Origin: Brevibacterium ravenspurgense
Lineage (GTDB): Bacteria; Actinomycetota; Actinomycetes; Actinomycetales; Brevibacteriaceae
Direction of reading: 5' to 3'
Assembly: GCF_001584615.1 (NCBI RefSeq)
Contig: NZ_LQQC01000008.1
Span: 124,001 to 188,000 of the forward strand
Length of the DNA stretch: 64,000 nt
How positions within the stretch are numbered: position 1 is the first letter of the stretch; each line of letters starts with the position of its first letter. Position numbers and translations under genes: made by a program. Of the stretch, positions 1 through 64,000 are shown one piece after another. The notes under the pieces were generated by a model. It was not told where the DNA came from. It made no database searches and saw nothing but the letters and a program-made list of their open reading frames with translations.

Positions 1-548
1 TAGGTTTTGTGCACGCGGCGGTTTTGGAAGAGAACCTGGTAGGCGCCTCGGGTTTCGGGCCGGCGGGAGAATAGCAGCAGCCCGGCGGTCACACGGTCCA
101 GTCGGTGGACGGCCACAAGGTCGGGTTCGTTCAGTTCTATGCGCAGGCGGGTCACCGCGGATTGGCGGACAAAGCGGCCGTTGGGGGTCGAAGCGAGGAA
201 GTGCGGTTTGTCGACCACCACGATGTCGCGGTCTTCGTAGAGCACGGTGAGGTCGAACGGGACGGGATCTTCGTGCGGGACCGGGCGGTGGAAGAAGTAG
301 AAGCCGCCGGGGATGACGGGGTCGTCCGGGGCTGCGGGGCGGCCGGTCTCGTCGGTCAGGCAGCCGCCGTCCGGGTGTTCGGTGAGCCAGGCTCGGTCCT
401 GGGGCGAATGGTCGGGGAACTCCTGGGCCAGCCAGGCTTCGATTGTCTCTGGAACCGGCAGGTGGGCTTTTGCCGAGGTCTGCTTCCCACCGGGAGCGCG
501 CAGGCGGGTTGCGCTGATCCCCTCACGAGGCGGAAGGGGACTTCGCAT
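1..548 (-). CDS. RluA-family pseudouridine synthase, C-terminus cut by window edge
   Basis: The first 182 residues of an RluA/RsuA-superfamily enzyme that converts uridine to pseudouridine in rRNA or tRNA are visible. After a poorly conserved N-terminal region of about 90 residues come the family blocks: a VLYEDRDIVVVDKPHFLAST stretch near residue 103 and HRLDRVTAG at residues 148-156, with the catalytic aspartate at residue 151. The ATG at 548 is preceded by AGGAGG six bases upstream, which decides the start. The gene runs off the left edge, so the rest of the catalytic domain cannot be judged and the exact substrate (RluA, RluC or RluD type) is not resolved. It is divergent from the ligase-like gene at 697. 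Confidence 0.87.
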   Translation of the reverse strand, partial: MRSPLPPREGISATRLRAPGGKQTSAKAHLPVPETIEAWLAQEFPDHSPQDRAWLTEHPDGGCLTDETGRPAAPDDPVIPGGFYFFHRPVPHEDPVPFDLTVLYEDRDIVVVDKPHFLASTPNGRFVRQSAVTRLRIELNEPDLVAVHRLDRVTAGLLLFSRRPETRGAYQVLFQNRRVHKT

Positions 549-696
549 CGCAGCCTCCTGGGGGTCTCGGGGCAGGTTTGGCAGTGGGCACCTCCCCCAT
601 TCATACCCTTACCGGGCGGATATGAGAAAAGGGGCGCGAAGTCGGCGTATTCACGATAAAGTCGACCGGGCCGGGATTTTATCGACAGGAGAAGCT

Positions 697-1992
697 GTGA
701 AGCTCACCACCATGCTGCAGAACGTTGTTTCCGACCACGGGGACCGCATCGCGCTGGTCACTCCGTCAGAGCGTGTGACTTACGCGCAGCTGGACGATAG
801 GGCACGGCGGGCGGCTGCTGTGCTTGCCGCACATCAGGTGTTTCCCGGCGATCGTATTGGCGTGATGACGCTCAACAGCGCTTCGGCCGTGTACACGCTG
901 TTCGGCGCGTGGTACTTGGGTGCGATTCCCGTTCCTCTGGATCCGAAGATGGATTCGGATGACCTCGAAGCGGTCATCAGCCACGCGGGCATTGAGGTTG
1001 CGCTGGTTTCCGCAGAACTGTGGAAGGCCGCCAAACGCGTTGACCTGGGCATTGAGTGGATTGTGTCCGATGCCGGGCGCGGTGGCGCTGGTCGTGGTGG
1101 CCGTGGGGATGGCCGTGGCGGTTCGGTGTTTGAAACTGCAGTTGATGCCGTCGATCCGTACACGGAAGCTGAATACGAAGACGCTGCGACCGCACTCATT
1201 CAGTACATCGATCTTGTTGATGGGATTCCACGGGGTGCTGTTTTCACCCACGCTGGTTTGGCCGAGGCGCAGCCTGCTGTTGCGCAGGCTATGGGAATTG
1301 ACGGCTATGACGTTGTGCAGACCGCCTCACCCCTGTGGAATCCCGCGGTTCTGCACACCTCGATTCTGACGCCGCTGTCCTTGGGGGCTGCGGTCGTGCT
1401 GTCGGCTGATCCGCAGCCTGGCTCTGCAGCGGCCCTTGTGCAGAAAGCCGGTTCGACGGTTGTCACCGGCACCGAGGCCGCACTTCTTGCTTCTCTTCCC
1501 GGCGCGACGTCTGCTGGTTTTGCTCCGGGTGACATTGAGCGGATTTTTGTGCTCGGGCCTGTGTCGTCGCCCCGTGTGGGCGCTGAGATTGCGCGCGCCT
1601 ACAGGGCTAAGCACTTCTTCGGCCTGTACTCCCCCGGTGCTGCCGCGGGTGTTGGTCTGCTGGTCACAGCCCAGGACATTGTGAAGGCTCCCGGGTCTGT
1701 GGGCTCTCCTGAGCAGGGCACCGGCATTGATGTCCGAGTTGCCGAAGGCACCGGCACCGCCATGGGCGGGGTCGCTCCTGACGAGGTGCCGGGCCGGGAT
1801 TCGGCTGGTTCGGCTGGCGCTGGTTCAGCTGATGGTGAGGGTGCGCGTGGTGAACTGCAGCTGCGCGGTCCCGGCCTGCTGAAGAACTTTTGGCGCAATC
1901 CGATTGCGACCGCCGATTCGCATGACGGCGAATGGCTGCGCACCGGAGTTGCTGCTCGCGTTGACGCCGAAGGCCGGATTCACCTGGTCTGA
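697..1992 (+). CDS. Degenerate AMP-dependent synthetase/ligase-like protein (probable pseudo-enzyme)
   Basis: This 431-residue protein aligns by eye with the N-terminal domain of acyl-adenylate-forming (ANL) enzymes: an opening like DHGDRIALVTPSERVTYAQL, then FGAWYLGAIPVPLDP, and GELQLRGPGLLKNFWRNP near the end. The phosphate-binding A3 loop, normally YTSGTTGxPKG, reads IQYIDLVDGIPRGAVFTH at about residues 169-186, so the Ser/Thr/Gly run and the lysine are lost. The A8 region reads LRTGV instead of LRTGD, and the protein stops there, without the mobile C-terminal domain and its catalytic lysine. A Gly/Arg-rich insertion lies near residues 125-143. The GTG at 697 has an AGGAGA site upstream; the reading frame is open further upstream but without family similarity. 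ATP-dependent ligation is unlikely; a binding or regulatory role is a guess. It converges with the acyltransferase gene at 2026. Confidence 0.8.
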   Translation: MKLTTMLQNVVSDHGDRIALVTPSERVTYAQLDDRARRAAAVLAAHQVFPGDRIGVMTLNSASAVYTLFGAWYLGAIPVPLDPKMDSDDLEAVISHAGIEVALVSAELWKAAKRVDLGIEWIVSDAGRGGAGRGGRGDGRGGSVFETAVDAVDPYTEAEYEDAATALIQYIDLVDGIPRGAVFTHAGLAEAQPAVAQAMGIDGYDVVQTASPLWNPAVLHTSILTPLSLGAAVVLSADPQPGSAAALVQKAGSTVVTGTEAALLASLPGATSAGFAPGDIERIFVLGPVSSPRVGAEIARAYRAKHFFGLYSPGAAAGVGLLVTAQDIVKAPGSVGSPEQGTGIDVRVAEGTGTAMGGVAPDEVPGRDSAGSAGAGSADGEGARGELQLRGPGLLKNFWRNPIATADSHDGEWLRTGVAARVDAEGRIHLV

Positions 1993-2025
1993 GTGGCCGT
2001 CTGACCCGAGCCGAAGCTTGGTTCG

Positions 2026-4119
2026 TCAGCTGGGTTGCTGCAGCAGCCAGTCGAAGTCTTCCCGCATTTCCTTTTCCAGCCCGTGCGCTAGGGATTGAGC
2101 GAACGGCACGGTGAAGTGGCCGTTGTCGTAGCTGGTCAGGATGTTACCGACCACCGCATCGCAGTTCTTTGCGCTGGGGTCCTTGACGGCTGGGCAGATG
2201 TATTCCTTCATGTCCACGGAATACGCGCCCTCAGGAAGATCTGTCTGCGGGTCTTCGTCGAGCCATTTCTTTTCGATGCCGCATTCTTGTGATGTGCCGC
2301 CACCGGATATGCACCGAGGAATGTTGAGGTTGTCGTCTTTCGGCGCGGCTCGCATGAGCATCAGCTTTGCGCCAGTGTCAGTGATCTGCTCCCACCAGTC
2401 GGGGGCTCGGTCCAGGATGTACTCTTCATCCTCCTGTTCGTCCGTGCGGGAGCCCGATGTGACTACAAGGTCGACGTCGTTGTCATCGAGCCATTCGATG
2501 AGGTTTTCGTTGTACTTGCCGCACATTGAGTCTGGGGAGGGTTCACCGCCCAGGGGGCAGCCGCCCTTGTCGAGTACGAGTACTTCCCAACCGTACTTCT
2601 TGGCGAGACTCTTGAATGTCGTCTCCCAATGGCCAGCGAAGGACCCACCGGCCAGAGCAATTGTTGCTGTCGGCTGCAACGGAGCATCCTCGTCCTCACA
2701 GACCAGAACTTCGTCAGTGCCCGGGTCATCACCCCACCGCTGTTCGCAGCCCTGCTGGAAGTAGGGCGCCACGAAGGCTCCAGCATCTTCAGGTGCCGGG
2801 AAAACATCTGCTTCGGGCAGCTCACGGTTGCCATCCCAAAACGCAATGTCAGCACCGGGGTATGTATCCGAATCGAGGTCGTCGTATGCAGAGTGAGCTT
2901 CAACGTTCGAGTTCGTTTGGGTCAGCGGGGTGATGACAAGTGCGCCCACCAGCATTGCCGCAGCACCCGCGGAGATCATCGTCTTGTTGCGTTTGAGAAC
3001 ACTGCCGATGCGAGACGACGATTGTGGCGTCAACCGCTGCTCAACACCCCGGTAGGTCAGTGCAGCCAGCACGACTGCAATGACGCAGACGACCGCGGCT
3101 CCCCTGATGCCGGCGGCAGGCTGGTCTTTGATGTTCAGGTAGAAGATGAGCACCGGCCAGTGCCACAGGTAGATGCCATAGGACCGGTCGGCAAACCACC
3201 GCACGGGGGCTGATGTGAGGAACCTCGAGGACGAGAACCTTTCTGCCGGGGTGCCGCTGAGGTCACCCGCGATCATCACGAGCAGCCATCCCACCAGCGG
3301 CCACAGCGCCCACGGGCCGGGGAACACCTGACCGCCGTCGAAGACAAAGCCGGTGGCTGCGATCATGGCAAGACCAATCCACCCGGCGGCGAGCCTCCAC
3401 CTGGTGTTCAGCTGGATGCGGTCAAGAACAAGGGCCACAAGCCCGCCGAAGGCGAACTCCCACAGGCGGGTCCACGTTGACAGATACGCTTCGTCTTGCG
3501 CGTAGTGACCCTGGATGATGGCCCACAGCAGTGAGGCGACCAGTACGCCGGTGAGTGCTAGGGCGATTGTCTTCACTAAACGCATGCGCCGGGTGGCACC
3601 TGAAATGATCGCCACGAGGGCAAAGAAAATTGGGAGTCCTACATAGAACTGTCCCTGTACGGACAGGGACCAGAAGTGCTGGTACAGCGAGGTCTGTGGG
3701 CCCGCTGCACCATAAGCCAGCTGTGAGCGGATGAGCTCAAAGTTCTCGACGTACAGAAGCGATGCCCGCGCTTCCGCGAATATCTGCCGGTGGTCGGTTT
3801 TCGGCACGATGAAGAAGGCAGCAACAGCCGTCACACCGATAACCAGAGCGGCGGGAACGAAGATTCGTCTGAACAGTCGGCCGAAGTACTTGGTCAGGTT
3901 GATCCGGCCGGTGCTATCGAGTTCCCGCAGCAGCATGCCAACGAAGAGAAAGCCGGTGATTGCCAGAAAGATGTCGATGCCGCCGGAGATTCGACCTTGG
4001 CCGAACAGGTGGAAGAGTACAACGCCGAGCAGCGCAAGTCCGCGGACTCCGTGAAGTTCAGGACGGAATCTGCGTTCGGGGACACTCAGCATTGACGATA
4101 CTCGCACCGGCGTATTCAC
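2026..4119 (-). CDS. Membrane O-acyltransferase (acyltransferase-3) with C-terminal SGNH-like domain
   Basis: This 697-residue protein has the OafA/OatA-type architecture. A polytopic acyltransferase-3 domain covers about residues 1-390, opening with FRPELHGVRGLALLGVVLFH, whose histidine belongs to the conserved motif, and containing FQHFWSLSVQGQFYV-like family blocks. An extracytoplasmic domain follows. Such enzymes move acyl groups across the membrane and place them on wall polysaccharides or peptidoglycan. The SGNH block I is altered: it reads LAGGSFAGHW where the two paralogues in this window have GDSHA, although the serine remains. The C-terminal YDNGHFTVPF retains the block V histidine. 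The start is GTG at 4119, with an in-frame ATG at 4092 as an alternative. It lies downstream of groEL but behind two terminator hairpins, so it is probably transcribed separately. Confidence 0.88.
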   Translation of the reverse strand: MNTPVRVSSMLSVPERRFRPELHGVRGLALLGVVLFHLFGQGRISGGIDIFLAITGFLFVGMLLRELDSTGRINLTKYFGRLFRRIFVPAALVIGVTAVAAFFIVPKTDHRQIFAEARASLLYVENFELIRSQLAYGAAGPQTSLYQHFWSLSVQGQFYVGLPIFFALVAIISGATRRMRLVKTIALALTGVLVASLLWAIIQGHYAQDEAYLSTWTRLWEFAFGGLVALVLDRIQLNTRWRLAAGWIGLAMIAATGFVFDGGQVFPGPWALWPLVGWLLVMIAGDLSGTPAERFSSSRFLTSAPVRWFADRSYGIYLWHWPVLIFYLNIKDQPAAGIRGAAVVCVIAVVLAALTYRGVEQRLTPQSSSRIGSVLKRNKTMISAGAAAMLVGALVITPLTQTNSNVEAHSAYDDLDSDTYPGADIAFWDGNRELPEADVFPAPEDAGAFVAPYFQQGCEQRWGDDPGTDEVLVCEDEDAPLQPTATIALAGGSFAGHWETTFKSLAKKYGWEVLVLDKGGCPLGGEPSPDSMCGKYNENLIEWLDDNDVDLVVTSGSRTDEQEDEEYILDRAPDWWEQITDTGAKLMLMRAAPKDDNLNIPRCISGGGTSQECGIEKKWLDEDPQTDLPEGAYSVDMKEYICPAVKDPSAKNCDAVVGNILTSYDNGHFTVPFAQSLAHGLEKEMREDFDWLLQQPS

Positions 4120-4318
4120 AGCAGCGAACTTTCATCTCTACTCGACGTCTACAGCATGTCTCGACTTACTCGATTTTGGTAAAGGCTGAACGCCAATTCA
4201 ATTACTCTGCCGGCTGCGAGTTGCAGACAAGTGAACTAACAGTTGCGGCTTGGGATGCGTTGGGCTGGAAGCCGAGATCCACCTCGTTCTTCTTTCGAGC
4301 TGCCCCTGCCATTGGCAC
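4120..4318. other. Intergenic stretch without recognisable gene
   Basis: About 200 bases, visibly richer in A and T than the flanking genes, separate the acyltransferase start from the hairpins behind groEL. No reading frame here has family similarity. The minus strand should hold the acyltransferase promoter, but I cannot pick a convincing -35/-10 pair. Confidence 0.5.
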
Positions 4319-4388
4319 AAAAATTCCCGTCAGCAACAGAAACTCCCGTTAGCCGGACTGCTAATGGGAGTTTCTGTTGCTAACGGGT
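4319..4388 (-). terminator. Long near-perfect hairpin followed by a U-run, second terminator behind groEL
   Basis: The arms 4327-4354 and 4361-4388 are 28 bases each and complementary except for two positions, with a six-base loop. Read on the minus strand the stem is followed by a run of six T (plus-strand A at 4319-4324), as in an intrinsic terminator. It sits behind the groEL terminator at 4425-4468 and would insulate the acyltransferase gene. The stem is much longer than a usual terminator, so a mobile-repeat origin is also possible. Confidence 0.65.
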
Positions 4389-4424
4389 GGGGCGACCCCA
4401 AAAACCAGCACGCAACTCGGCTTA

Positions 4425-4468
4425 AAAACGACGAAGGGCGGATGGATAATATCCATCCGCCCTTCGTT
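4425..4468 (-). terminator. Intrinsic terminator of groES-groEL
   Basis: A perfect 16-base stem (arms 4432-4447 and 4453-4468, loop TAATA) lies 40 bases behind the groEL stop. On the minus strand it is followed, after three bases, by five T (plus-strand A at 4425-4429). Confidence 0.85.
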
Positions 4469-4507
4469 CACTGAGCTCAAACCGAAGTTCGAGCCTCAGT
4501 AAGACGA

Positions 4508-6097
<1,590 letters not shown>

Positions 6098-6176
6098 TCA
6101 CTTCTCTTTCTGTAAGCCGTTGCCTGTACGGCAAGCGCCGCCCGTCAGGCGGCGGTTGCTGTGGGTGCGGAAGTGA

Positions 6177-6470
6177 TCAGGCGATGACTGCGAGGACATC
6201 GCGAGCCGAGAGCACCAGGTACTCTGCGCCTGCGTACTTGACTTCGGTGCCGCCGTACTTGGAGTAGATGACCTTGTCGCCGACTTCGACGTCGACGGGC
6301 ACGCGGGTACCGTTTTCGGCAACGCGGCCGGGTCCGACTGCGACGACTTCGCCTTCCTGCGGCTTTTCCTTAGCGGTGTCCGGGATGACGAGGCCGGAGG
6401 CAGTGGTCTGTTCGGCTTCGACCTGGCGGACGACGATCCGGTCTTCAAGCGGCTTGATGTTCACCGACAT
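6177..6470 (-). CDS. groS: Co-chaperonin GroES (10 kDa)
   Basis: This 97-residue protein forms the heptameric lid of the GroEL chamber. It begins [20 protein letters not shown], carries the mobile loop [16 protein letters not shown] near residues 20-35 and ends DVLAVIA. The ATG at 6470 follows a GAAGGAG ribosome-binding site. The frame is open up to 6515, but the extra residues are not part of the family. It is the first gene of the groES-groEL operon, with a leader of roughly 230 bases after the CIRCE-flanked promoter. Confidence 0.97.
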
Positions 6471-6676
6471 GGAGGAAACTCCTTCGATCAGTTGTATGAA
6501 GGTTGCTGTGTTCAACTTGAGCGGAGGGGACAGCTGGGACGCTGTCTTCTGACGAGGCGCCGCCTGCTTTGGTCTGTTTCCTGCCGTCGTCGCGGGTGCC
6601 GGCTGGAACGGTCCTTGACGAGTGCGGTGTGCTGAGGTTTTCGGCTGAGCCCTGCGCTCAGCTCATTGTTCAGCGA
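6471..6676 (-). other. Long untranslated leader of groES
   Basis: About 200 bases lie between the groES start and the first CIRCE copy. They hold no credible gene. The stretch includes a TGACGAGGCGCCG element near 6553 that resembles one arm of several terminator hairpins elsewhere in the window, but its complementary arm is not obvious here. Confidence 0.5.
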
Positions 6677-6703
6677 TTAGCACTCGCACCACTCAGGTGC
6701 TAA
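6677..6703 (-). promoter_or_regulatory. CIRCE operator, proximal copy (imperfect)
   Basis: The arms TTAGCACTC and AGGTGCTAA are separated by nine bases, matching the CIRCE consensus TTAGCACTC-N9-GAGTGCTAA with two changes in the right arm. It covers the predicted transcription start just downstream of the -10 box. CIRCE is bound by the HrcA repressor in many Gram-positive bacteria. Confidence 0.88.
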
Positions 6704-6708
6704 TTCCG

Positions 6709-6737
6709 ACTGTAGTCTGCGCTTGGCACTCGGTCAA
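6709..6737 (-). promoter_or_regulatory. groES promoter (-35 TTGACC, 17-base spacer, -10 TACAGT)
   Basis: On the minus strand TTGACC (plus-strand 6732-6737) lies within the spacer of the distal CIRCE copy. A 17-base spacer separates it from TACAGT (6709-6714). The proximal CIRCE copy begins six bases after the -10 box, so bound repressor would block both RNA polymerase binding and escape. Confidence 0.8.
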
Positions 6738-6749
6738 GCGGAGTGCTAA
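6723..6749 (-). promoter_or_regulatory. CIRCE operator, distal copy (near-consensus)
   Basis: The arms TTGGCACTC and GAGTGCTAA are separated by nine bases, a match to CIRCE with one change in the left arm. The -35 hexamer of the groES promoter lies inside the spacer. Confidence 0.92.
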
Positions 6750-6807
6750 CCAAGCACATCTGGCTGCCGGGTGGTCACTCCATGCAAGACAGCGGATGCT
6801 CGTCAGT

Positions 6808-7737
6808 TCAGGCCCACTCCCCGATTGCCCGCAGCGCGTTGGCGGTGGTGATGTTCGCAATGTGCTCTTCAGATACTCCGCGAACTTCGGCCAGCTTGCG
6901 CGCGTTGAGTGCAGCGAGATACGGCCCGCCGGGCTTGCCGCGGTGTGGGTGGGGTGTGAGGAACGGTGCGTCGGTTTCAGTCAGCAGGAGTTCGTCCGGC
7001 ACGACCGCCGCGGCTTCGCGCAGCCCGGCAGCGTTTTTGAACGTGATGTTGCCGGCAAAGGACATGAAGTATCCGCGGCGAGCGCATTCTTCGGCCATGT
7101 CAACATCCCCGGAGAAGCAGTGGAGGATGGTGACGTCTGGCGCACCGACTTCGGCCAGGGTGTCGAGGACATCCTGGTGTGCTTCGCGGTCGTGAATCTG
7201 CAGCGCAAGGCCGCGGCGCTTGGCGATTTCGATGTGCGCGCGGAAGGATTCCTTCTGCGCGTCCATGTCGGCGCTGTCGGATGCGTCGGTGCGGAAGTAG
7301 TCGAGCCCGGTTTCACCGACAACCCGCACGCGTTCGCGGCCTGCGAGTTCGTCGATTTCCGCCAGGGCATCGTCCAGCTGTCCTGCGCGGGCAAGCGTGG
7401 GCGCTTCGTTGGGGTGCAGAGCGACTCCACCCAGCAGCCAGGGCCTTCCAGCTTCGGCTTCGGAGGCCACGATGTCGGCCGTCCAGCGGGCGGCCGGCAG
7501 ATTGCATCCGATCTGGACTACTCGTTCGATGCCGGCCGCCATGGCGGATTCGTAGAAGAACGACAGCGGCGGGAATTGTTCGTCTTCGCCGGGCACGACG
7601 TCTTCTGCGATGACTTCGCCGGCTTTCAGCGGCAGGCGCACGCCGGTGCAGATGTCCAGGTGGGTGTGGGAGTCAATACCGGGCGCTGCCAATTGTTCGG
7701 GTACGTCCGGGTACTCTCCCGCTGCGCGTGAGGCCAC
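6808..7737 (-). CDS. tatD: TatD-family metal-dependent hydrolase (DNase)
   Basis: This 309-residue protein is a TIM-barrel hydrolase of the TatD family, whose members are metal-dependent 3'-5' exonucleases. Metal-binding signatures are present in order: DSHTHLD near residue 22, VGETGLDYF in the middle, HCFSGD, and TETDAPFLTPHPHRG near the C-terminus. The start is GTG at 7737, five bases after the metG stop, with GGAGGA inside the end of metG as its ribosome-binding site, so it is translated from the metG transcript. In other actinobacteria this gene is usually followed by rpf and ksgA; here the groES-groEL region follows. Confidence 0.93.
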   Translation of the reverse strand: MASRAAGEYPDVPEQLAAPGIDSHTHLDICTGVRLPLKAGEVIAEDVVPGEDEQFPPLSFFYESAMAAGIERVVQIGCNLPAARWTADIVASEAEAGRPWLLGGVALHPNEAPTLARAGQLDDALAEIDELAGRERVRVVGETGLDYFRTDASDSADMDAQKESFRAHIEIAKRRGLALQIHDREAHQDVLDTLAEVGAPDVTILHCFSGDVDMAEECARRGYFMSFAGNITFKNAAGLREAAAVVPDELLLTETDAPFLTPHPHRGKPGGPYLAALNARKLAEVRGVSEEHIANITTANALRAIGEWA

Positions 7738-7742
7738 GCTTA

Positions 7743-9323
7743 TCAGTCCTCCGGTTCGACGTATTTGGGGAACACGGGTTCGGGCTTGGGCAGTTCGGTG
7801 CCACCGGTAAGCCGTTCACTCAAAGCGGCGAAGCTGCGCGGGTCACCGGCTTCGATGTTGTGTGCACCCGCTTCAGCCTTACTGGCTTCCACACCCAGAA
7901 GATCAAGGACCTTGGATGCGGATTCGGGCATGATCGGCTGGACCAGGATGGTTACGCGGCGCAGAACTTCAAGCGTTGTGTAGAGAACAACCGCCATGCG
8001 GCGTTCGTCAGTCTTGCGCAGCTTCCACGGTTCCTGTGCCGAGAAGTAGCGGTTGGCGGCCTCAAGAACCCGCCACAGGGCACCTACGTAGCGGTGCAGT
8101 TCCTGCAGGTCGACTTCCGATCGTGCCTTGTCGAGCAGAGCAGCGGCGGCATCCAGGAGTTCACGGTCGTCGTCGGTGAATTCGTCGTCGGAAACGTCCG
8201 GCACAATACCGCCGAGGTTCTTCGCGACCATGGACAGCGAGCGCTGCGCAAGGTTGCCGAACTCGTTGGCGAGGTCTGCGTTCTTGCGCGAAATGATGCC
8301 TTCGGCGGAGTACGAACCGTCCTGGCCGTAGGAGATTTCCCGCAGCACAAAGTAGCGCAGGGTGTCCAGGCCGAAGCTGTCGATGAGGTCGTAGGGGTCG
8401 ACCACGTTGCCGATCGACTTGGACATCTTTTCGCCCTTGTTGAACAGGAAGCCGTGCGCGTGGACACGCTTGGGCAGTTCAACACCTGCACTCATAAGGA
8501 ATGCCGGCCAGTAGACGGAGTGGAAGCGCAGGATGTCTTTGCCGATGATGTGCACATCAGCCGGCCAGAATTCGCGGAACGATTCAGATTCGACATCCGG
8601 GTATCCCACACCGGTGAGGTAGTTGGTCAGCGCGTCGACCCACACGTACATGACGTGCTTGTCATCGCCTGGAACCGGCACGCCCCAGTCAAATGTGGTG
8701 CGCGAAATCGAAAGGTCCTGCAGTCCCTGCGAAACGAACCCGATGACTTCGTTGCGGCGCGTGTCCGGGCCGACGTATTCAGGGTGTTCTTCGTAGAGCT
8801 TGAGCAGCTTGTCCTGGTAGGCCGACAGGCGGAAGAAGTAGGACTCTTCTTCTGTCCATTCGACTTCCGTGCCCGTGTCCACTGAAACGCGTGTGCCGTC
8901 TTCGCGCAGCGTGGTTTCGTCTTCTGCGTAGTAGGCCTCGTCGCGTACGGAGTACCAGCCGGCGTACTTGTCGAGGTAGATGTCGCCGGCGTCGACCATC
9001 TTCTGCCAGATGAACTGGCTGGCTTTGATGTGGTCTTCGTCCGTGGTGCGGATGAAGCGGTCGTAGCTGCTGTTGAGGTCGTCGTGGAGCTTCTTGAACT
9101 TCGCGGCGTTGAGGTCGGCGAGTTCGCGGGTGCTGATGCCCTCTTTCTGAGCTGTCTGCTGCATCTTCAGACCGTGTTCGTCCGTGCCGGTCATGAAGAA
9201 CGTGTTTTCGCCGTCCAGGCGCTTGAACCGCGCGATCGTGTCCGATGCGATGTATTCGTAGGCGTGGCCGATGTGCGGCTGGCCGTTGGGGTAGGCGATC
9301 GCCGTGGTCATGTAGAAGCTCAT
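7743..9323 (-). CDS. metG: Methionyl-tRNA synthetase
   Basis: This 526-residue class I aminoacyl-tRNA synthetase charges initiator and elongator tRNA-Met. The HIGH motif appears as PHIGHAYEY near residue 17, and [17 protein letters not shown] lies in the middle. The knuckle region reads [18 protein letters not shown] without cysteines, so this is the MetRS form lacking zinc ligands; no C-terminal tRNA-binding extension is present. The ATG at 9323 is favoured over the upstream in-frame start at 9353 because the protein then begins [20 protein letters not shown], and because a -10 box TAGACT ends seven bases upstream of it, which fits a leaderless mRNA. It is cotranscribed with tatD. Confidence 0.97.
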
Positions 9324-9330
9324 GTGGCAC

Positions 9331-9336
9331 AGTCTA
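9331..9336 (-). promoter_or_regulatory. -10 box of a leaderless metG promoter
   Basis: TAGACT on the minus strand lies seven bases before the metG ATG, and no Shine-Dalgarno sequence fits in the gap. Transcription would start at or next to the start codon. The -35 region is not recognisable. Confidence 0.55.
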
Positions 9337-9357
9337 CGGCCGGGCACTGACATGACG

Positions 9358-9387
9358 AGGTGCCGCCCACCATCCGAACCGGCACCT
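9358..9387. terminator. Short inverted repeat AGGTGCCG/CGGCACCT, possible terminator behind rsmI
   Basis: Eight-base perfect arms (9358-9365 and 9380-9387) flank a 14-base loop between the rsmI stop and the metG promoter. There is no U-run. The left arm belongs to the recurrent TGACGAGGYGCC elements of this window. Confidence 0.4.
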
Positions 9388-9419
9388 GACTTTCACTGGG
9401 GTCAGGCTCCGGCCCCGGG

Positions 9420-10262
9420 TCACTCCCTGTGCAGGTACGCCTCGTAGACTTCGCGGGTCTTCAGCCCCGCGGTTTTGGCAACCTGTGCTGCTGCGTCCTT
9501 GCCGCGCATGCCCTGGGTGACGAGTTCAGACACCCTCTCCAGCACATCCTCCGGCTCTACGCCCGGCCCGTCGGTACCGGAAACGACGAGGGCGATTTCA
9601 CCTCGTACGCCGTCGGCAATGTCGAGCAGCACATCCGCGGCCCGACCGCGGATGACCTCTTCGTGCAGTTTGGTGAGTTCCCGGCACAGTGCGATTCGGC
9701 GGTCGTGGCCGAACACCTCGACGATGGCTTCGACCGACTGGACGATTCTGTGCGGGGCTTCGTAGAAGACCATGGTGCGCTCTTCGCGTTCCAGCGACTG
9801 CAGCAGGGCGCGGCGTTTGCCGGATTTGCGCGGCAGGAAGCCTTCGAAGGTGAAGCGGTCGGTGGGCAGGCCCGACAGCGCCAGCGCGGTTGTCACAGCG
9901 GTGGGGCCGGGTGCGCTGGTCACGGGCAGTCCGCGGTCGGATACGGCCTTCACCACGTGGTAGCCGGGGTCGGAAACACCGGGCATGCCGGCATCGGTGA
10001 GCAGCACGACGCGCATTCCGGAATCGACGGCGTCGGCGATTCTTTCAGCGCGGGACTGTTCGTTGTGGTCGAACAGGCTCATGATTTTGGCTGTGTGCTG
10101 GACTTCGAGCCGTTCGGCTAAATCGAGGAATCGGCGGGTGTCTTCAGCCGCAATGAGGTCGGCGGCGGCGATTTCTTCGCGCATACGCGGCGATGCGTCC
10201 CCGAGGTTGCCCAGCGGCGTCCCCACGAGCACGAGGGCGGCGCGGTCTGAGCTGTCAGTCAC
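9420..10262 (-). CDS. rsmI: 16S rRNA (cytidine-1402-2'-O)-methyltransferase RsmI
   Basis: This 280-residue protein is an SAM-dependent methyltransferase of the tetrapyrrole-methylase fold that modifies the ribose of C1402 in the decoding centre of 16S rRNA. Family motifs are VLVGTPLGNLGDASPRM at residues 11-27, AAEDTRRF, LLTDAGMPGVSDPGY and SAPGPTAVTTALALSGLPTD, followed by a GFLPRK block. The start is GTG at 10262 with an AAAGGA site upstream. It is encoded next to metG-tatD on the same strand and divergently from the mannosyltransferase gene, an arrangement common in actinobacteria. Confidence 0.96.
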   Translation of the reverse strand: MTDSSDRAALVLVGTPLGNLGDASPRMREEIAAADLIAAEDTRRFLDLAERLEVQHTAKIMSLFDHNEQSRAERIADAVDSGMRVVLLTDAGMPGVSDPGYHVVKAVSDRGLPVTSAPGPTAVTTALALSGLPTDRFTFEGFLPRKSGKRRALLQSLEREERTMVFYEAPHRIVQSVEAIVEVFGHDRRIALCRELTKLHEEVIRGRAADVLLDIADGVRGEIALVVSGTDGPGVEPEDVLERVSELVTQGMRGKDAAAQVAKTAGLKTREVYEAYLHRE

Positions 10263-10372
10263 GGTCGTGTCCTTTTGTTCTGGAGGTGGCGAGGTGTTGG
10301 GGAGGCGCCGAGGTGCCCGCCGGCCAGCGGTCCAGGCACGGGTCGGTGCGGGTCAGGTTCCGAAAGCTGGGG

Positions 10373-10867
10373 TCAGGAACCGGCGAAGGCTCCAAAGCCG
10401 ATGAGAACGCCGAAGAGCGCGAGGAAGCCCAGCATGAGCAGCAGAACGATTCCGGTGCCTACGTAGCCGCAGATCAATCCGCCGATGGCCAAGCCTCGGC
10501 CCTGTTCGCCCGTCTTCTTGATCTGGGAAAGCGAAATGTGACCCAGCACGATGCCGACCAGCAGACCCAGGAACAGCGGACTGAAAGCCCATCCCAACAA
10601 AAATCCGACAAGGGAGCTGACCAGCGATCCGATCGCCATGCCGTTGGTGCCCGGTGGCTGGTAGTACCCAGTCGGCTGTCCGTAGGGCTGGCCGTACGCC
10701 TGCCCGTACTGCTGGCCAAAGGGCTGCGCGTAGGACTGATCCTGGTAGCCGTAGGCCTGCTGACCGTATGCCTGGCCTTGGTAGCCGCTGTTGTCAGGCT
10801 GTGAATACGGCTGAAGACTGCCCTGCGGCTGTTCCTCAGGCGGCTGGGGAATATACGAGCTGGACAC
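10373..10867 (-). CDS. DUF4190-type small membrane protein with Gln/Tyr/Gly-rich N-terminus
   Basis: This 164-residue protein has two parts. Residues 1-72 are low complexity, built of repeats such as AYGQQAYGYQDQSYAQ and rich in Gln, Tyr, Gly and Pro. Residues 75-164 hold two long hydrophobic segments on either side of ISLSQIKKTGEQGRGLAIGG, which matches the DUF4190 pattern. The family is common in actinobacteria and its function is unknown; a membrane protein with a disordered cytoplasmic tail is what the sequence shows. The start is GTG at 10867 behind AGGAG. Confidence 0.85.
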   Translation of the reverse strand: MSSSYIPQPPEEQPQGSLQPYSQPDNSGYQGQAYGQQAYGYQDQSYAQPFGQQYGQAYGQPYGQPTGYYQPPGTNGMAIGSLVSSLVGFLLGWAFSPLFLGLLVGIVLGHISLSQIKKTGEQGRGLAIGGLICGYVGTGIVLLLMLGFLALFGVLIGFGAFAGS

Positions 10868-10957
10868 TGCGGCTCCTCGAAGATCGGGGTGCGTACGCGC
10901 CCAGTGTAGCCCCGCCGGTACCGCCGCTGTCAGTTCAGCCGTGTCAGCGTCTCCATC

Positions 10958-10963
10958 TAGACT
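10958..10963 (+). promoter_or_regulatory. -10 box of a leaderless promoter for the mannosyltransferase
   Basis: TAGACT ends six bases before the GTG at 10970. No ribosome-binding site fits in GGCGCC between them. The arrangement is the same as upstream of metG. Confidence 0.55.
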
Positions 10964-10969
10964 GGCGCC

Positions 10970-12592
10970 GTGAGTTCATTGGCGTCAGATATGCGCAGCA
11001 GCACCGGGGCACAGCGCATCCGGCCAAGCGGGCTGCGCGCGCGAGTGCCGCAGAACCCTGCGCTGACGTCCGTGTGGGGCTGGGTGTGGCCGCTGCTGAT
11101 TGCCGCTGTCGGCGGATTTCTGCGCATGCTGCGCTTGGACCATCCGCGCGAACTCGTTTTTGACGAAACCTATTACGTCAAGGACGCCTACTCGATTGCC
11201 CATCACGGGGTCGAACTCAAATGGGCTGAGGACGCCAACGGCAAGTTCGCCGCCGGCGATTTCTCGGCGCTGACCGATGACCCTTCGTATGTTGTCCATC
11301 CGCCGCTGGGCAAATGGATGCTCGGGGCCGGTCAGCTGCTTTTCGGCGACGGCACCAATCCTTTTGGCTGGCGCTTTACGGCAGCGCTCATCGGCACCAT
11401 CAGCATTGTGATCATCGCCCGCATTGCCATCCGCATGTTCGGTTCGGTGTGGCTGGGTGCAGCGGCCGCCCTGCTGTTGGCGGCTGACGGGCAGCATTTC
11501 GTTCATTCGCGCACGGGCCTGCTAGACATTTTCGTCATGTTCTTTGTGCTCATCGCGTTCTTGCTGCTGCTCATTGACCGCGACGACGCCCGCAAGAAGA
11601 TCCTGCAGCGCACAGGTCCTAGTGTCGACAAGCAGCACACGGGCTCCAAACCGTGGTTCATGCCGGCTTCTTTCGGCCCATCGCTGGGTCTTCGTCCGTG
11701 GCGACTGGCCGGCGGCATTGCCTTAGGTCTTGCCTGCGGCGTCAAATGGAACGGCCTGTACGCGCTGGCTGTTTTCGGCATCATGATTGTTCTGTGGGAT
11801 GTCGCCAACCGTCGCGCAGCAGGCATTCGCCGCCCGTGGCTTGCGGCACTCGGCAAAGACTCCGTGCCTGCGTTCATGTCCCTCGTTCCGGTGGCCGGCC
11901 TCGTGTACCTACTGTGCTGGATCGGGTGGATCCTCAGCCCCAAGGGCTGGGACCGCAGCTGGGCCGCTGACAACAGCGGCTGGTGGGATTTCCTGCCTGA
12001 CTGGATGGTCAGCCTTGCGCACTATCACTACACCGCCTACAACTTCCACGTCGGCCTCGACAAACCGCACACCTACATGTCCAACCCGTGGGGCTGGCCT
12101 GTGCAGTGGCGGCCCACCAGCTTCTACTACCGCTCCTACGGTTTGGGTGAACACGGCTGCGCGGTCGAGAAGTGCTCGGCTGCGATTCTCTCCGTGGGCA
12201 ACCCCGTGGTGTGGGGCCTGGGAACCGTGGCTCTCGTCGTTGTTCTGCTGGCCTGGGCACTGCGCCGCGACTGGCGGACCGGAGCAATCCTCGCCGGGCT
12301 TGCCGCAGTGTGGCTGCCGTGGTTCAACTACCAGCACCGCACAATCTTCACCTTCTACACCATCGTCATGGTGCCGTTCATCGTTCTTGCACTTATCTAC
12401 GCTCTCGGCATTGTGTGGGGAACAGCTACCGGCAACGCATCAGCACGGTCACTGCGGGCTCGCCGCCTGGCCGTCGCGGCAATCCTCGCGGCTGCGGTCC
12501 TCGTCTTCGCCTTCTACTATCCCATTTGGACGGGCACCACGATTCCCTACGATTCCTGGCGTATGCGCATGCTCAACCCCACCTGGATCTGA
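10970..12592 (+). CDS. pmt: Protein O-mannosyltransferase (PMT family, GT-C)
   Basis: This 540-residue polytopic membrane enzyme transfers mannose from a polyprenyl-phosphate donor to Ser/Thr residues of secreted proteins. The first extracytoplasmic loop holds RELVFDETYYVKDAYSI at about residues 61-77, where the DE pair is the catalytic signature. Later blocks include HPPLGKWMLGAG, NPFGWRF, GVKWNGLYAL and WGWPVQWRPTSFYYRSY, all typical of actinobacterial Pmt. The GTG at 10970 is chosen because a -10 box lies six bases upstream (leaderless start). It is divergent from rsmI and the DUF4190 gene, which matches the conserved actinobacterial neighbourhood. Confidence 0.95.
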   Translation: MSSLASDMRSSTGAQRIRPSGLRARVPQNPALTSVWGWVWPLLIAAVGGFLRMLRLDHPRELVFDETYYVKDAYSIAHHGVELKWAEDANGKFAAGDFSALTDDPSYVVHPPLGKWMLGAGQLLFGDGTNPFGWRFTAALIGTISIVIIARIAIRMFGSVWLGAAAALLLAADGQHFVHSRTGLLDIFVMFFVLIAFLLLLIDRDDARKKILQRTGPSVDKQHTGSKPWFMPASFGPSLGLRPWRLAGGIALGLACGVKWNGLYALAVFGIMIVLWDVANRRAAGIRRPWLAALGKDSVPAFMSLVPVAGLVYLLCWIGWILSPKGWDRSWAADNSGWWDFLPDWMVSLAHYHYTAYNFHVGLDKPHTYMSNPWGWPVQWRPTSFYYRSYGLGEHGCAVEKCSAAILSVGNPVVWGLGTVALVVVLLAWALRRDWRTGAILAGLAAVWLPWFNYQHRTIFTFYTIVMVPFIVLALIYALGIVWGTATGNASARSLRARRLAVAAILAAAVLVFAFYYPIWTGTTIPYDSWRMRMLNPTWI

Positions 12593-12661
12593 CCGGACCG
12601 CACACCCAACACCAGCACAGCCCCGCAGCTGAGCCTCACCTCGACAGCCTGCCCACCCAGG

Positions 12662-12688
12662 AACCTCCTCCGATTTCGGAGGAAGGTT
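12662..12688 (+). terminator. Hairpin behind the mannosyltransferase gene, possible terminator
   Basis: The arms AACCTCCTCCGA and TCGGAGGAAGGTT pair with one bulge. There is no U-run, so its action as an intrinsic terminator is uncertain. It lies 70 bases after the stop codon. Confidence 0.4.
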
Positions 12689-12746
12689 AACCGGAATCTA
12701 TCTGTCGCGTAGCTTCGATTTAAGATTCCGTTCGCAAGGGGCTACT

Positions 12747-12752
12747 GATAAT
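12747..12752 (+). promoter_or_regulatory. -10 box of a leaderless promoter for the CMP-nonulosonate synthetase gene
   Basis: GATAAT ends eight bases before the ATG at 12761, and the gap GGACCCCT holds no convincing ribosome-binding site. Confidence 0.45.
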
Positions 12753-12760
12753 GGACCCCT

Positions 12761-14029
12761 ATGACCATTTCAGCCAACACTCCCCCGTCCCCCGCCGCAG
12801 ATAACGCACCCAGCGAAAAATCCGCATCGGCGGTGGCAATCATTCCGGCCCGTGGTGGTTCCAAGGGCATCCCGCTGAAGAACCTGCAGAAGATCGGTGG
12901 GCGCTCCTTGTTGGCGCGAGCCATCGACGCGGCTCAGCGAAGCACTGAAATCGACACTGTCGTCGTTTCCACTGACCACCAGGGCATTGCCGAAGAAGCT
13001 CGCGCGCACGGGGCCGAAGTTGTTATGCGTCCCGACGACATCAGCGGCGACACCGCCTCGAGCGAATCCGCTCTGCTGTACACGCTCGCGCAGCTCAGCC
13101 GCACCCACAAGCCCTTTGACATCACGGTGTTCATCCAGTGCACCTCGCCTTTCATCAACCCGCAGGACCTCGACGAAGCCACAGCCGCCGTCGCAGCTGG
13201 ACGTCACGACGTCGTGTTCTCCGCGGCCGTTGACCATTCATTCTTGTGGAAGCTCAGCCCGGACAACACTGCAGAGGCCGTAGGCCACAGGGCGGAGTTC
13301 CGCCCCCGCCGCCAGGACCGCGAACCGCACTTCTCCGAAACCGGCGCGTTCTACGTCATGCGCACTGCCGGCTTCCAGGAATCGGGTCACCGCTTCTTCG
13401 GCTCGATCGGCATCCAGGAAGTCCCAGAAGACGACGCCCGCGAAATCGATTCACTGTCTGACCTCACGCTGCTTCGCGCGCTGGCTGACCAGCGTCAGCA
13501 GGACACATCACAGCTGAGCGAACTCGACATTGACGCTGTTGTTACGGACTTCGACGGTGTGCACACGGATGACCGCGTGTTCGTTGCCGAAGACGGCACG
13601 GAATCAGTGCCGGTCCACCGCGGTGACGGCATGGGTGTGTCTCGCCTGGTCAAGGCCGGTGTGCCGTTTCTCATTCTGTCGAAGGAACGCAACCCGGTGG
13701 TCACCCGCCGCGCAGAGAAGCTGCGGGTGGAAGTTGCTCAGGGCATCGACAACAAGGCCCACGTGATTGCCGGCTGGATGGCCTCACACGGCCTGGACCC
13801 GGCCCGGGTTGCCTATGTCGGCAATGACATCAACGACCTTGAAGCCTTCAGCGAGGTCGGCTGGCCGATTGCGGTTGCCGATGCTCACCCGGCTGTTCTT
13901 GCCGCCGCACGTCACGTGCTGGCATCAGAAGGCGGCCGAGGTGCCGTCCGCGAGGTCTGCGACCTCGTCCACGTGCCCACCCGCCATTCGGCAGGTGTCC
14001 AGGAACCCCAGCCATCCACCACCCACTGA
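12761..14029 (+). CDS. Bifunctional CMP-nonulosonate (sialate/Kdn-type) cytidylyltransferase fused to KdsC-like HAD phosphatase
   Basis: This 422-residue fusion joins two steps of nonulosonic acid activation. Residues 24-245 form a NeuA-type cytidylyltransferase that makes a CMP-sugar from CTP; the nucleotide-binding motif IPARGGSKGIPLKN spans residues 28-41, and VFIQCTSPF and SETGAFYVM follow. Residues 256-410 form a HAD phosphatase of the KdsC type with DFDGVHTD at residues 263-270, a LSKERNP block with the conserved lysine, and GNDINDLEAF as metal-binding motif IV. The catalytic aspartates 263 and 265 are intact, so the domain should be active, perhaps on a nonulosonate 9-phosphate. Vertebrate CMP-sialate synthetases also carry a HAD domain. 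The next gene encodes NeuB. The exact sugar (Neu5Ac, Kdn, legionaminate) cannot be read from the sequence. Confidence 0.92.
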   Translation: MTISANTPPSPAADNAPSEKSASAVAIIPARGGSKGIPLKNLQKIGGRSLLARAIDAAQRSTEIDTVVVSTDHQGIAEEARAHGAEVVMRPDDISGDTASSESALLYTLAQLSRTHKPFDITVFIQCTSPFINPQDLDEATAAVAAGRHDVVFSAAVDHSFLWKLSPDNTAEAVGHRAEFRPRRQDREPHFSETGAFYVMRTAGFQESGHRFFGSIGIQEVPEDDAREIDSLSDLTLLRALADQRQQDTSQLSELDIDAVVTDFDGVHTDDRVFVAEDGTESVPVHRGDGMGVSRLVKAGVPFLILSKERNPVVTRRAEKLRVEVAQGIDNKAHVIAGWMASHGLDPARVAYVGNDINDLEAFSEVGWPIAVADAHPAVLAAARHVLASEGGRGAVREVCDLVHVPTRHSAGVQEPQPSTTH

Positions 14030-14059
14030 GCTAAAAACCTCCCACCCGAAAGGATTGAC

Positions 14060-14971
14060 ATGACTGCTGTCCCCTACTCCAGCACCAGCGAAGGCAAGAC
14101 CATCACTCCCGTTGCCATCGGCGAACACAAGGTCGGACCGGGCAACCCCACCTACCTGATCGGCGAAATCGGCATCAACCACAACGGTGACGTCGAACTG
14201 GCCAAGCAGCTCATGGACGTTTCCAAGGTTGCCGGCGCACAGGCTGTGAAGTTCCAGAAGCGCAACCCGGAAGTGGCCGTTCCGGAGCACCAGAAGTCCA
14301 AGCCGCGCTCCACCCCGTGGGGCGAAATGACCTACCTGGAATACAAGTACCGCGTTGAGTTCGAAGACGAACAGTACACCGAAATCGACCGCTACGCCAA
14401 GGAACTGGGCCTGCAGTGGTTTGCCAGCCCGTGGGACGTTGACTCGGTGAACTTCCTCGAAAAGTTCGACGCTGTCACTCACAAGGTTGCTTCGGCTTCC
14501 ATCACCGACGTCAAGCTGCTTGAGGCTCTGCGCGACACCGGCAAGCCGCTCATCATGTCCACCGGTATGTCGACTCTCGAGCAGATTGACCGCGCCGTGG
14601 AGATCCTCGGCACCGACAACCTGGTTCTTATGCACGCCACCTCGACCTACCCGCTGCCGGCCGAAGAAGTGAACCTGCTGGCCATCCCGGCTTTGCGCGA
14701 ACGCTACGGCGTTCCGGTCGGCTACTCCGGCCACGAACTGGGCACCACCATCACCACCGCGGCAGTCGCCCTGGGTGCTGTGACGGTTGAACGTCACATC
14801 ACGCTGGATTCGGCCATGTGGGGTTCGGACCAGTCGGCCTCCATGGAACCGGCTGAGTTCATTTCGCTCGGACGCCAGATCCGCGAAATCGAAACCGCTC
14901 TGGGTGACGGCAACAAGCGCGTCATGCCGGGCGAAGAACCCAAGATCGCTTCGCTGCGCGTCCACAACTGA
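14060..14971 (+). CDS. neuB: NeuB-type nonulosonate synthase lacking the SAF domain
   Basis: This 303-residue protein is the TIM-barrel part of sialic acid synthase, which condenses phosphoenolpyruvate with a mannose-type sugar to form a nine-carbon keto acid. Motifs include LIGEIGINHNGDVELAKQL from residue 33, AVKFQKRNP, STGMSTLEQID, LMHATSTYPLP and GYSGHE. Typical NeuB proteins have about 345 residues with a C-terminal antifreeze-like SAF domain; this one ends EEPKIASLRVHN exactly before it. It has its own GAAAGGA ribosome-binding site 30 bases behind the cytidylyltransferase gene. No NeuC-type epimerase gene is in the window. The missing SAF domain and the neighbouring phosphatase suggest mannose-6-phosphate as substrate, which is an inference. 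Confidence 0.93.
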   Translation: MTAVPYSSTSEGKTITPVAIGEHKVGPGNPTYLIGEIGINHNGDVELAKQLMDVSKVAGAQAVKFQKRNPEVAVPEHQKSKPRSTPWGEMTYLEYKYRVEFEDEQYTEIDRYAKELGLQWFASPWDVDSVNFLEKFDAVTHKVASASITDVKLLEALRDTGKPLIMSTGMSTLEQIDRAVEILGTDNLVLMHATSTYPLPAEEVNLLAIPALRERYGVPVGYSGHELGTTITTAAVALGAVTVERHITLDSAMWGSDQSASMEPAEFISLGRQIREIETALGDGNKRVMPGEEPKIASLRVHN

Positions 14972-14998
14972 GTCACGCTGACTATCTCAATCGACTCT

Positions 14999-15036
14999 CA
15001 GTTCGCACCTCGGCACATGTGCCGGGGTGCGAACTG
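14999..15036 (+). terminator. Long hairpin between neuB and the next glycosyltransferase
   Basis: The arms CAGTTCGCACCTCGGCA and TGCCGGGGTGCGAACTG pair along 17 positions (one mismatch) around the loop CATG. Only AATT follows, so it may attenuate rather than fully stop transcription into the next two genes. It also shows that the GT2 gene cannot plausibly start at the upstream ATG at 15027, which lies in the stem. Confidence 0.55.
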
Positions 15037-15071
15037 AATTGACCGCAGTTTGTAAACAGCGAAAGATTCTC

Positions 15072-16277
15072 ATGGCCAAGATTTCCCTTATCGTTCCGGC
15101 AAAAGACTGTGCGCACTACCTGCCGCAGGCTTACCGGTCCATCCTCATGCAGTCTGAGCCTCACCCCCTGCAGCCCAATCCCATTGATCTGACGGAACTG
15201 CAGGTCATCGCAATCGATGACGGAAGCTCAGACAACACTCCACAGGTCCTCAATGAGATCGGGGCGAAGTTCGACAACTTCGAAGTCATCACGAACCCAA
15301 CCAATGTCGGCCTGGCGAACGGCCGCAATCAGGGGCTCGACCGGGCTGAGGGCGAATACATCGTCTTTCTTGACGGAGACGACTGGCTGGCACCGAACCA
15401 CCTGGCCACCATGCTCACTGCAATGGACAGTCTGAACGTTGATTTTGTTCGCTGCGACCACACAACCGTCACCGGGAATCGACGTGGCCTCAAGCGCGCT
15501 CCGATGTCGGTTCGCGGACGCGCACTCAACCCTCGCACAGGCGTCCTTCCGGCTCACACCAGCTCCATGGTCGACTATCCCTACGCGTGGGCGGGGATCT
15601 TCCACAAGCGCCTGCGCGATTCCGGCCTTCTGTATTTTCCCAAAGACTTCATGACAGCCGAAGACCGAAGCTGGATCTGGGGTCTGCACCTGGACGCAGA
15701 ATCATTTGCCGTAGTTGATGCCCCAGGCATCATGTACCGGCGCAATGTCAGCGGTTCACTCACTCAGATCCTGGACGAACGCCAACTGATGTTCCTGGAC
15801 GCTTTTGACCTGATCTTCGACCGTCTGGAAAAGGATCCTGAAGGGCACACGTTCTTCCCCAAGGCGGCCCGCAACCTGTTCGCCCTCATGGAGCATCACC
15901 ACAAGCGCTACGTCCAAGCCGTCGCCTATGCTCAGGCAGCCGCAGAGCTCGGGATCGAAACAGGCGCTGTTGGCTCAGACGCTTCGGTGCTTGACCAGAT
16001 TAAGCGCCGCATGACTGGTCGCCGCGGGCGTTCGCAGATGTTCTTGGCAGCGGTGGAAGAACAGCGCCGCAACATTCAGAGCACCAAGAACCTGCGCGAC
16101 CTCCCGCCGGTCCAGAACATCCCTCAGGAGGTGCAGGAGGCGCTTCGGGCCGGCGGCCGCCGGGTAGCTCAACGCATTCCTCGCGACGTTTTCAGCGAAG
16201 TCTTCGCTACCAGCACCGAACTGCGGCAGGCCCATATTTCCTGGTATCTGCCGGAAGCAGAAAGGACATCAGCATGA
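15072..16277 (+). CDS. Glycosyltransferase family 2
   Basis: This 401-residue protein opens MAKISLIVPAKDCAHYLPQA, continues with VIAIDDGSSDNT and carries the acidic metal/nucleotide motif FLDGDDWLAP near residue 105, all of the GT-A fold of family 2. It has no membrane segment, so it should act in the cytoplasm on an activated sugar. The C-terminal 130 residues are helical and Arg-rich with no family I recognise. The ATG at 15072 is chosen because similarity begins there. It overlaps the next gene by four bases (ATGA), so it is translationally coupled to the polysialyltransferase-like protein, and it is likely part of the same polymer pathway. Confidence 0.88.
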   Translation: MAKISLIVPAKDCAHYLPQAYRSILMQSEPHPLQPNPIDLTELQVIAIDDGSSDNTPQVLNEIGAKFDNFEVITNPTNVGLANGRNQGLDRAEGEYIVFLDGDDWLAPNHLATMLTAMDSLNVDFVRCDHTTVTGNRRGLKRAPMSVRGRALNPRTGVLPAHTSSMVDYPYAWAGIFHKRLRDSGLLYFPKDFMTAEDRSWIWGLHLDAESFAVVDAPGIMYRRNVSGSLTQILDERQLMFLDAFDLIFDRLEKDPEGHTFFPKAARNLFALMEHHHKRYVQAVAYAQAAAELGIETGAVGSDASVLDQIKRRMTGRRGRSQMFLAAVEEQRRNIQSTKNLRDLPPVQNIPQEVQEALRAGGRRVAQRIPRDVFSEVFATSTELRQAHISWYLPEAERTSA

Positions 16278-17737
16278 AGCAGCTGTTCTTCGTTTCCACC
16301 ATGTCCCAGGTGATCACCCTGGCCGCGGGCATTGACAATGGAGCCTACGACACAGGTTGGCTGCCGCAGGTGGCGTCTTTGCCGATTGGACAGCCGTACA
16401 GCGCACTTGAGGGGATGCCCGTGCAGCAGCGTGTGCGGGAAGACTTCCCCGCCGTTGACGAGCGCGTCCTGGTCGTCTCGAACCATTCGCTTGCCCCTGA
16501 AACTGCCGCACTGCTGTGGGAACTGCCGGAAGCGCAGCCAGCGCTGAGCCGCTTTGATCGCGTGGTTGATCTCAACGCCACACTGTCGCCCATTCATCCT
16601 TCCACGTGGTCTCCAAACGCCACGGAGCTTCCCGTGTGGGACCGTCTGCTGCGTGAGCGGTGGGATTTGGGTGATGCCGAACTTGAGCTCATTGTTGAAT
16701 CTCCGCAGGTCAACCCTGCTGTGGCGATTGGCCGTGTTTTTCACACCGCTTTTCAGCGGGTTCACGCGGATGGACTCATGTCCTATGCGGCAACCCGCAA
16801 TCAGCTGCACCTGACAAATGGTCAGCGTATGACTTCGCTCCACTACCTGCCCTATGTTGAAGGCCTCGAGCCGGTTCTTTTGAGCGAGCACGGAATTGTT
16901 CCTGTTCCGTTGGGTTGGGATGCGTACCGTTCCGTGGTTCTTGAAAGCCTGGAGACAGTCCGGGCGGTTCTCGATGCTGAACTCGGCTCGCTCTCCGGAG
17001 ACTCCACTGCTCTGGTGGTGGGCCAGTACCTGGCCTCCCTCGACATCCTCACCGATGACGAAGAGGACCGGCTGCACGTCAGAATGCTGGAGGAGGCACA
17101 CCGCCGAGGTGCCTCTCACGTAGTCTTCAAACCTCACCCCGCGGCTCCACCGGCTGCGGTGAGCGCTCTGCGGGAAGCCGCTGAAAAGCTGGGCCTTGGG
17201 TTCACGGTGTTTGACCGTCCCGTCATCGCCGAAGCGATTTTGGCTTATCTGTCGCCAGCCTGCGTGATCGGCTGTTTCTCGACAACACTTGCGACAGCGC
17301 GCGCCGCCTATGGAATTCCCGCTGTTGCGGTTGGCACCCAGAAAGTGCTGAGCGCACTTACTCCCTTCGAGAACTCCAACCGCATTCCTGCAGTCATCTG
17401 TGATGCGATCATGGACGGTTCCAGCGGCGAGCTCAGCTCCACGGAAGTTGCGCGTCTGCAGGGCCTGATCGAAGCAATTGCCTACGCATCGCGCCCCAGG
17501 GTGGTTCCACACCTTCGCGTAAACGCTGAGTCGTTCCTGGAATCTGCTCAGCACAACACGGATCTGGGCTACTTCCGCAGGCGCAGGCTGACCAAGCTCA
17601 ACCTTCCGGGAGCTTTGCCGAAAAGGAAATGGTCACCGTCGGGCAAGGTTGAAAAGCGCCTTCCGACGCCTCTGCGCGCACCGTACCGCAAGCTGCGCAA
17701 GCAGGTGAAGAGCACGGTCAAGACCTTAAAGCGCTGA
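16274..17737 (+). CDS. Polysialyltransferase-like glycosyltransferase
   Basis: This 487-residue protein resembles the alpha-2,8-polysialyltransferase-type family. It opens MKQLFFVSTMSQVITLAAGI, holds the HVVFKPHPAAPP stretch whose KPHP at residues 286-289 matches the HP motif that binds the CMP donor, and has CVIGCFSTTLATARAAYGIP further on, which fits the conserved Ser/Thr region. The tail after residue 430 is very basic (KRKWSPSGKVEKRLP), suggesting membrane or polymer contact. Its position directly behind NeuB, the CMP-sugar synthetase and a coupled GT2 supports transfer of a nonulosonic acid. It converges with the membrane protein gene at 17726, overlapping it by 12 bases. Acceptor and linkage are unknown. 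Confidence 0.78.
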   Translation: MKQLFFVSTMSQVITLAAGIDNGAYDTGWLPQVASLPIGQPYSALEGMPVQQRVREDFPAVDERVLVVSNHSLAPETAALLWELPEAQPALSRFDRVVDLNATLSPIHPSTWSPNATELPVWDRLLRERWDLGDAELELIVESPQVNPAVAIGRVFHTAFQRVHADGLMSYAATRNQLHLTNGQRMTSLHYLPYVEGLEPVLLSEHGIVPVPLGWDAYRSVVLESLETVRAVLDAELGSLSGDSTALVVGQYLASLDILTDDEEDRLHVRMLEEAHRRGASHVVFKPHPAAPPAAVSALREAAEKLGLGFTVFDRPVIAEAILAYLSPACVIGCFSTTLATARAAYGIPAVAVGTQKVLSALTPFENSNRIPAVICDAIMDGSSGELSSTEVARLQGLIEAIAYASRPRVVPHLRVNAESFLESAQHNTDLGYFRRRRLTKLNLPGALPKRKWSPSGKVEKRLPTPLRAPYRKLRKQVKSTVKTLKR

Positions 17738-19186
17738 GGTGCGCCCCGTCTGCGGCCCGTCGACCTTGTCGGCGGGCCGCTCTCGTTTGCGGCCGAAGAA
17801 TCCGGTTAGGGCGATGACGAGGGCCAGGGAAACAGCAACTGCGGGCCAATGCGTATAGCGGAAGTGGGCTTCGGGAATCACCGGAAAGTACGCGACCATG
17901 TAGAGGAAAGCTGACGATGTCAGCATGAGCACAGTTGCCCGGCCCTGTCTGCACACCAGGCCCAGCGCAGCGACTAGGACGGAGGCAGCCAACCAAAACC
18001 AGGGTTTGAACGTGAACCCAAGTTTCGCAACGCCGAAGTCCAGGACATATGTCTTTGCAGCCCGCTCAAACGGCTCGGGACCTAGCCCAAACCCAGTTTC
18101 CTGCGCAATCGGCACGGGGTGCTCCAGATACTCCAGCATCGAACGCGACAGATAGTAGCGATACACCGACCACCGGTAGGAAATATAACGACCGGGGTGC
18201 GTGATGACGTTTTCGCGCCACAGTTTTTTCAGCCCGCCCCTATGAGCCACAGCGATCGGCTGGTAACTACCGCCGATTCCTTTGCCAAAGCAGTTCCAGT
18301 AGGCGTCATAGTATTCGCCTCGCTCATAGCAGCGAGCCCTCGATGTATTGATGCGGTCTTTCAGCTGCTGCGAAACATCAGCCTTGTTGAGCTCGTCTTC
18401 GGGCACCGAAAACATGACGTCATCGAGCATCACCTGGTAATGCTGGTGGGTTTCTTTGACGTGCCATGCCTTTGCTATTCCGGCATCAGCGACTACTGCA
18501 CCTCCCCCGACCACAAAAATCAGCACAAAGGCACCTGCGATCCCCTTAACGAACCGTTTCCTGCGTGAACCGGCCCCATCACCACGGCGCACCCTCAGCT
18601 TCCGCAGCGTTCCTTCAACAAGCGGCCGCAATTGCCATGCCAAGTAGAAGCAGATCGGGACCACAGCGGCAATGGCGTTTTTGCGCACCAGTGTCGCAAA
18701 GATGAGCACAACGAGTGTCAGAAGAGCAAGCACCACAGTTCGCTTTGACCGGGTACCGCGGCGGGTGAGCATTGCACAGCCGCATCCGGTCAGCAACGCA
18801 CCGGTGAGAATCGTGTCCTTCCACGGGGTGTTGATCTGGCTATATGCCCACGGGCTGATAGAGACAGCAATGACCGCCAGCGATCCCACTCTGCTGCCCA
18901 GCCGACGGTGAACGCTCCGAGCAATGAGCAGCACACCGCAGAAATACAGAATCACCGAGAACGCGAACAGCGAACCGATCCAACCGGTGGCCCCGTAAAG
19001 GCCTTTCCACACAACCGCAATGATCGGCGGGTGCCAGTCACTCATCTGCCTCTGACCGACAACCTGTCTGAACTGTTCGATGATGTCGAACTCAGCACGT
19101 CCCGTGCCGAAGCCGATGATAGTGATCCCGGTGCAGAATGCTGTCAGCACGAGCAGAAGCAGGTCCCACCGGGATCGTGCGTTCAC
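17726..19186 (-). CDS. Polytopic membrane protein, GT-C-like, paralogue 1 of 3
   Basis: This 486-residue protein has about ten hydrophobic segments. It shares with the proteins at 21455 and 23048 an early loop with a DWHPP-type motif, a KDT/KDV block in the second third (here INTPWKDTIL), an FATLVRKNAIAAV segment and an extracytoplasmic stretch YDAYWNCFGKGIGGSY. An aspartate in the first outer loop plus many membrane helices suggests a GT-C glycosyltransferase, as in lipid-linked sugar transfer, but I assign no substrate. It starts at GTG 19186, overlapping the acyltransferase stop by four bases (GTGA), and is the last gene of a minus-strand operon that begins with galE. Confidence 0.78.
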   Translation of the reverse strand: MNARSRWDLLLLVLTAFCTGITIIGFGTGRAEFDIIEQFRQVVGQRQMSDWHPPIIAVVWKGLYGATGWIGSLFAFSVILYFCGVLLIARSVHRRLGSRVGSLAVIAVSISPWAYSQINTPWKDTILTGALLTGCGCAMLTRRGTRSKRTVVLALLTLVVLIFATLVRKNAIAAVVPICFYLAWQLRPLVEGTLRKLRVRRGDGAGSRRKRFVKGIAGAFVLIFVVGGGAVVADAGIAKAWHVKETHQHYQVMLDDVMFSVPEDELNKADVSQQLKDRINTSRARCYERGEYYDAYWNCFGKGIGGSYQPIAVAHRGGLKKLWRENVITHPGRYISYRWSVYRYYLSRSMLEYLEHPVPIAQETGFGLGPEPFERAAKTYVLDFGVAKLGFTFKPWFWLAASVLVAALGLVCRQGRATVLMLTSSAFLYMVAYFPVIPEAHFRYTHWPAVAVSLALVIALTGFFGRKRERPADKVDGPQTGRTSAL

Positions 19187-21387
19187 TTCTTGTCCGTCTC
19201 AATCTTCAGGGCCTTGGCCACATAGTCGGCCAAGGTTTCTGAATAGGATGCCGAAATATGGTCCTGGTCGCGGTACACAACCACGGAACCGACCACGGCG
19301 GGGCATGTTGTGGACTGTCCGCAGAAATAGGGCGTGGGATCCCAACGGCGGATGTCGAGGTCCTCCGCAGCCTTTTTCAGTGCGAGGTCAGCACCGTCTG
19401 GTTTGGGGTCTTCGCGCTTGAAGTTGCACTCTGCCGGATCGGCTTCGTTCAGGCCCATGCAGTCGGCCATGTTGAACGGCGGAACAGGAGTGTCGCCGAA
19501 CGCTACGACGTCGATGCCAGCATCTTTCAGCGGCTTTAGCGTTTCGATGTACCCGTCGTAGCCGACAACGTCGGACTCAGCCAGGCCTTCTTCTTCTGCG
19601 GCTTCAACGTCATAGTCGTCAACGTCCAGATTGGCGATGAGCACCTTGTCAGGTTTTTCGTCCACAAGGTGTTTGACGAGCTTCTTCACCGGCTCGACGC
19701 AGTTGAGCCCTTCGTTCTTGTAATTGCGCGGGGTGGTGTTCAGCCCGCAGGCGTTTTTCGCATACACCTGCAGTTTCCAGTCTGCTCCTTCGAGTGCTTT
19801 TTCCAGTCCCGGCACCCACTGGGCCGCGTGGGAGTCCCCCACGACAGCCAGTTCCTTTGATCCCTCCGGGTTGAGCACAGTGCAACCGCGGATGGTGTCC
19901 GATTCCTTTTTATTCGGATACGGGTGGCACTTTTCGGGGAACTTCGGACGGTCCTCAATGAGGTCGACCGCTTTGGGGAAGTAGTCCTTCTGCCCTTCCG
20001 CGTGCATGGGCAGGTCAAGCGACTCCAGCGGATCGCTGATTGCCCGAGCCCCGAACAGCGGTTCACCGTCTTCAGGTTTCTGCGTGGCCTGATCGTCTGC
20101 AACAGTGTCGTACTTTTCCTGTGCTTCGGGCACCCGTTCGTATTCACGGTTGACCGCCCACTGCGGAACAAGCGCCACCACCGCGGCAACGACCATGGAC
20201 ACTGCCGCGGCTTCGACCGTCAGCCACCTGCGCTTCTTGAACATTTCGTTACGGCGCAGCGGCTCTTCGACAAAGTTGAAGCTCAGGTAGGCCAGCGCCA
20301 GTGCGAAGACCAGCAGACCCGTGCCTTCGATCGTGTTGGCGTGACGTTCGAACTGCGCGGTGAAGAACACCACCAGCGGGAAGTGCCACAGGTACAGCGA
20401 GTACGACCAGTTGCCGATCTTCTGCACGGCTTTCAGATCGACAATCGGGGTGAGCGACCCCAGGCCCTGGGTGCGGCCGGCGGCAATGACAGCCATCGTG
20501 CCCAGAACCGGCAGAAGCGCAGAGACACCCGGGAATGCAGGTGTCGTGCCGGTGTAGAAAATGCAGGCCACAAGAATTGCGGCAATACCGGTAAGCGCCA
20601 TCACCGTGCGCAGGCGCGGGAACCGCTCCGTGTCCACCATGACCACGGCCAGCAGACCACCGGCGCCGAGCTCCCAGATGCGGGACTGTGTGACGAAGTA
20701 CGCCGTGGGGTCCCCCGACCCCACCAGCACTGCCGACCACACGAACGACACCAGGATGATGATGGCAAAGAGCACGCCGACAACCACCCGAAACGTCCTG
20801 TGGAACTGCTGTTCGGGCGACACGTGGTGAGCACCCCCAGTGCCGATCTTGCGCAGGGCACCGGGGACGGCGCCTCGGGAGTGGCGGGCGACAGCCCGGC
20901 CCGCAATCCATACGGCAAGAATCACCGCCAGCGGCCACATGATGTAGAACTGCTCTTCGATTGAGAGCGACCAGAAGTGCTGGAACGGTGACGGCGAATT
21001 CTGCGCGCCCAGATAGTCAACAGAGTTGATGGCCAGCGCCCAGTTCTGCACGTAGAACGCCGAAGACAGTCCTTCGATTGCCGCTTGGGACAGTGAGCTG
21101 CGCGGCAGGAAGTACAGGGATGCCAGGGCGGTGATCACAATGGCGACGGTCGCGGCCGGAAGGATGCGCCGGGCACGGTTGGCCCAGAACGTCAGCAGGT
21201 TGACCGTTTGGGTGCGTTCGGCTTCGCGCAGCATGTGCGCCGTGATGAGGAACCCGGAGATGACGAAGAAGACGTCAACGCCCACGAATCCGCCCGGCAG
21301 GAAATCCGGGTTGATGTGGTAGACGACCACGGTGACGACGGCCAGTGCGCGCAGCATCTGGATTTCCGGTCGAAACCTACGGTGCAT
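19183..21387 (-). CDS. OatA/OafA-type membrane O-acyltransferase with SGNH domain
   Basis: This 734-residue protein begins RFRPEIQMLRALAVVTVVVY and continues with HINPDFLPGGFVGVDVFFVI, the signature of acyltransferase-3 proteins. About ten membrane helices cover residues 8-400. The outer SGNH esterase/transferase domain follows, with VVGDSHAAQWVPGLEKAL (block I) and DQDHISASYSETLADYV (block V) intact. Such enzymes O-acetylate wall polysaccharide, teichoic acid or peptidoglycan. The ATG at 21387 has an AGGAG site. It sits between two members of the paralogous GT-C-like family, so the acylated target is probably the glycan those proteins build. Confidence 0.92.
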   Translation of the reverse strand: MHRRFRPEIQMLRALAVVTVVVYHINPDFLPGGFVGVDVFFVISGFLITAHMLREAERTQTVNLLTFWANRARRILPAATVAIVITALASLYFLPRSSLSQAAIEGLSSAFYVQNWALAINSVDYLGAQNSPSPFQHFWSLSIEEQFYIMWPLAVILAVWIAGRAVARHSRGAVPGALRKIGTGGAHHVSPEQQFHRTFRVVVGVLFAIIILVSFVWSAVLVGSGDPTAYFVTQSRIWELGAGGLLAVVMVDTERFPRLRTVMALTGIAAILVACIFYTGTTPAFPGVSALLPVLGTMAVIAAGRTQGLGSLTPIVDLKAVQKIGNWSYSLYLWHFPLVVFFTAQFERHANTIEGTGLLVFALALAYLSFNFVEEPLRRNEMFKKRRWLTVEAAAVSMVVAAVVALVPQWAVNREYERVPEAQEKYDTVADDQATQKPEDGEPLFGARAISDPLESLDLPMHAEGQKDYFPKAVDLIEDRPKFPEKCHPYPNKKESDTIRGCTVLNPEGSKELAVVGDSHAAQWVPGLEKALEGADWKLQVYAKNACGLNTTPRNYKNEGLNCVEPVKKLVKHLVDEKPDKVLIANLDVDDYDVEAAEEEGLAESDVVGYDGYIETLKPLKDAGIDVVAFGDTPVPPFNMADCMGLNEADPAECNFKREDPKPDGADLALKKAAEDLDIRRWDPTPYFCGQSTTCPAVVGSVVVYRDQDHISASYSETLADYVAKALKIETDKK

Positions 21388-21454
21388 GGGCTCCTCGTTC
21401 GTTTGGCGGCCTGTGGGCGGTCAATTGGCTGTCTGTGTGATTCGCACTCTAAGA

Positions 21455-22978
21455 CTAATAAGAGTCGGCGGCGGAATCGTGCGCGACTGGCTGGATGTCC
21501 TTTTCAGTGCGGCTCTGTTTGGCGACGCGGTTCTTCTTTTCGGCGCGGAGCCTGCGGGTGTGTCTGCGGGATGCGGCGATCAGCAGCCAGCCGAACATCG
21601 CTCCGGCAAACGGCCAGTAGCTGTAGCGGTATAGGTCGGCCGGTGCGGTGGGGAAATAGGTCAGGACGTACAGAATGATCGAGGTGAAAACGGCGAACGC
21701 ACCCAGGGACCGGGTGCGGTGGCGCAGGCTGACGACGACACCGGCAATGCTGGCGGTGAACGCCGTTATTCCTAAGAACATGAACGGCATGTAGCCGTAG
21801 GCTGCCGCGTAGACGTAGCCCGAGTGGATGTCCCTGGCTTTCGGGTGGGTGGGCGGCAGGTCCACCTGGTCTCCCCGGACGGCCGAGGATGCCACGGACG
21901 AGGTGCTGGTCAGGAACCGCCACGTTGTTTTAGCTCGGTATTCGGCGTAGTCACCCAGGTGGTGTGGAACAGTTGCCTTCCACAGGGCGACCACCGCGTC
22001 GGGGTCCTCAACTTCTGTGTACGCTCCGTTGACGCCCAGGCCGTAACAGTTCCAGTAGGCGTCCCAGATGATTTCGCGGCCTTCTTGTTCTTCGCGCTTT
22101 TTGCACGTTTCGCGGGCGAACATGATGCGGTCTTTTTCTGCCTGCGGAGCATCCGCGCTGCGGATCGCTTCTTCGGGCATGCCGAAGACGATGTCGTCGA
22201 TGAACACCTGGGTGAACTGCGAGTTCTGCGTGGCGCCGGTGGCGGCGGCGAGTGCTTTGTCTGCTGCGAGCACAGTTCCGCCGACAACGCCGGTGGCGAT
22301 GATCGAAATGACGCCGACTTTGGCCAGTTCGCCGCGGACGCGGCTGCCGCGGGCCCGCAGGAACCACAGAACGAACACCGCAACAATGGGCAGCACTGCA
22401 ACGGCGGAGTTTTTGCGCACGAGTGCCGCGTACACCAAGCTGCCGAACGCCAGCGCGGCCCACACCCAGCGGCCCTTTGGCTGGAGCAGCACCAGGAACA
22501 TCATGAGAACAGCTAAGTACAGGGCGAGCGCCAGCTGCACGTCCTTGTAGAACACACCCAGGATGTTGACCATGTTCGGCATGAACAGCATGAACAGGCC
22601 CAGGGCTGCAACCCAGGTGCGCCGTGAGATCTTCAGCAGCACGTAGCTGGTGAGCAGTGCGCACACCCAGCCGAAGAACACCTGTGCCCACAGCAGTGCC
22701 GTGACGGTGCCGAAGACGTTGGTCAGCTGGTGCCACGTCCAGGTCATCGAGACCGGCTGCCAGTCGTTGTACGGGACTTCGCCGCGAATCTGCCGAACCT
22801 GGAAAACCCCGTCGGGGCTGATGCCGCCGGGGTACATGGCAAAGATGATGAGGCCGGCAAGCACCGTGCCGATGACTGCGAGCACGCCCATGACCCGGCG
22901 GTGCTCCGCGCTCAGAGGAGCACGTTCAGACACGGCGGGCAAAGGGGCAGCGTGGGGTTCGGCAGCGGTTTTGGGCAC
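21455..22978 (-). CDS. Polytopic membrane protein, GT-C-like, paralogue 2 of 3
   Basis: This 507-residue protein is a close relative of the one at 23048 and a more distant relative of the one at 17726. Shared blocks are YNDWQPVSMTWTWHQL near residue 90, VFYKDVQLALALYLAVL, ALVRKNSAVAVLPI, and the outer-domain stretch IIWDAYWNCYGLGVNGAYTE followed by DYAEYRAKTTWRFL. Around ten membrane helices are predicted by eye. The start is GTG at 22978, directly behind a TACAGT -10 box six bases away, so it may have its own leaderless transcript within the operon. A lipid-linked sugar transferase is the best guess; the substrate is unknown. Confidence 0.8.
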   Translation of the reverse strand: MPKTAAEPHAAPLPAVSERAPLSAEHRRVMGVLAVIGTVLAGLIIFAMYPGGISPDGVFQVRQIRGEVPYNDWQPVSMTWTWHQLTNVFGTVTALLWAQVFFGWVCALLTSYVLLKISRRTWVAALGLFMLFMPNMVNILGVFYKDVQLALALYLAVLMMFLVLLQPKGRWVWAALAFGSLVYAALVRKNSAVAVLPIVAVFVLWFLRARGSRVRGELAKVGVISIIATGVVGGTVLAADKALAAATGATQNSQFTQVFIDDIVFGMPEEAIRSADAPQAEKDRIMFARETCKKREEQEGREIIWDAYWNCYGLGVNGAYTEVEDPDAVVALWKATVPHHLGDYAEYRAKTTWRFLTSTSSVASSAVRGDQVDLPPTHPKARDIHSGYVYAAAYGYMPFMFLGITAFTASIAGVVVSLRHRTRSLGAFAVFTSIILYVLTYFPTAPADLYRYSYWPFAGAMFGWLLIAASRRHTRRLRAEKKNRVAKQSRTEKDIQPVAHDSAADSY

Positions 22979-22984
22979 AGGAGA

Positions 22985-22990
22985 ACTGTA
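22985..22990 (-). promoter_or_regulatory. -10 box of a possible internal leaderless promoter
   Basis: TACAGT on the minus strand ends six bases before the GTG at 22978. The intervening TCTCCT offers no ribosome-binding site. Confidence 0.45.
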
Positions 22991-23047
22991 CGGGCTGATC
23001 CTCCAAAACCAGTGAACTCCCGGGCGTCTGCCCGTGTGAGAGCTGTC

Positions 23048-24484
23048 TCATCGCACCCGGCGTCGTCCCTGGCCTTCGGCCCACAGAACGAGCCAGCCGA
23101 GTATTGCGGCCAGCCACGGCCAGAAAACGTACCGGTAGTCATTAGCTGGTGCGGTGGGCACGTAGGTCATGAGGTACAGAACGGCAGAACTGAAGATGGC
23201 CAGCGCGCCGAGCGAACGGCGTTTCTTCTTCGCACCCACAGCGATTCCGGCGGCTGACATTCCCAGTGCCGTTGCGCCCAAGTAGAGCCACGGGAAAGTG
23301 GCAACGCCGAAGTCGACAACGTAGATGCGCAGGGATGAGCGAAGTGCTTGCGACTGTGCGGGGTAGTCGAAGTTGCGGTCGCGAACGAACTCGAGTTTCG
23401 AGGTGAAGAGGAATTTCGTGGTGGTCTGCGCCCGGTATGCGACGTAGCTGTCCAAGTGCTTTGGCACCGTCTGCTTCCAAATGCTGGTGACGGCTTCCGG
23501 GTCTTCGATTTCTGTGTAGGCGCCTTCCGCTCCCTTGCCGTAGCAGGCCCAGTATCCGTCCCAGATGATCTCCGGCCTGCCGTCTTCATGGCGCACGCGA
23601 TTCTTATTGCTGCACGTGGCTTTTGCCTGGGCCAGCCGCGTCTTCTCCGCCGCGGGGGCATCTGCGCCGTCAATGGCCGCCTGCGGCACGGCAAAGATGA
23701 GGTCGTCAAGCAGCACCTGCGTGTACTGCGAGTTCTCGGTCGGCTTAAGCACCGCTTTCAAGCCTGTGTCGACACCCATGAGCACCGCGCCGAAGCCGAC
23801 AACGGCCGCGACCGCGGCAATCAGTTTGCGCCGCTTGGACAGCGTGCGCTTTTCTCCCTCGGGCTTCTTGCTCTTCATACGCACCAGCAGCCACACCGCC
23901 ATGACCGCAATGATCGGCAGGACGGCAACCGCGGAATTCTTCCGCACCAGCCCGGCGTAGACCAAGGCTCCGAAAGCCAGCACCGCGAATACCCAGCGAA
24001 GCCTCGGCACCACCGGTATAAGCAGCATGAGGATGACCGCGAAGTACAGTGCCAGGCCCAAGTGGGTATCTTTCCACACGACTCCGACGAGGTTGACGGT
24101 GTTGGGCAGAAAAAGGATGAACAGACCGGCCAGGGCGCTCCACCCGCGCCGCGAAACTTTCAGCAGGTAGTAGGAGGTCAGCACAGCACAGACCCAGGCA
24201 GCAGATACCTGCAGGACGAGCATCGAGTTGATGGTCCCAGTGAGGTCAATGAGCCACTGCCACGTCCAGGTCATGGCTATGGGGTGCCAGTCGTTGAGGG
24301 GAAGAACCCGCCTAGCCTGCTCCAGCTGAAAAACGGTGTCCTTGGTGAAACCGCCGGGGGCCATCGCGGCATACAGCAGCCAGGCCAGCAGTGCGCCGAT
24401 GACCGCAGATGCGGCCAGGATCAGACGATGTCGCCGGTTGAGGGGCGCCTCAGCGGCGGGGTTACCAGTGCGCGCAGAGGTCAC
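23048..24484 (-). CDS. Polytopic membrane protein, GT-C-like, paralogue 3 of 3
   Basis: This 478-residue protein matches paralogue 2 closely: PLNDWHPIAMTWTWQW, NLVGVVWKDTHLGLALYFAV, GLVRKNSAVAVLPIIAVMAV, then the outer stretch IIWDGYWACYGKGAEGAYTE and YVAYRAQTTTKFL. Four short motifs of the outer loops are thus conserved in all three copies. I place the start at the GTG at 24484 because it overlaps the galE stop by four bases (GTGA); the frame is open up to 24544 but that extension is antisense-free galE sequence and not hydrophobic. It follows galE in the operon, which may supply UDP-galactose-type sugars for the pathway. Confidence 0.78.
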   Translation of the reverse strand: MTSARTGNPAAEAPLNRRHRLILAASAVIGALLAWLLYAAMAPGGFTKDTVFQLEQARRVLPLNDWHPIAMTWTWQWLIDLTGTINSMLVLQVSAAWVCAVLTSYYLLKVSRRGWSALAGLFILFLPNTVNLVGVVWKDTHLGLALYFAVILMLLIPVVPRLRWVFAVLAFGALVYAGLVRKNSAVAVLPIIAVMAVWLLVRMKSKKPEGEKRTLSKRRKLIAAVAAVVGFGAVLMGVDTGLKAVLKPTENSQYTQVLLDDLIFAVPQAAIDGADAPAAEKTRLAQAKATCSNKNRVRHEDGRPEIIWDGYWACYGKGAEGAYTEIEDPEAVTSIWKQTVPKHLDSYVAYRAQTTTKFLFTSKLEFVRDRNFDYPAQSQALRSSLRIYVVDFGVATFPWLYLGATALGMSAAGIAVGAKKKRRSLGALAIFSSAVLYLMTYVPTAPANDYRYVFWPWLAAILGWLVLWAEGQGRRRVR

Positions 24485-25443
24485 CGAGCGCGGCTTTCGA
24501 CCGCACTGCGCGCTATGTCGTCGAGGGTGAACTGCGCTTTCCATGCCAGGTCGGCGTTGATGGCGGCGGGGTCAGCAATGAGCTGTGGCGGATCGCCGGC
24601 ACGACGGTCGGCCATGATGGGCTCGAGGTCTTCTCCGAGTGCCTTGCCAACGGCATCGATGACTTCAAGGACAGAAGCGCCCGTTCCTGTGCCCACGTTG
24701 AACGATGTTCCGCGGATATTGCCGCCCTTGAGGTAATCGAGTGCGGAAATATGGGCTTCCGCAAGGTCGGCCACGTGAATGTAGTCGCGGATGCACGTGC
24801 CGTCGGGGGTGCTGTAGTCGTCACCGAAGACCACCGGTTGCTGTCCCTGAGCGAAACGATTGAGCACGATCGGGATGAGGTTCATGACCGCGGTGTCGGC
24901 AAGGTCGGGCCATCCGGCGCCGGCAACGTTGAAGTAGCGCAGCTTCACAGCGGACAGGCGGCCGGCGGCCATTTGGGCGTCAATGAGCCATTCGCCGATC
25001 AGCTTGGTGTAGCCGTAGGGGTTGATGGGATGACAGTCGGTTGTTTCTCGCACCATGTCGACATCGGGCATGCCGTAGACGGCGGCCGATGACGAAAAAA
25101 CGAGCGTTTCAATGTGGGCGTCTTCCATGGCCTGCAGCAGGTTGGTGAGTCCTCCCACGTTCTGCTGGTAGTACCACAGTGGGCGCTCAACGGATTCGCC
25201 CACTTGCTTCTTCGCAGCAAAGTGGATGACGGAGTCAACGCTGTACTCTGCGAACACTCCGCGCAGCACGTCGGGCGCCTGCGAGGATGCAAGGTCAACT
25301 TCGACAATTGGGAGCCCTTCGACACGCGAGCGCACACCGTTGGACATGTCGTCGACGATGACCACGTCATCGCCGCGCTGCTGCAGCAGGCGTACTACGT
25401 GCGAACCGATGTAGCCGGCACCGCCGGTCACCATCACTGCCAT
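24481..25443 (-). CDS. galE: UDP-glucose 4-epimerase
   Basis: This 320-residue extended short-chain dehydrogenase interconverts UDP-glucose and UDP-galactose. The NAD-binding glycine motif is VTGGAGYIGSH at residues 5-15, the catalytic pair appears as SSAAVYG and YGYTK (Tyr-x-x-x-Lys), and the substrate region reads RYFNVAGAG. The ATG at 25443 follows GGAAGG. It is the first gene of a five-gene minus-strand operon (galE, two GT-C-like proteins, an acyltransferase, a third GT-C-like protein), so it probably serves synthesis of a galactose-type surface glycan. Confidence 0.96.
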   Translation of the reverse strand: MAVMVTGGAGYIGSHVVRLLQQRGDDVVIVDDMSNGVRSRVEGLPIVEVDLASSQAPDVLRGVFAEYSVDSVIHFAAKKQVGESVERPLWYYQQNVGGLTNLLQAMEDAHIETLVFSSSAAVYGMPDVDMVRETTDCHPINPYGYTKLIGEWLIDAQMAAGRLSAVKLRYFNVAGAGWPDLADTAVMNLIPIVLNRFAQGQQPVVFGDDYSTPDGTCIRDYIHVADLAEAHISALDYLKGGNIRGTSFNVGTGTGASVLEVIDAVGKALGEDLEPIMADRRAGDPPQLIADPAAINADLAWKAQFTLDDIARSAVESRAR

Positions 25444-25551
25444 GTGTTTACCTTCCGGTCATCTGTTTGATTCACGCTGGGCCCATAATCTCACAGCGCA
25501 TCCCGGTGCTCTCACAGTCAGTACTGGGCCGCACACCTAGGAGGATACTGC

Positions 25552-27843
25552 GTGGCAGGAACGTACATTCTGGCTGAATCACCTCTGCAGCTGTTGTCAG
25601 GGCTGGAAGCTCTGCACGCTGTTCAGCACAGAAATGACGTGGTGGTCTGCATACGCGAAGACAGCCCCTCGCTGGCGGCGTTCGCAGGCAACCTGCCGGC
25701 GGGACTGCTGCCGGATGACTGTCTGCTGCATTCGGGTTTCCCCTCCCCCGCGCAGGCTGCACAGGCTGATCATCTGCTTCTGGGTGACCCCCTGTCGGGC
25801 AGGATCCAGCGGCTGTTGGCCGAATGCGCGGTCCGCCCGGGTGGCCTGCCGCACATTACGGTTCTCGACGACGGCTTTGCCACGGTCCGCGCTATTCGCC
25901 TGATCTTGAGCCCCACCCGTCAGGCGCTCGTCCGCGCCCGCGTCAAACCGACTGTCCGCCGCACTGCCCTCGGCCATGCCGCCGCCGCGGTGCTGCGCGG
26001 TGCGCTCAAGTTGGGCCGGCTTTCGTGGTTCAGCGCGCTGACACCGGATGAATCTTTGCCGCAGCGCTTCACGGCAGCCGGTGGGACACTCATCCGCCAT
26101 TCCTTTGCGCAGGTGCGCACGTGTTTGGAAGCCACCGCCCCTGACGCTCCCACCGACCGTGCGGTTATTGTGGGCACGGCCCTTGCCGCCGATGGGCTGA
26201 TCAATCAGCAGGCTCTCATCGACTGGACCGCCGAGATCGGCGCACAGCAGCCCGCCCTGTTCTTTGCTCACCGCCGCCAGACGGCCGACGAACTCGCTGT
26301 TCTCGACTCCTTGCCTGGCATCACGGTGGTGGAATCGGGCACACCGCTCGAATTGCGCTTGGCACCGTTCCCTGCGCACACCCCGGTGTATTCGCTGCCG
26401 TCAACGGCTGTCCAGACTCTGCCGCTGGTCATGGACTCCCCCGAAATCCACATCACGGAGATCCCGCGTGCCTGGTGGGAAACGTCTGCCCCGGACTCCC
26501 TGCGCCGAGAACTCAACGCACAGTCTGCTCTCTCACCCGGTCGGATGCTCGATTCTCAGGGTACGAGGCGCCACCGGCTTGTCGCTGTCTGCGACAGCGA
26601 GTCGTATCTCAAGTGGGCGGCCGCGATGCTCGACGGCTTCGATGACAGTTTTGAGACGGACCTGTGGATTGTCGAATCCCCCATTCAGCCCACCGGTGAG
26701 CAGATTGCCAACGCGGTGGCCGGAACTTCGAGGGCGGAAGCCGAAGTTCCCGTGATTCCAGTGTCGCGTTTGGAGGGTGAGCTGTCGGCTGTCAGCCCTG
26801 ACGTGGTGCTGGCAGCGGCTACTGGCCCTGTCGTCCAGACGGTGTATTCCACTGCTGCTCGCCTGCCACGCCGGCCCGGTTTGGTGTCGGGCCTTCCCGG
26901 CGTGGGTCTTCCGGCGACCGTCAAGGGACAGCGCTACCGCCGTCGCGGGGATGCTTTCATCGCCCATTCTGAACACGAGCGCCGCCTGTACCGCGAGGTC
27001 AACCGGCGTTTGGGTCTGCCGGTCGATGTGTGGGTGGGGCGCCTGCCCATGTTGAAGTCCGTGGGCGCTCCGCAGCCGCAGTTTGCTGACGGCACTCCGC
27101 CGAACCGTATTGTGTTTGCCCCGCAGGCGAAGGTTCCCGAAGAGCGCAGTCAGCGCCGCATGGTTCTGCTGGAGCTTGCGCGTGCCGGTAAGCAGCTCGG
27201 TGTTCCTGTCATCATCAAGGTCCGCAGCCGTCCCGGTGAACACGAAACCCACCACGAACAGCACACCTACATTGAGATCCTGTCGGAGCTCATTGCCGAA
27301 GGCGCTGTTGGGCCGGATGACCTGCAGGTTGAGGTTGGGCCGATGGCGGATTTCCTCACAGACGGAGCCGCACTTGTCACGGTGTCATCAACCGCGGCAC
27401 TGGAGTCCTTGGACAGGGGTCTGCGGACTTTCATCATCGGCGACTTCGGCGTCAGCCGGGACATGCTCAACGAGGTTTTCGCCGGTTCGAATCTCATCGG
27501 CAGCTTTGACGATCTTGCCGCAGGTAGGTTCCGTCACCCCGACCCGGCATGGCTTGAGGAGAACTACTTCCAGAAGCCCAGTGAGGAACTCACCCAGCAG
27601 CTGGCCTGCTTGGCTCGCCGGTCGGAGAACTACGAACTCGATGGCCGGAAGACCCGCGATTCGATTCAGTCGTGGCCGACTCTGCGTGCGGAGCTGCGAG
27701 CGCACGCTCCCAAGCAGGTGGTCAGCGTGTACCGGTTAGGCCGCAGTCTCGTCGACAACCTCACGGGTGTCGCGAAAAACCCAGGTGCGGTAGGCGTAGA
27801 AGCGGAACGCCATAGCCAGGGCGATGCCGACGATGTTCGTTGA
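25552..27843 (+). CDS. Two-domain putative glycosyltransferase: sialyltransferase-like N-terminus plus DUF6716-type C-terminus
   Basis: This 763-residue protein seems to be a fusion. Residues 1-335 open TYILAESPLQLLSGLEAL, which resembles the start of polysialyltransferase/capsule sialyltransferase-type proteins, but I see no secure catalytic motif. Residues 341-740 open HRLVAVCDSESYLKWAAAML, the hallmark of the DUF6716 group of putative glycosyltransferases found in actinobacterial wall-glycan loci, and include a FAPQAKVPEERSQRR block and VTVSSTAALESLDRG. The GTG at 25552 has an AGGAGG site. The last 36 codons lie antisense to the conserved end of gtrA (108-base overlap), so the tail is probably not functional. 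It is divergent from galE. The function is inferred from context; substrate unknown. Confidence 0.75.
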   Translation: MAGTYILAESPLQLLSGLEALHAVQHRNDVVVCIREDSPSLAAFAGNLPAGLLPDDCLLHSGFPSPAQAAQADHLLLGDPLSGRIQRLLAECAVRPGGLPHITVLDDGFATVRAIRLILSPTRQALVRARVKPTVRRTALGHAAAAVLRGALKLGRLSWFSALTPDESLPQRFTAAGGTLIRHSFAQVRTCLEATAPDAPTDRAVIVGTALAADGLINQQALIDWTAEIGAQQPALFFAHRRQTADELAVLDSLPGITVVESGTPLELRLAPFPAHTPVYSLPSTAVQTLPLVMDSPEIHITEIPRAWWETSAPDSLRRELNAQSALSPGRMLDSQGTRRHRLVAVCDSESYLKWAAAMLDGFDDSFETDLWIVESPIQPTGEQIANAVAGTSRAEAEVPVIPVSRLEGELSAVSPDVVLAAATGPVVQTVYSTAARLPRRPGLVSGLPGVGLPATVKGQRYRRRGDAFIAHSEHERRLYREVNRRLGLPVDVWVGRLPMLKSVGAPQPQFADGTPPNRIVFAPQAKVPEERSQRRMVLLELARAGKQLGVPVIIKVRSRPGEHETHHEQHTYIEILSELIAEGAVGPDDLQVEVGPMADFLTDGAALVTVSSTAALESLDRGLRTFIIGDFGVSRDMLNEVFAGSNLIGSFDDLAAGRFRHPDPAWLEENYFQKPSEELTQQLACLARRSENYELDGRKTRDSIQSWPTLRAELRAHAPKQVVSVYRLGRSLVDNLTGVAKNPGAVGVEAERHSQGDADDVR

Positions 27844-28203
27844 GATGTTGTAGGCGATGGGCCCGTGCAGGCCCAGCACGTACCAGGTGAAGGCCAGCGG
27901 CAGCACGGTGATGATCATGCCGGCTCCATTGACCAGGACGAACAGCACAAAGCCGCGCAGGTTCGAACCTGTTTCTCTGTCACCGTAGGTCCACAGTTTG
28001 TTGCCCATCCAGGCCACAATGACCGACGCGATGGTCGAAATGACCTTCGCTTTGATGGGGCCGTCGTGCAGCAGTGCGGGCACCGCCCACAGGCCGTACA
28101 CCAAGAGGTTGGAGAGCCCAACATCGACGATGTAGCTGACACCGCCGACGGTCAGGAACTGCAGCGCCTCTTTTATCAGCGAGCTGCGCCGACCGTCACT
28201 CAT
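27736..28203 (-). CDS. GtrA-family membrane protein
   Basis: This 155-residue protein has four hydrophobic segments and the GtrA ending RFYAYRTWVFRDTREV. Family members are thought to help move polyprenyl-phosphate-linked sugars across the membrane, working with a GtrB-type glycosyltransferase, which is encoded directly upstream. The start is taken at the ATG at 28203, giving an eight-base overlap with the GT2 stop; the open frame continues upstream inside that gene but without GtrA similarity. Its end overlaps the convergent DUF6716-type gene by 108 bases, and the conserved GtrA ending shows that this is the frame under selection there. Confidence 0.9.
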   Translation of the reverse strand: MSDGRRSSLIKEALQFLTVGGVSYIVDVGLSNLLVYGLWAVPALLHDGPIKAKVISTIASVIVAWMGNKLWTYGDRETGSNLRGFVLFVLVNGAGMIITVLPLAFTWYVLGLHGPIAYNISTNIVGIALAMAFRFYAYRTWVFRDTREVVDETAA

Positions 28204-29155
28204 TTCCAGGTGCCGGCAGTGCCAGGTAGTGCAGGCGTGAGGTTTCGCGGCGAGCGCGACGCACGCCGTCCATGATGATTCCCACGGAGCCCATGAGGAA
28301 CGCAAGGATCATGCAGCCGGCTGACAGCAGCGCAGTGGGCAGGCGGGGTACGTAGCCGGTTTGGAAGAACTCCCACACCACGGGGATTCCCAGGAGCAGC
28401 GAAATGAGTGCGAACAGCGCTGTCAGTCCGCCGTAGAACAGGCGCGGCCTTTCGTGGGCTGTCAGCTGGGTGATGAGCCACAGGATCCTGAAGCCGTCTT
28501 TGAAGGTGGACAGCTTCGAGAAGCTGCCTTCGGGACGGTCGCGGAAGCCCACGGGGTATTCCGTGTTGGGCAGTCGCAGCGACATGGTGTGCACCGTCAG
28601 TTCGGTTTCGATTTCAAAGTGGCGGCTGACCGCGGGGAAGGATTTGACGAATCTGCGTGAGAACACGCGGAATCCGGACAGCATGTCGGTGACGTTGTCG
28701 CGGAACATCCAGCTGGTCAGCACGTTGAATGCACGGTTGCCGCGTTCGTGCCCCGGTCGGTAGGCCGTTGAGTCAGCGGGAGTGCGCACGCCGAGCACGT
28801 GGTCGTAGTTGCCGTCGATCATGGTCTGCACCATGCCGGGGGCGTCGGCGGCTTCGTAGGTGTCGTCACCGTCGATGATCAGGTAGATGTCCGCGTCGAC
28901 GTCCGCGAAAGCCCGCCGGATGACATTGCCCTTGCCGGGACGGTTTTCAAAGCGCACGATTGCGCCCGCTTCCCGTGCGACTTCGGCTGTGTTGTCGGAG
29001 CAGTTGTTGGCGTAGACGTAGATGTCAGCTCCGGGCAGGGCGGCACGCAGGTCAGAGATGACTTTGCCGACGGTCAGCTCTTCGTTGTGGCACGGGACGA
29101 TGGCGGCAATGCGGCGCGAGCCGAAGGGGGTGTTCTCTTGCACTCTCAGCTTCAC
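28196..29155 (-). CDS. Polyprenyl-phosphate glycosyltransferase, GT2 (GtrB/DPM1-like)
   Basis: This 319-residue protein has a GT-A domain of the dolichol-phosphate-mannose synthase type: IAAIVPCHNEELTVGKVISD, YVYANNCSDNT, then the metal-binding IIDGDDTYEAAD and the membrane-proximal RDRPEGSFSK block. Two hydrophobic segments follow (about residues 228-250 and 265-290). It would load a sugar on undecaprenyl phosphate for a GT-C-type transferase, with GtrA as flipping partner. The start is uncertain: GTG at 29155 lies near a TACAGT -10 box, an ATG at 29209 and a GTG at 29143 are alternatives, and none has a clear ribosome-binding site. Confidence 0.88.
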   Translation of the reverse strand: MKLRVQENTPFGSRRIAAIVPCHNEELTVGKVISDLRAALPGADIYVYANNCSDNTAEVAREAGAIVRFENRPGKGNVIRRAFADVDADIYLIIDGDDTYEAADAPGMVQTMIDGNYDHVLGVRTPADSTAYRPGHERGNRAFNVLTSWMFRDNVTDMLSGFRVFSRRFVKSFPAVSRHFEIETELTVHTMSLRLPNTEYPVGFRDRPEGSFSKLSTFKDGFRILWLITQLTAHERPRLFYGGLTALFALISLLLGIPVVWEFFQTGYVPRLPTALLSAGCMILAFLMGSVGIIMDGVRRARRETSRLHYLALPAPGNE

Positions 29156-29224
29156 AGGTTCGACGGGACTGTATGCACTGCAATGGTAGCCGCCCACTGT
29201 GAGGAGCATTGCCGAAAAACGGAT

Positions 29225-31330
29225 TTATTCGGCAGGTGTGATCAACGGGACGATCTCCCGGGTGATGTAGGCACCGAGTGTTTTCGAGTACTCGACCGTG
29301 ATGTGGTTGGAGTCGCGGTAGACGGCGCGCGATCCGATGACCGCCGGACAGGTGCTCTCGGTGCAGAACGCATCGAGGGTGTCGGCATAGTCAACCCCGT
29401 CGCCTGCGGCCTCTGCGGCAGCCCGCAGCGGCTTATTGGATTTCTCTTCTGCCGGGCCGGGCCTTGGGAAGTCACACGTGCTGGTGTCGTCACCTGCGGC
29501 AGCCACGCAGTCGGCCATGTTCTCCCCGTCTGGGACTTCGGGAGAATCGCCGAGTGCGATGATCTTCGCACCATTCAGCTTGTCTGTCAGCTGCTTGAAC
29601 ACCGCGTCGTAGCCGCGCTGCGCAGCTGACTGGCCGCCAGCGAAGTCGTCGTAGCGGCGGTTGGTGATGAAGACCGCATCGGGCTTCTGCTGCTCAATGC
29701 TGCCCAGCATGTCAGGCACGGCCCGGGAGCACACGAAGCCCTGACGCTGCTGTTCAAAGGAGCGCGGCTCCGGGTTGAGCGGGCAGTTTTCGCGTGCGAT
29801 GACGACAATCTTCCAGCTGTCGCGGCTCAGCGCTTCTTCGAATGCTGGCACCCACTGCACAGCGTGGGAATCCCCTGCCACGACGAGGGTTTTGGTTCCG
29901 TTCTTGTCCCCGGTGACACACGGCCGGGTATCTGACGAGGTGCCAAGGGCGGGCACATCTCCGCACCCTGCGAATGTGGGATAGTTTTCGCCGATCGAAC
30001 CCAGTCCCGGTTTGAGCGGCTGGTTTTGGTAGCGCGGTTCGTACATGGTGGTCCGCAGGGATCGGAAGCCGGGCCCGAATTCCCCAGCCGTGTTGAGTTC
30101 TGGTGGGGCAAATACTTGAGCTTCAGCGGCGGCGACCTTCGCCTCGTCCATTTTGACCAGCGTGTGCGGCACGGTGCCGATACCGACTGCGGCGGTGACA
30201 GCGATGAGCGCCCCGGCCAGTGTCAGCGGGGATGAGCGGCGCATGGTCGGTGAGTGCAGGATCGGCTTTTCGAACAGGTAGAAGCTGAATCCGGCAATGA
30301 GGATGGAGGCCAGCACGATGATGACGGCTTCGAGCACGGTGGCTTTGCGGCCGGCGAGCGCTTCGAAGAACACGATGATCGGGAAGTGCCACAGGTACAT
30401 GGAGTACGACCAGTCGCCGATTCTCTGTACGGGCCAGAGCTCGAAGATCCGCTGTGGGGATCCCCACCCGGTGGTGTGGCCGGCGGTGATGACGGCGGCG
30501 GTTGCAACGACCGGGACGAGTGCGGTCAGACCGGGGAACGGAATGTCGCCGGAGTACACGAAGGCACAGACGATGATGGTGAGGGTGCCGATCAGTGCCA
30601 GCCATTTGCGGGTGCGGGGAAAGCGCACGGGGTCGCCCAGGTAGACCGCCAGAAGACCACCGACTCCCAGTTCCCACACGCGTGACAGCGTGTAGAAGTA
30701 GGCGCTGGTGGGGTTGTGAGCAGTGATGTAGACGCTGTAGGCGAATGATCCTCCGACCACTGCGAAGAACAGCACGGTGGCGATCACCTTGACGCGGCGG
30801 CGGTGGCGGATGTCGTCGGTGGGGCTGGCCCAGCGGATGCGCTGGGCTATGTGCCATGCGGCGACCACCAGCATGGGCCAGAAGATGTAGAACTGCTCTT
30901 CGATCGACAGCGACCAGAAGTGCTGGAAGGGCGTCGGGGCGCTGTCGGCTGCTAGATAGTCGACGGATTGTTGGGCCAGTGCGTAGTTCTGCACGTAGAA
31001 GCCGGAAGCGACAGCCTGCAGGCTCAGGGTGGCAAACTGTGAGCGCGGCAGTATGAAAAGCGACGCGATGGTCACCGTGATGATGGTCAGTGTGGCCGCC
31101 GGCAGGATTCGGCGTGCTCGGTTAGCCCAGAAGTCGGCGGCGGAGATTCTGCCGTGTTCGGCTACGCGGCGCAGCAGGCCCGCGGTGATGAGGTAGCCGG
31201 AGATGACGAAGAAGACGTCCACGCCGATGAATCCGCCCGGCAGCCAGTCGGGGTTGATGTGGTAGACGACGACGGCGAGCACTGCGATTGTGCGCAGGGC
31301 CTGAATTTCACCGCGATACTTCCTCACCAT
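29225..31330 (-). CDS. OatA/OafA-type membrane O-acyltransferase with SGNH domain
   Basis: This 701-residue protein is a close paralogue of the one at 19183: KYRGEIQALRTIAVLAVVVY and HINPDWLPGGFIGVDVFFVI at the start, FQHFWSLSIEEQFYIFWPML, about ten membrane helices to residue 380, then an outer SGNH domain with VVAGDSHAVQWVPAFEEAL and DSNHITVEYSKTLGAYI. It should O-acylate a surface glycan. The ATG at 31330 lies seven bases behind a TAAGAT -10 box, which points to a leaderless mRNA. The GT2 and gtrA genes follow on the same strand 69 bases later and may be cotranscribed. Confidence 0.92.
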   Translation of the reverse strand: MVRKYRGEIQALRTIAVLAVVVYHINPDWLPGGFIGVDVFFVISGYLITAGLLRRVAEHGRISAADFWANRARRILPAATLTIITVTIASLFILPRSQFATLSLQAVASGFYVQNYALAQQSVDYLAADSAPTPFQHFWSLSIEEQFYIFWPMLVVAAWHIAQRIRWASPTDDIRHRRRVKVIATVLFFAVVGGSFAYSVYITAHNPTSAYFYTLSRVWELGVGGLLAVYLGDPVRFPRTRKWLALIGTLTIIVCAFVYSGDIPFPGLTALVPVVATAAVITAGHTTGWGSPQRIFELWPVQRIGDWSYSMYLWHFPIIVFFEALAGRKATVLEAVIIVLASILIAGFSFYLFEKPILHSPTMRRSSPLTLAGALIAVTAAVGIGTVPHTLVKMDEAKVAAAEAQVFAPPELNTAGEFGPGFRSLRTTMYEPRYQNQPLKPGLGSIGENYPTFAGCGDVPALGTSSDTRPCVTGDKNGTKTLVVAGDSHAVQWVPAFEEALSRDSWKIVVIARENCPLNPEPRSFEQQRQGFVCSRAVPDMLGSIEQQKPDAVFITNRRYDDFAGGQSAAQRGYDAVFKQLTDKLNGAKIIALGDSPEVPDGENMADCVAAAGDDTSTCDFPRPGPAEEKSNKPLRAAAEAAGDGVDYADTLDAFCTESTCPAVIGSRAVYRDSNHITVEYSKTLGAYITREIVPLITPAE

Positions 31331-31337
31331 CGGGGTT

Positions 31338-31343
31338 ATCTTA
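31338..31343 (-). promoter_or_regulatory. -10 box of a leaderless promoter for the acyltransferase
   Basis: TAAGAT on the minus strand ends seven bases before the ATG at 31330, and the gap AACCCCG has no ribosome-binding site. Confidence 0.5.
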
Positions 31344-31496
31344 GTGAACTACTTCTGTGCGCGATTTCACGACGCTTTATGACGAGCAGAACGGCGAAGA
31401 GCGTCATATGGTGTCACAATTTTCTTTGCTGTCTGTGTCGGAACTCCCCCGCTTGCTTGGCACAGCGGCTTATCCCCACGGAAAGGAAACTGCCGG

Positions 31497-32471
31497 GTGA
31501 TCACTCTGACTGGCCTGACGAAGGAATTCGCGGGCACCACGGCTTTACGCGGTATCGACTTACAGGTTGATGCCGGCCTCATTCACGGCATTGTCGGCCG
31601 TTCCGGCGCTGGCAAGTCGACCCTCATCCGCTGCCTGACGGGGCTGGAGCGCCCCACGTCCGGCACGGTGGAAATCGATGGTGTCGATGTCACTGAGCTG
31701 CGCGGAGCTGCTCTGAGGAAGGCCCGCCGCAATATCGGCATGGTGTTCCAGCACGCTGAGCTGCTGTCGGCGAAAACCGCTCTGCAGAACATTGCCCACC
31801 CGCTGTTGGTTGCCGGTGTGCCGAAGAAGGAAGCCTTCGCAAAAGCCGAATCGCTTCTGGAGCGTGTTGGTCTGGAAGGCCGCGGCGGCAGCTACCCCGC
31901 TCAGCTGTCGGGTGGTCAGCGTCAGCGTGTGGGCATTGCCCGTGCCCTGGCAGCTGACCCGCAGATCCTGCTGTGTGATGAGCCCACCTCGGCCCTTGAT
32001 TCCACGACGACAGCCCAGATTCTGGGCCTCATTCGCCAGCTGCGCGACGAACTGGGCATTACGGTGCTCATCATCACCCACGAAATGTCGGTGGTGCGTG
32101 AAATCTGTGATTCGGTGACTCTGCTGGCTGAGGGCAAGAACATGAAGACGGGCCGTCTGCGCGACATTCTTGCTGATCCCTCGTCACCGCTGGCGAAGGA
32201 CCTCATTCCCCTGCCGTCGGCACCCCTGCCGAAGGAGGGTGAGGAACGCAGGACTCTGGAAGTCAGCTTGGCGGGAACGTCAGCTGCAAAGCTGTTTGCG
32301 CTGGCTGAATCTGCTGGCGCCCCGGTTGCCGAGGTGCAGGCGGGAACTCTTGAGACGATCGACGGTCTGGAGGTCGGCAGGCTGCGTGTGCGCAGTACCG
32401 ATGACGTTGCCACTGTGCGCCTGGGCAAGGCTCTGGCGGATGCCGGAATCTTCTGCAAGGAGGCACGCTGA
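31497..32471 (+). CDS. metN: Methionine ABC transporter ATP-binding protein
   Basis: This 324-residue protein is the ATPase of a MetNIQ-type importer for methionine. The Walker A motif is GRSGAGKST near residue 34, the signature is LSGGQRQRVGIARAL, Walker B is ILLCDEPTSALD, and the switch histidine lies in VLIITHEMSVV. A C-terminal regulatory NIL-type domain (residues 240-324) is recognisable from ETIDGLEVGRLRVRS. The start is GTG at 31497 with GGAAAGGA upstream. metI follows with overlapping stop and start, but no gene for the binding lipoprotein MetQ is adjacent. Confidence 0.93.
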   Translation: MITLTGLTKEFAGTTALRGIDLQVDAGLIHGIVGRSGAGKSTLIRCLTGLERPTSGTVEIDGVDVTELRGAALRKARRNIGMVFQHAELLSAKTALQNIAHPLLVAGVPKKEAFAKAESLLERVGLEGRGGSYPAQLSGGQRQRVGIARALAADPQILLCDEPTSALDSTTTAQILGLIRQLRDELGITVLIITHEMSVVREICDSVTLLAEGKNMKTGRLRDILADPSSPLAKDLIPLPSAPLPKEGEERRTLEVSLAGTSAAKLFALAESAGAPVAEVQAGTLETIDGLEVGRLRVRSTDDVATVRLGKALADAGIFCKEAR

Positions 32472-33175
32472 TGTTTGCTTCTGATGTTGTGCTTGCTGCT
32501 GCCGACAAACCAAGGTGGCTGAACAACCCGGCCATCACGAAGGACCTTCTGCCGGCGACGATTGAGACGCTGCAGATGACGGTGTTTTCCACGCTGTTCG
32601 CCGTTCTGCTGGGCCTGCCCTTGGGCATTTGGCTGTGGGTCACTGCGAAGGGGTCGCTGGCGCCGCAGCTGACGGTGCACAGGGTTGTCAGTGCGATTGT
32701 CGACTTCGGCCGGTCGATTCCGTTCATCATTCTGATGATTGCGATCATCCCGTTCACCCGCTTTGTTGTGGGCACGGCTTTGGGTTGGCAGGCGACTGTT
32801 GTTCCGCTGGCCATTGGCGCTATTCCGTTTTTTGCCCGTCTGGTTGAGGTTGCGCTGCGCGAGGTTGCCAGCGGCAAGATCGAGGCTGTGCAGATGATGG
32901 GTGCTACGAACTTTCAGATCATCCGTCAGGTGCTGATTCCCGAGGCGCTGCCGGGCCTCATTTCAGCGGTCACCGTCACTGCGGTCAACCTGGTGTCGTA
33001 CACGGCTATGGCCGGTGCTGTTGGCGGTGGTGGTCTGGGCGCTTTGGCTATTTCCTATGGCTACCAGCGCTACCAGGGCGATGTCATGATCGCCTGCATT
33101 GTGCTGCTGGTGGCGATTGTCGTCATCATCCAGCGTGTGGGTGACTGGCTGGCTCGCCGGGTCGACCACCGCTGA
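32471..33175 (+). CDS. metI: Methionine ABC transporter permease
   Basis: This 234-residue integral membrane protein has five or six hydrophobic segments and the MetI-type permease block GKIEAVQMMGATNFQIIRQV followed by LIPEALPGLISAVTVT, where the EAA-like loop contacts the ATPase. GQ-type features such as YTAMAGAVGGGGLGALAISY are typical of D-methionine permeases. Its ATG shares one base with the metN stop (TGATG), so the two are translationally coupled. A hairpin follows 20 bases behind. Confidence 0.93.
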   Translation: MFASDVVLAAADKPRWLNNPAITKDLLPATIETLQMTVFSTLFAVLLGLPLGIWLWVTAKGSLAPQLTVHRVVSAIVDFGRSIPFIILMIAIIPFTRFVVGTALGWQATVVPLAIGAIPFFARLVEVALREVASGKIEAVQMMGATNFQIIRQVLIPEALPGLISAVTVTAVNLVSYTAMAGAVGGGGLGALAISYGYQRYQGDVMIACIVLLVAIVVIIQRVGDWLARRVDHR

Positions 33176-33195
33176 TCTGAGCTTTCTGGCAACTG

Positions 33196-33252
33196 ACGAG
33201 GCGGAGGTCCGGTCCCGCGGTAACCCGCGGGAATTCTGAACCTCCGCCTCGT
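33196..33252. terminator. Bidirectional hairpin between metI and fhs
   Basis: Perfect 13-base arms ACGAGGCGGAGGT and ACCTCCGCCTCGT enclose a smaller hairpin CCGCGG...CCGCGG. It lies between convergent genes. The outer arms carry the ACGAGG motif shared with the hairpins at 9358, 52531 and 59085. Confidence 0.65.
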
Positions 33253-33264
33253 TCGTGTGTGGGG

Positions 33265-34971
33265 TCAGAACAAGCCGGAGATGACCCCGTCGTCGTCCAC
33301 GTCGATGGACAGTGCGGCGGGTTTTTTGGGCAGGCCCGGCATGGTCATGATGTCGCCGCAGATGGCGACGATGAAGCCCGCGCCTGCGGACAGGCGCACG
33401 TCGCGGACTGTGACGGTGTGGCCGGTTGGTGCGCCCAGCTGGCTGGCGTCGGTGCTGAATGAGTATTGGGTTTTGGCGATGCACACCGGCAGGTTGCCGT
33501 AGCCGTCGGCGGTGAACATGTCGAGTTTGCGTTTGACCTTCGCGGGCACGTCAATGCCCTCGGCACCGTAGATGCGCGTGGCGATTGCTTCGATTTTGTT
33601 CTCCAGCGGCTGGTCGAGTTCATAGGCGAACTTCGGCTGCGGCTGGGTGCTCTCAGCAGCTTCGATGACAGCTTGGGCGAGATCGATCGCACCGGCTCCA
33701 CCTTTGGCCCAGTGGTCGGCAATGGCGACCGTGGCTATGCCGTCAAGTTCTGTTTTCAACGCTTCGAGTTCAGCATCGGTGTCGCTTGGGAAGCGGTTGA
33801 CGGCGACGACCGTGGGGATGCCGTAGACCTCGCGCAGGTTGTCCAGGTGTTTGCGCAGGTTGGGAAGTCCCTCTTTGAGGGCGTCGATGTTTTCGGTTTC
33901 GAGGTCCGCTTTGGCCACTCCCCCGTGGTATTTGAGGGCACGAACGGTGGCGACGACGACTGCAGCGCTGGGGAAGATCCCTGCGGTTCGGCATTTGATG
34001 TCGAGGAACTTTTCGGCCCCGAGATCAGCTCCGAAGCCGGCTTCTGTGATGGCGTACTGGCCGTGGGTCAGGGCTGCGGTGGTGGCGAGCACGCTGTTGC
34101 ACCCGTGGGCGATGTTGGCGAAGGGGCCGCCGTGGACGAACGCCGGGGTGTGTTCGATGGACTGCACCAGGTTGGGTGAGAGTGCTTCGGCCAGGAGGGC
34201 CGCCATGGAGCCCTGCACGCCGAGGTCGGCCACTGTGACGGGTTCTTTGTCGAAAGTGCGGGCTACGACGATGCGACCTAAGCGGTCTTTGAGGTCTTTG
34301 ATGGAGGTGGCCAGGCAGAAGACGGCCATGACTTCGCTGGCTACAACGATGTCGAAGGCGTCTTCGCGGGGCATGCCGCCGGTGAAGCCGCCCAGGCCGA
34401 TGGCGATTTGGCGCAGGGCGCGGTCGTTGAGGTCGACAACGCGGCGGATCTCGACGCGGCGCGGGTCGATGCCGAGTTCGTTGCCGTGCTGCAGGTGGTT
34501 GTCGAGTACGGCTGCGGCGAGGTTGTTGGCAAGTGCGATGGCGTTGAAGTCGCCGGTGAAGTGCAGGTTGATGTCTTCCATGGGCAGCACTTGCGCGTAT
34601 CCGCCGCCGGCGGCACCGCCTTTCATGCCGAAGACAGGGCCCAGGGATGGTTCGCGCAGGGCAAGCACGGCTGGGTGTTTGCCGGCTGGGATGTCCCAGT
34701 CTTCCTGCTGTGCCAGTTGGTTGATGCCGTCGGCTAGGCCGATGCTCGTGGTTGTTTTGCCTTCGCCGGCTGGGGTGGGGCTCATGGCGGTGACGAGGAT
34801 GAGCTTGCCCTGCTCGGCGCCGTTACCGCGCCGAACAACATCAGGTGCGGGCACTTTCGCTTTGTAATGGCCGAACGGAATGATGTCGTCAGCGCCGAGT
34901 CCCACCGACTGGGCAATCGAGTCGATGCGCTCAATCTGAACTTTGCGTGCGATCTCCTGGTCAACAGTCAT
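33265..34971 (-). CDS. fhs: Formate-tetrahydrofolate ligase
   Basis: This 568-residue enzyme makes 10-formyltetrahydrofolate from formate, ATP and tetrahydrofolate. The P-loop TPAGEGKTTTSIGLADGI spans about residues 66-83, followed by LREPSLGPVFGMKGGAAGGG and the FTGDFNAI and HGGPFANIAHGCNS blocks, all canonical. Length is normal for the family. The ATG at 34971 has no clear ribosome-binding site; a weak -10-like GACACT lies six bases upstream, so a leaderless start is possible. The gene stands alone between hairpins. Confidence 0.97.
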   Translation of the reverse strand: MTVDQEIARKVQIERIDSIAQSVGLGADDIIPFGHYKAKVPAPDVVRRGNGAEQGKLILVTAMSPTPAGEGKTTTSIGLADGINQLAQQEDWDIPAGKHPAVLALREPSLGPVFGMKGGAAGGGYAQVLPMEDINLHFTGDFNAIALANNLAAAVLDNHLQHGNELGIDPRRVEIRRVVDLNDRALRQIAIGLGGFTGGMPREDAFDIVVASEVMAVFCLATSIKDLKDRLGRIVVARTFDKEPVTVADLGVQGSMAALLAEALSPNLVQSIEHTPAFVHGGPFANIAHGCNSVLATTAALTHGQYAITEAGFGADLGAEKFLDIKCRTAGIFPSAAVVVATVRALKYHGGVAKADLETENIDALKEGLPNLRKHLDNLREVYGIPTVVAVNRFPSDTDAELEALKTELDGIATVAIADHWAKGGAGAIDLAQAVIEAAESTQPQPKFAYELDQPLENKIEAIATRIYGAEGIDVPAKVKRKLDMFTADGYGNLPVCIAKTQYSFSTDASQLGAPTGHTVTVRDVRLSAGAGFIVAICGDIMTMPGLPKKPAALSIDVDDDGVISGLF

Positions 34972-35020
34972 GAGACCAGTGTCTCACCGAAGGCGGCCGT
35001 TTAGCTTGTCGAATCCCAAG

Positions 35021-35055
35021 AAGGGAGGCACTGACGCCATGTCAATGCCTCCCTT
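35021..35055. terminator. Hairpin between the TagF-like gene and fhs
   Basis: The arms AAGGGAGGCACTGAC (from 35021) and GTCAATGCCTCCCTT (to 35055) pair with one mismatch around a short loop. It lies directly behind the TagF-like stop on the minus strand. No clear U-run follows on the minus strand. Confidence 0.55.
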
Positions 35056-35080
35056 TAACAGCTGTACGAGCAGCTAAGAC

Positions 35081-38000
35081 TCAGTGGTCTTGTTGCTGAA
35101 CCAACCGGACGATCTCATCAGCAATTCGTTCTGCGGAATGACCGTCTTCGTGGGGCAGATAGTTTGCGACAAACTCGTCGTACTTGTCTTTGTATTCGTC
35201 CAGCCCCTCCGTGATAGCCATATTCAATGCGTCGCCTAGTTCTGCAGTAGTGCGCACAATCGGGCCAGGCACGGTTGATTCGTAGTCCAGGTACATTCCA
35301 CGGCTGTTCTCAAGGTAGTCCTCGAGGTCAGGAGCGAAGAAGACCATTGGCCGGCGAGTGGCGGCAAAGTCGAACATGATGGACGAATAGTCAGCGATCA
35401 GCACGTCGGTAGCCGCAAGCAGTGTTTGCGCGTCGGGGAACTCGGTTACATCGATGACGAACTCGTCTCCGACCAGCTCCATGGCCTTGACGTTTGAATG
35501 TGCCCGAATTCCCAGGCGAACATTGCTCGGAAGAGCCTGCTTTAAACGCTCAAAGTCAATGCCGATGTCCAGGTGATAGCCGACACCGGCTTTCTGCGAC
35601 GCATCACGGAATGTCGGCGCGTAGAGGACGAAAATCTCGTCATTGCGTAGCCCGAGGTTGGCTCGGGTTTTTGCACGTGCTTCGCGGTGCTGTTCGGGGT
35701 TAGCAAGCACATCCACTCGTGGATAGCCGTCAACAATAGTGCGCGCCGCTGACGAGAATGCGGAGTCGAACTTCTCAGCGGCAAAGTCAGACTGTGCCAG
35801 CAGAATGTCCCAATACTGGGTTTCGCGCTGCACTTTAGCGCGGTACTCCGGCGAAAGGCCGGCGCTGTGCACGTCAGCCCCGATCATTTTCAGCGGGGTA
35901 CCGTGCCACGTCTGCACGTACAGCTGTCCAGGCTGCTTACGGAAATAGCTTGGGAACTCGCAGTTATTGACGATAATTTGGCTGGTGAACAGAGCCTCGA
36001 TGTACTTTGCGGAGTGAGTGATTACCGTTTCGGTACCTTCAGGGCTTGCGAAGCTGTCTTGCGCGTTCGACCAATAGAACTTCCAATCTGGCAGACGCTT
36101 GCGAAGTTCGAAGTAAAGAGGCTCCGGAATATCCCCCGCGCGTTTTCCGAAAAAGGACTCAAACAGAATGGCCTTGTCCAGTGGCTTGTCAACATGAGCG
36201 CGAACAGCGCCCTCGATCACTCGAGCCCGATTGTATGTCCCCTTCTCAGCAAACTTCACCGGCGGCACGAGCCGCAGCCAAAGGGAACGAGTCTTCGCAG
36301 TACGGGTGGCAATAGCAGCGGGGACAGCTTCATCAAACACCTCAGGCAACGATTTTGCCGCCTCCTCAGAAAGGCGAACCCATTTTCTTGCTGTGGCACC
36401 CGTATGACTGTTCACGCCTTCGATTACGAAGTTGTAGCCGCCGGCAGGCAAAGGCATTGTGTTGCCGAACCAGTCTTCCGTGGTCAAGTCAACCCTCGCA
36501 GCAAATCCACCGTCAGTCCATTCAACATCGGTATCTGCAACCGTCTTGCCATCGCGCCGCAAAGCCAAGCTGGTGGGCTTCCACTCGGCAGGCAGTTCAA
36601 ACCGGCCGTTGAAAGTCATTCGCGTATGACCGCCCTCAGAAACAATGGCATAAGAATCAGCCGTAACAAACCACGGATTTTCGTGGATCTTGAGGTTGCC
36701 GGCCACTGTGACTCCAACAAAGAGAGAGCCCTCATCGCGAAGATTCTGGAGCTCGTTGAAACCGCAGCGAGGCTTCAGGGGGGTTTGTTTTTTACCATTG
36801 ACAGCTCGCAGAGTCCAGGTGCTGTCGGCGTTCTTTTCAGCCAAAGATCCACCGAGGGCAGGTAGGACAAATTCAAACCTGCGGCTGCCATCAGTCGAGC
36901 TCTGACCAGAGACCATAAAGTCCTGCGACGATCGCCGATTATGGATCCGCAATTTGTCGAAGCCGGAAACGTTCGCGCCGCGTATTGTGACAGCAAATCG
37001 ACGTTCGGCAAGTTTCTCGATATCAGCCGACACTTGAGCCCTCTTGACGTTGAACCAGAGGTTACCGTCAGATGAGGGCTCAAGAACCCAACGTCGGCCA
37101 TCTTCCACTTTCGAGAATCCAGGGTCCGCAGCCGCTGCTGTTTGGTTGAGAGCACCGGCACGATGGTCGATGTCAATGCCGTTGACCGAGACTCTCGCAA
37201 TAAGCCGCCAGCCCTCTGTGACGTCAAGGTCTTCTGTGTTGATCCGGACTGTGTAGGCAGCATTTTGTGCTGAAACGAGCTGCGACTTGAATCGATTCAA
37301 CAAGCGCGGTTCAAAACGTTCCGCATCGAGTTCGATTTCCTGGTCGCCGTTTCTGTTGATCAACAACATTCTGGGCGTAGCTTCACGGCCGTCAATCAAG
37401 TGGTCGCAATATGCGTGTCCGGCGATCTCAACAAGCGACCCTGTGAGCCATTCGACCCGATCAACGGCGCAGTTGAGTGACACTGAATCTGGCGCTACCT
37501 CAAGTATGTCTTGCGGAAGTGGGCCGAAGCGGTTTTCGAAGTCTGCCCCGTCAACCACAAAACCAGCGCCATTTGACTTGAGTTTGAGTCCGGTCCCATG
37601 TTCACTGCGCCAGAGCATCGCCGCAAATGACTCACTGCGCCCTTTATGGACAGCAAGCCACATGGGCAACCTAACCCAAAACGGAAGGTCATTCCATAGG
37701 TCTTCTCCGCTCAGAGTGACAATTTTCTTCAAACCGCCGCTGAAAACGTCCCAGTACTCTTGGCTGGTTCTTTGCGCAACGTCTAGGTACTGGATCAGGT
37801 CACCGGTCAAGACCTTTTTGAACCAACCGTGCCTCGCAGCTTCTGAGCCTTCGTTGAATACGTGTTGAGTGCCGGCCTCCAGTACTGCAAGCCGGTCTGT
37901 AAGGTCGTCAAGGTTCTCTTTACCTTGGGTAATGGACGATCCGTCATCACGAAGCAGCCAGTAATAGACCGGGTGTCGAAGGACGTCGAACGATCGTGCC

Positions 38001-38713
38001 CGCAAGTACGCCTTCGCCATAGGCTCCTGGTCTTCGTAGCGAATGCCGACAGGAAATTCTCCGACAGCCCTCCGGAAGAAATCCATGGAAAAGATCTTGT
38101 TGCAAGCCATAGCGTCTTCGAAGATCTCTGGAAAGTCGTCGATAGTGATGCCAAGCCGATCTTCCGGATGGAACTTCTTGGTCCATGCAGATAGCCAGAC
38201 CTTAGTCCCCTTCTGCCGGTACACTCCACCGCTGACCATGTCGGAGCCAGTACGAAGAATTGTGCGCATCATGACTTGGTAGGCATCACGTGGAATGTGA
38301 TCATCGGAATCGACAAACGTCAAATAGTCGCCGGTCACGTATTCGAGACCCGTGTTTCGAGCAGCACCGAGTCCACCGTTGACCTTACTGATCACTTTGA
38401 CGCGGTTGTCCCAACGCGCGTATCGCCGGGCAATGGCTGCCGAGTTATCGGGACTCCCATCATCAACAACGATGATTTCCAAGTTCCGGTAAGTCTGCTG
38501 AATCAGGCTGTTCAGGCATTTTGCGATATAAGGCTCAACATTGTAGACCGGCACAATGACCGACAACTTGGGTTTGCCGGACTGAGAACCGGTCAGAAGT
38601 GTCACGACCCGCTGCCGCAGAGCTGGGTGAACGCCGTCACGGACTCTGCGCCGCGTTTCTGCTGGCATGCGCTTCACTGCGCGGCCCAGCATTTTTCGAA
38701 CTGCCTGTTTCAT
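35081..38713 (-). CDS. Large GT2-TagF fusion: glycosyltransferase plus CDP-glycerol-type polymerase
   Basis: This 1,210-residue protein is modular. Residues 48-300 are a GT2 domain (LSVIVPVYNVEPYIAKCLNS, IVVDDGSPDNS, FVDSDDHIPRDAYQ). Residues about 330-830 contain beta-rich stretches of no family I recognise, ending with a module that includes RMTFNGRFELPAEW. Residues about 850-1205 are a CDP-glycerol glycerophosphotransferase domain with YVQTWHGTPLKMIGADVHSA near residue 934, VLYAPTFRD, and VLIADYSSIMFDFA near residue 1106. Such fusions polymerise or modify teichoic acids at the cytoplasmic membrane. The ATG at 38713 follows AGAAGGG. It is divergent from the TagB-like gene at 38910, and the region appears somewhat poorer in GC than its neighbours. 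Confidence 0.9.
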   Translation of the reverse strand: MKQAVRKMLGRAVKRMPAETRRRVRDGVHPALRQRVVTLLTGSQSGKPKLSVIVPVYNVEPYIAKCLNSLIQQTYRNLEIIVVDDGSPDNSAAIARRYARWDNRVKVISKVNGGLGAARNTGLEYVTGDYLTFVDSDDHIPRDAYQVMMRTILRTGSDMVSGGVYRQKGTKVWLSAWTKKFHPEDRLGITIDDFPEIFEDAMACNKIFSMDFFRRAVGEFPVGIRYEDQEPMAKAYLRARSFDVLRHPVYYWLLRDDGSSITQGKENLDDLTDRLAVLEAGTQHVFNEGSEAARHGWFKKVLTGDLIQYLDVAQRTSQEYWDVFSGGLKKIVTLSGEDLWNDLPFWVRLPMWLAVHKGRSESFAAMLWRSEHGTGLKLKSNGAGFVVDGADFENRFGPLPQDILEVAPDSVSLNCAVDRVEWLTGSLVEIAGHAYCDHLIDGREATPRMLLINRNGDQEIELDAERFEPRLLNRFKSQLVSAQNAAYTVRINTEDLDVTEGWRLIARVSVNGIDIDHRAGALNQTAAAADPGFSKVEDGRRWVLEPSSDGNLWFNVKRAQVSADIEKLAERRFAVTIRGANVSGFDKLRIHNRRSSQDFMVSGQSSTDGSRRFEFVLPALGGSLAEKNADSTWTLRAVNGKKQTPLKPRCGFNELQNLRDEGSLFVGVTVAGNLKIHENPWFVTADSYAIVSEGGHTRMTFNGRFELPAEWKPTSLALRRDGKTVADTDVEWTDGGFAARVDLTTEDWFGNTMPLPAGGYNFVIEGVNSHTGATARKWVRLSEEAAKSLPEVFDEAVPAAIATRTAKTRSLWLRLVPPVKFAEKGTYNRARVIEGAVRAHVDKPLDKAILFESFFGKRAGDIPEPLYFELRKRLPDWKFYWSNAQDSFASPEGTETVITHSAKYIEALFTSQIIVNNCEFPSYFRKQPGQLYVQTWHGTPLKMIGADVHSAGLSPEYRAKVQRETQYWDILLAQSDFAAEKFDSAFSSAARTIVDGYPRVDVLANPEQHREARAKTRANLGLRNDEIFVLYAPTFRDASQKAGVGYHLDIGIDFERLKQALPSNVRLGIRAHSNVKAMELVGDEFVIDVTEFPDAQTLLAATDVLIADYSSIMFDFAATRRPMVFFAPDLEDYLENSRGMYLDYESTVPGPIVRTTAELGDALNMAITEGLDEYKDKYDEFVANYLPHEDGHSAERIADEIVRLVQQQDH

Positions 38714-38909
38714 TGAACCCTTCTGTCCATTGAATATTCACGCTGTGTTCAATCGAATTGACCCTTTATCCTATCCCGTCGCCCTCTCCCAGAACCGGCT
38801 CCCAGCTTGGCGAGTTGTAGTTTCTGCGACCTGGATAAAGAACGCACAGCCGCCAGTCTTCCTCGCGGCCATTACAATGTCTTCGACTTGTTGTATCCCA
38901 GGAGGGCTC
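38714..38909. promoter_or_regulatory. Divergent intergenic region between TagF-like and TagB-like genes
   Basis: This stretch of about 196 bases must hold promoters for both genes. I cannot define clear -35/-10 pairs. The right-hand gene has a strong AGGAGG site at its end. Confidence 0.4.
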
Positions 38910-40187
38910 GTGCGTCAGTTTGTTCGCGACACCATTCTCACAGTCCTGCGATCCCGCGCGTGGAAAGCCACGAGCCAGCGGATCCGCGGTACTCGAGACT
39001 TCACACTGACAGCCCGGGAGTACGAAAACAGCGCGGCTCCTGGCGCCAAGGCGCTTGTCTACTTTGGCGACACTCACTCGAAGCTCTACCAGCTCGACCA
39101 GTGGCTGCCGGTTCTGGAGGAGCTCAACAAAACAGTTCCCACCGCGGTACTCCTCCGCCGCCCTTCTGCAATTACCGAAACAGCGGAGGCCACTACCCTG
39201 CCAATCGTGTTCCGTCAGAGCTTTGACGACATGATGACGTATGTGGAAGAACACCAGCCGAAGCTGATCCTCTATGTCAACAACGGTCAATCAAACTTTC
39301 AGCTCCTGAGTTACGCGCCCGCGGTACACGTTCACATCAACCACGGTGAATCCGACAAGCTGTCCATGGTCTCAAACCAAGCAAAGGCCTATGACGCCGT
39401 GTTCACAGCAGGCCCCGCCGCACTGCGCAGACACCAGCGGGCACTTGTCGATTTCGACGAATCCAAACTGATCGAAGTTGGCAGGCCCCAGCTTGACCTC
39501 GACTACGAACCTGAACTTCCCACAAGCGACAAACGCACTGTCATGTATGCGCCAACGTGGGAAGGCGAGAACGACAACAACAACTACACATCGATCGACT
39601 GCTTCGGCCCCGCTATCGCTGCCGCTGCTCTCGCAACGCCGAACACACGTCTCATCTATAAACCGCACCCTCGTGTGGCTGATTCACAGGACGAGGGAAT
39701 GCGGGCCGGTCACGCCATGATTCTTGAGCTGATCGAGAAAGCTAACGCTGAGGGTGGCGAGCACCTTGTTCTGACCGAGGGCAACATCCTGGCCATGTTC
39801 GACGATGTTGACCTCATGATCACCGATATTTCCAGTGTCGGTTTGGACTTCCTCTACCTCAAAGCAGACAGTCCGCTGCTGCTGACGGACCGCCGTACAA
39901 ACCGCGCCAAGCTTGTCGACGAATCCCCAATCGCTTCCAGCGTGCCGATCATCGACGACTCAACGGTCAATGACATCCAGACGATGATCGAAGCAGAGCT
40001 GACAAGCGGCGGCAATACAGAAGCCCGCGCCGAAGCGCGAGCTCTGTACTTCGGAAACCACGAGGTCGGCGAGTCCAAGCAGGCGTTCATATCAACCGTT
40101 GAACGCCTTATTGCCGAACGCGAAGCGAAGCACATCAACCGCAACTACATGGTGTCAGCGGCCGAAGCCAAAGACGGCAACCCCTGA
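38910..40187 (+). CDS. TagB/TagF-like CDP-glycerol glycerophosphotransferase family protein
   Basis: This 425-residue protein carries the C-terminal blocks of the CDP-glycerol glycerophosphotransferase family: VHINHGESDKLSMVSNQ, VMYAPTWEGEN, LIYKPHPR and MITDISSVGLDFLYL. These enzymes transfer glycerol phosphate or ribitol phosphate units to lipid-linked wall polymers. GTG at 38910 is chosen for its AGGAGG site; the open frame upstream to 38667 lies in the divergent intergenic region. The protein at 50397 is a paralogue sharing the HGES-x-K-x-SMVSNQ-x-KAYD motif. Confidence 0.9.
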   Translation: MRQFVRDTILTVLRSRAWKATSQRIRGTRDFTLTAREYENSAAPGAKALVYFGDTHSKLYQLDQWLPVLEELNKTVPTAVLLRRPSAITETAEATTLPIVFRQSFDDMMTYVEEHQPKLILYVNNGQSNFQLLSYAPAVHVHINHGESDKLSMVSNQAKAYDAVFTAGPAALRRHQRALVDFDESKLIEVGRPQLDLDYEPELPTSDKRTVMYAPTWEGENDNNNYTSIDCFGPAIAAAALATPNTRLIYKPHPRVADSQDEGMRAGHAMILELIEKANAEGGEHLVLTEGNILAMFDDVDLMITDISSVGLDFLYLKADSPLLLTDRRTNRAKLVDESPIASSVPIIDDSTVNDIQTMIEAELTSGGNTEARAEARALYFGNHEVGESKQAFISTVERLIAEREAKHINRNYMVSAAEAKDGNP

Positions 40188-40288
40188 TCGAAAAATACAC
40201 GAGCTATCGCTGCCTACCCCCACCAAACCAGGCGAGAGTCACCTTCCGGTCAGATCAACCGCAGAGGTCAATAGCCCATTCGGCCAAG

Positions 40289-41197
40289 TCATTTGCGTCC
40301 TAGAGTTCGCTGCAGTTTACGGCTGGCCCGCTTCAGCAACGGATTCTTGGATTTATAGACACGGCGCATCGCCTCATCGACGTAAACAGAAACCGGATCG
40401 AGATCTTGCGCGGCCGCTGAGCCGAACGCCTTATCAGCCGGTGAAGGGTCCGCACTCATCTTTCTAGATACCCGCTCCCAGTGCGGATCCTCGCTGAGTG
40501 CGCGTTTAAACAATTTACTGAGACGTGTATTAGATTCCATGACCTCATCACGACTCGCCTTACCAAACTTCGGGAAAAGCATTTTGTTGTACAGCTGGAT
40601 CAGCAGCGTGCGCTTGTGCAAAATATCTGCAGGACGGCCAGGTTCCAGAAGAAGGTCAGTCTCGGTGTAATGAATTGGCGCACAGATCTCCCGGTCCATC
40701 TGGACGTAGTCAATTTTTTCAGCAAGTGGCCACAGAATGTCGTAGCCGATACCTGCCCATTTCTGCTTGAGATCGCCGTCCAGCACACGGTCCGCACCTT
40801 CCAGCCATTTTTGAATCAAGGGGTGGCCAGGAACCGACGCGACCAACCCAATACTCGGCTGGTTCGGCTGCCAACCGTAGAACAAGGCTCCAGACTTTTC
40901 GATGAGGTCCGTAATCATGCTTAATGGGCGAAACACAATTGTATCTACGTCCATCCACATGCCGCCGTTCTGAGCTAAAACCGCTGCGCGAATATAATCA
41001 GCCTTGTGGGCAACTTCGGGAATATCTGAGAAGTCAGAACGCAAACCGGAAACGTAGTCATTCACGTTTTCAGGGTTCAACTCAACTAGGTCCCAATCGC
41101 CTTTGTGCTTGAGGATTGTATCCTTGCACAGGCTGATGTAGCCGGGCATCTGGCTAGAGTATTTATTCTCCCAGTAGATCCAGATAGTTTTATTCAC
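40289..41197 (-). CDS. Capsular-polysaccharide-type glycosyltransferase (GT32/Caps_synth-like)
   Basis: This 302-residue protein begins TIWIYWENKYSSQMPGYISL and carries HKADYIRAAVLAQNGGMWMD with the DVD metal motif immediately after, as in GT32-like DXD sugar transferases of capsule loci. It should act in the cytoplasm, adding a sugar to a surface-polymer intermediate. The start is GTG at 41197 with GAAGGGG some distance upstream. By eye this gene and its flanks are clearly lower in GC than the teichoic genes on both sides, so it may have been acquired separately. Spaces of about 100 bases to the left and 130 bases to the right hold no other gene. Confidence 0.85.
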   Translation of the reverse strand: MNKTIWIYWENKYSSQMPGYISLCKDTILKHKGDWDLVELNPENVNDYVSGLRSDFSDIPEVAHKADYIRAAVLAQNGGMWMDVDTIVFRPLSMITDLIEKSGALFYGWQPNQPSIGLVASVPGHPLIQKWLEGADRVLDGDLKQKWAGIGYDILWPLAEKIDYVQMDREICAPIHYTETDLLLEPGRPADILHKRTLLIQLYNKMLFPKFGKASRDEVMESNTRLSKLFKRALSEDPHWERVSRKMSADPSPADKAFGSAAAQDLDPVSVYVDEAMRRVYKSKNPLLKRASRKLQRTLGRK

Positions 41198-41327
41198 GAA
41201 ACACCAACCCCTTCAAACAGCCTGATGCGACGATCCGCGGAATAAACCCTTAACGCGACGCGACAATGTTCAGCGCTCAACCTTCAAGTCGGAGAGAAGT
41301 ATTGTCTTCGGCAAAGAAAAGCATAGC

Positions 41328-42209
41328 TCAGATCACCGGAGGGCGGCCCTTGAAGCTCATGCGCAAGACACCGCGTTTGCTGAGTTTGGCCTCGTCTTCT
41401 TCGCCATCCCACGGGTCGTCTCGCCACCCGTCAGCCCATCCTTTGAACCATGGTTTGAGCTGCTCGGGCTTACGTGCCCACCTGATCACCTGGACGCCTG
41501 TCCATGAGCCCACGTACGCCCAGCTGAATGGCCAAGGCAGGTTCCTACGGGCCAGCCACACGCGGTTACGAGCGTTCATGTAGAAGTATTCGTCATGGCG
41601 CTTCGGGTCAATCACGGGGTGGGCCACAGCAAGGTCGCCCATGTACCACACGTCATAGCCGGCATCCCATACGCGCCATGCCAGTTCGATGCCTTCGTGG
41701 GCGTACCAGAACGATCCCGGCCAGCCCCCGCATTCATCGAAGGCCTTGCGCTGCATGCCGATGGCGCCTTCCCATACAGAGAACACATTCGATGAATGGC
41801 TTGCAGATTTCTTGCGCAAACGCGGAATCCACCGCTTAGGCGCATTCGGGTTGTCCGGATCAACCACACGGGGCTGAACCAGACCAACACTGGGATTTTC
41901 ACGCATGTACTGCGCCATCCGCCACAGCGTGTCCTCATCCGGCAGCCAGGCATCGTCATCGAGGAAGAACAGGAACTCGCCCTTGACCAGGGGCACACCA
42001 GCATTGCGTCCGGCAGGAATTCCCACGTTTTCGGGCAGCATGTGGGTTTTGACTTCCTCCGGCAGCCCCACGGGATCCCACCCATTGCCCACGCACACAA
42101 CGTCAAGGTTGACGTTCCGCTGGGACAGCAGCGAATCAATGCCCCGTTTCAGGTCATCCATGCGCTTGCCCATGGTGAGGATGACAACGCCGTAGTCAAA
42201 AACTTCCAT
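41328..42209 (-). CDS. Glycosyltransferase family 2 (rhamnosyltransferase-like)
   Basis: This 293-residue protein begins MEVFDYGVVILTMGKRMDDL, has the metal motif FFLDDDAWLPDEDTLW and the acceptor-site region GPGSFWYAHEGIEL-type (here WPGSFWYAHEGIELAWRVWD), followed by HPVIDPKRHDEYFYMNARNR. This layout resembles rhamnosyl/galactofuranosyl-type GT2 enzymes. The ATG at 42209 overlaps the stop of the upstream CDP-alcohol transferase gene (TGATG), so the two are coupled; the in-frame extension to 42296 lies inside that gene. The substrate is not defined. Confidence 0.9.
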   Translation of the reverse strand: MEVFDYGVVILTMGKRMDDLKRGIDSLLSQRNVNLDVVCVGNGWDPVGLPEEVKTHMLPENVGIPAGRNAGVPLVKGEFLFFLDDDAWLPDEDTLWRMAQYMRENPSVGLVQPRVVDPDNPNAPKRWIPRLRKKSASHSSNVFSVWEGAIGMQRKAFDECGGWPGSFWYAHEGIELAWRVWDAGYDVWYMGDLAVAHPVIDPKRHDEYFYMNARNRVWLARRNLPWPFSWAYVGSWTGVQVIRWARKPEQLKPWFKGWADGWRDDPWDGEEDEAKLSKRGVLRMSFKGRPPVI

Positions 42210-43045
42210 CAGCCGAGCCTCCTGGAGAACCAGATCGACACAAAGTGCCCCATGCCCGACAGCGCGGCAAGCGGCACCATCACCAGGATCATCCACCGTT
42301 CACCGGTCAGTTCTGGGCCGCCGGAAGCAACCACGATGAGTGACACCACGCTTGCAACAACAGCCAGCATCGACATTTCGACCGAATGCCAGATGCGGTG
42401 GAACGGCACAAAACGCGCAAGCTGCTTCACACGGGCAAGACCGCCATGTGTCACAGCAGTTGCCGCAGCGGAGTCTTCCAGCTTGTCCAGGCCGTTGAAG
42501 GCACGGCTCATGTGCACCAAACTGTTGAGCGCCTTGTTCAACAGCACGAGCGAGGACACCACTCCCCCAGCAACCAGGTAGGGGTAGGCGAACCCTGGAT
42601 CGGACTTCAGCAGTCCCAGGTCACTCACTGCCCGCACGCCCAACATGAAGGCGACGAATCCCTCTGTTGTGTAGTGGCCAACCGCGTCAAGGAAAACACC
42701 TTTTGCACTGCGGGTGCCGCGCCAGCGTGCGACCTCACCATCACAGCAGTCGAAGTACAGCTGCAGCTGCGAAAAGAACAGTGCGAGGAGTGCACCCCAT
42801 ACGCCGGGGATCAGCAGAGCGAAGCCGATTGCCCATCCGGAGAGGATCATCAGACCCGTGACCCCGTTGGCGGTGATGGGCGTGCGCACCAGCAGCGCGG
42901 TCAGATAAATGGAGATGTGCCGCAGGTACAGCTCCGCTGTCCAGTGTTCGGCATTTTTGCGCGCGCGCACTTCCGGCGGCTGGGCAACAGCTCGCAGCTG
43001 TTCCAGCGTCGGATTCTTAGGCCGGGAAGAGTGTGCTTCGCTCAT
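42209..43045 (-). CDS. CDP-alcohol phosphatidyltransferase family membrane protein
   Basis: This 278-residue polytopic protein belongs to the family that joins a CDP-activated alcohol to an acceptor alcohol. The motif D(x)2DG(x)2AR(x)8G(x)3D(x)3D is present as D99, D102-G103, A106-R107, G116 and D120, but the last aspartate is a histidine (H124, in FLDAVGHY). The first 30 residues are soluble, then five or six membrane segments follow. The ATG at 43045 lies six bases behind a TAGCCT -10 box. It is coupled to the following GT2 and lies near TagD, so it may make a CDP-glycerol-derived lipid or phosphodiester head group in the wall-polymer pathway. Confidence 0.88.
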   Translation of the reverse strand: MSEAHSSRPKNPTLEQLRAVAQPPEVRARKNAEHWTAELYLRHISIYLTALLVRTPITANGVTGLMILSGWAIGFALLIPGVWGALLALFFSQLQLYFDCCDGEVARWRGTRSAKGVFLDAVGHYTTEGFVAFMLGVRAVSDLGLLKSDPGFAYPYLVAGGVVSSLVLLNKALNSLVHMSRAFNGLDKLEDSAAATAVTHGGLARVKQLARFVPFHRIWHSVEMSMLAVVASVVSLIVVASGGPELTGERWMILVMVPLAALSGMGHFVSIWFSRRLG

Positions 43046-43051
43046 ATCTCA

Positions 43052-43057
43052 AGGCTA
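43052..43057 (-). promoter_or_regulatory. -10 box of a leaderless promoter for the CDP-alcohol transferase
   Basis: TAGCCT on the minus strand ends six bases before the ATG at 43045, and no ribosome-binding site fits between them. Confidence 0.45.
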
Positions 43058-43085
43058 GGTGCCACACCAGCAGAAGTGCTGGAGT

Positions 43086-43469
43086 TTACTGACCGAGGTC
43101 GCCCTTGATCTTGGTAGTAGAGATTTCCGGCGTGCGCGGGAGGTAGACGACGTCACACAGGTCTTTGAGGTCGTCGAACTTGCCCTCCCAGTCGTCACCC
43201 ATGACAAAGGTGTCGATGTGGTATTTCTCGATGTCGGTCCGTTTCTGTTCCCACGTGTTTTCGGGAATCACTAGGTCGACGTAGCGGATAGCTTCGAGCA
43301 TGTTCTTGCGGTCGTCCCACGAAAAGTACGACTTCTTGCCCTTACCGGCGTTGAATTCGTCAGTGGAAAGAGCGACTACCAGGTAGTCGCCCTGTGCTTT
43401 ACAGCGCTGCAGCAGTCGGATGTGACCGTAGTGCAGCAAGTCGAAGGTGCCGTAGGTGATGACACGGCG
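43086..43469 (-). CDS. tagD: Glycerol-3-phosphate cytidylyltransferase (TagD-like)
   Basis: This 127-residue nucleotidyltransferase makes CDP-glycerol from CTP and glycerol-3-phosphate, the donor for poly(glycerol phosphate) teichoic acid. The nucleotide motif is YGTFDLLHYGHIRLL with HYGH at residues 14-17, and the second signature RTPEISTTKIK lies near the C-terminus. The length is that of TagD. The ATG at 43469 follows AAGGGG. It supplies the substrate for the TagF- and TagB-like proteins nearby, although the ribitol or another alcohol cannot be fully excluded. Confidence 0.93.
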   Translation of the reverse strand, partial: RRVITYGTFDLLHYGHIRLLQRCKAQGDYLVVALSTDEFNAGKGKKSYFSWDDRKNMLEAIRYVDLVIPENTWEQKRTDIEKYHIDTFVMGDDWEGKFDDLKDLCDVVYLPRTPEISTTKIKGDLGQ

Positions 43470-43626
43470 CATGAAAAGCCCCTTGCTTAACTTGAAGTTA
43501 ACTTGCAGATCATATAAACGATACCCCACGGCCTACTTGAAGTCCCGTTTAACCGCCCCGCTAAGCCCGTGCCGTTCACCACAGCCGGGGAGCTGCAGCC
43601 TCAGGCTCTACGCGGCAAAAAAGAAC

Positions 43627-43632
43627 TAAAAT
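43627..43632 (+). promoter_or_regulatory. -10 box upstream of the GT4 gene
   Basis: TAAAAT ends eight bases before the ATG at 43641. An earlier in-frame ATG at 43635 is only two bases from the box and would lie outside the transcript, so the box supports 43641. Confidence 0.5.
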
Positions 43633-43640
43633 AGATGGCT

Positions 43641-45482
43641 ATGAAAGCGTCACTGTCACGGCTTCTGCGCCGCATCATCCCCAACTCAAGCGGTCCCCGC
43701 CCCCAGCAAGTCCTTCCAGCGGGGAACTACTACACCGTGCTGTGGCGCATCCCCGAAACATTCGGCGGGATGACCTCCGTTGCTCTCGAACGGTCCTCAG
43801 CTTTCGCTCGCCAGGACAACCGCCCCATCGAGATCCTCACGTTCTCACCGAACAACAGCGGCAAGGAGCGCGAACAGGAACTCAAAGCCGAAGGCCGACT
43901 GGATGACCGTGTTTCCATCCGGAACATCTGGGAAGACCTCGGCACATGGTCTGACGATGAGCTTGCCCGCATGAAAGGCATGGCAGAACATGACCTCGGC
44001 GCCCTCAAAGATGCACTCCCCCACACCTCGGGAAACACACGCGAACAGCGCGCAGACGATGCCGATACGGTCCTCCAGACCGACTACTACAGCACGCAGG
44101 GCCACCTGCGCATCATCGACCGTCACGACGCCACAGAACGCGGCACCAAGGGCGGACGCCTGCTGACCCTCCTGGACTCACAGGGAGACATCATCGGCCA
44201 GTGGCGCTCCGGCGGCGCATTCTACAAAGCGTGGCTCAACGCAGTATTCGGCAACGAGCCAGGTTACGTCATTGTCGATTCGGGCTATGCAAGTTCAATC
44301 TTCCGCACCTACCGGAAGAAGAACATTGTGTTCTGCCACGTGCTGCACAGCAACTTCCTCAAGAACGAAAGCGTAGACCCGCGCGAACTCAACCGCGGCA
44401 GGTTCGACATCTTTCATAATGCCGATCGTTTTGATCGGGTCATCGCACTGACCCACGCCCAACAGCAGGACATGTTCGCGCTGAACCTGTCTTCGGGCAA
44501 CCTCACGGTCGTTCCTAACTTGGTTCGCGACCTCCACGGCGATGCCGAAGCACCCCGTGATAAGGCTCACGGAATCATGCTTGCCCGGCTTACCAAAGGC
44601 AAGAGGATTGATCACGCTATCCGGGCAACCGCAGCGGCCTCTCAGAACACACCGAGACTGCACTTGGACGTCTACGGCGATGGCGATATGCACGCCGAAC
44701 TCACCCAGCAGATCAACGCCAACAACGCCGGTGAGCACATCACCCTGTGTGGTTTTGCCAGCAATGCGAAAGAACGCTTCCGGGAAGCATCATTCAGCCT
44801 CCTGACAAGCAAGCAGGAAGGTCAAGGCCTCGTGCTGTTGGAAAGCATGTCAGCTGGATGCATCCCGATTGCCTACGACATCAAGTACGGCCCAGCCGAC
44901 ATCATCACCGACGGCGTGGACGGCTTCCTTGTGCCCGCCGGGGATGTTGAAGCACTCACCCGAACAATCATCCACGTGGCCACCATGGACGATGCCGAGC
45001 TCACCCAGATGCGCCGCAACGCCCTGAAACGAGCTGCCGACTTCTACGAAACCGCCGTCGTCAACAAGTGGGCGACCATGTTCCGCGAATGCTCTTTCGA
45101 ACCGTTCCAACGCTCTCAGGCCACAGCGAAACTCACCTCACTGACTGTGACAGCCACCGGGATTGAACTCGAAACAACCATCCAGAACCACCCATGGGAG
45201 CGGACCTCCCACACCTACGTGTCATGGCGGCTGGCCGGCAAAACCTATTACGGCCGCACACCCGCCGAGTTCGACGGAACCACCCTGCGGGCAGAAATCC
45301 CTCTGTCCGAGCTGGAACTGCTGCCCGCAGGCACCCTGGAACTGTCCGCGGACTTCGTTGAGGGCCGTTCCTTCCACCGCACCCGCATCCTCGCTGACGA
45401 AACCCCCGCCGCAGCTGGCTCCTTCTTCACCCCGGTACTGACCGACAAAGACCAGTTGAACCTGCAGATAGAAGCTGACTGA
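43641..45482 (+). CDS. Glycosyltransferase family 4 (TagE-like, teichoic acid glycosylation)
   Basis: This 613-residue protein resembles the GT4 enzymes that glucosylate teichoic acids. It opens with YYTVLWRIPETFGGMTSVAL, then in the second half has TLTVVPN-like NLTVVPNLVRD, MLARLTKGKRIDHAI, HITLCGFASNAKERF, and SLLTSKQEGQGLVLLESMSA with the conserved acidic residues, followed by AYDIKYGPADIITDGVDGFL. Residues about 500-613 form a beta-rich appendage with no family I recognise. The start ATG at 43641 is preceded by a -10 box; 43635 is an alternative. It is divergent from TagD and convergent with the surface protein. Confidence 0.9.
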   Translation: MKASLSRLLRRIIPNSSGPRPQQVLPAGNYYTVLWRIPETFGGMTSVALERSSAFARQDNRPIEILTFSPNNSGKEREQELKAEGRLDDRVSIRNIWEDLGTWSDDELARMKGMAEHDLGALKDALPHTSGNTREQRADDADTVLQTDYYSTQGHLRIIDRHDATERGTKGGRLLTLLDSQGDIIGQWRSGGAFYKAWLNAVFGNEPGYVIVDSGYASSIFRTYRKKNIVFCHVLHSNFLKNESVDPRELNRGRFDIFHNADRFDRVIALTHAQQQDMFALNLSSGNLTVVPNLVRDLHGDAEAPRDKAHGIMLARLTKGKRIDHAIRATAAASQNTPRLHLDVYGDGDMHAELTQQINANNAGEHITLCGFASNAKERFREASFSLLTSKQEGQGLVLLESMSAGCIPIAYDIKYGPADIITDGVDGFLVPAGDVEALTRTIIHVATMDDAELTQMRRNALKRAADFYETAVVNKWATMFRECSFEPFQRSQATAKLTSLTVTATGIELETTIQNHPWERTSHTYVSWRLAGKTYYGRTPAEFDGTTLRAEIPLSELELLPAGTLELSADFVEGRSFHRTRILADETPAAAGSFFTPVLTDKDQLNLQIEAD

Positions 45483-45540
45483 CACCTCGCGAGGTGGGGG
45501 TTGGCTTAGCAGCCATCCTCACCAGCGTGGGGTGGTGAGA

Positions 45541-45588
45541 AAACGATTGTGGGCGGTTCCGCTAATGCGGAACCGCCCACAATCGTTT
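45541..45588. terminator. Bidirectional terminator between GT4 and surface protein genes
   Basis: A perfect 22-base stem with loop TAAT has arms at 45541-45562 and 45567-45588; the outer ends AAA and TTT provide short U-runs for both directions. It stands between convergent genes. A small CACCTCGCGAGGTG palindrome at 45484-45497 precedes it. Confidence 0.88.
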
Positions 45589-45647
45589 ATCGGCCTGTCT
45601 GCGTGCGCGCCCGGTTCTCACCAACCGGGCGCGTCAGCAGATGAGCG

Positions 45648-48600
45648 TCAGTTGTTCTTGCGGCGCGAACGAGCAACCATCAGAACACCTGCGGCGAGCA
45701 GACCAGCTGCTGCAGCCAGTGCACCAGCGATCTCAACACCGGTACGGGGCAGCGGAGCGTTGCTCGAGCCCTTGTCACCGGAGTCACCAGGCTTGGACGG
45801 AGCAGGCTTACCGGAACCGGTCTTGCCCTTGTCGTCCACCGTGACAGTGATGGTGTCAATGACGTTGCCGTCCTTGTCCTTCACCGTCACGACGATCTTG
45901 TCACCAGGCTTGGCGTCATCGTTGATGTCAACGACGATGTTGCCGTCCTTGTCGATTTCAGCCTTACCGGGGCCTTCGACCTCAACGGTCGAGCCGTCCG
46001 GAACCGGGCCGCCATCGTTCGGGATGACAATCTTGTCGCCAGGCTTACCGTTGCCGTCCTTCCAGTCAGGCTGGTCAGCAGGCTTTTCAACCTCGACGAC
46101 TACGCGGTCGATCTCGTTGCCGTCCTTGTCCTTGACAACGACAACAACCTTGTCACCAGGCTTGGCGTCCTTGTCGATGTCAACGACGATGTTGCCGTCT
46201 TCATCGATTTCAGCCTTACCAGGTCCTTCCGTTTCAACGGTGGTGCCATCCGGAACCGGGCCGCCATCGTTCGGGATTTCGACCTTGTCGCCAGGCTTAC
46301 CCTTGTCGTCCTTCCAGTCCGGCTTCTCAGCAGGAGCGTCAGGCTTCTCGACCGTGATGGTGACGTCGACGTTGTCCTTCGAACCATCCGGGTAAGTCAC
46401 CTCAACCGGAACGGTGATCTTGTCACCAGGCTTAGCGTCCTCAGGAACCGGGACGGTGATCTCACCGGTGTTTTCGTCAACCTTCACACCGTCAGGAGCG
46501 TCGTCACCAGGGGTGAACTTGGTGCCGTCAGGAGCCTCGGTCGGGTTACCGTCCTTGTCCTTGAACTCAGGCTTCTCAACCTTGACGTCTTCACCAGGCT
46601 TACCCGAACCATCTTCGTAGCCGGGTTCGAACTCGTCAGCCTGCTTGGTGTCAGGCTTGGACGGTTCGGTGACAGTCACGGTCGATTCGTCGATCGTGTT
46701 GCCTTCTGGGTCCTTCACCTCGACAACGATCTTGTCACCAGGCTTAGCGTCTTCGTCGATCGTGACGATGAGTTCACCGTTTTCGCCGATTTCGACCTTA
46801 CCGGGGCCTTCGACCTCAGTCGTGGAGCCTTCCGGAACGTCGCCACCGGTGTTCGGGACAGTCACCTTGTCACCGGGTTCACCTTCGCCGTCGCCCCATT
46901 CGGGCTTCGAGTCAGGGTCGGTGACAGTAACAGTCACGTCCACCTTGTCGGTGCTGCCATCCGGGTAGGTCACAGTCACAGGAACCGTGATCTTGTCACC
47001 AGGTTTGGCGTCAGCCGGAATCTGGACCTTCAGCGATCCATCTTCAGCAACTTCGACACCGTCCTTGTCGGTGGTGAACTTGGTACCTTCCGGAACGGTG
47101 ACAGTGTCGCCGTCCTCGTTGGTGAATGTCGGAGCGTCAACCGGAGCGGTGGTACCAGGCTGGCCAGCACCGTCGTTGTACTTCGGTTCGAGCTCGTCAG
47201 CCTGCTTGGTGTCAGGCTGCTCCGGAGCATCAGGTTCTTCGACCGTGACGGTGACGTCGACGTTGTCCTTCGAACCATCCGGGTAGGTCACCTCAACCGG
47301 AACGGTGATCTTGTCACCAGGGTTAGCGTCTTCAGGAATCGGAACGGTGATTTCACCGGTGTTTTCGTCAACCTTCACGCCCTCAGGAGCATCCTCACCA
47401 GGCTTGAAGGTGGTGCCTTCAGGAGCCTCGGTTGGGTTACCGTCCTTGTCCTTGAACTCAGGCTTCTCAACCTTGACGTCTTCACCAGGCTTACCCGAAC
47501 CATCTTCGTAGCCGGGCTCGTAGGTGTCAGCGTCCTTGTCCTTAGCCTCAGGTTCTTCAACCGTGACGGTGACGTCGACGTTGTCCTTGCTGCCGTCTGG
47601 GTAGGTCACCTCGACAGGAACAGTGATCTTGTCACCAGGCTTAGCATCCTCAGGGATGGTAACCGTGATCTCACCAGTGTTCTCATCGATGGTCACACCA
47701 TCAGGAGCGTTCTCACCAGGACCGAAGGTCGTGCCGTCAGGAGCTTCGGTCGGGTTGCCGTCCTTGTCCTTGAACTCAGGCTTTTCGACCTTGACATCCT
47801 CACCAGGCTTACCCGAACCATCTTCGTAACCAGGTTCGAAGATGGTGTTCTGGTTAGGAACCTTCGGGTTGCTGTCCTCGTCGTCCGGGATGCCGTCGTT
47901 GTCGTCATCCTCGTCCTCGGTGTCAGGCTTGCCGTCACCATCGGTGTCCAGCTTGAAGTTCGCCTTAGCGTCGTCCTTGCTGCCGTCCGGGTAGGTCACC
48001 GTGACAGGAACATCGAACTCCTCAACGGTGTCCTTGTTCAGCTTCGACTTGTCCGGGAAGTTAACGGTGATTTCACCGGTGTTCTCGTCGATCGAAACTT
48101 CGTAGCCTTCAGGAGCCTTGAAGTCTTCAGGAATCGAGAACTTCGAGCCTTCAGGAGCCTTGGTGTCCTTACCGTCCTTGTCGGTGAAGGTCGGGGTCGA
48201 CTTGGTTTCCTTACCAGGAACTACCAGCTTGTCTTCGTAAGCAGGCTCGTACAGGTCAGCGTCCTTGTCGGTCACCGTGACGATGACATCAACGGTGTCC
48301 GTGGAACCATCCGGGTAGGTCACATCAACCGGAACGGTGATCTTGTCACCAGGCTTAGCGTCATCCGGAATGGGAACGGTCACTTCGCCGGTGTTCTCAT
48401 CGACCTTGACACCGTCAGGAGCACCCTCACCAGGGGTGAACTTTGTGCCCTCAGGAGCCTTAACCTCTTCGCCTTTGCCGTCTTCGTCCTTGAACGTCGG
48501 GGCAGGAACCGTAACGTCTTCGCCCGGCTTACCCTTGCCGTCTTCGTACTCCGGCTGCAGGTTCTTTGAAGTTTCTCCGATGATGAACGAGTCAGCTGCA

Positions 48601-50123
48601 ATTTCTTCACCGTTGGAAACAAGAACCGCGGTGTAGATGTCACCAGCCTTTGCGTCCTTCGGAATGTCGAACGTCTCGCAACCCTTCAGATCGTCCGTGC
48701 TGCTGATGTCGCAGCTCTTAACGACCTTGCCCTTGGAGTCGCGCCACTCAATGACCGATCCAGATTCCGCGATGTTGCCCTTAAGCGTGAGCTTCGCGGG
48801 CTCGCCACCGACAAAAGCAGGGTTGTCGGTGGTGTCATAGTTGGTGATGTCCAGGGTTGCTTCCCGGACCTGCATCAACCCGAAGTTCACGTTGTATGCG
48901 TAATTGGAGAACACCGCAGGGTTGGGGCTGGCTGCCCACTGCAGGTTGTAACGCGGGTTGGTGAAAACAGGCTGGGTGTAGGTCGAGTAGGACGAAACTA
49001 CGTTTCCTGCCGGGTCCGTGACCCACATGTACAGGTTATTCTTGTCGTAGTCTTCACCGAGGTCAACAGTGTATCGTCCATCCTTGTTGACCGTCGCCTT
49101 ACCTGTTTTGGCAAGGTTAGACTTGTCTTTGAGCATTTCCTGCGTCTTCTTAGCGCGCAGGCTCGGGTGCAACTCCATAATCTGGTTATTGGCCTGGATA
49201 CCCTTGTCGCTCAAAACTGAAGCCCATACCGTGTAGCCTTCTGCGTGAGGGTCCACCGTGTTCTTGGTAGCACCGGCAAACAGCTGATTTTCGTTTCCAC
49301 GGTCAGTCTCAAGCCATACCCGACCGCTAACAGTGCCCGGAGCGATCTCAGCATACTTCGCAAACTTTTCCTGCGGCGTTTCAACTACCTGGTCAGCTAC
49401 GACGTAGTCGCCGGGCTCTTCATAGAACCAAATGCCGGTCTTAGTCGTGTTGGTCGCTGTTGCAGCGCTGCCCGGGAAGTCGCCAAGGCCTTCACCGGAT
49501 GCCCTACCGAAGGAAAACGGGGTGTAACCGGGAGCTGCGCGGAGCTGACGCACCCAGTTGTCGGTACCGGTTTCAGGGTCTGTGTGCTTGAAGTCTTCGC
49601 CCCACACCCGGTACTTCTGGCTGCTCTTTCCAAGGAGCTTGTGCTCCTTGCCAGCGTTGTCAGTCCATGACGGAACGTCAAAGGCATAGACACCGTGTCC
49701 AGCACCTTTAAGTTCGTGCGTCTTCGCGGAGTAGATCGGTGAAACCGCGCCGTCAGAGTCGATCCACTGGAGGTAAACATTCTGGTTCGCAGGCACAGCC
49801 TGGAAACCACCCCAAGTCGACGTCAGCTGCGCGCCCGGAGTTGGGGTAACAATCTGCGCGCGTCCAGAGACGATGTCCTTACCAACCCCGAGAGAGTCGG
49901 TCAGGTTCGCGCTCTTGGTGACCTTTCCTGACGCGATTGCGTCGATGTCAATGGGTCCCTTGTTGACCGCATCTCCGTCCGCAGCCTGCGCTGCCTGCTG
50001 GAATGCAGTCGAGTCGAAAGCAGTGGCGACCGCACCTGGTGCGAATGCCACAGCCATTGCGAGAGTCAGACCAGCTGCTGCTGTCTTCATCCCGCGGCGT
50101 CGGTGAGAACGCTGTTGGCTCAT
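45648..50123 (-). CDS. LPXTG-anchored surface protein with mosaic of Rib-like repeats
   Basis: This 1,491-residue secreted protein has a twin-arginine-free Sec-type signal (RRRGMKTAAAGLTLAMAVAF, cleavage probably after an AxA near residue 34 or 48), a unique N-terminal region to about residue 520, repeats to about residue 1,430, and the sorting signal LPRTG (plus-strand 45738-45752) with a hydrophobic helix and RSRRKNN tail. Two repeat types alternate: A, ending VTYPDGSKDNVDVTVTV (Rib/YPDG type, six copies), and B, with VEGPGKAEID (three copies). A calcium-binding TSP3-like stretch DTDGDGKPDTEDEDDDNDGI lies between the second and third A copies. The start is the ATG at 50123 behind GAAAGGA. 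A role in adhesion or surface coating is likely. The sortase gene is not in the window. Confidence 0.95.
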   Translation of the reverse strand: MSQQRSHRRRGMKTAAAGLTLAMAVAFAPGAVATAFDSTAFQQAAQAADGDAVNKGPIDIDAIASGKVTKSANLTDSLGVGKDIVSGRAQIVTPTPGAQLTSTWGGFQAVPANQNVYLQWIDSDGAVSPIYSAKTHELKGAGHGVYAFDVPSWTDNAGKEHKLLGKSSQKYRVWGEDFKHTDPETGTDNWVRQLRAAPGYTPFSFGRASGEGLGDFPGSAATATNTTKTGIWFYEEPGDYVVADQVVETPQEKFAKYAEIAPGTVSGRVWLETDRGNENQLFAGATKNTVDPHAEGYTVWASVLSDKGIQANNQIMELHPSLRAKKTQEMLKDKSNLAKTGKATVNKDGRYTVDLGEDYDKNNLYMWVTDPAGNVVSSYSTYTQPVFTNPRYNLQWAASPNPAVFSNYAYNVNFGLMQVREATLDITNYDTTDNPAFVGGEPAKLTLKGNIAESGSVIEWRDSKGKVVKSCDISSTDDLKGCETFDIPKDAKAGDIYTAVLVSNGEEIAADSFIIGETSKNLQPEYEDGKGKPGEDVTVPAPTFKDEDGKGEEVKAPEGTKFTPGEGAPDGVKVDENTGEVTVPIPDDAKPGDKITVPVDVTYPDGSTDTVDVIVTVTDKDADLYEPAYEDKLVVPGKETKSTPTFTDKDGKDTKAPEGSKFSIPEDFKAPEGYEVSIDENTGEITVNFPDKSKLNKDTVEEFDVPVTVTYPDGSKDDAKANFKLDTDGDGKPDTEDEDDDNDGIPDDEDSNPKVPNQNTIFEPGYEDGSGKPGEDVKVEKPEFKDKDGNPTEAPDGTTFGPGENAPDGVTIDENTGEITVTIPEDAKPGDKITVPVEVTYPDGSKDNVDVTVTVEEPEAKDKDADTYEPGYEDGSGKPGEDVKVEKPEFKDKDGNPTEAPEGTTFKPGEDAPEGVKVDENTGEITVPIPEDANPGDKITVPVEVTYPDGSKDNVDVTVTVEEPDAPEQPDTKQADELEPKYNDGAGQPGTTAPVDAPTFTNEDGDTVTVPEGTKFTTDKDGVEVAEDGSLKVQIPADAKPGDKITVPVTVTYPDGSTDKVDVTVTVTDPDSKPEWGDGEGEPGDKVTVPNTGGDVPEGSTTEVEGPGKVEIGENGELIVTIDEDAKPGDKIVVEVKDPEGNTIDESTVTVTEPSKPDTKQADEFEPGYEDGSGKPGEDVKVEKPEFKDKDGNPTEAPDGTKFTPGDDAPDGVKVDENTGEITVPVPEDAKPGDKITVPVEVTYPDGSKDNVDVTITVEKPDAPAEKPDWKDDKGKPGDKVEIPNDGGPVPDGTTVETEGPGKAEIDEDGNIVVDIDKDAKPGDKVVVVVKDKDGNEIDRVVVEVEKPADQPDWKDGNGKPGDKIVIPNDGGPVPDGSTVEVEGPGKAEIDKDGNIVVDINDDAKPGDKIVVTVKDKDGNVIDTITVTVDDKGKTGSGKPAPSKPGDSGDKGSSNAPLPRTGVEIAGALAAAAGLLAAGVLMVARSRRKNN
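45835..48560 (-). repeat. Tandem coding repeats of two types (A and B) in the surface protein gene
   Basis: In protein order the units are A1 (about 48560-48265), A2 (48255-47945), a TSP3 spacer (47940-47860), A3 (47845-47545), A4 (47530-47220), A5 (47210-46915), B1 (46910-46660), A6 (46645-46345), B2 (46330-46080) and B3 (46078-45835). A3, A4 and A6 share long stretches that are nearly identical in DNA, as do B2 and B3, so copy-number changes by recombination are likely. Confidence 0.85.
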
Positions 50124-50396
50124 CAATTTTCCTTTCGGTTGACACCCGCGCCGTTCCGCGCAGGCATAGATTCACTCACAGTTTCCGCAGCGGACAAAAA
50201 CCGCTCCGAAAACCGTGAAGAACTTAGGGCTAAGTATTAATACCCTCATAAAGACTTTAACTAACTGCCAGATTTCCCACAGCTTTCGGAAGAATTGAAG
50301 CTTCACTCACCGTTGCTGAGACGCAGAATTGCGCGCTTATCACCGGGCTCCACCCGAAATCTACCGTCCGGTACACCGGACGGTGTGATGGCAACC
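50124..50396 (-). promoter_or_regulatory. AT-rich upstream region of the surface protein gene
   Basis: The 273 bases between the surface protein start and the TagB-like stop include an AT-rich stretch at about 50225-50285 with the palindrome GTATTAATAC (50234-50243) and a GC-rich hairpin CCGTCCGG-TACA-CCGGACGG at 50364-50383 near the upstream gene. The first probably holds the surface protein promoter and the second may stop transcription of the upstream gene. The exact promoter is not assigned. Confidence 0.45.
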
Positions 50397-51680
50397 TCAA
50401 GAGAAATCTGTGAGCTGCCTGTCTGCCCACCGCTGTTCCACCACACTTGCGACAGCTGCCACAAACCGTCTGCGCTGACTTCCAAGCCCTGTATCCCCCA
50501 GATAATAACGGCACACTTTTTCCCGTTCAGCCTGCCCAGACTCCCCAGAGCCCAGCCCCTGGCGAACCATCTGCGAAATCCGACGCCCACCATCAGCAGT
50601 GCCGACCACCGATGGAACCCGTGAGAACAGACCACCGGCAGGCACCTCGGCACCCGGGTCAGTTGGAGCCACCCCCACGAGGGGCTTATGCGTTGACAGC
50701 CAGTCAAAAGCAACCGACGACATTTCGGCCACACACGCATCAGCCGCAGCAAACTGCCATGACACCGTCGGCGAATCATCAAACACACAGCCTGCAGCAC
50801 CCGTCACAAGATCCCGAATCTGCGCCTCCGCCCGAGCAAACTCCGGCTTCACAACACCCGTCCGCGGATGCGGCCGGTAGATGACACCGAAACCAGCCTC
50901 CACAAGCCCCTCCACCAGCGGAACACCCGACTGTGCCAGGGTGCCGTACGCCATGGACGGCGAATCGCCCTCCCACGTGGGCGCATAGAACACAGTGGGC
51001 CGACTGCCATCCAGAACCTGTTGGAAACGCTCCGGCACCGGTCCGGCATAGTCCAACTGCGGCCTGCCCACATCGATCATGTCCGGCAAACGCCCCAGCA
51101 GCGCCTTCTCGATCCGCTCCCTGGCGGCCAAACCAGCCGTGAACACACAGTCATAGGCTTTCAGCTGGTTCGACACCATCGAAATCTTTTCGCTCTCCCC
51201 ATGCGACAAATGCACATGAGCCGGCGTCGGATACCGCAGAGCCTGAAAATTCAGCACAGCCTGATTGACATACAGCACCGCACACAGGGTGGGCTGCGTC
51301 ATAAAACGATCGACATCCGACGTCAGCCGCGCATACCGCACCGGAAGCTCCGTCAACTGCGCAATCTCACGCGCGTTGTCCAGATTGCGCATGAGGATGC
51401 CCACCGGCCACGGCGCACCATCGCCCGGACCGTCCAGAGTCATCCCCGACTCCAAATGCATCGTCGCCGCAAGATCCTCAATCGGGGCCAACCACTGCTT
51501 CAGCTGATACGTCGAGGCCCTATCCCCCGCGTGATACACACCAACCACAAAACCGTCATCACGCGACGGCACAAACTTCGGATCCAACCGCCGCTCAGCC
51601 GCGCGCACCGACAGTTCACGACCCACCTGAGAAGAGAACCGCTTCGCCGACGAAAACACGTGGGACACCCTGTTCATCAT
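50397..51680 (-). CDS. TagB/TagF-like CDP-glycerol glycerophosphotransferase family protein, second copy
   Basis: This 427-residue protein is a paralogue of the one at 38910: HVHLSHGESEKISMVSNQLK, VFYAPTWEGDS, VIYRPHPR and AEMSSVAFDWLSTHKP match position by position. The last Asp-x-Ser-Ser block reads AEMSSVAFDW, so the aspartate of the family motif is replaced by glutamate two residues before the serines. The ATG at 51680 follows a CATACT -10 box seven bases upstream. It is divergent from the DUF805 gene and precedes the surface protein gene on the same strand. It probably acts on a teichoic-acid-type polymer. Confidence 0.87.
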   Translation of the reverse strand: MMNRVSHVFSSAKRFSSQVGRELSVRAAERRLDPKFVPSRDDGFVVGVYHAGDRASTYQLKQWLAPIEDLAATMHLESGMTLDGPGDGAPWPVGILMRNLDNAREIAQLTELPVRYARLTSDVDRFMTQPTLCAVLYVNQAVLNFQALRYPTPAHVHLSHGESEKISMVSNQLKAYDCVFTAGLAARERIEKALLGRLPDMIDVGRPQLDYAGPVPERFQQVLDGSRPTVFYAPTWEGDSPSMAYGTLAQSGVPLVEGLVEAGFGVIYRPHPRTGVVKPEFARAEAQIRDLVTGAAGCVFDDSPTVSWQFAAADACVAEMSSVAFDWLSTHKPLVGVAPTDPGAEVPAGGLFSRVPSVVGTADGGRRISQMVRQGLGSGESGQAEREKVCRYYLGDTGLGSQRRRFVAAVASVVEQRWADRQLTDFS

Positions 51681-51687
51681 GCAGACC

Positions 51688-51693
51688 AGTATG
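51688..51693 (-). promoter_or_regulatory. -10 box of a leaderless promoter for the TagB-like gene
   Basis: CATACT on the minus strand ends seven bases before the ATG at 51680; no ribosome-binding site is visible. Confidence 0.45.
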
Positions 51694-51725
51694 CCAGCGC
51701 AGAAACGAGCACCGCCGTTGTTTCC

Positions 51726-51741
51726 TTCCGAGTAACCGGAA
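51726..51741. promoter_or_regulatory. Inverted repeat TTCCG-N6-CGGAA in divergent intergenic region
   Basis: This small dyad lies between the divergent starts at 51680 and 51784, just upstream of a TACACT (51747-51752) that could be the -10 box of the DUF805 gene. It could be a regulator site. Confidence 0.35.
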
Positions 51742-51783
51742 ATCACTACACTGACGACCGACCCATACCAACCCAGGAGCACG

Positions 51784-52512
51784 ATGAACTCAAACCCCTA
51801 CGACAACAACCCCTACGGCAGTGGCCCTGGTGGCGGCCCCTACGGCAGCGGTCCCGGCGGGCAACCCAGCTACGGCGGCAGCAGCCCTTTCGGTGACAGC
51901 AGCCAGTTCGGCGGGCAACCGGGCAACGGCGACAACCCTTTCGACAACAGCCCCTACGCCCACAACCCCTTCGGCGCTGGGGCGCCGTCCGCCCCGCAGC
52001 GCCGAAAAATCACCGAAAAGGACTACCGCGGCACCGGTCAAAAACCACCGCTGTCGCAGCCTCTCTACGGCGCGGGCCCAGTGACCGCCTACACGCGGTT
52101 CTGGAAGAAGTTCGCACGGTTCAAGGGCTACGCATCGCTGTCGGAATACTGGTGGCCGCAGCTGATCAACACCTTGATCTGCTTCGTTCTGTTCGTCCCC
52201 AGCATCGTCGCCGTCATCATGGCCGACATCGAAGCCCAAAGAACCTTCGAGGCCACCGGATACGAGGTCGAACCTGACGTCCCAGCGCTTGCGATCATCG
52301 GGACCCTCGTTTCGTTCCTGTTCCTGTTGGTCGCCGCAGTGCCCACCCTGTCCTCCGGCTGGCGACGCATCCAAGACGCCGGCATGCACGGCGCCCTCAT
52401 CTTCCTGGCGTTCATTCCCTACCTGGGCGGACTCATCAACATCGTCCTGTGCATCCTGCCCACCAAACTGACCGCCCGCCAACCCGGACGCGACGACCTC
52501 ACCGGCGACTGA
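51784..52512 (+). CDS. DUF805 membrane protein with Gly/Asn/Ser-rich N-terminus
   Basis: This 242-residue protein begins with about 85 residues of low complexity (MNSNPYDNNPYGSGPGGGPY, then PSYGGSSPFGDSSQFGG). The DUF805 domain follows: RFWKKFARFKGYASLSEYWW, a hydrophobic helix, a second helix, and LSSGWRRIQDAGMHGALIFL with a third. The family is widespread and of unknown function. The ATG at 51784 has an AGGAG site. A strong terminator follows immediately. Confidence 0.88.
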   Translation: MNSNPYDNNPYGSGPGGGPYGSGPGGQPSYGGSSPFGDSSQFGGQPGNGDNPFDNSPYAHNPFGAGAPSAPQRRKITEKDYRGTGQKPPLSQPLYGAGPVTAYTRFWKKFARFKGYASLSEYWWPQLINTLICFVLFVPSIVAVIMADIEAQRTFEATGYEVEPDVPALAIIGTLVSFLFLLVAAVPTLSSGWRRIQDAGMHGALIFLAFIPYLGGLINIVLCILPTKLTARQPGRDDLTGD

Positions 52513-52530
52513 ACCCACCACCACATGACG

Positions 52531-52567
52531 AGGTGCCTGCTCACGTGAGCAGGCACCTCATATTTTT
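52531..52567 (+). terminator. Intrinsic terminator of the DUF805 gene
   Basis: A perfect 13-base stem (AGGTGCCTGCTCA, loop CG, TGAGCAGGCACCT) is followed by CATATTTTT on the plus strand. It is preceded by CATGACG, giving the same TGACGAGGTGCC string as at 9354. Confidence 0.88.
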
Positions 52568-52578
52568 CTGGGGTCAGG

Positions 52579-53235
52579 TCAGTCCGCGGGTGTGCCCGGA
52601 TGTTCGGCGGAAGCCGGGCCAGACGCGGCAGCTTCGGCAGCCTCTTTCAATGCCCTTTGGCGTTTCTGCAGATTCCATTCGTGGCGGGTGAGCCACACGA
52701 TGAAGATGTCGAAGATCGTCAGCAGCAAAAAGAAGATCGAGTGGCGGGCAAAGATTTCATAGGTCTGGTAGATGATGAACGCTGCCAAGAAGCCCATCAT
52801 CCACGGGTAGGCCCACATCTTGCCCTTCAGCACAGCCCACACCAAAACGATCTTCGTGGCCGCGTGGCTGATCATGTAGATCGCCGCATACAGCTGAATA
52901 CCCGAATCCAGATTCTCCGTCTGATGCAGAAGCCACGCCGTAACAGGGTTGTCCGTATTGCCCGCCGTAAGCTTCACCGCCAGCTGATGCCACACGTGCC
53001 GGGGCACAACAAGAACTACAATGCCCGAGGCCATCTGACCCAAACCAAACAGGCCCTTGCCGATCAGCGTGATGTAGAAAATCACGTGCAGCCAATGTTC
53101 GCGCTTGCGCTGTTTAGGTGGAATGAGATCAGCAGAGGTTTCCGTATCCGCCAAGGTCGGGACCAGACGGTCGGTGCTTCCGCTGTGCGCTTTGTGGTTC
53201 TCGTGCGCCGTATGGCTGCTGAAGCTGCGCGTCAT
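52579..53235 (-). CDS. DUF2127-type membrane protein
   Basis: This 218-residue protein has four hydrophobic segments between residues 45 and 185 and the block REHWLHVIFYITLIGKGLFG followed by DSGIQLYAAIYMISHAATKI and WAYPWMMGFLAAF, which fit the DUF2127 family. The function is unknown. Both ends are soluble and charged. Its ATG overlaps the stop of the PAP2 gene by four bases (ATGA), so it is the last gene of the NUDIX-PAP2-DUF2127 operon. Confidence 0.8.
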   Translation of the reverse strand: MTRSFSSHTAHENHKAHSGSTDRLVPTLADTETSADLIPPKQRKREHWLHVIFYITLIGKGLFGLGQMASGIVVLVVPRHVWHQLAVKLTAGNTDNPVTAWLLHQTENLDSGIQLYAAIYMISHAATKIVLVWAVLKGKMWAYPWMMGFLAAFIIYQTYEIFARHSIFFLLLTIFDIFIVWLTRHEWNLQKRQRALKEAAEAAASGPASAEHPGTPAD

Positions 53236-53969
53236 TGCCGTGTTCCTGTGTTCTGCGAAGCCTGAGCGGCTCGCAGTTCAGCGCCGCGCTGCTGTTCACG
53301 CCATTTCCGCAGGGCTTTTCTGCGCTTCAGCGGCGTCAGCCTGTGCCGGACAAGCACGTACAGCACCAAACAGGCGCCCACGCCCACCAGGCAGCCGGCC
53401 GTCACATCAGTGAAATAGTGCACGCCCAAATACAGGCGTGACAAACAGATGAGCGCGGTCATGCCCAAAGCTCCGGCCCAAATGATTGCCCGCTGCCATA
53501 AGCGCACAAACAGCAAACTGAAAACAACAGCCGACGAAAACAACAACGACGACGTCCCCGTGGCGTGCCCCGACGGGAACGAAAAGTTCGTCTCGAGCAC
53601 CAACCGGTTCTCTACTGCCGGACGGGGACGGGCATACAGCGGTTTGAGCGAATGCGTGATCGCTGAGGCGAGCGCAACACAGCCGGCAATATAGGCCGCC
53701 GGCCGCCAACTGCCGGCCAGCACCCACACAATCACCGCCACCAGCACGCCCAGGATGATCGTGCCCAAGGGGCTGAAGATATTGGTGAAGAACACCAAGA
53801 ACGCTGTACGCGGATCGCTGCGATGTTCGATCATGTCGCCGAGAACTTCATGGTCGGCCTCCAGCACCAGGGTTGTCTGCACAAACAGACCCAAGATGAC
53901 CACCAGGGCGAAAAGTAACACGCCGGTGCTGATCCGCTTGACCGGCGGATTCGGCTTCTGGTTGTTCAC
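53232..53969 (-). CDS. PAP2-family membrane phosphatase
   Basis: This 245-residue protein has six hydrophobic segments and the three PAP2 motifs: KPLYARPRP (K-x6-RP form), FSFPSGHATG and SRLYLGVHYFTDVTAG. Such enzymes remove phosphate from lipids, for example undecaprenyl pyrophosphate or phosphatidic acid, at the outer face of the membrane. The GTG at 53969 directly follows the NUDIX stop codon. A role in recycling the lipid carrier of wall polymers is possible, but not shown. Confidence 0.93.
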   Translation of the reverse strand: MNNQKPNPPVKRISTGVLLFALVVILGLFVQTTLVLEADHEVLGDMIEHRSDPRTAFLVFFTNIFSPLGTIILGVLVAVIVWVLAGSWRPAAYIAGCVALASAITHSLKPLYARPRPAVENRLVLETNFSFPSGHATGTSSLLFSSAVVFSLLFVRLWQRAIIWAGALGMTALICLSRLYLGVHYFTDVTAGCLVGVGACLVLYVLVRHRLTPLKRRKALRKWREQQRGAELRAAQASQNTGTRQ

Positions 53970-54446
53970 TCAGTTCACCTGGCCAGCAGCCAGACCGCGA
54001 GCCAGCAGCTCAGGGATAACGTGATTGCGCGTCAGCGGAGCAAAAGAACGCTCCGCCGTGTCCTGGGGAAGATCCGCGATCGGGAACCACTCCGCCTGGT
54101 CAATTTCATTGAAGAACCGCGGTTCCTGAACATTCAGACGATCCGGGGTGCCGCGGTAGGCGAACACCGTGCCGGTCACGTGAGTGTCCGGTTCATTCGC
54201 CGCATCCGTCGTCCAGGAGCCCAGCAGATCCAGCCGATCCGGGTCGAGATCCAGGTGCAGCTCCTCCGCGATTTCGCGGACAGCGGTGGCAAGAGGCTCC
54301 TCGTCAGATTCGATCTTGCCGCCGGGCAACATGAACGAGCTCGTCCCCTTCTTCCGGACCATCAGCAGCTCCGGCCTGTCCGGATGGATCAAGCACACAG
54401 CGGCGACGACAACAGACTTAGGGGATTGCTTCGGGGACTTGCTCAT
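53970..54446 (-). CDS. NUDIX hydrolase
   Basis: This 158-residue protein carries a complete NUDIX box at residues 43-65, GKIESDEEPLATAVREIAEE followed by LHL, which binds the metal and hydrolyses a nucleoside diphosphate derivative. The N-terminal SVVVAAVCLIHPDRPELLMV and a MVRKKGTSSFMLPGG lead-in are typical. The ATG at 54446 lies six bases behind a CATACT -10 box; the GTG at 54479 is a less likely start. The substrate is unknown. PAP2 and DUF2127 genes follow without gaps. Confidence 0.92.
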   Translation of the reverse strand: MSKSPKQSPKSVVVAAVCLIHPDRPELLMVRKKGTSSFMLPGGKIESDEEPLATAVREIAEELHLDLDPDRLDLLGSWTTDAANEPDTHVTGTVFAYRGTPDRLNVQEPRFFNEIDQAEWFPIADLPQDTAERSFAPLTRNHVIPELLARGLAAGQVN

Positions 54447-54452
54447 TCCACC

Positions 54453-54458
54453 AGTATG
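54453..54458 (-). promoter_or_regulatory. -10 box of a leaderless promoter for the NUDIX operon
   Basis: CATACT on the minus strand ends six bases before the ATG at 54446; the gap GGTGGA could alternatively serve as a weak ribosome-binding site. Confidence 0.4.
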
Positions 54459-54536
54459 GCCCACCGGTATGGGAGTCACATGAGACAGTGCGGGCTGCCG
54501 GCGGCTGTGCAGCGCGGTGGGCGGTTGTGCACCCCG

Positions 54537-55964
54537 TCAGGCGAGGAAGCTCACCGCGAACAGGGTTCCGCCCAAAACAATGCCCGAACCCACGAGCGTC
54601 ATCGTGGTGTAGCCCAGAATGTCGCGCATCTTCAGACCCGCAATAGCCAGCACGGGCAGAGCCCAGAACGGCTGGATCATGTTCGTCCACTGGTCACCGT
54701 AGGACACAGCCATGATCGCAATTGAGGGGTCGATGCCCAGTGATTCGGCGGCCTTGAGCATGATCGGGCCCTGCACCGCGAACTGCCCACCACCGGAAGG
54801 GACGAAGAAGTTCACAACGCCTGCCGCCACGAACGCCAGCACGCCGAATGTGTGCGGACCGGAAATCGACACCAGTGCGTTGGAGAAGATCTCAATGAGA
54901 CCCGACGCACTCATGATGCCCATAATGCCGGCATACAGCGGGAACTGCAGAAGGATCTCGCCGACGTTGACCGCCGCACCCTTGGCCAGGTAGATGATCT
55001 CGAAGGGGCTGCGCACCAACAGCAGGATGAGCGTCAGGAAGCTCCAGTTGACGATGTCCAGAGTCATCGCGCCGCCCTGTGCGAAGTGGACGACGATATA
55101 CGCCGCAAGCAGCAGGCCCACCAGCAGCGTGGGGATGCGGGACGCGTCAATGCGATCAGCCGGGGTGACGATCTCTTCGCCCACGAAGGGCTTTTCGCCG
55201 TGCTCAACTTCCGCAGGCATTTCAACAATCGGGGCGCCCGGCTTCGGGGCGGTCAACGCAAACAGAATCGCCATGACAATGAGCACCAACGCAGCCGCAG
55301 CCAGGTTCCACCACGCAAAGATGGTCTGCGAAACCGGGATGGTGCCGCCCATCGCCTCGTCAAGGAACGAACCGGGCGTTGCCGCAGTCAGAGGGCCCGA
55401 AGCCGAATAGCCCATGTGCCACACGACCATGCCCGAATAGCCAGCCGCAACAAGCAGCGGGAAGTGCACCTTGAAGCCGCGACGGCGAGCCGAACGAGCC
55501 ACCTCGACTGCCAACAGCGCACCGACAACCAGGGACAGACCCCACGTGATGAGGGCCGACACGCCAGCCACCACAAAGACCAGGACATAGGCAGAGCGGG
55601 GGCCGGAAGGCACATCGGCAATCTTGGCCAGCAGCTTCCGCACCGGTTGGGTGTGCGCCAACATATGGCCCAAGAAGATGATGAGCGCCATCTGGGTCAT
55701 GAACTCCAGCAGGCCCGAAAGCCCATCACCCCAGCCGACCAGCACATCGACAGGTTTGGTCGGGGTAAGGATGAGCGCCAGGATGCCAACGACAACACTC
55801 AGCACGATCGCAAACATGAGCGCCGACGGAGTCCACTTCTCAAGCAGTGAGTTAAGCGGGCGCATGACCGCCGGGGCGGCCGCCGAGCTGGGCGGGGTGT
55901 TTGCCTGAGTGGTGTTGGCGTTTGGTGTTGTGCCGTCAGGATGTCCGTTTGCGGAGTCCGACAT
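54537..55964 (-). CDS. Short-chain fatty acid transporter (AtoE family)
   Basis: This 475-residue protein has a disordered N-terminus (about 35 residues rich in Asn, Thr, Pro) and about eleven hydrophobic segments. It matches the AtoE-type transporters of short-chain fatty acids: PLNSLLEKWTPSALMFAIVL, FMTQMALIIFLGHMLAHT, GLVAGALL-like GLSLVVGALLAVEVAR, VNFFVPSGGGQFAVQGPIML and VSYGDQWTNMIQPFWALPVL. The ATG at 55964 follows AAAGGAG. It stands alone. Butyrate or acetoacetate uptake is plausible. Confidence 0.92.
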   Translation of the reverse strand: MSDSANGHPDGTTPNANTTQANTPPSSAAAPAVMRPLNSLLEKWTPSALMFAIVLSVVVGILALILTPTKPVDVLVGWGDGLSGLLEFMTQMALIIFLGHMLAHTQPVRKLLAKIADVPSGPRSAYVLVFVVAGVSALITWGLSLVVGALLAVEVARSARRRGFKVHFPLLVAAGYSGMVVWHMGYSASGPLTAATPGSFLDEAMGGTIPVSQTIFAWWNLAAAALVLIVMAILFALTAPKPGAPIVEMPAEVEHGEKPFVGEEIVTPADRIDASRIPTLLVGLLLAAYIVVHFAQGGAMTLDIVNWSFLTLILLLVRSPFEIIYLAKGAAVNVGEILLQFPLYAGIMGIMSASGLIEIFSNALVSISGPHTFGVLAFVAAGVVNFFVPSGGGQFAVQGPIMLKAAESLGIDPSIAIMAVSYGDQWTNMIQPFWALPVLAIAGLKMRDILGYTTMTLVGSGIVLGGTLFAVSFLA

Positions 55965-56117
55965 AAGAGCGCTCCTTTGCGTTCGTGTGCTGATTCACAG
56001 TTATCGTAGAGAACACACAGCCGGAGCGCGAAACCTCTGGTGAGAACGCCTGTCGCAGACACGTGTCTAGAGCGTGTCTGCGCACCCGCTGCAATGACGC
56101 CACAGAAAGGACGGCCC

Positions 56118-56489
56118 ATGACCGCCGAACTGTCCCCCGCCGACGTTGAAGCCCTCGTCCGCCGCTACTACACGACCGTGGATGCCGGCGACGACAACGC
56201 CACCGCAGACCTCTTCGCGGCCGACGGCACCTACGACCGCCCCGGCTACGACACCATGGTTGGCGAAGACATCCGCCGCTTCTACCTGGAAAACCGCGTG
56301 ATCGAATCAGGCGAACACACGCTGCTGGACGTGATTGTCAACGGCAACCAGGCGGCCTCACGCGGCGAATTCAACGGCAAACTCAAAGACGGATCCGACG
56401 CCCACGAAGGCTTCGCCGACTTCTTCGTCTTCAACGCCGACGGCACAATCGCCAAGCGCACCAGCTACTTCTACCGCGCCGCAGTGTGA
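56118..56489 (+). CDS. NTF2/SnoaL-like small protein
   Basis: This 123-residue protein has the cone-like NTF2 fold pattern: VEALVRRYYTTVDAGDDNAT, then LFAADGTYDRPGYDTMVGED and a beta-rich C-terminus ending FVFNADGTIAKRTSYFYRAA. Relatives include ketosteroid isomerase-like and SnoaL-like proteins with varied functions; none can be assigned. The ATG at 56118 follows AAAGGA; an in-frame extension to 56040 is unlikely. A weak GAGGC/GCCTC hairpin lies about 40 bases behind the stop. Confidence 0.82.
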   Translation: MTAELSPADVEALVRRYYTTVDAGDDNATADLFAADGTYDRPGYDTMVGEDIRRFYLENRVIESGEHTLLDVIVNGNQAASRGEFNGKLKDGSDAHEGFADFFVFNADGTIAKRTSYFYRAAV

Positions 56490-56672
56490 GGTGTGCGGTG
56501 GGCGCAGCCCACTGTGCAGATGAGGGCGCATATGGAGGCAAAAATCGTGTTTTCGCCTCGATCTTCCACCTAGACAGCAGAATCCCCCGCCGGGCATCAG
56601 AAAAACCGGCCCGACGAGGGATCTGCCTGCTTAAACGAAACTCAAGCCCCGCTTAACGGCCAGTGGCCCGCC

Positions 56673-57581
56673 TCAACGCCCAGCGGCCCTCGCACGGAGT
56701 ATCGCGTTTTGGATTTCGTCGCGGCGAACAGCGATCGATTCCTCGGGCGGCATTCCATAGGCGGCTTCAGCCTGCTCGAAAATCTCGGCCATGCCCTCCA
56801 TAGACATGTCTGGCTGCGGCAGATCGATCTCGGCAAAACTCGGCCCAATATGCTCCATGAGCCCGCGCAGACCAGCTTTGCCGCCACCTAAGTGCAGACC
56901 CTCAAACGGCCCAACCGCAGCCCACCGGATGCCCAGTGAATTGCGCACGGCAGCATCAAGGTCTTCAACGCTGACAACACCGCTCTGCACCAAGTGCACA
57001 GCTTCACGCAGCACAGCATTCTGCAGGCGGTTGCCCACGAAACCGCGCGCTTCCTTCTTCAGCACAATCGGCTCACGGCCCACACCGCGGTAGAATTCAA
57101 CAGCCGTCTGCACCGCTTCATCCGACGTCTTCGGTGAAGGAACAACCTCGACCAGCGGCATGATGTGCGGCGGGTTGAACGGGTGTCCCACCAGCAGGCG
57201 GGCAGCAACATCGTCCGGCAGCTGCGCCGCAGTTTCCGAGGCCGGAATCGCCGACGAACTCGAGGCAAACACGGCCTGCGCCGACGCATGCTGGGCGGCC
57301 GCAGCAAAGAGTTCGCGCTTCACATCAACACGCTCCGGGCCGCACTCCTGGATGAAATCAGCACCCGAGGCGGCATCGGCCAGAGGATCTTCCCCCTCGG
57401 CAGCGCGCACAGAACCAGCCGAATTCGAACCAGCCCCAGCCGGCACCTCGCCAACAAGATCAGAAACGATCTCCCCGAGGTCTTCACGAGGGTCGCTCAG
57501 AACAACCTCGTGCCCGTGGGAGGCGAACAGCTTCGCCCACGACTGGCCAATCGTGCCAGCACCGATAACAGCAACCTTCAT
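56673..57581 (-). CDS. 3-hydroxyacyl-CoA dehydrogenase family protein
   Basis: This 302-residue protein has an N-terminal Rossmann domain (MKVAVIGAGTIGQSWAKLFA), the catalytic region FASSSSAIPASETAAQL and HPFNPPHIMPLVEV with its active histidine, and a shorter C-terminal domain with GFVGNRLQNAVLREAVHLVQ. It could oxidise 3-hydroxyacyl-CoA, or be a related enzyme such as L-carnitine or L-gulonate dehydrogenase. The segment between the Rossmann start and the catalytic loop contains an Ala/Gly-rich insert. Its ATG overlaps the stop of the upstream transporter gene (TGATG), so the two are coupled. Confidence 0.9.
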   Translation of the reverse strand: MKVAVIGAGTIGQSWAKLFASHGHEVVLSDPREDLGEIVSDLVGEVPAGAGSNSAGSVRAAEGEDPLADAASGADFIQECGPERVDVKRELFAAAAQHASAQAVFASSSSAIPASETAAQLPDDVAARLLVGHPFNPPHIMPLVEVVPSPKTSDEAVQTAVEFYRGVGREPIVLKKEARGFVGNRLQNAVLREAVHLVQSGVVSVEDLDAAVRNSLGIRWAAVGPFEGLHLGGGKAGLRGLMEHIGPSFAEIDLPQPDMSMEGMAEIFEQAEAAYGMPPEESIAVRRDEIQNAILRARAAGR

Positions 57582-59056
57582 CAGCGGACTCCCTTCATGA
57601 GCTTTGTAACCGGCTTAGCTGCGGCAAGAACAATCGCACCGAAGACCAGAGCGGCAATACCGTGCCACATCCAGTACGGCAGCTGGTTGTCCACCGCGTA
57701 GAACTGCGAGGTCACACCGGCAAGCGATGTGCCCACGCCAGAGGCCAGGAAGAACAGGGCGATCATCTGCGAACGGAACACCCGCGGCGCCAGGCGCGTA
57801 GCTGCCGAAAGGCCAATAGGCGAAATGAGCAGCTCCGCAATGACGAACAGCATCAGCAGGAAGATCATGTACAGCAGCGGCGTGCGCGCATCACCGGTGC
57901 CGCTGGACGAGAACGGGATGAACAGCAGGAACGCCACACCGATCAGCACCAGCGCAAGACCGGCCTTGACCATGGTCGAGGGCTGCTTGTCACCCATGCG
58001 AAGCCACAGCGCCGAAGTTCCCATCGACAGCAGGATCACCCACGCGGCGGGAATGAGCGTGACCCACGAGATCGGCATTTCCCAACCGAACACCGAACGG
58101 TTGAGGCTCTCATCGGAGTACACAACCAGCACACCGAAGATCTGCTGATACAGCGCCCAGAAAACCACCGATGCCAAGAAGAAAGGAATGAACGCGAACA
58201 CGCGCGAACGTTCAACAGAGGTGACCTGCTTGCTGGTGGTCATGATCGTGAAGTACACAATCGCCGCAAACGCCGAAACACCTGCAATCCAGGTAGAGAT
58301 GTTCGACACCGTCAACCAGCCAAGAGCCACAACAGCCCAAATGGCCAAACCGACCGCCACAACCGCGGCAGGCAGAATCCACAGCTTGTTGCGCGGCAGC
58401 GGGTTCACCGTCTTACGCGAATCCGCCGGCAGGTTCTTCCGGCCGGTCATGTACACAATCAGGCCGAGCGCCATACCGACAGCAGCGGCACCGAAGCCGA
58501 TGTGGAAGCCGATCCGATCCTGCAGCAGACCCACAATCAGCGGACCCAGCAGAGCACCGATGTTGATGCCCAGGTAGAACAACGAGAACCCGGCATCGCG
58601 CCGCGGGTCCTTTTCCGAATACAGCGTGCCGACAATCGCTGAGGCCGTCGCCTTCAGACCACCCGAACCGAGCGCCACAAGCCCCGTACCGATGAGCACG
58701 CCGGCAAAGCCCGGCACAACCGCCAAAGCCACGTGGCCTGCAACGATGATGATCGCGCTGCTGAACAGCACACGCTCGGAGCTGAGCACACGGTCGGCAA
58801 TCCAGGAGCCCAGGATGGTCGCCAGGAACACCGCCCCGCCATAGGCACCGACAAACGCGGTAGCCGTGGTCTGGCTGTAGCCCAAACCTCCGTCGGCAAC
58901 CGAGAAGTACAGGTAGATCGCCAAGATCCCCTGCATGCCGTAATACGAAAAACGCTCCCACATCTCCAAGCCGAAAAGCTGGGCGAGCGGGAGCGGATGA
59001 CCGAAGAAACGAGTGTCCGCCTGGACCTCGTCAGAACTCTTTGCTGGGGTTTTCAT
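57581..59056 (-). CDS. POT/PTR-family proton-dependent peptide transporter
   Basis: This 491-residue protein has about 12-14 membrane helices. The PTR signature FGLEMWERFSYYGMQGIL near residue 28 contains the E-x-x-E-R-F-x-Y-Y proton-coupling motif, and KATASAIVGTLYSEKDPRRD and FYLGINIGALLGPLIVGLLQ follow. It imports di- and tripeptides. The ATG at 59056 is taken because similarity begins there; the open frame upstream continues through the intergenic hairpin into the acyl-CoA ligase gene and is not real. It is coupled to the dehydrogenase gene, an unusual pairing. Confidence 0.93.
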   Translation of the reverse strand: MKTPAKSSDEVQADTRFFGHPLPLAQLFGLEMWERFSYYGMQGILAIYLYFSVADGGLGYSQTTATAFVGAYGGAVFLATILGSWIADRVLSSERVLFSSAIIIVAGHVALAVVPGFAGVLIGTGLVALGSGGLKATASAIVGTLYSEKDPRRDAGFSLFYLGINIGALLGPLIVGLLQDRIGFHIGFGAAAVGMALGLIVYMTGRKNLPADSRKTVNPLPRNKLWILPAAVVAVGLAIWAVVALGWLTVSNISTWIAGVSAFAAIVYFTIMTTSKQVTSVERSRVFAFIPFFLASVVFWALYQQIFGVLVVYSDESLNRSVFGWEMPISWVTLIPAAWVILLSMGTSALWLRMGDKQPSTMVKAGLALVLIGVAFLLFIPFSSSGTGDARTPLLYMIFLLMLFVIAELLISPIGLSAATRLAPRVFRSQMIALFFLASGVGTSLAGVTSQFYAVDNQLPYWMWHGIAALVFGAIVLAAAKPVTKLMKGVR

Positions 59057-59084
59057 CACCCCACCAGGGTAGAGGAAACACATG

Positions 59085-59155
59085 ACGAGGCGCCGCTCAC
59101 CATCCCGGGCACCGCACCAAGGTGCGGTGCGGCTGGGAGGCAGGCGGCGCCTCGT
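59085..59155. terminator. Nested hairpin between acyl-CoA ligase and peptide transporter genes
   Basis: Perfect 12-base arms ACGAGGCGCCGC (59085-59096) and GCGGCGCCTCGT (59144-59155) enclose a second perfect hairpin GCACCGCACC-AA-GGTGCGGTGC (59109-59130). It lies behind the acyl-CoA ligase stop on the minus strand, without a U-run. Confidence 0.6.
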
Positions 59156-59177
59156 GCGTATAAAAGCGCTGGTCAGA

Positions 59178-60830
59178 TCACTTGTTCTGCTCTTCCCAGT
59201 CGCTGCGCAGAACCTTCTTGTCGAGCTTGCCGACCGAGGTGCGGGGAAGCTCGTCGGTGATGACGATCTTGTCCGGCAGCTGCCACTTGGCAAAGCGGCT
59301 CTTGAGCACGTCGATGACCATGTCGTCGGTGACTTCCTTGCCGGGGCGGGGCACGACGAAAGCGACGGGACGTTCGTCGTACTTGGCATCCGGCACACCG
59401 ATGACAGCGGCTTCGAGGACAGCGGGTTCGTCGAGGATGGCGTTTTCCATGTCGATCGAGCTGATCCACTCACCGCCGGACTTGATGACGTCCTTCAGGC
59501 GGTCGGTGATCTTGCGGTGACCCGACGGCAGGATGACGGCGACATCGCCCGAACGCCACCAGCCGTCCATGAAACGGTCGTCGTTGTCATCGAGCTTGTA
59601 GTACGACTCCGTGATCCAGGGGCCGCGCATGATGATCTCGCCGTTGGACTTGCCGTCGTGCGGAACATCCTCGCCAGTGGGGTCGACCACGCGGGACTCC
59701 ACACCCAGCAGCGGCAGGCCCTGGGCACGGCGGATGTCCCACTGTTCGTCCTCCGACAAGTCCTTGAGCCAGGGCGGCAGCTGCCAGTTGATCGATGCCA
59801 GCGGGGACGTTTCCGTCGCTCCGTAGCCGTGGATGACATAGGCGCCGGTCAGTTCCTTGAAGCCCTTCATGAGCGCAACCGGAGGTTCGGTGGAACCTGC
59901 GATCATGCGGGTGCGCGACAGGTCCGGCGGAGTGTCCAGCGAACGGAAGTACTCAAGAATCGGCGCAAACAGTGCCGGTGCACCGTTCGTAGCGGTCACA
60001 CCCTCGCGGGCAATCGCCTCTGCCACCGGACCGATGTCGGTTGCCGAGAACATGCCCGGCAGCACGAGCTTCGCCGCCGCACCCATCGCAGCCTGCGGGA
60101 AGCCCCACGACAGCACGTGGAACATGGGCGTAAACGGCATAACAACGTCAGTGAAGTCGACCTTGAGGTTGCTGATGACCGCCATAGCGTGCAGGTACAT
60201 GGAGCGGTGCGAATAGTAGACGCCCTTCGGACGGCCTGTGGTGCCGGTGGTGTAGCCGGCGTAGCAGGCCGTGGTCTCTTCGACCTGCTGGAATTCGTAG
60301 TCATCGCCGTGCTCTTCGGCGGCCTCCGCCAGCAGATCTTCGTAGAAGTAGGCGTTCGGCAGGTTGTGTTCAACTTCCGACGACGGCTTGTCCGTCATGA
60401 TGACGAAGCCCTTGACGTAGCTGGCCTTGGCAATCGCCTCGGCGATCGGCAGGAGGGATTCGTCAATGAAGATCCACTCGGCGTTCGAGTGGTTCACAAC
60501 GTACTGAATGTCAGTCGGAGCCAGGCGGATGTTGATCTGCAGCATCGTCGCCGCAACACCCGGAATGCCGAAGTAGAGCTCGAAGTGGCGCAGCGAATTC
60601 CAGTCGGCAACACCGACCATCGTGCCCGGGCCGATGCCCAGTTTGTCCAAAGCGTGCGCCAAACGGCTGACTCGCTTGCCGAAATCGGCGTACGTCGTGT
60701 TGTGCCATTCACCGTCGTTCGTGCGGTGGGTGATGACCTGCTGCGGGAAGTTCTTCACCGCGTGCCGCATCAGAGTGGTGGTGTTCAGCTGGTAGCTGTC
60801 ACCGAGAGTTGAAGGGATTCCCTTGAGCAT
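59178..60830 (-). CDS. Long- or medium-chain fatty acid-CoA ligase
   Basis: This 550-residue acyl-adenylate-forming enzyme activates fatty acids with ATP and CoA. All motifs are intact: CYAGYTTGTTGRPKGVYYSH (A3) near residue 190, HGYGATETSPLASINW, DGWWRSGDVAVILPSGHRKI (A7/A8), DRLKDVIKSGGEWISSIDME and the C-terminal PRTSVGKLDKKVLR with the catalytic lysine. The sequence resembles the AlkK-type medium-chain ligases. The ATG at 60830 follows GAGGA. It is separated from the peptide transporter gene by a nested hairpin. It contrasts with the degenerate relative at 697. Confidence 0.95.
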   Translation of the reverse strand: MLKGIPSTLGDSYQLNTTTLMRHAVKNFPQQVITHRTNDGEWHNTTYADFGKRVSRLAHALDKLGIGPGTMVGVADWNSLRHFELYFGIPGVAATMLQINIRLAPTDIQYVVNHSNAEWIFIDESLLPIAEAIAKASYVKGFVIMTDKPSSEVEHNLPNAYFYEDLLAEAAEEHGDDYEFQQVEETTACYAGYTTGTTGRPKGVYYSHRSMYLHAMAVISNLKVDFTDVVMPFTPMFHVLSWGFPQAAMGAAAKLVLPGMFSATDIGPVAEAIAREGVTATNGAPALFAPILEYFRSLDTPPDLSRTRMIAGSTEPPVALMKGFKELTGAYVIHGYGATETSPLASINWQLPPWLKDLSEDEQWDIRRAQGLPLLGVESRVVDPTGEDVPHDGKSNGEIIMRGPWITESYYKLDDNDDRFMDGWWRSGDVAVILPSGHRKITDRLKDVIKSGGEWISSIDMENAILDEPAVLEAAVIGVPDAKYDERPVAFVVPRPGKEVTDDMVIDVLKSRFAKWQLPDKIVITDELPRTSVGKLDKKVLRSDWEEQNK

Positions 60831-61029
60831 GTGTCCTCGCTTCCTGTGGAAACAGCGTGCCGCCGCACAGGCCGAAGCGCAGAAGCCAACCCACGTCTAT
60901 GTGGGCCGACCGCTGGCACACGAACTGTCCGGCGGATGGCTACTGACGAGTCTAAACCCAATGTGCCCACGATCACACAACCCGCGGCGCGTAATCCCAC
61001 CTGCTAAGAAACAGGATTCAGGACAGCGG

Positions 61030-61578
61030 TTAGCCGAGCGGTTTGCTGAAGACCGCGAACTCGAGGTCATCGACCTTGGGCACACCGAAGCGCTCCTGCC
61101 CGTAGGGGAACGGCTCGGTTTCGCCCGTGCGCCGATAGCCGCGACGCTCATAGAACGCGATGAGCTCCGCGCGCTTGCTGATGACCGTCATCCGCATGGA
61201 AGTTGTACCCCATTCGCGCTGCGCGAAGGATTCGGCAAACGCCATGAGCTCTTTGCCCACGCCACTCCCCTGCGCTTCCGGTGACACCGCGAACGTACCG
61301 AAATACGCCACACCATCGCCCTCATCCGTAAGCGTCACGGTGGCAAGAGGAGAGCGGGAGCCGGCAGGCGCCTCGTGATCCTGGGCAAAGGCGACCAGAA
61401 CAGTCGAGGTGCCGAGCATCTCCTCGACCATGGGCAGGTCGACCCGCTGGCCGTCCAGGAGGTCCGCCTCCGTCGTCCAGCCGGAGCGCGAACGATCCCC
61501 GCGGTAGGCCGACTCAATGAGGTCGACCAGTGCGGGAGCGTCGGCGGGTTCAGCCTGGCGGATGGTCAGGGCGCTCAC
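61030..61578 (-). CDS. GNAT-family N-acetyltransferase
   Basis: This 182-residue protein starts MSALTIRQAEPADAPALVDL and contains the acetyl-CoA-binding segment FGTFAVSPEAQGSGVGKELM followed by RAELIAFYERRGYRRTGETE. It acetylates an unknown amine. The GTG at 61578 overlaps the stop of the ornithine-cyclodeaminase-type gene by four bases (GTGA), so the two are coupled; the frame continues upstream without similarity. Confidence 0.9.
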   Translation of the reverse strand: MSALTIRQAEPADAPALVDLIESAYRGDRSRSGWTTEADLLDGQRVDLPMVEEMLGTSTVLVAFAQDHEAPAGSRSPLATVTLTDEGDGVAYFGTFAVSPEAQGSGVGKELMAFAESFAQREWGTTSMRMTVISKRAELIAFYERRGYRRTGETEPFPYGQERFGVPKVDDLEFAVFSKPLG

Positions 61579-62552
61579 TTGTCGGAGTCCTTGAGTGCGG
61601 TGGGGCCCCTGAGAGCAGCGCGATAGGCCAGGCCGGCCACGACGATGTCTTCCCAGCCCTGGCCGACCGACTTCCACACGAACGGGCGGTCGTCGGGAAT
61701 GCAGGCGCCCTCAGACTTCGCGATTTCACTGAACGACAGAACGTCATCCCAGGTCAGGTGGCCTTCTTCGATGGCTTGGTGGACATCGCCGGCTTCGCGC
61801 TTGCCGTTTTCAATCGATTCGACGCCGACGGTCGAACGGCCCAGCAGATCGCCGGGAAGCTCACGCGCGTTCAGCAGGTGGGTGCCCATCGCGACGAGGA
61901 CAGCATCGTTGCGGACGTGAGAGTCCTCCAGCAGAGGCTCCGAGGCGCCGGTTGCGGTCACGATGAAGCCGGCTTGTTCGATGGCTTCAATTGCTTCGGG
62001 GCTGTTGGAGATAGCTTCCGTGAACTCGATGCCGAACTCGGCGGCCTTGTCGGCAACCCTCTGTGCCTTGCCTTCACCGCGGACAACGGCGGTCAGCGAG
62101 GTGACAGGCACCGTCGCCTGGGCGGCCTCAACGTGAGCGGCGGCCTGCGCTCCCCCACCGAAAATCACCATGTGAACGCCGTTGGTGAAGCGGCGCTGCA
62201 GCACGTCCTTCACACCGGCCATTGACAGGGCGGGAGTGCGCAGCTCAGTGATCGCGGCACCATCGACGGTCGCCAGAGGTGCCTGGGTCCGACCGTCGAA
62301 CAGGAGGACGCAGCCCTGAATTGTCGGCAGGTCGCGGTCAGCGTTCTCCGGGGTCAGGGTGAGCACCTTGATGCCCACGAAGTCATCGACAGCGCTGGGC
62401 ATGAACAGGAACTGGCCGTTGGGAAGATCCGCCGATGTGCGCGGCAGGCACGTGTCCGGGTTATAGCCGGCACGCAGAGCTTCGCGCATGCCGTCGCGCG
62501 CCTGAGCTGACGACACCGTCGACAGCAGGGTTTCAGCATCGATGTTCAACAA
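61575..62552 (-). CDS. Ornithine cyclodeaminase/mu-crystallin family protein
   Basis: This 325-residue NAD(P)-binding protein has the family layout: LPNGQFLFMPS, VLLFDGRTQAPLATVDGAAI, TELRTPALSMAG, then the dinucleotide-binding FGGGAQAAAHVEAAQA and TATGASEPLLEDSHVRND. Relatives deaminate ornithine, reduce ketimines or make amino acid precursors of siderophores; the substrate is not evident. The start is TTG at 62552 (a second TTG follows at once) with GGGAGG seven bases upstream. A coupled GNAT gene follows. Confidence 0.9.
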   Translation of the reverse strand: MLNIDAETLLSTVSSAQARDGMREALRAGYNPDTCLPRTSADLPNGQFLFMPSAVDDFVGIKVLTLTPENADRDLPTIQGCVLLFDGRTQAPLATVDGAAITELRTPALSMAGVKDVLQRRFTNGVHMVIFGGGAQAAAHVEAAQATVPVTSLTAVVRGEGKAQRVADKAAEFGIEFTEAISNSPEAIEAIEQAGFIVTATGASEPLLEDSHVRNDAVLVAMGTHLLNARELPGDLLGRSTVGVESIENGKREAGDVHQAIEEGHLTWDDVLSFSEIAKSEGACIPDDRPFVWKSVGQGWEDIVVAGLAYRAALRGPTALKDSDK

Positions 62553-62756
62553 GGGAACCTCCCACGGGTTTTGGCGGTGCGCTTTGGGTGTGCGGGTTTT
62601 GGCGGTCGGGTTTGCATGTGCTGCTCACCACTGTAAACGGAATAAGGTGAGTGTCTCACCTCGTTGGGCCGGATGAGACGCGGCTGGCCCAGGTCACGGC
62701 CTTCAACCAGAGAGCGCCGAGGTGCGTCGGCCAGCCGGAGACAGAAAGGGAGATCC

Positions 62757-63038
62757 ATGACAGACGTCAACATCGAACACCAGGCGGACACCAAGCGCTA
62801 CGTCGGATTCATCGACGGCAAAGAAGCTGGGTTCGCCGCCTACAGCGAAAACGGCACCCACCGCGACTTCTTCCAAACCGTCACCCACGACGGCTACACC
62901 GGAAAAGGCGTTGCAGGCAAGATCGTCGGGCGTGCACTCAGTGAATCCGTCCAGGACGGGTTCACGTTCACACCTTCGTGCAGCTACGTCGAGCACTACA
63001 TCGAAAAGCACCCCGAATACGCCGAACACGTGAAGTGA
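62757..63038 (+). CDS. Small GNAT-type acetyltransferase (YjdJ-like)
   Basis: This 93-residue protein is a single-domain GNAT: RYVGFIDGKEAGFAAYSENG, TVTHDGYTGKGVAGKIVGRA around the acetyl-CoA-binding loop, and a conserved end PSCSYVEHYIEKHPEYAEHV, typical of the short family resembling E. coli YjdJ. The ATG at 62757 follows AAAGGGAG. A short hairpin GCCCGGT...ACCGGGC at 63056-63081 follows. The substrate is unknown. Confidence 0.9.
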   Translation: MTDVNIEHQADTKRYVGFIDGKEAGFAAYSENGTHRDFFQTVTHDGYTGKGVAGKIVGRALSESVQDGFTFTPSCSYVEHYIEKHPEYAEHVK

Positions 63039-63055
63039 GCGCCGCACCCGCGCAC

Positions 63056-63081
63056 GCCCGGTGAGCACAGCGAAACCGGGC
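63056..63081 (+). terminator. Short hairpin behind the small acetyltransferase gene
   Basis: Seven-base perfect arms GCCCGGT and ACCGGGC flank a 12-base loop, 18 bases after the stop. No U-run follows, so its function is uncertain. Confidence 0.35.
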
Positions 63082-63215
63082 AGTGGTGTGCGGTGGTGAG
63101 CGGCGCCTCGTCAGCTGGCCAGAACAGGCGCTGACCAGCAGGCAAAACGGTCAGCCGGGCGGCGCCCTCGGGGGCATACACTGGCACAGGAGCGACAAGA
63201 AAGGACGGCTCAAGC

Positions 63216-64000
63216 ATGGACGTGCAGTCGATCATCGACAAGGTCAACACCGGACTGTTCATTGACGGGCAGTGGCGCGACGCCGAAACCGGCGACACCA
63301 TCGACGTCATCAACCCCGCAACCGGTAAAGTCATTGCGAAAGTTGCCGACGGCAGCGAAAAAGACGCCCAAGACGCCATCGAAGCAGCTGGCCGGGCACA
63401 GAAATCGTGGGCTGCCACACCGCCGCGCGAACGCGGAGAAATCCTGCGCCGCGCCTTCGAACTGCTCATGGAGAAGCAGGACGAAATCGGTGCGGTCATG
63501 ACCGCTGAAATGGGCAAATCGCTCACCGAAGCCAAGGGCGAAGTCGCCTACGGCGCTGAATTCTTCCGCTGGTTCTCCGAAGAAGCCGTGCGCATCGGCG
63601 GCGACTACATGAAGTCCACCGACGGCAAGAACCGCCTCATGATCTCCAAGGAGCCGGTCGGCCCGTGCATCCTGGTCACACCCTGGAACTTCCCGCTGGC
63701 CATGGGCACCCGCAAGATCGGACCCGCACTGGCAGCAGGCTGCACCGTTGTGCTCAAGCCCGCGCAGCTGACCCCGCTGACATCGTTCATGCTTATGGAA
63801 GTGCTGGTCGAAGCCGGTGTTCCCGCAGGTGTTGTCAACGTCGTCACGTCGAGCTCGGCACGCCGCGTGGTCACCCCGTGGATGGAATCCGGCATTGCGC
63901 GCAAGATCTCCTTCACCGGATCCACAGATGTCGGAAAGAACCTGCTGAAGCAGGCCGCTGACAACGTGCTCAAGACCTCCATGGAGCTCGGCGGAAACGC
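63216..64000 (+). CDS. Aldehyde dehydrogenase (succinate-semialdehyde-type), 3' end outside window
   Basis: The first 261 residues of an NAD(P)-dependent aldehyde dehydrogenase are visible. It begins LFIDGQWRDAETGDTIDVIN at residue 14, continues with NPATGKVIAKV, PVGPCILVTPWNFPLAM (with the catalytic asparagine), CTVVLKPAQLTPLTSFML, SFTGSTDVGKNLLKQA and MELGGN, an order that fits the succinate-semialdehyde dehydrogenase (GabD) group. The catalytic cysteine lies beyond the window edge. The ATG at 63216 follows AAAGGA. Confidence 0.93.
   Translation, partial: MDVQSIIDKVNTGLFIDGQWRDAETGDTIDVINPATGKVIAKVADGSEKDAQDAIEAAGRAQKSWAATPPRERGEILRRAFELLMEKQDEIGAVMTAEMGKSLTEAKGEVAYGAEFFRWFSEEAVRIGGDYMKSTDGKNRLMISKEPVGPCILVTPWNFPLAMGTRKIGPALAAGCTVVLKPAQLTPLTSFMLMEVLVEAGVPAGVVNVVTSSSARRVVTPWMESGIARKISFTGSTDVGKNLLKQAADNVLKTSMELGGN

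Follow-up and report, generated by a model that had tools for sequence, protein, structure and literature searches.

The window analysed here is a 64,000-nucleotide stretch of Brevibacterium ravenspurgense DNA that contains, on the minus strand, an operon in the order galE-P3-P2-acyltransferase-P1, where P1, P2 and P3 denote three paralogous GT-C-type proteins. The operon is headed by galE (24481–25443), a UDP-glucose 4-epimerase gene scoring above the TIGR01179 cut-off. P3 extends from 23048 to either 24544 (ATG start, 498 aa) or 24484 (GTG start, 478 aa) and is defined by its open reading frame, alignment and tree position; P2 (21455–22978, 507 aa) and P1 (17726–19186, 486 aa) are defined by the same evidence and by structural models. 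P2 and P1 are separated by an AT3-SGNH acyltransferase (19183–21387) that is SucT-like, though below the equivalog cut-off. Gaps of 69 bases (P3-P2) and 67 bases (P2-acyltransferase) follow from the ORF coordinates. The acyltransferase stop and the P1 start overlap as GTGA, as do the galE stop and the GTG of P3 at 24484 if P3 starts there. The nearest named relative, Brevibacterium sp. HMSC07C04 (L011, 74%), has an operon of identical layout. The coordinates and order agree with the initial annotation, which described one operon with galE at its head and an acyltransferase inside.

Divergent from galE is a DUF6716 putative glycosyltransferase recognized by domain match (25552–27843, plus strand), followed on the minus strand by a GtrA-type flippase candidate (27736–28305; PF04138, E 5.4e-20) and by GtrB (28196–29209), an AglJ-like family-2 glycosyltransferase above the PF00535 cut-off and a predicted polyprenyl-phosphate sugar synthase. 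AglJ is the nearest family to GtrB, but the score falls below its cut-off (188 vs 325 bits). By eye, the GtrB translation has two hydrophobic stretches near the C-terminus, and a crude script finds two hydrophobic segments in each of three homologues (L118, L119, L121). Here and in HMSC07C04, the paralogues lie 3.7–9 kb from GtrB, with GtrA, DUF6716 and galE intervening. Neighbourhood annotation places a second AT3-SGNH acyltransferase at 29225–31330 (minus strand) and a plus-strand series at lower coordinates: a PMT (10970–12592), a cytidylyltransferase-KdsC-type phosphatase fusion (12761–14029), a NeuB-like synthase below its equivalog cut-off (14060–14971), a GT2 (15027–16277) and a PF07388 polysialyltransferase-like gene (16274–17737). 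Teichoic-acid-type genes span 35081–45482 on both strands. They include a GT2-Glyphos_transf fusion (35081–38713, minus) and a Glyphos_transf gene (38667–40187, plus), each with a CDP-glycerol glycerophosphotransferase domain, together with a GT2 (41328–42296, minus), a CDP-alcohol phosphatidyltransferase (42209–43045, minus), a glycerol-3-phosphate cytidylyltransferase (43086–43529, minus) and a GT1 (43635–45482, plus).

P1, P2 and P3 are true paralogues, of which P1 is the divergent one, as judged by their BLASTP identities and E-values and by the motifs they have in common. P2 and P3 share 48% identity across 469 columns (E 7e-150), whereas P1 matches P3 at 29% (E 7e-48) and P2 at 28% (E 4e-31). 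A script search located every motif named in the initial annotation in all three proteins (positions for P1/P2/P3, with P3 numbered from the ATG): DW(H/Q)P at 50/72/85, KD(T/V) at 123/145/158 (with a second P3 copy at 68), LVRKN at 166/186/199 and YW(N/A)C(Y/F)GxGxxG(A/S)Y at 296/308/331. In 100,000 shuffles of P2 the long motif never occurred, DW(H/Q)P occurred 155 times and LVRKN 18 times. Further motifs common to the three are D-xxx-Q-xx-Q ahead of DWHP, YxxYR and RYxxWP. The source genome (2.3 Mb, 14 contigs) contains exactly three family matches at E <= 0.1.

Residue conservation was assessed over 46 homologues, 32 from Actinobacteria and 14 from Proteobacteria, Bacteroidetes and one cyanobacterium. 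In P1 numbering, D34, Q38, W51 and W60 are kept in each of the 45 rows covering this part, D124, R168, R338, R443 and Y444 in all 46, and N170 and K123 in 45 of 46. P1, P2 and P3 each keep every one of these residues, so none of the three looks, from its sequence, like a dead copy. C299, within the YWNC stretch, is found in 32/32 actinobacterial rows and 0/14 others; by alignment, this stretch is a mark of the actinobacterial rows. The conserved aspartate (D34 in P1, D56 in P2, D69 in P3) would lie in the first outer loop, as placed from the helices of the model, and may be catalytic. The conserved columns read D34xxxQ and D50W51, not a strict DxD (the DxD or modified DxD criterion being that given in the available text of PMC8035078).

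The GT-C character proposed in the initial annotation, with ArnT, PMT and AglB as structures for comparison, is supported for P1 and P2. AlphaFold models built from the 46-row alignment reach pLDDT 90.1 and pTM 0.91 for P1 and pLDDT 87.8 and pTM 0.88 for P2. The best Foldseek match of P1 is ArnT (E 4e-4). In VIA-align, all 50 matches listed for P1 are GT-C-fold chains by title (Z 10.3–18.4), with Pmt4 at the top (rmsd 5.3 over 333). These matches comprise Pmt, ArnT, ALG, GPI mannosyltransferase, PglB/AglB/OST, Emb, Aft and DPY19 chains as well as the GPI transamidase U chain, which we take to be a GT-C-like non-enzyme. For P2, matches 1–45 of the 50 listed are GT-C (Z 8.9–18.2); in matches 46–50, which are FtsW, a designed toroid, AmtB, WaaL and a TOM70 complex, Z is at most 5.6. 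Both models support a GT-C fold, which P3, at 48% identity to P2, probably shares. If the P1 model is taken to have ten helices and an N-terminus on the inner side, the conserved residues would fall on the outer side and the short inner loops would be rich in Arg and Lys. A script count of eleven helices includes residues 371–388, which would put the last motif inside; we read this segment as a surface helix.

The likeness to known GT-C enzymes is one of fold. The models resemble the solved structures of ArnT and PMT over most of the chain, yet identity to the ArnT and PMT rows is 8–13% in VIA-align and no sequence-level relation to them was detected; a sequence search of solved structures returned one row, an unrelated protein (E 0.58 and 2.3). 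None of P1, P2 and P3 scores above a curated cut-off in Pfam or NCBIfam (e.g., PMT_2 scores 21.2 vs 26.1 bits in P1, and NF047440, the LA_3751/LA_3752 family, scores 21.5 bits in P2 and 8.7 in P3 vs 200). The lowest E-value among the 46 homologues is 6.5e-6 in Pfam (for Wzy_C, in P1 itself) and 2.7e-6 in NCBIfam. The weak matches to the family are putative hexose transferases, LA_3751/LA_3752 (best E 2.7e-6, 3/46 homologues) and WsfD (5e-4, 1/46), and Pfam GtrII (E 0.006, 1/46). A viral source was rejected, with no BFVD match at E <= 0.001. P1–P3 represent a GT-C sequence family without a name, inside a known kind of system.

The family is linked to GtrB throughout the genus. Among 57 Brevibacterium genomes, searched at E <= 1e-10 for the family and E <= 1e-40 for GtrB, the family is present in 43 and GtrB in 40, all 40 of which also have the family; 14 genomes have neither (Fisher p 9e-11, with genome relatedness ignored). 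Gene distances were taken from tblastn and genome searches, because our own simple gene caller misses or mis-starts some genes. The nearest family gene is at most 1 kb away for 37 of the 41 GtrB genes and at most 8.3 kb away for all of them, and each of the 41 has a GtrA within 3.3 kb; the commonest gene order is GtrB, GT-C, GtrA. The family occurs without GtrB in three genomes. In two of them (G016, G017) the family gene is a remnant from about residue 140 (matches begin at 140 and 141, in ORFs of 407 aa), and in the third (G051) the assembly is 87% complete and the family gene is close to a contig end.

GtrA is found in 42 of the 43 family-positive genomes, the remaining one being G051, where the contig end cuts a GtrA piece. 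It is also kept in 13 of the 14 genomes that lack the family, where it neighbours genes bordering the locus (PckG, ABC-transporter or DUF6716). A strict GtrA-GtrB-GT-C trio was therefore rejected, and GtrA probably has an additional role outside the family/GtrB pair. A swapped GtrB/GT-C cassette was expected in the family-negative genomes, and none occurs in the neighbourhoods examined. At five loci (L124, L128, L130, L132, L133) a 9-TM protein adjoins GtrA instead; the two examined, from L124 and L130, are AT3 acyltransferases.

Eight of the 43 positive genomes have more than one family copy, after fragments of one gene were merged by hand (G000, G007, G010, G011, G032, G034, G039, G042). Seven of these have one GtrB and G007 has two; in the source genome a single AglJ-like GtrB passes E <= 1e-40. 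A quick tree places P1 and the GtrB-adjacent copy of most species in clade I (16 rows, SH-aLRT 98), and P2 and P3 in clade II (9 rows, SH-aLRT 99); clade III (5 rows, SH-aLRT 100) holds additional copies from L020, L028 and G010. Only its starred clades are used, because long branches meet in it (clade III with a G032 copy, and the outgroups), and the tree cannot tell gain from loss. Two separate duplications, one giving P2 and P3 and the other the a/b pair of L020 and L028, are found in genomes with one GtrB.

We propose, with a probability of roughly 70%, that P1–P3 are the third component of a GtrA/GtrB/GT-C system in which one sugar is delivered to three acceptor positions of a wall polymer. 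On the cytoplasmic face of the membrane GtrB would load one hexose onto polyprenyl phosphate, and the GtrA-type protein would carry the charged lipid across. Outside the cell, P1, P2 and P3 would each pass the same sugar to a different position of a wall polymer, acidic or teichoic in type, specified by the neighbouring genes; the AT3-SGNH enzymes may acylate the product. The surface glycan role suggested in the initial annotation draws its support entirely from the gene setting. P1–P3 probably work outside the cell, attaching a lipid-carried sugar to a surface polymer.

The acceptor is likeliest a wall polymer of the sort covered in PMC6801904, the available part of which describes a Kdn-teichulosonic acid in Promicromonospora and, in Brevibacterium iodinum, a Glc-bearing mannitol teichoic acid accompanied by a minor glycerol teichoic acid; which of these applies is something we infer. 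The available portion of PMC6113628 has nothing on polymers of the genus Brevibacterium. More tentatively, the wall polymer might be of a nonulosonic-acid type (Kdn/sialic-like), with three of its positions receiving, through the three specialised transferases, the polyprenyl-phosphate sugar made by the one GtrB; species-specific surface decoration would then stem from the separate duplications of the transferases in different species. The NeuB-like synthase is present in 53/57 genomes (43/43 family-positive and 10/14 family-negative) and, because of those ten, is independent of the GT-C genes. Nor is galE tied to them, since at L126, which is without the family, a galE also lies between DUF6716 and the polysialyltransferase-like gene; for this reason it was judged unsafe to deduce a galactose donor from galE.

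The initial annotation had envisaged an assembly line adding several lipid-linked sugars to one glycan, each paralogue using its own donor and the three extending a single side chain one after another. The presence in one operon of three paralogues, none lacking a conserved residue, would suit such a series, and the source genome holds further GT2s, one that looks DPMS-like from its size and sequence (L100) and one unclassified (L102), which might make other lipid-linked sugars. Each of the two GtrB genes of G007, moreover, lies less than 1 kb from a GT-C. The claim of several sugars is not supported, given the single AglJ-like GtrB of the source genome and the single GtrB in seven of the eight multi-copy genomes. 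Because of this, and of the two separate duplications in genomes with one GtrB, three acceptors served by a shared donor are the likelier arrangement, and sequential assembly from different sugars is unlikely. Also improbable, and placed after it, is a reading in which the DPMS-like enzyme supplies polyprenyl-phosphate mannose to some or all of the paralogues, which, alongside the PMT at 10970, would transfer mannose to a protein or lipoglycan. The nearby PMT gene, the DPMS-like GT2 and the PMTs among the top structural matches of P1 and P2 point in this direction, but the family co-occurs with and adjoins an AglJ-like GtrB, and there is no profile similarity between the P1–P3 family and the PMT of the window despite their matching folds. 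A Wzy/WaaL-type polymerase or ligase, as opposed to a monosaccharide transferase, is highly improbable and was rejected as the identity of P1, since its Wzy_C match (26.4 vs a cut-off of 31.7 bits) recurs at E <= 0.01 in no other of the 46 members and WaaL trails the GT-C structures (Z 3.9 vs 8.9 and more for P2; Foldseek E 0.84 for P1).

The shared-donor arrangement has counterparts in known systems. As defined in a review (PMC8035078), a multi-component transmembrane glycosylation system unites a GT-C with a GT-A sugar-lipid synthase and a flippase of the GtrA or Wzx type. Like GtlA/GtcA/GtlB, CsbB/GtcA/YfhO and CsdAB/CflA of Gram-positive walls in that review, the present locus combines a predicted GT-A-type polyprenyl-phosphate sugar synthase, a GtrA-type protein and a multi-spanning GT-C, in genetic linkage and next to genes for wall polymers. 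The same source lists GttA of Listeria 4b with two GT-Cs (the flippase there being a prediction), a case of one synthase with two GT-Cs, and in Brevibacterium there are up to three GT-C paralogues per GtrB. Unlike the systems it describes, P1–P3 are actinobacterial, their sequences fall below all Pfam and NCBIfam cut-offs, nonulosonic-acid and polysialyltransferase-like genes are nearby, and GtrA persists without the pair. In Streptococcus mutans, according to the part of PMC11754754 available, two synthase/GT-C pairs (SccN/SccP and SccM/SccQ) act on one polymer. There, more than one GT-C uses Und-P-Glc to modify a single wall polysaccharide at different positions, which resembles the arrangement proposed here; the difference is that two donor synthases (for beta and alpha Glc-P-Und) supply two GT-Cs there, whereas one AglJ-like GtrB would supply three here. 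A literature search over titles and the opening lines of abstracts found no genetic study of such glycosylation in Brevibacterium. Glycosylation of a wall polymer outside the cytoplasm is a function that can be tested for a family common in this genus, and three transferases behind one donor synthase would offer a direct route to how GT-C enzymes pick acceptor positions.

Beyond the genus, nine non-actinobacterial loci (L034, L035, L037–L039, L041, L044–L046) have no GtrB above 150 bits, and two others (L036, L040) were left out as too short. A GtrB neighbour is found at 2 of the 11 non-actinobacterial loci considered, the alphaproteobacterial L042 and L043, where a 49% GtrB adjoins the GT-C. 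In Streptomyces (L030) and Terrabacter (L031), a GtrB (59% and 57%), a GtrA-like stretch (32–33%) and the GT-C adjoin one another. A candidate for membership of the family is AMIS_70420 of the Actinoplanes gsf cluster, a protein with 11 predicted TM helices (PMC13390465). Among 396 genomes drawn from the phylum, with four candidates scored per genome where candidates were listed, at least 6, the source genome included, match the family at E <= 1e-10.

The GtrA flippase candidate is retained at the loci of genomes that lack a member of the GT-C glycosyltransferase family (L123-L135), where it adjoins the flanking genes. A protein with nine transmembrane segments lies next to GtrA at five of these loci (L124, L128, L130, L132, and L133); both of the two tested are AT3 acyltransferases. 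GtrA is also kept at L115 (G016) and L116 (G017, apparently the record also listed as L029, Brevibacterium antiquum CNRZ 918), where the predicted polyprenyl-phosphate sugar synthase GtrB is absent and the sole GT-C gene begins near residue 140. This state looks like one deletion that removed GtrB together with the missing part of the GT-C gene.

Two GtrB matches occur only in G007 among the 57 genomes (contigs C4 and C1); each is accompanied by its own GtrA near a GT-C, and the two GT-Cs are from different clades. An additional GT-C copy in G010 (L080:9921-11430) is divided between two overlapping reading frames and is apparently broken.

The DUF6716 gene (25552-27843) encodes a single 763-aa protein in which residues 343-686 match DUF6716, and no Pfam family matches its N-terminal half. 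Many relatives have two DUF6716-matching genes side by side, whereas the window has one, a difference that probably reflects fusion or splitting.

The nonulosonic-acid-type genes at 12761-14971 include a cytidylyltransferase-phosphatase fusion. Its phosphatase half is similar, with scores below the cut-off, to models of KdsC and of KDN-9-phosphate phosphatase, which makes Kdn a candidate. On the minus strand, a reading frame of 1492 aa (45648-50126) has a signal-peptide-like start.
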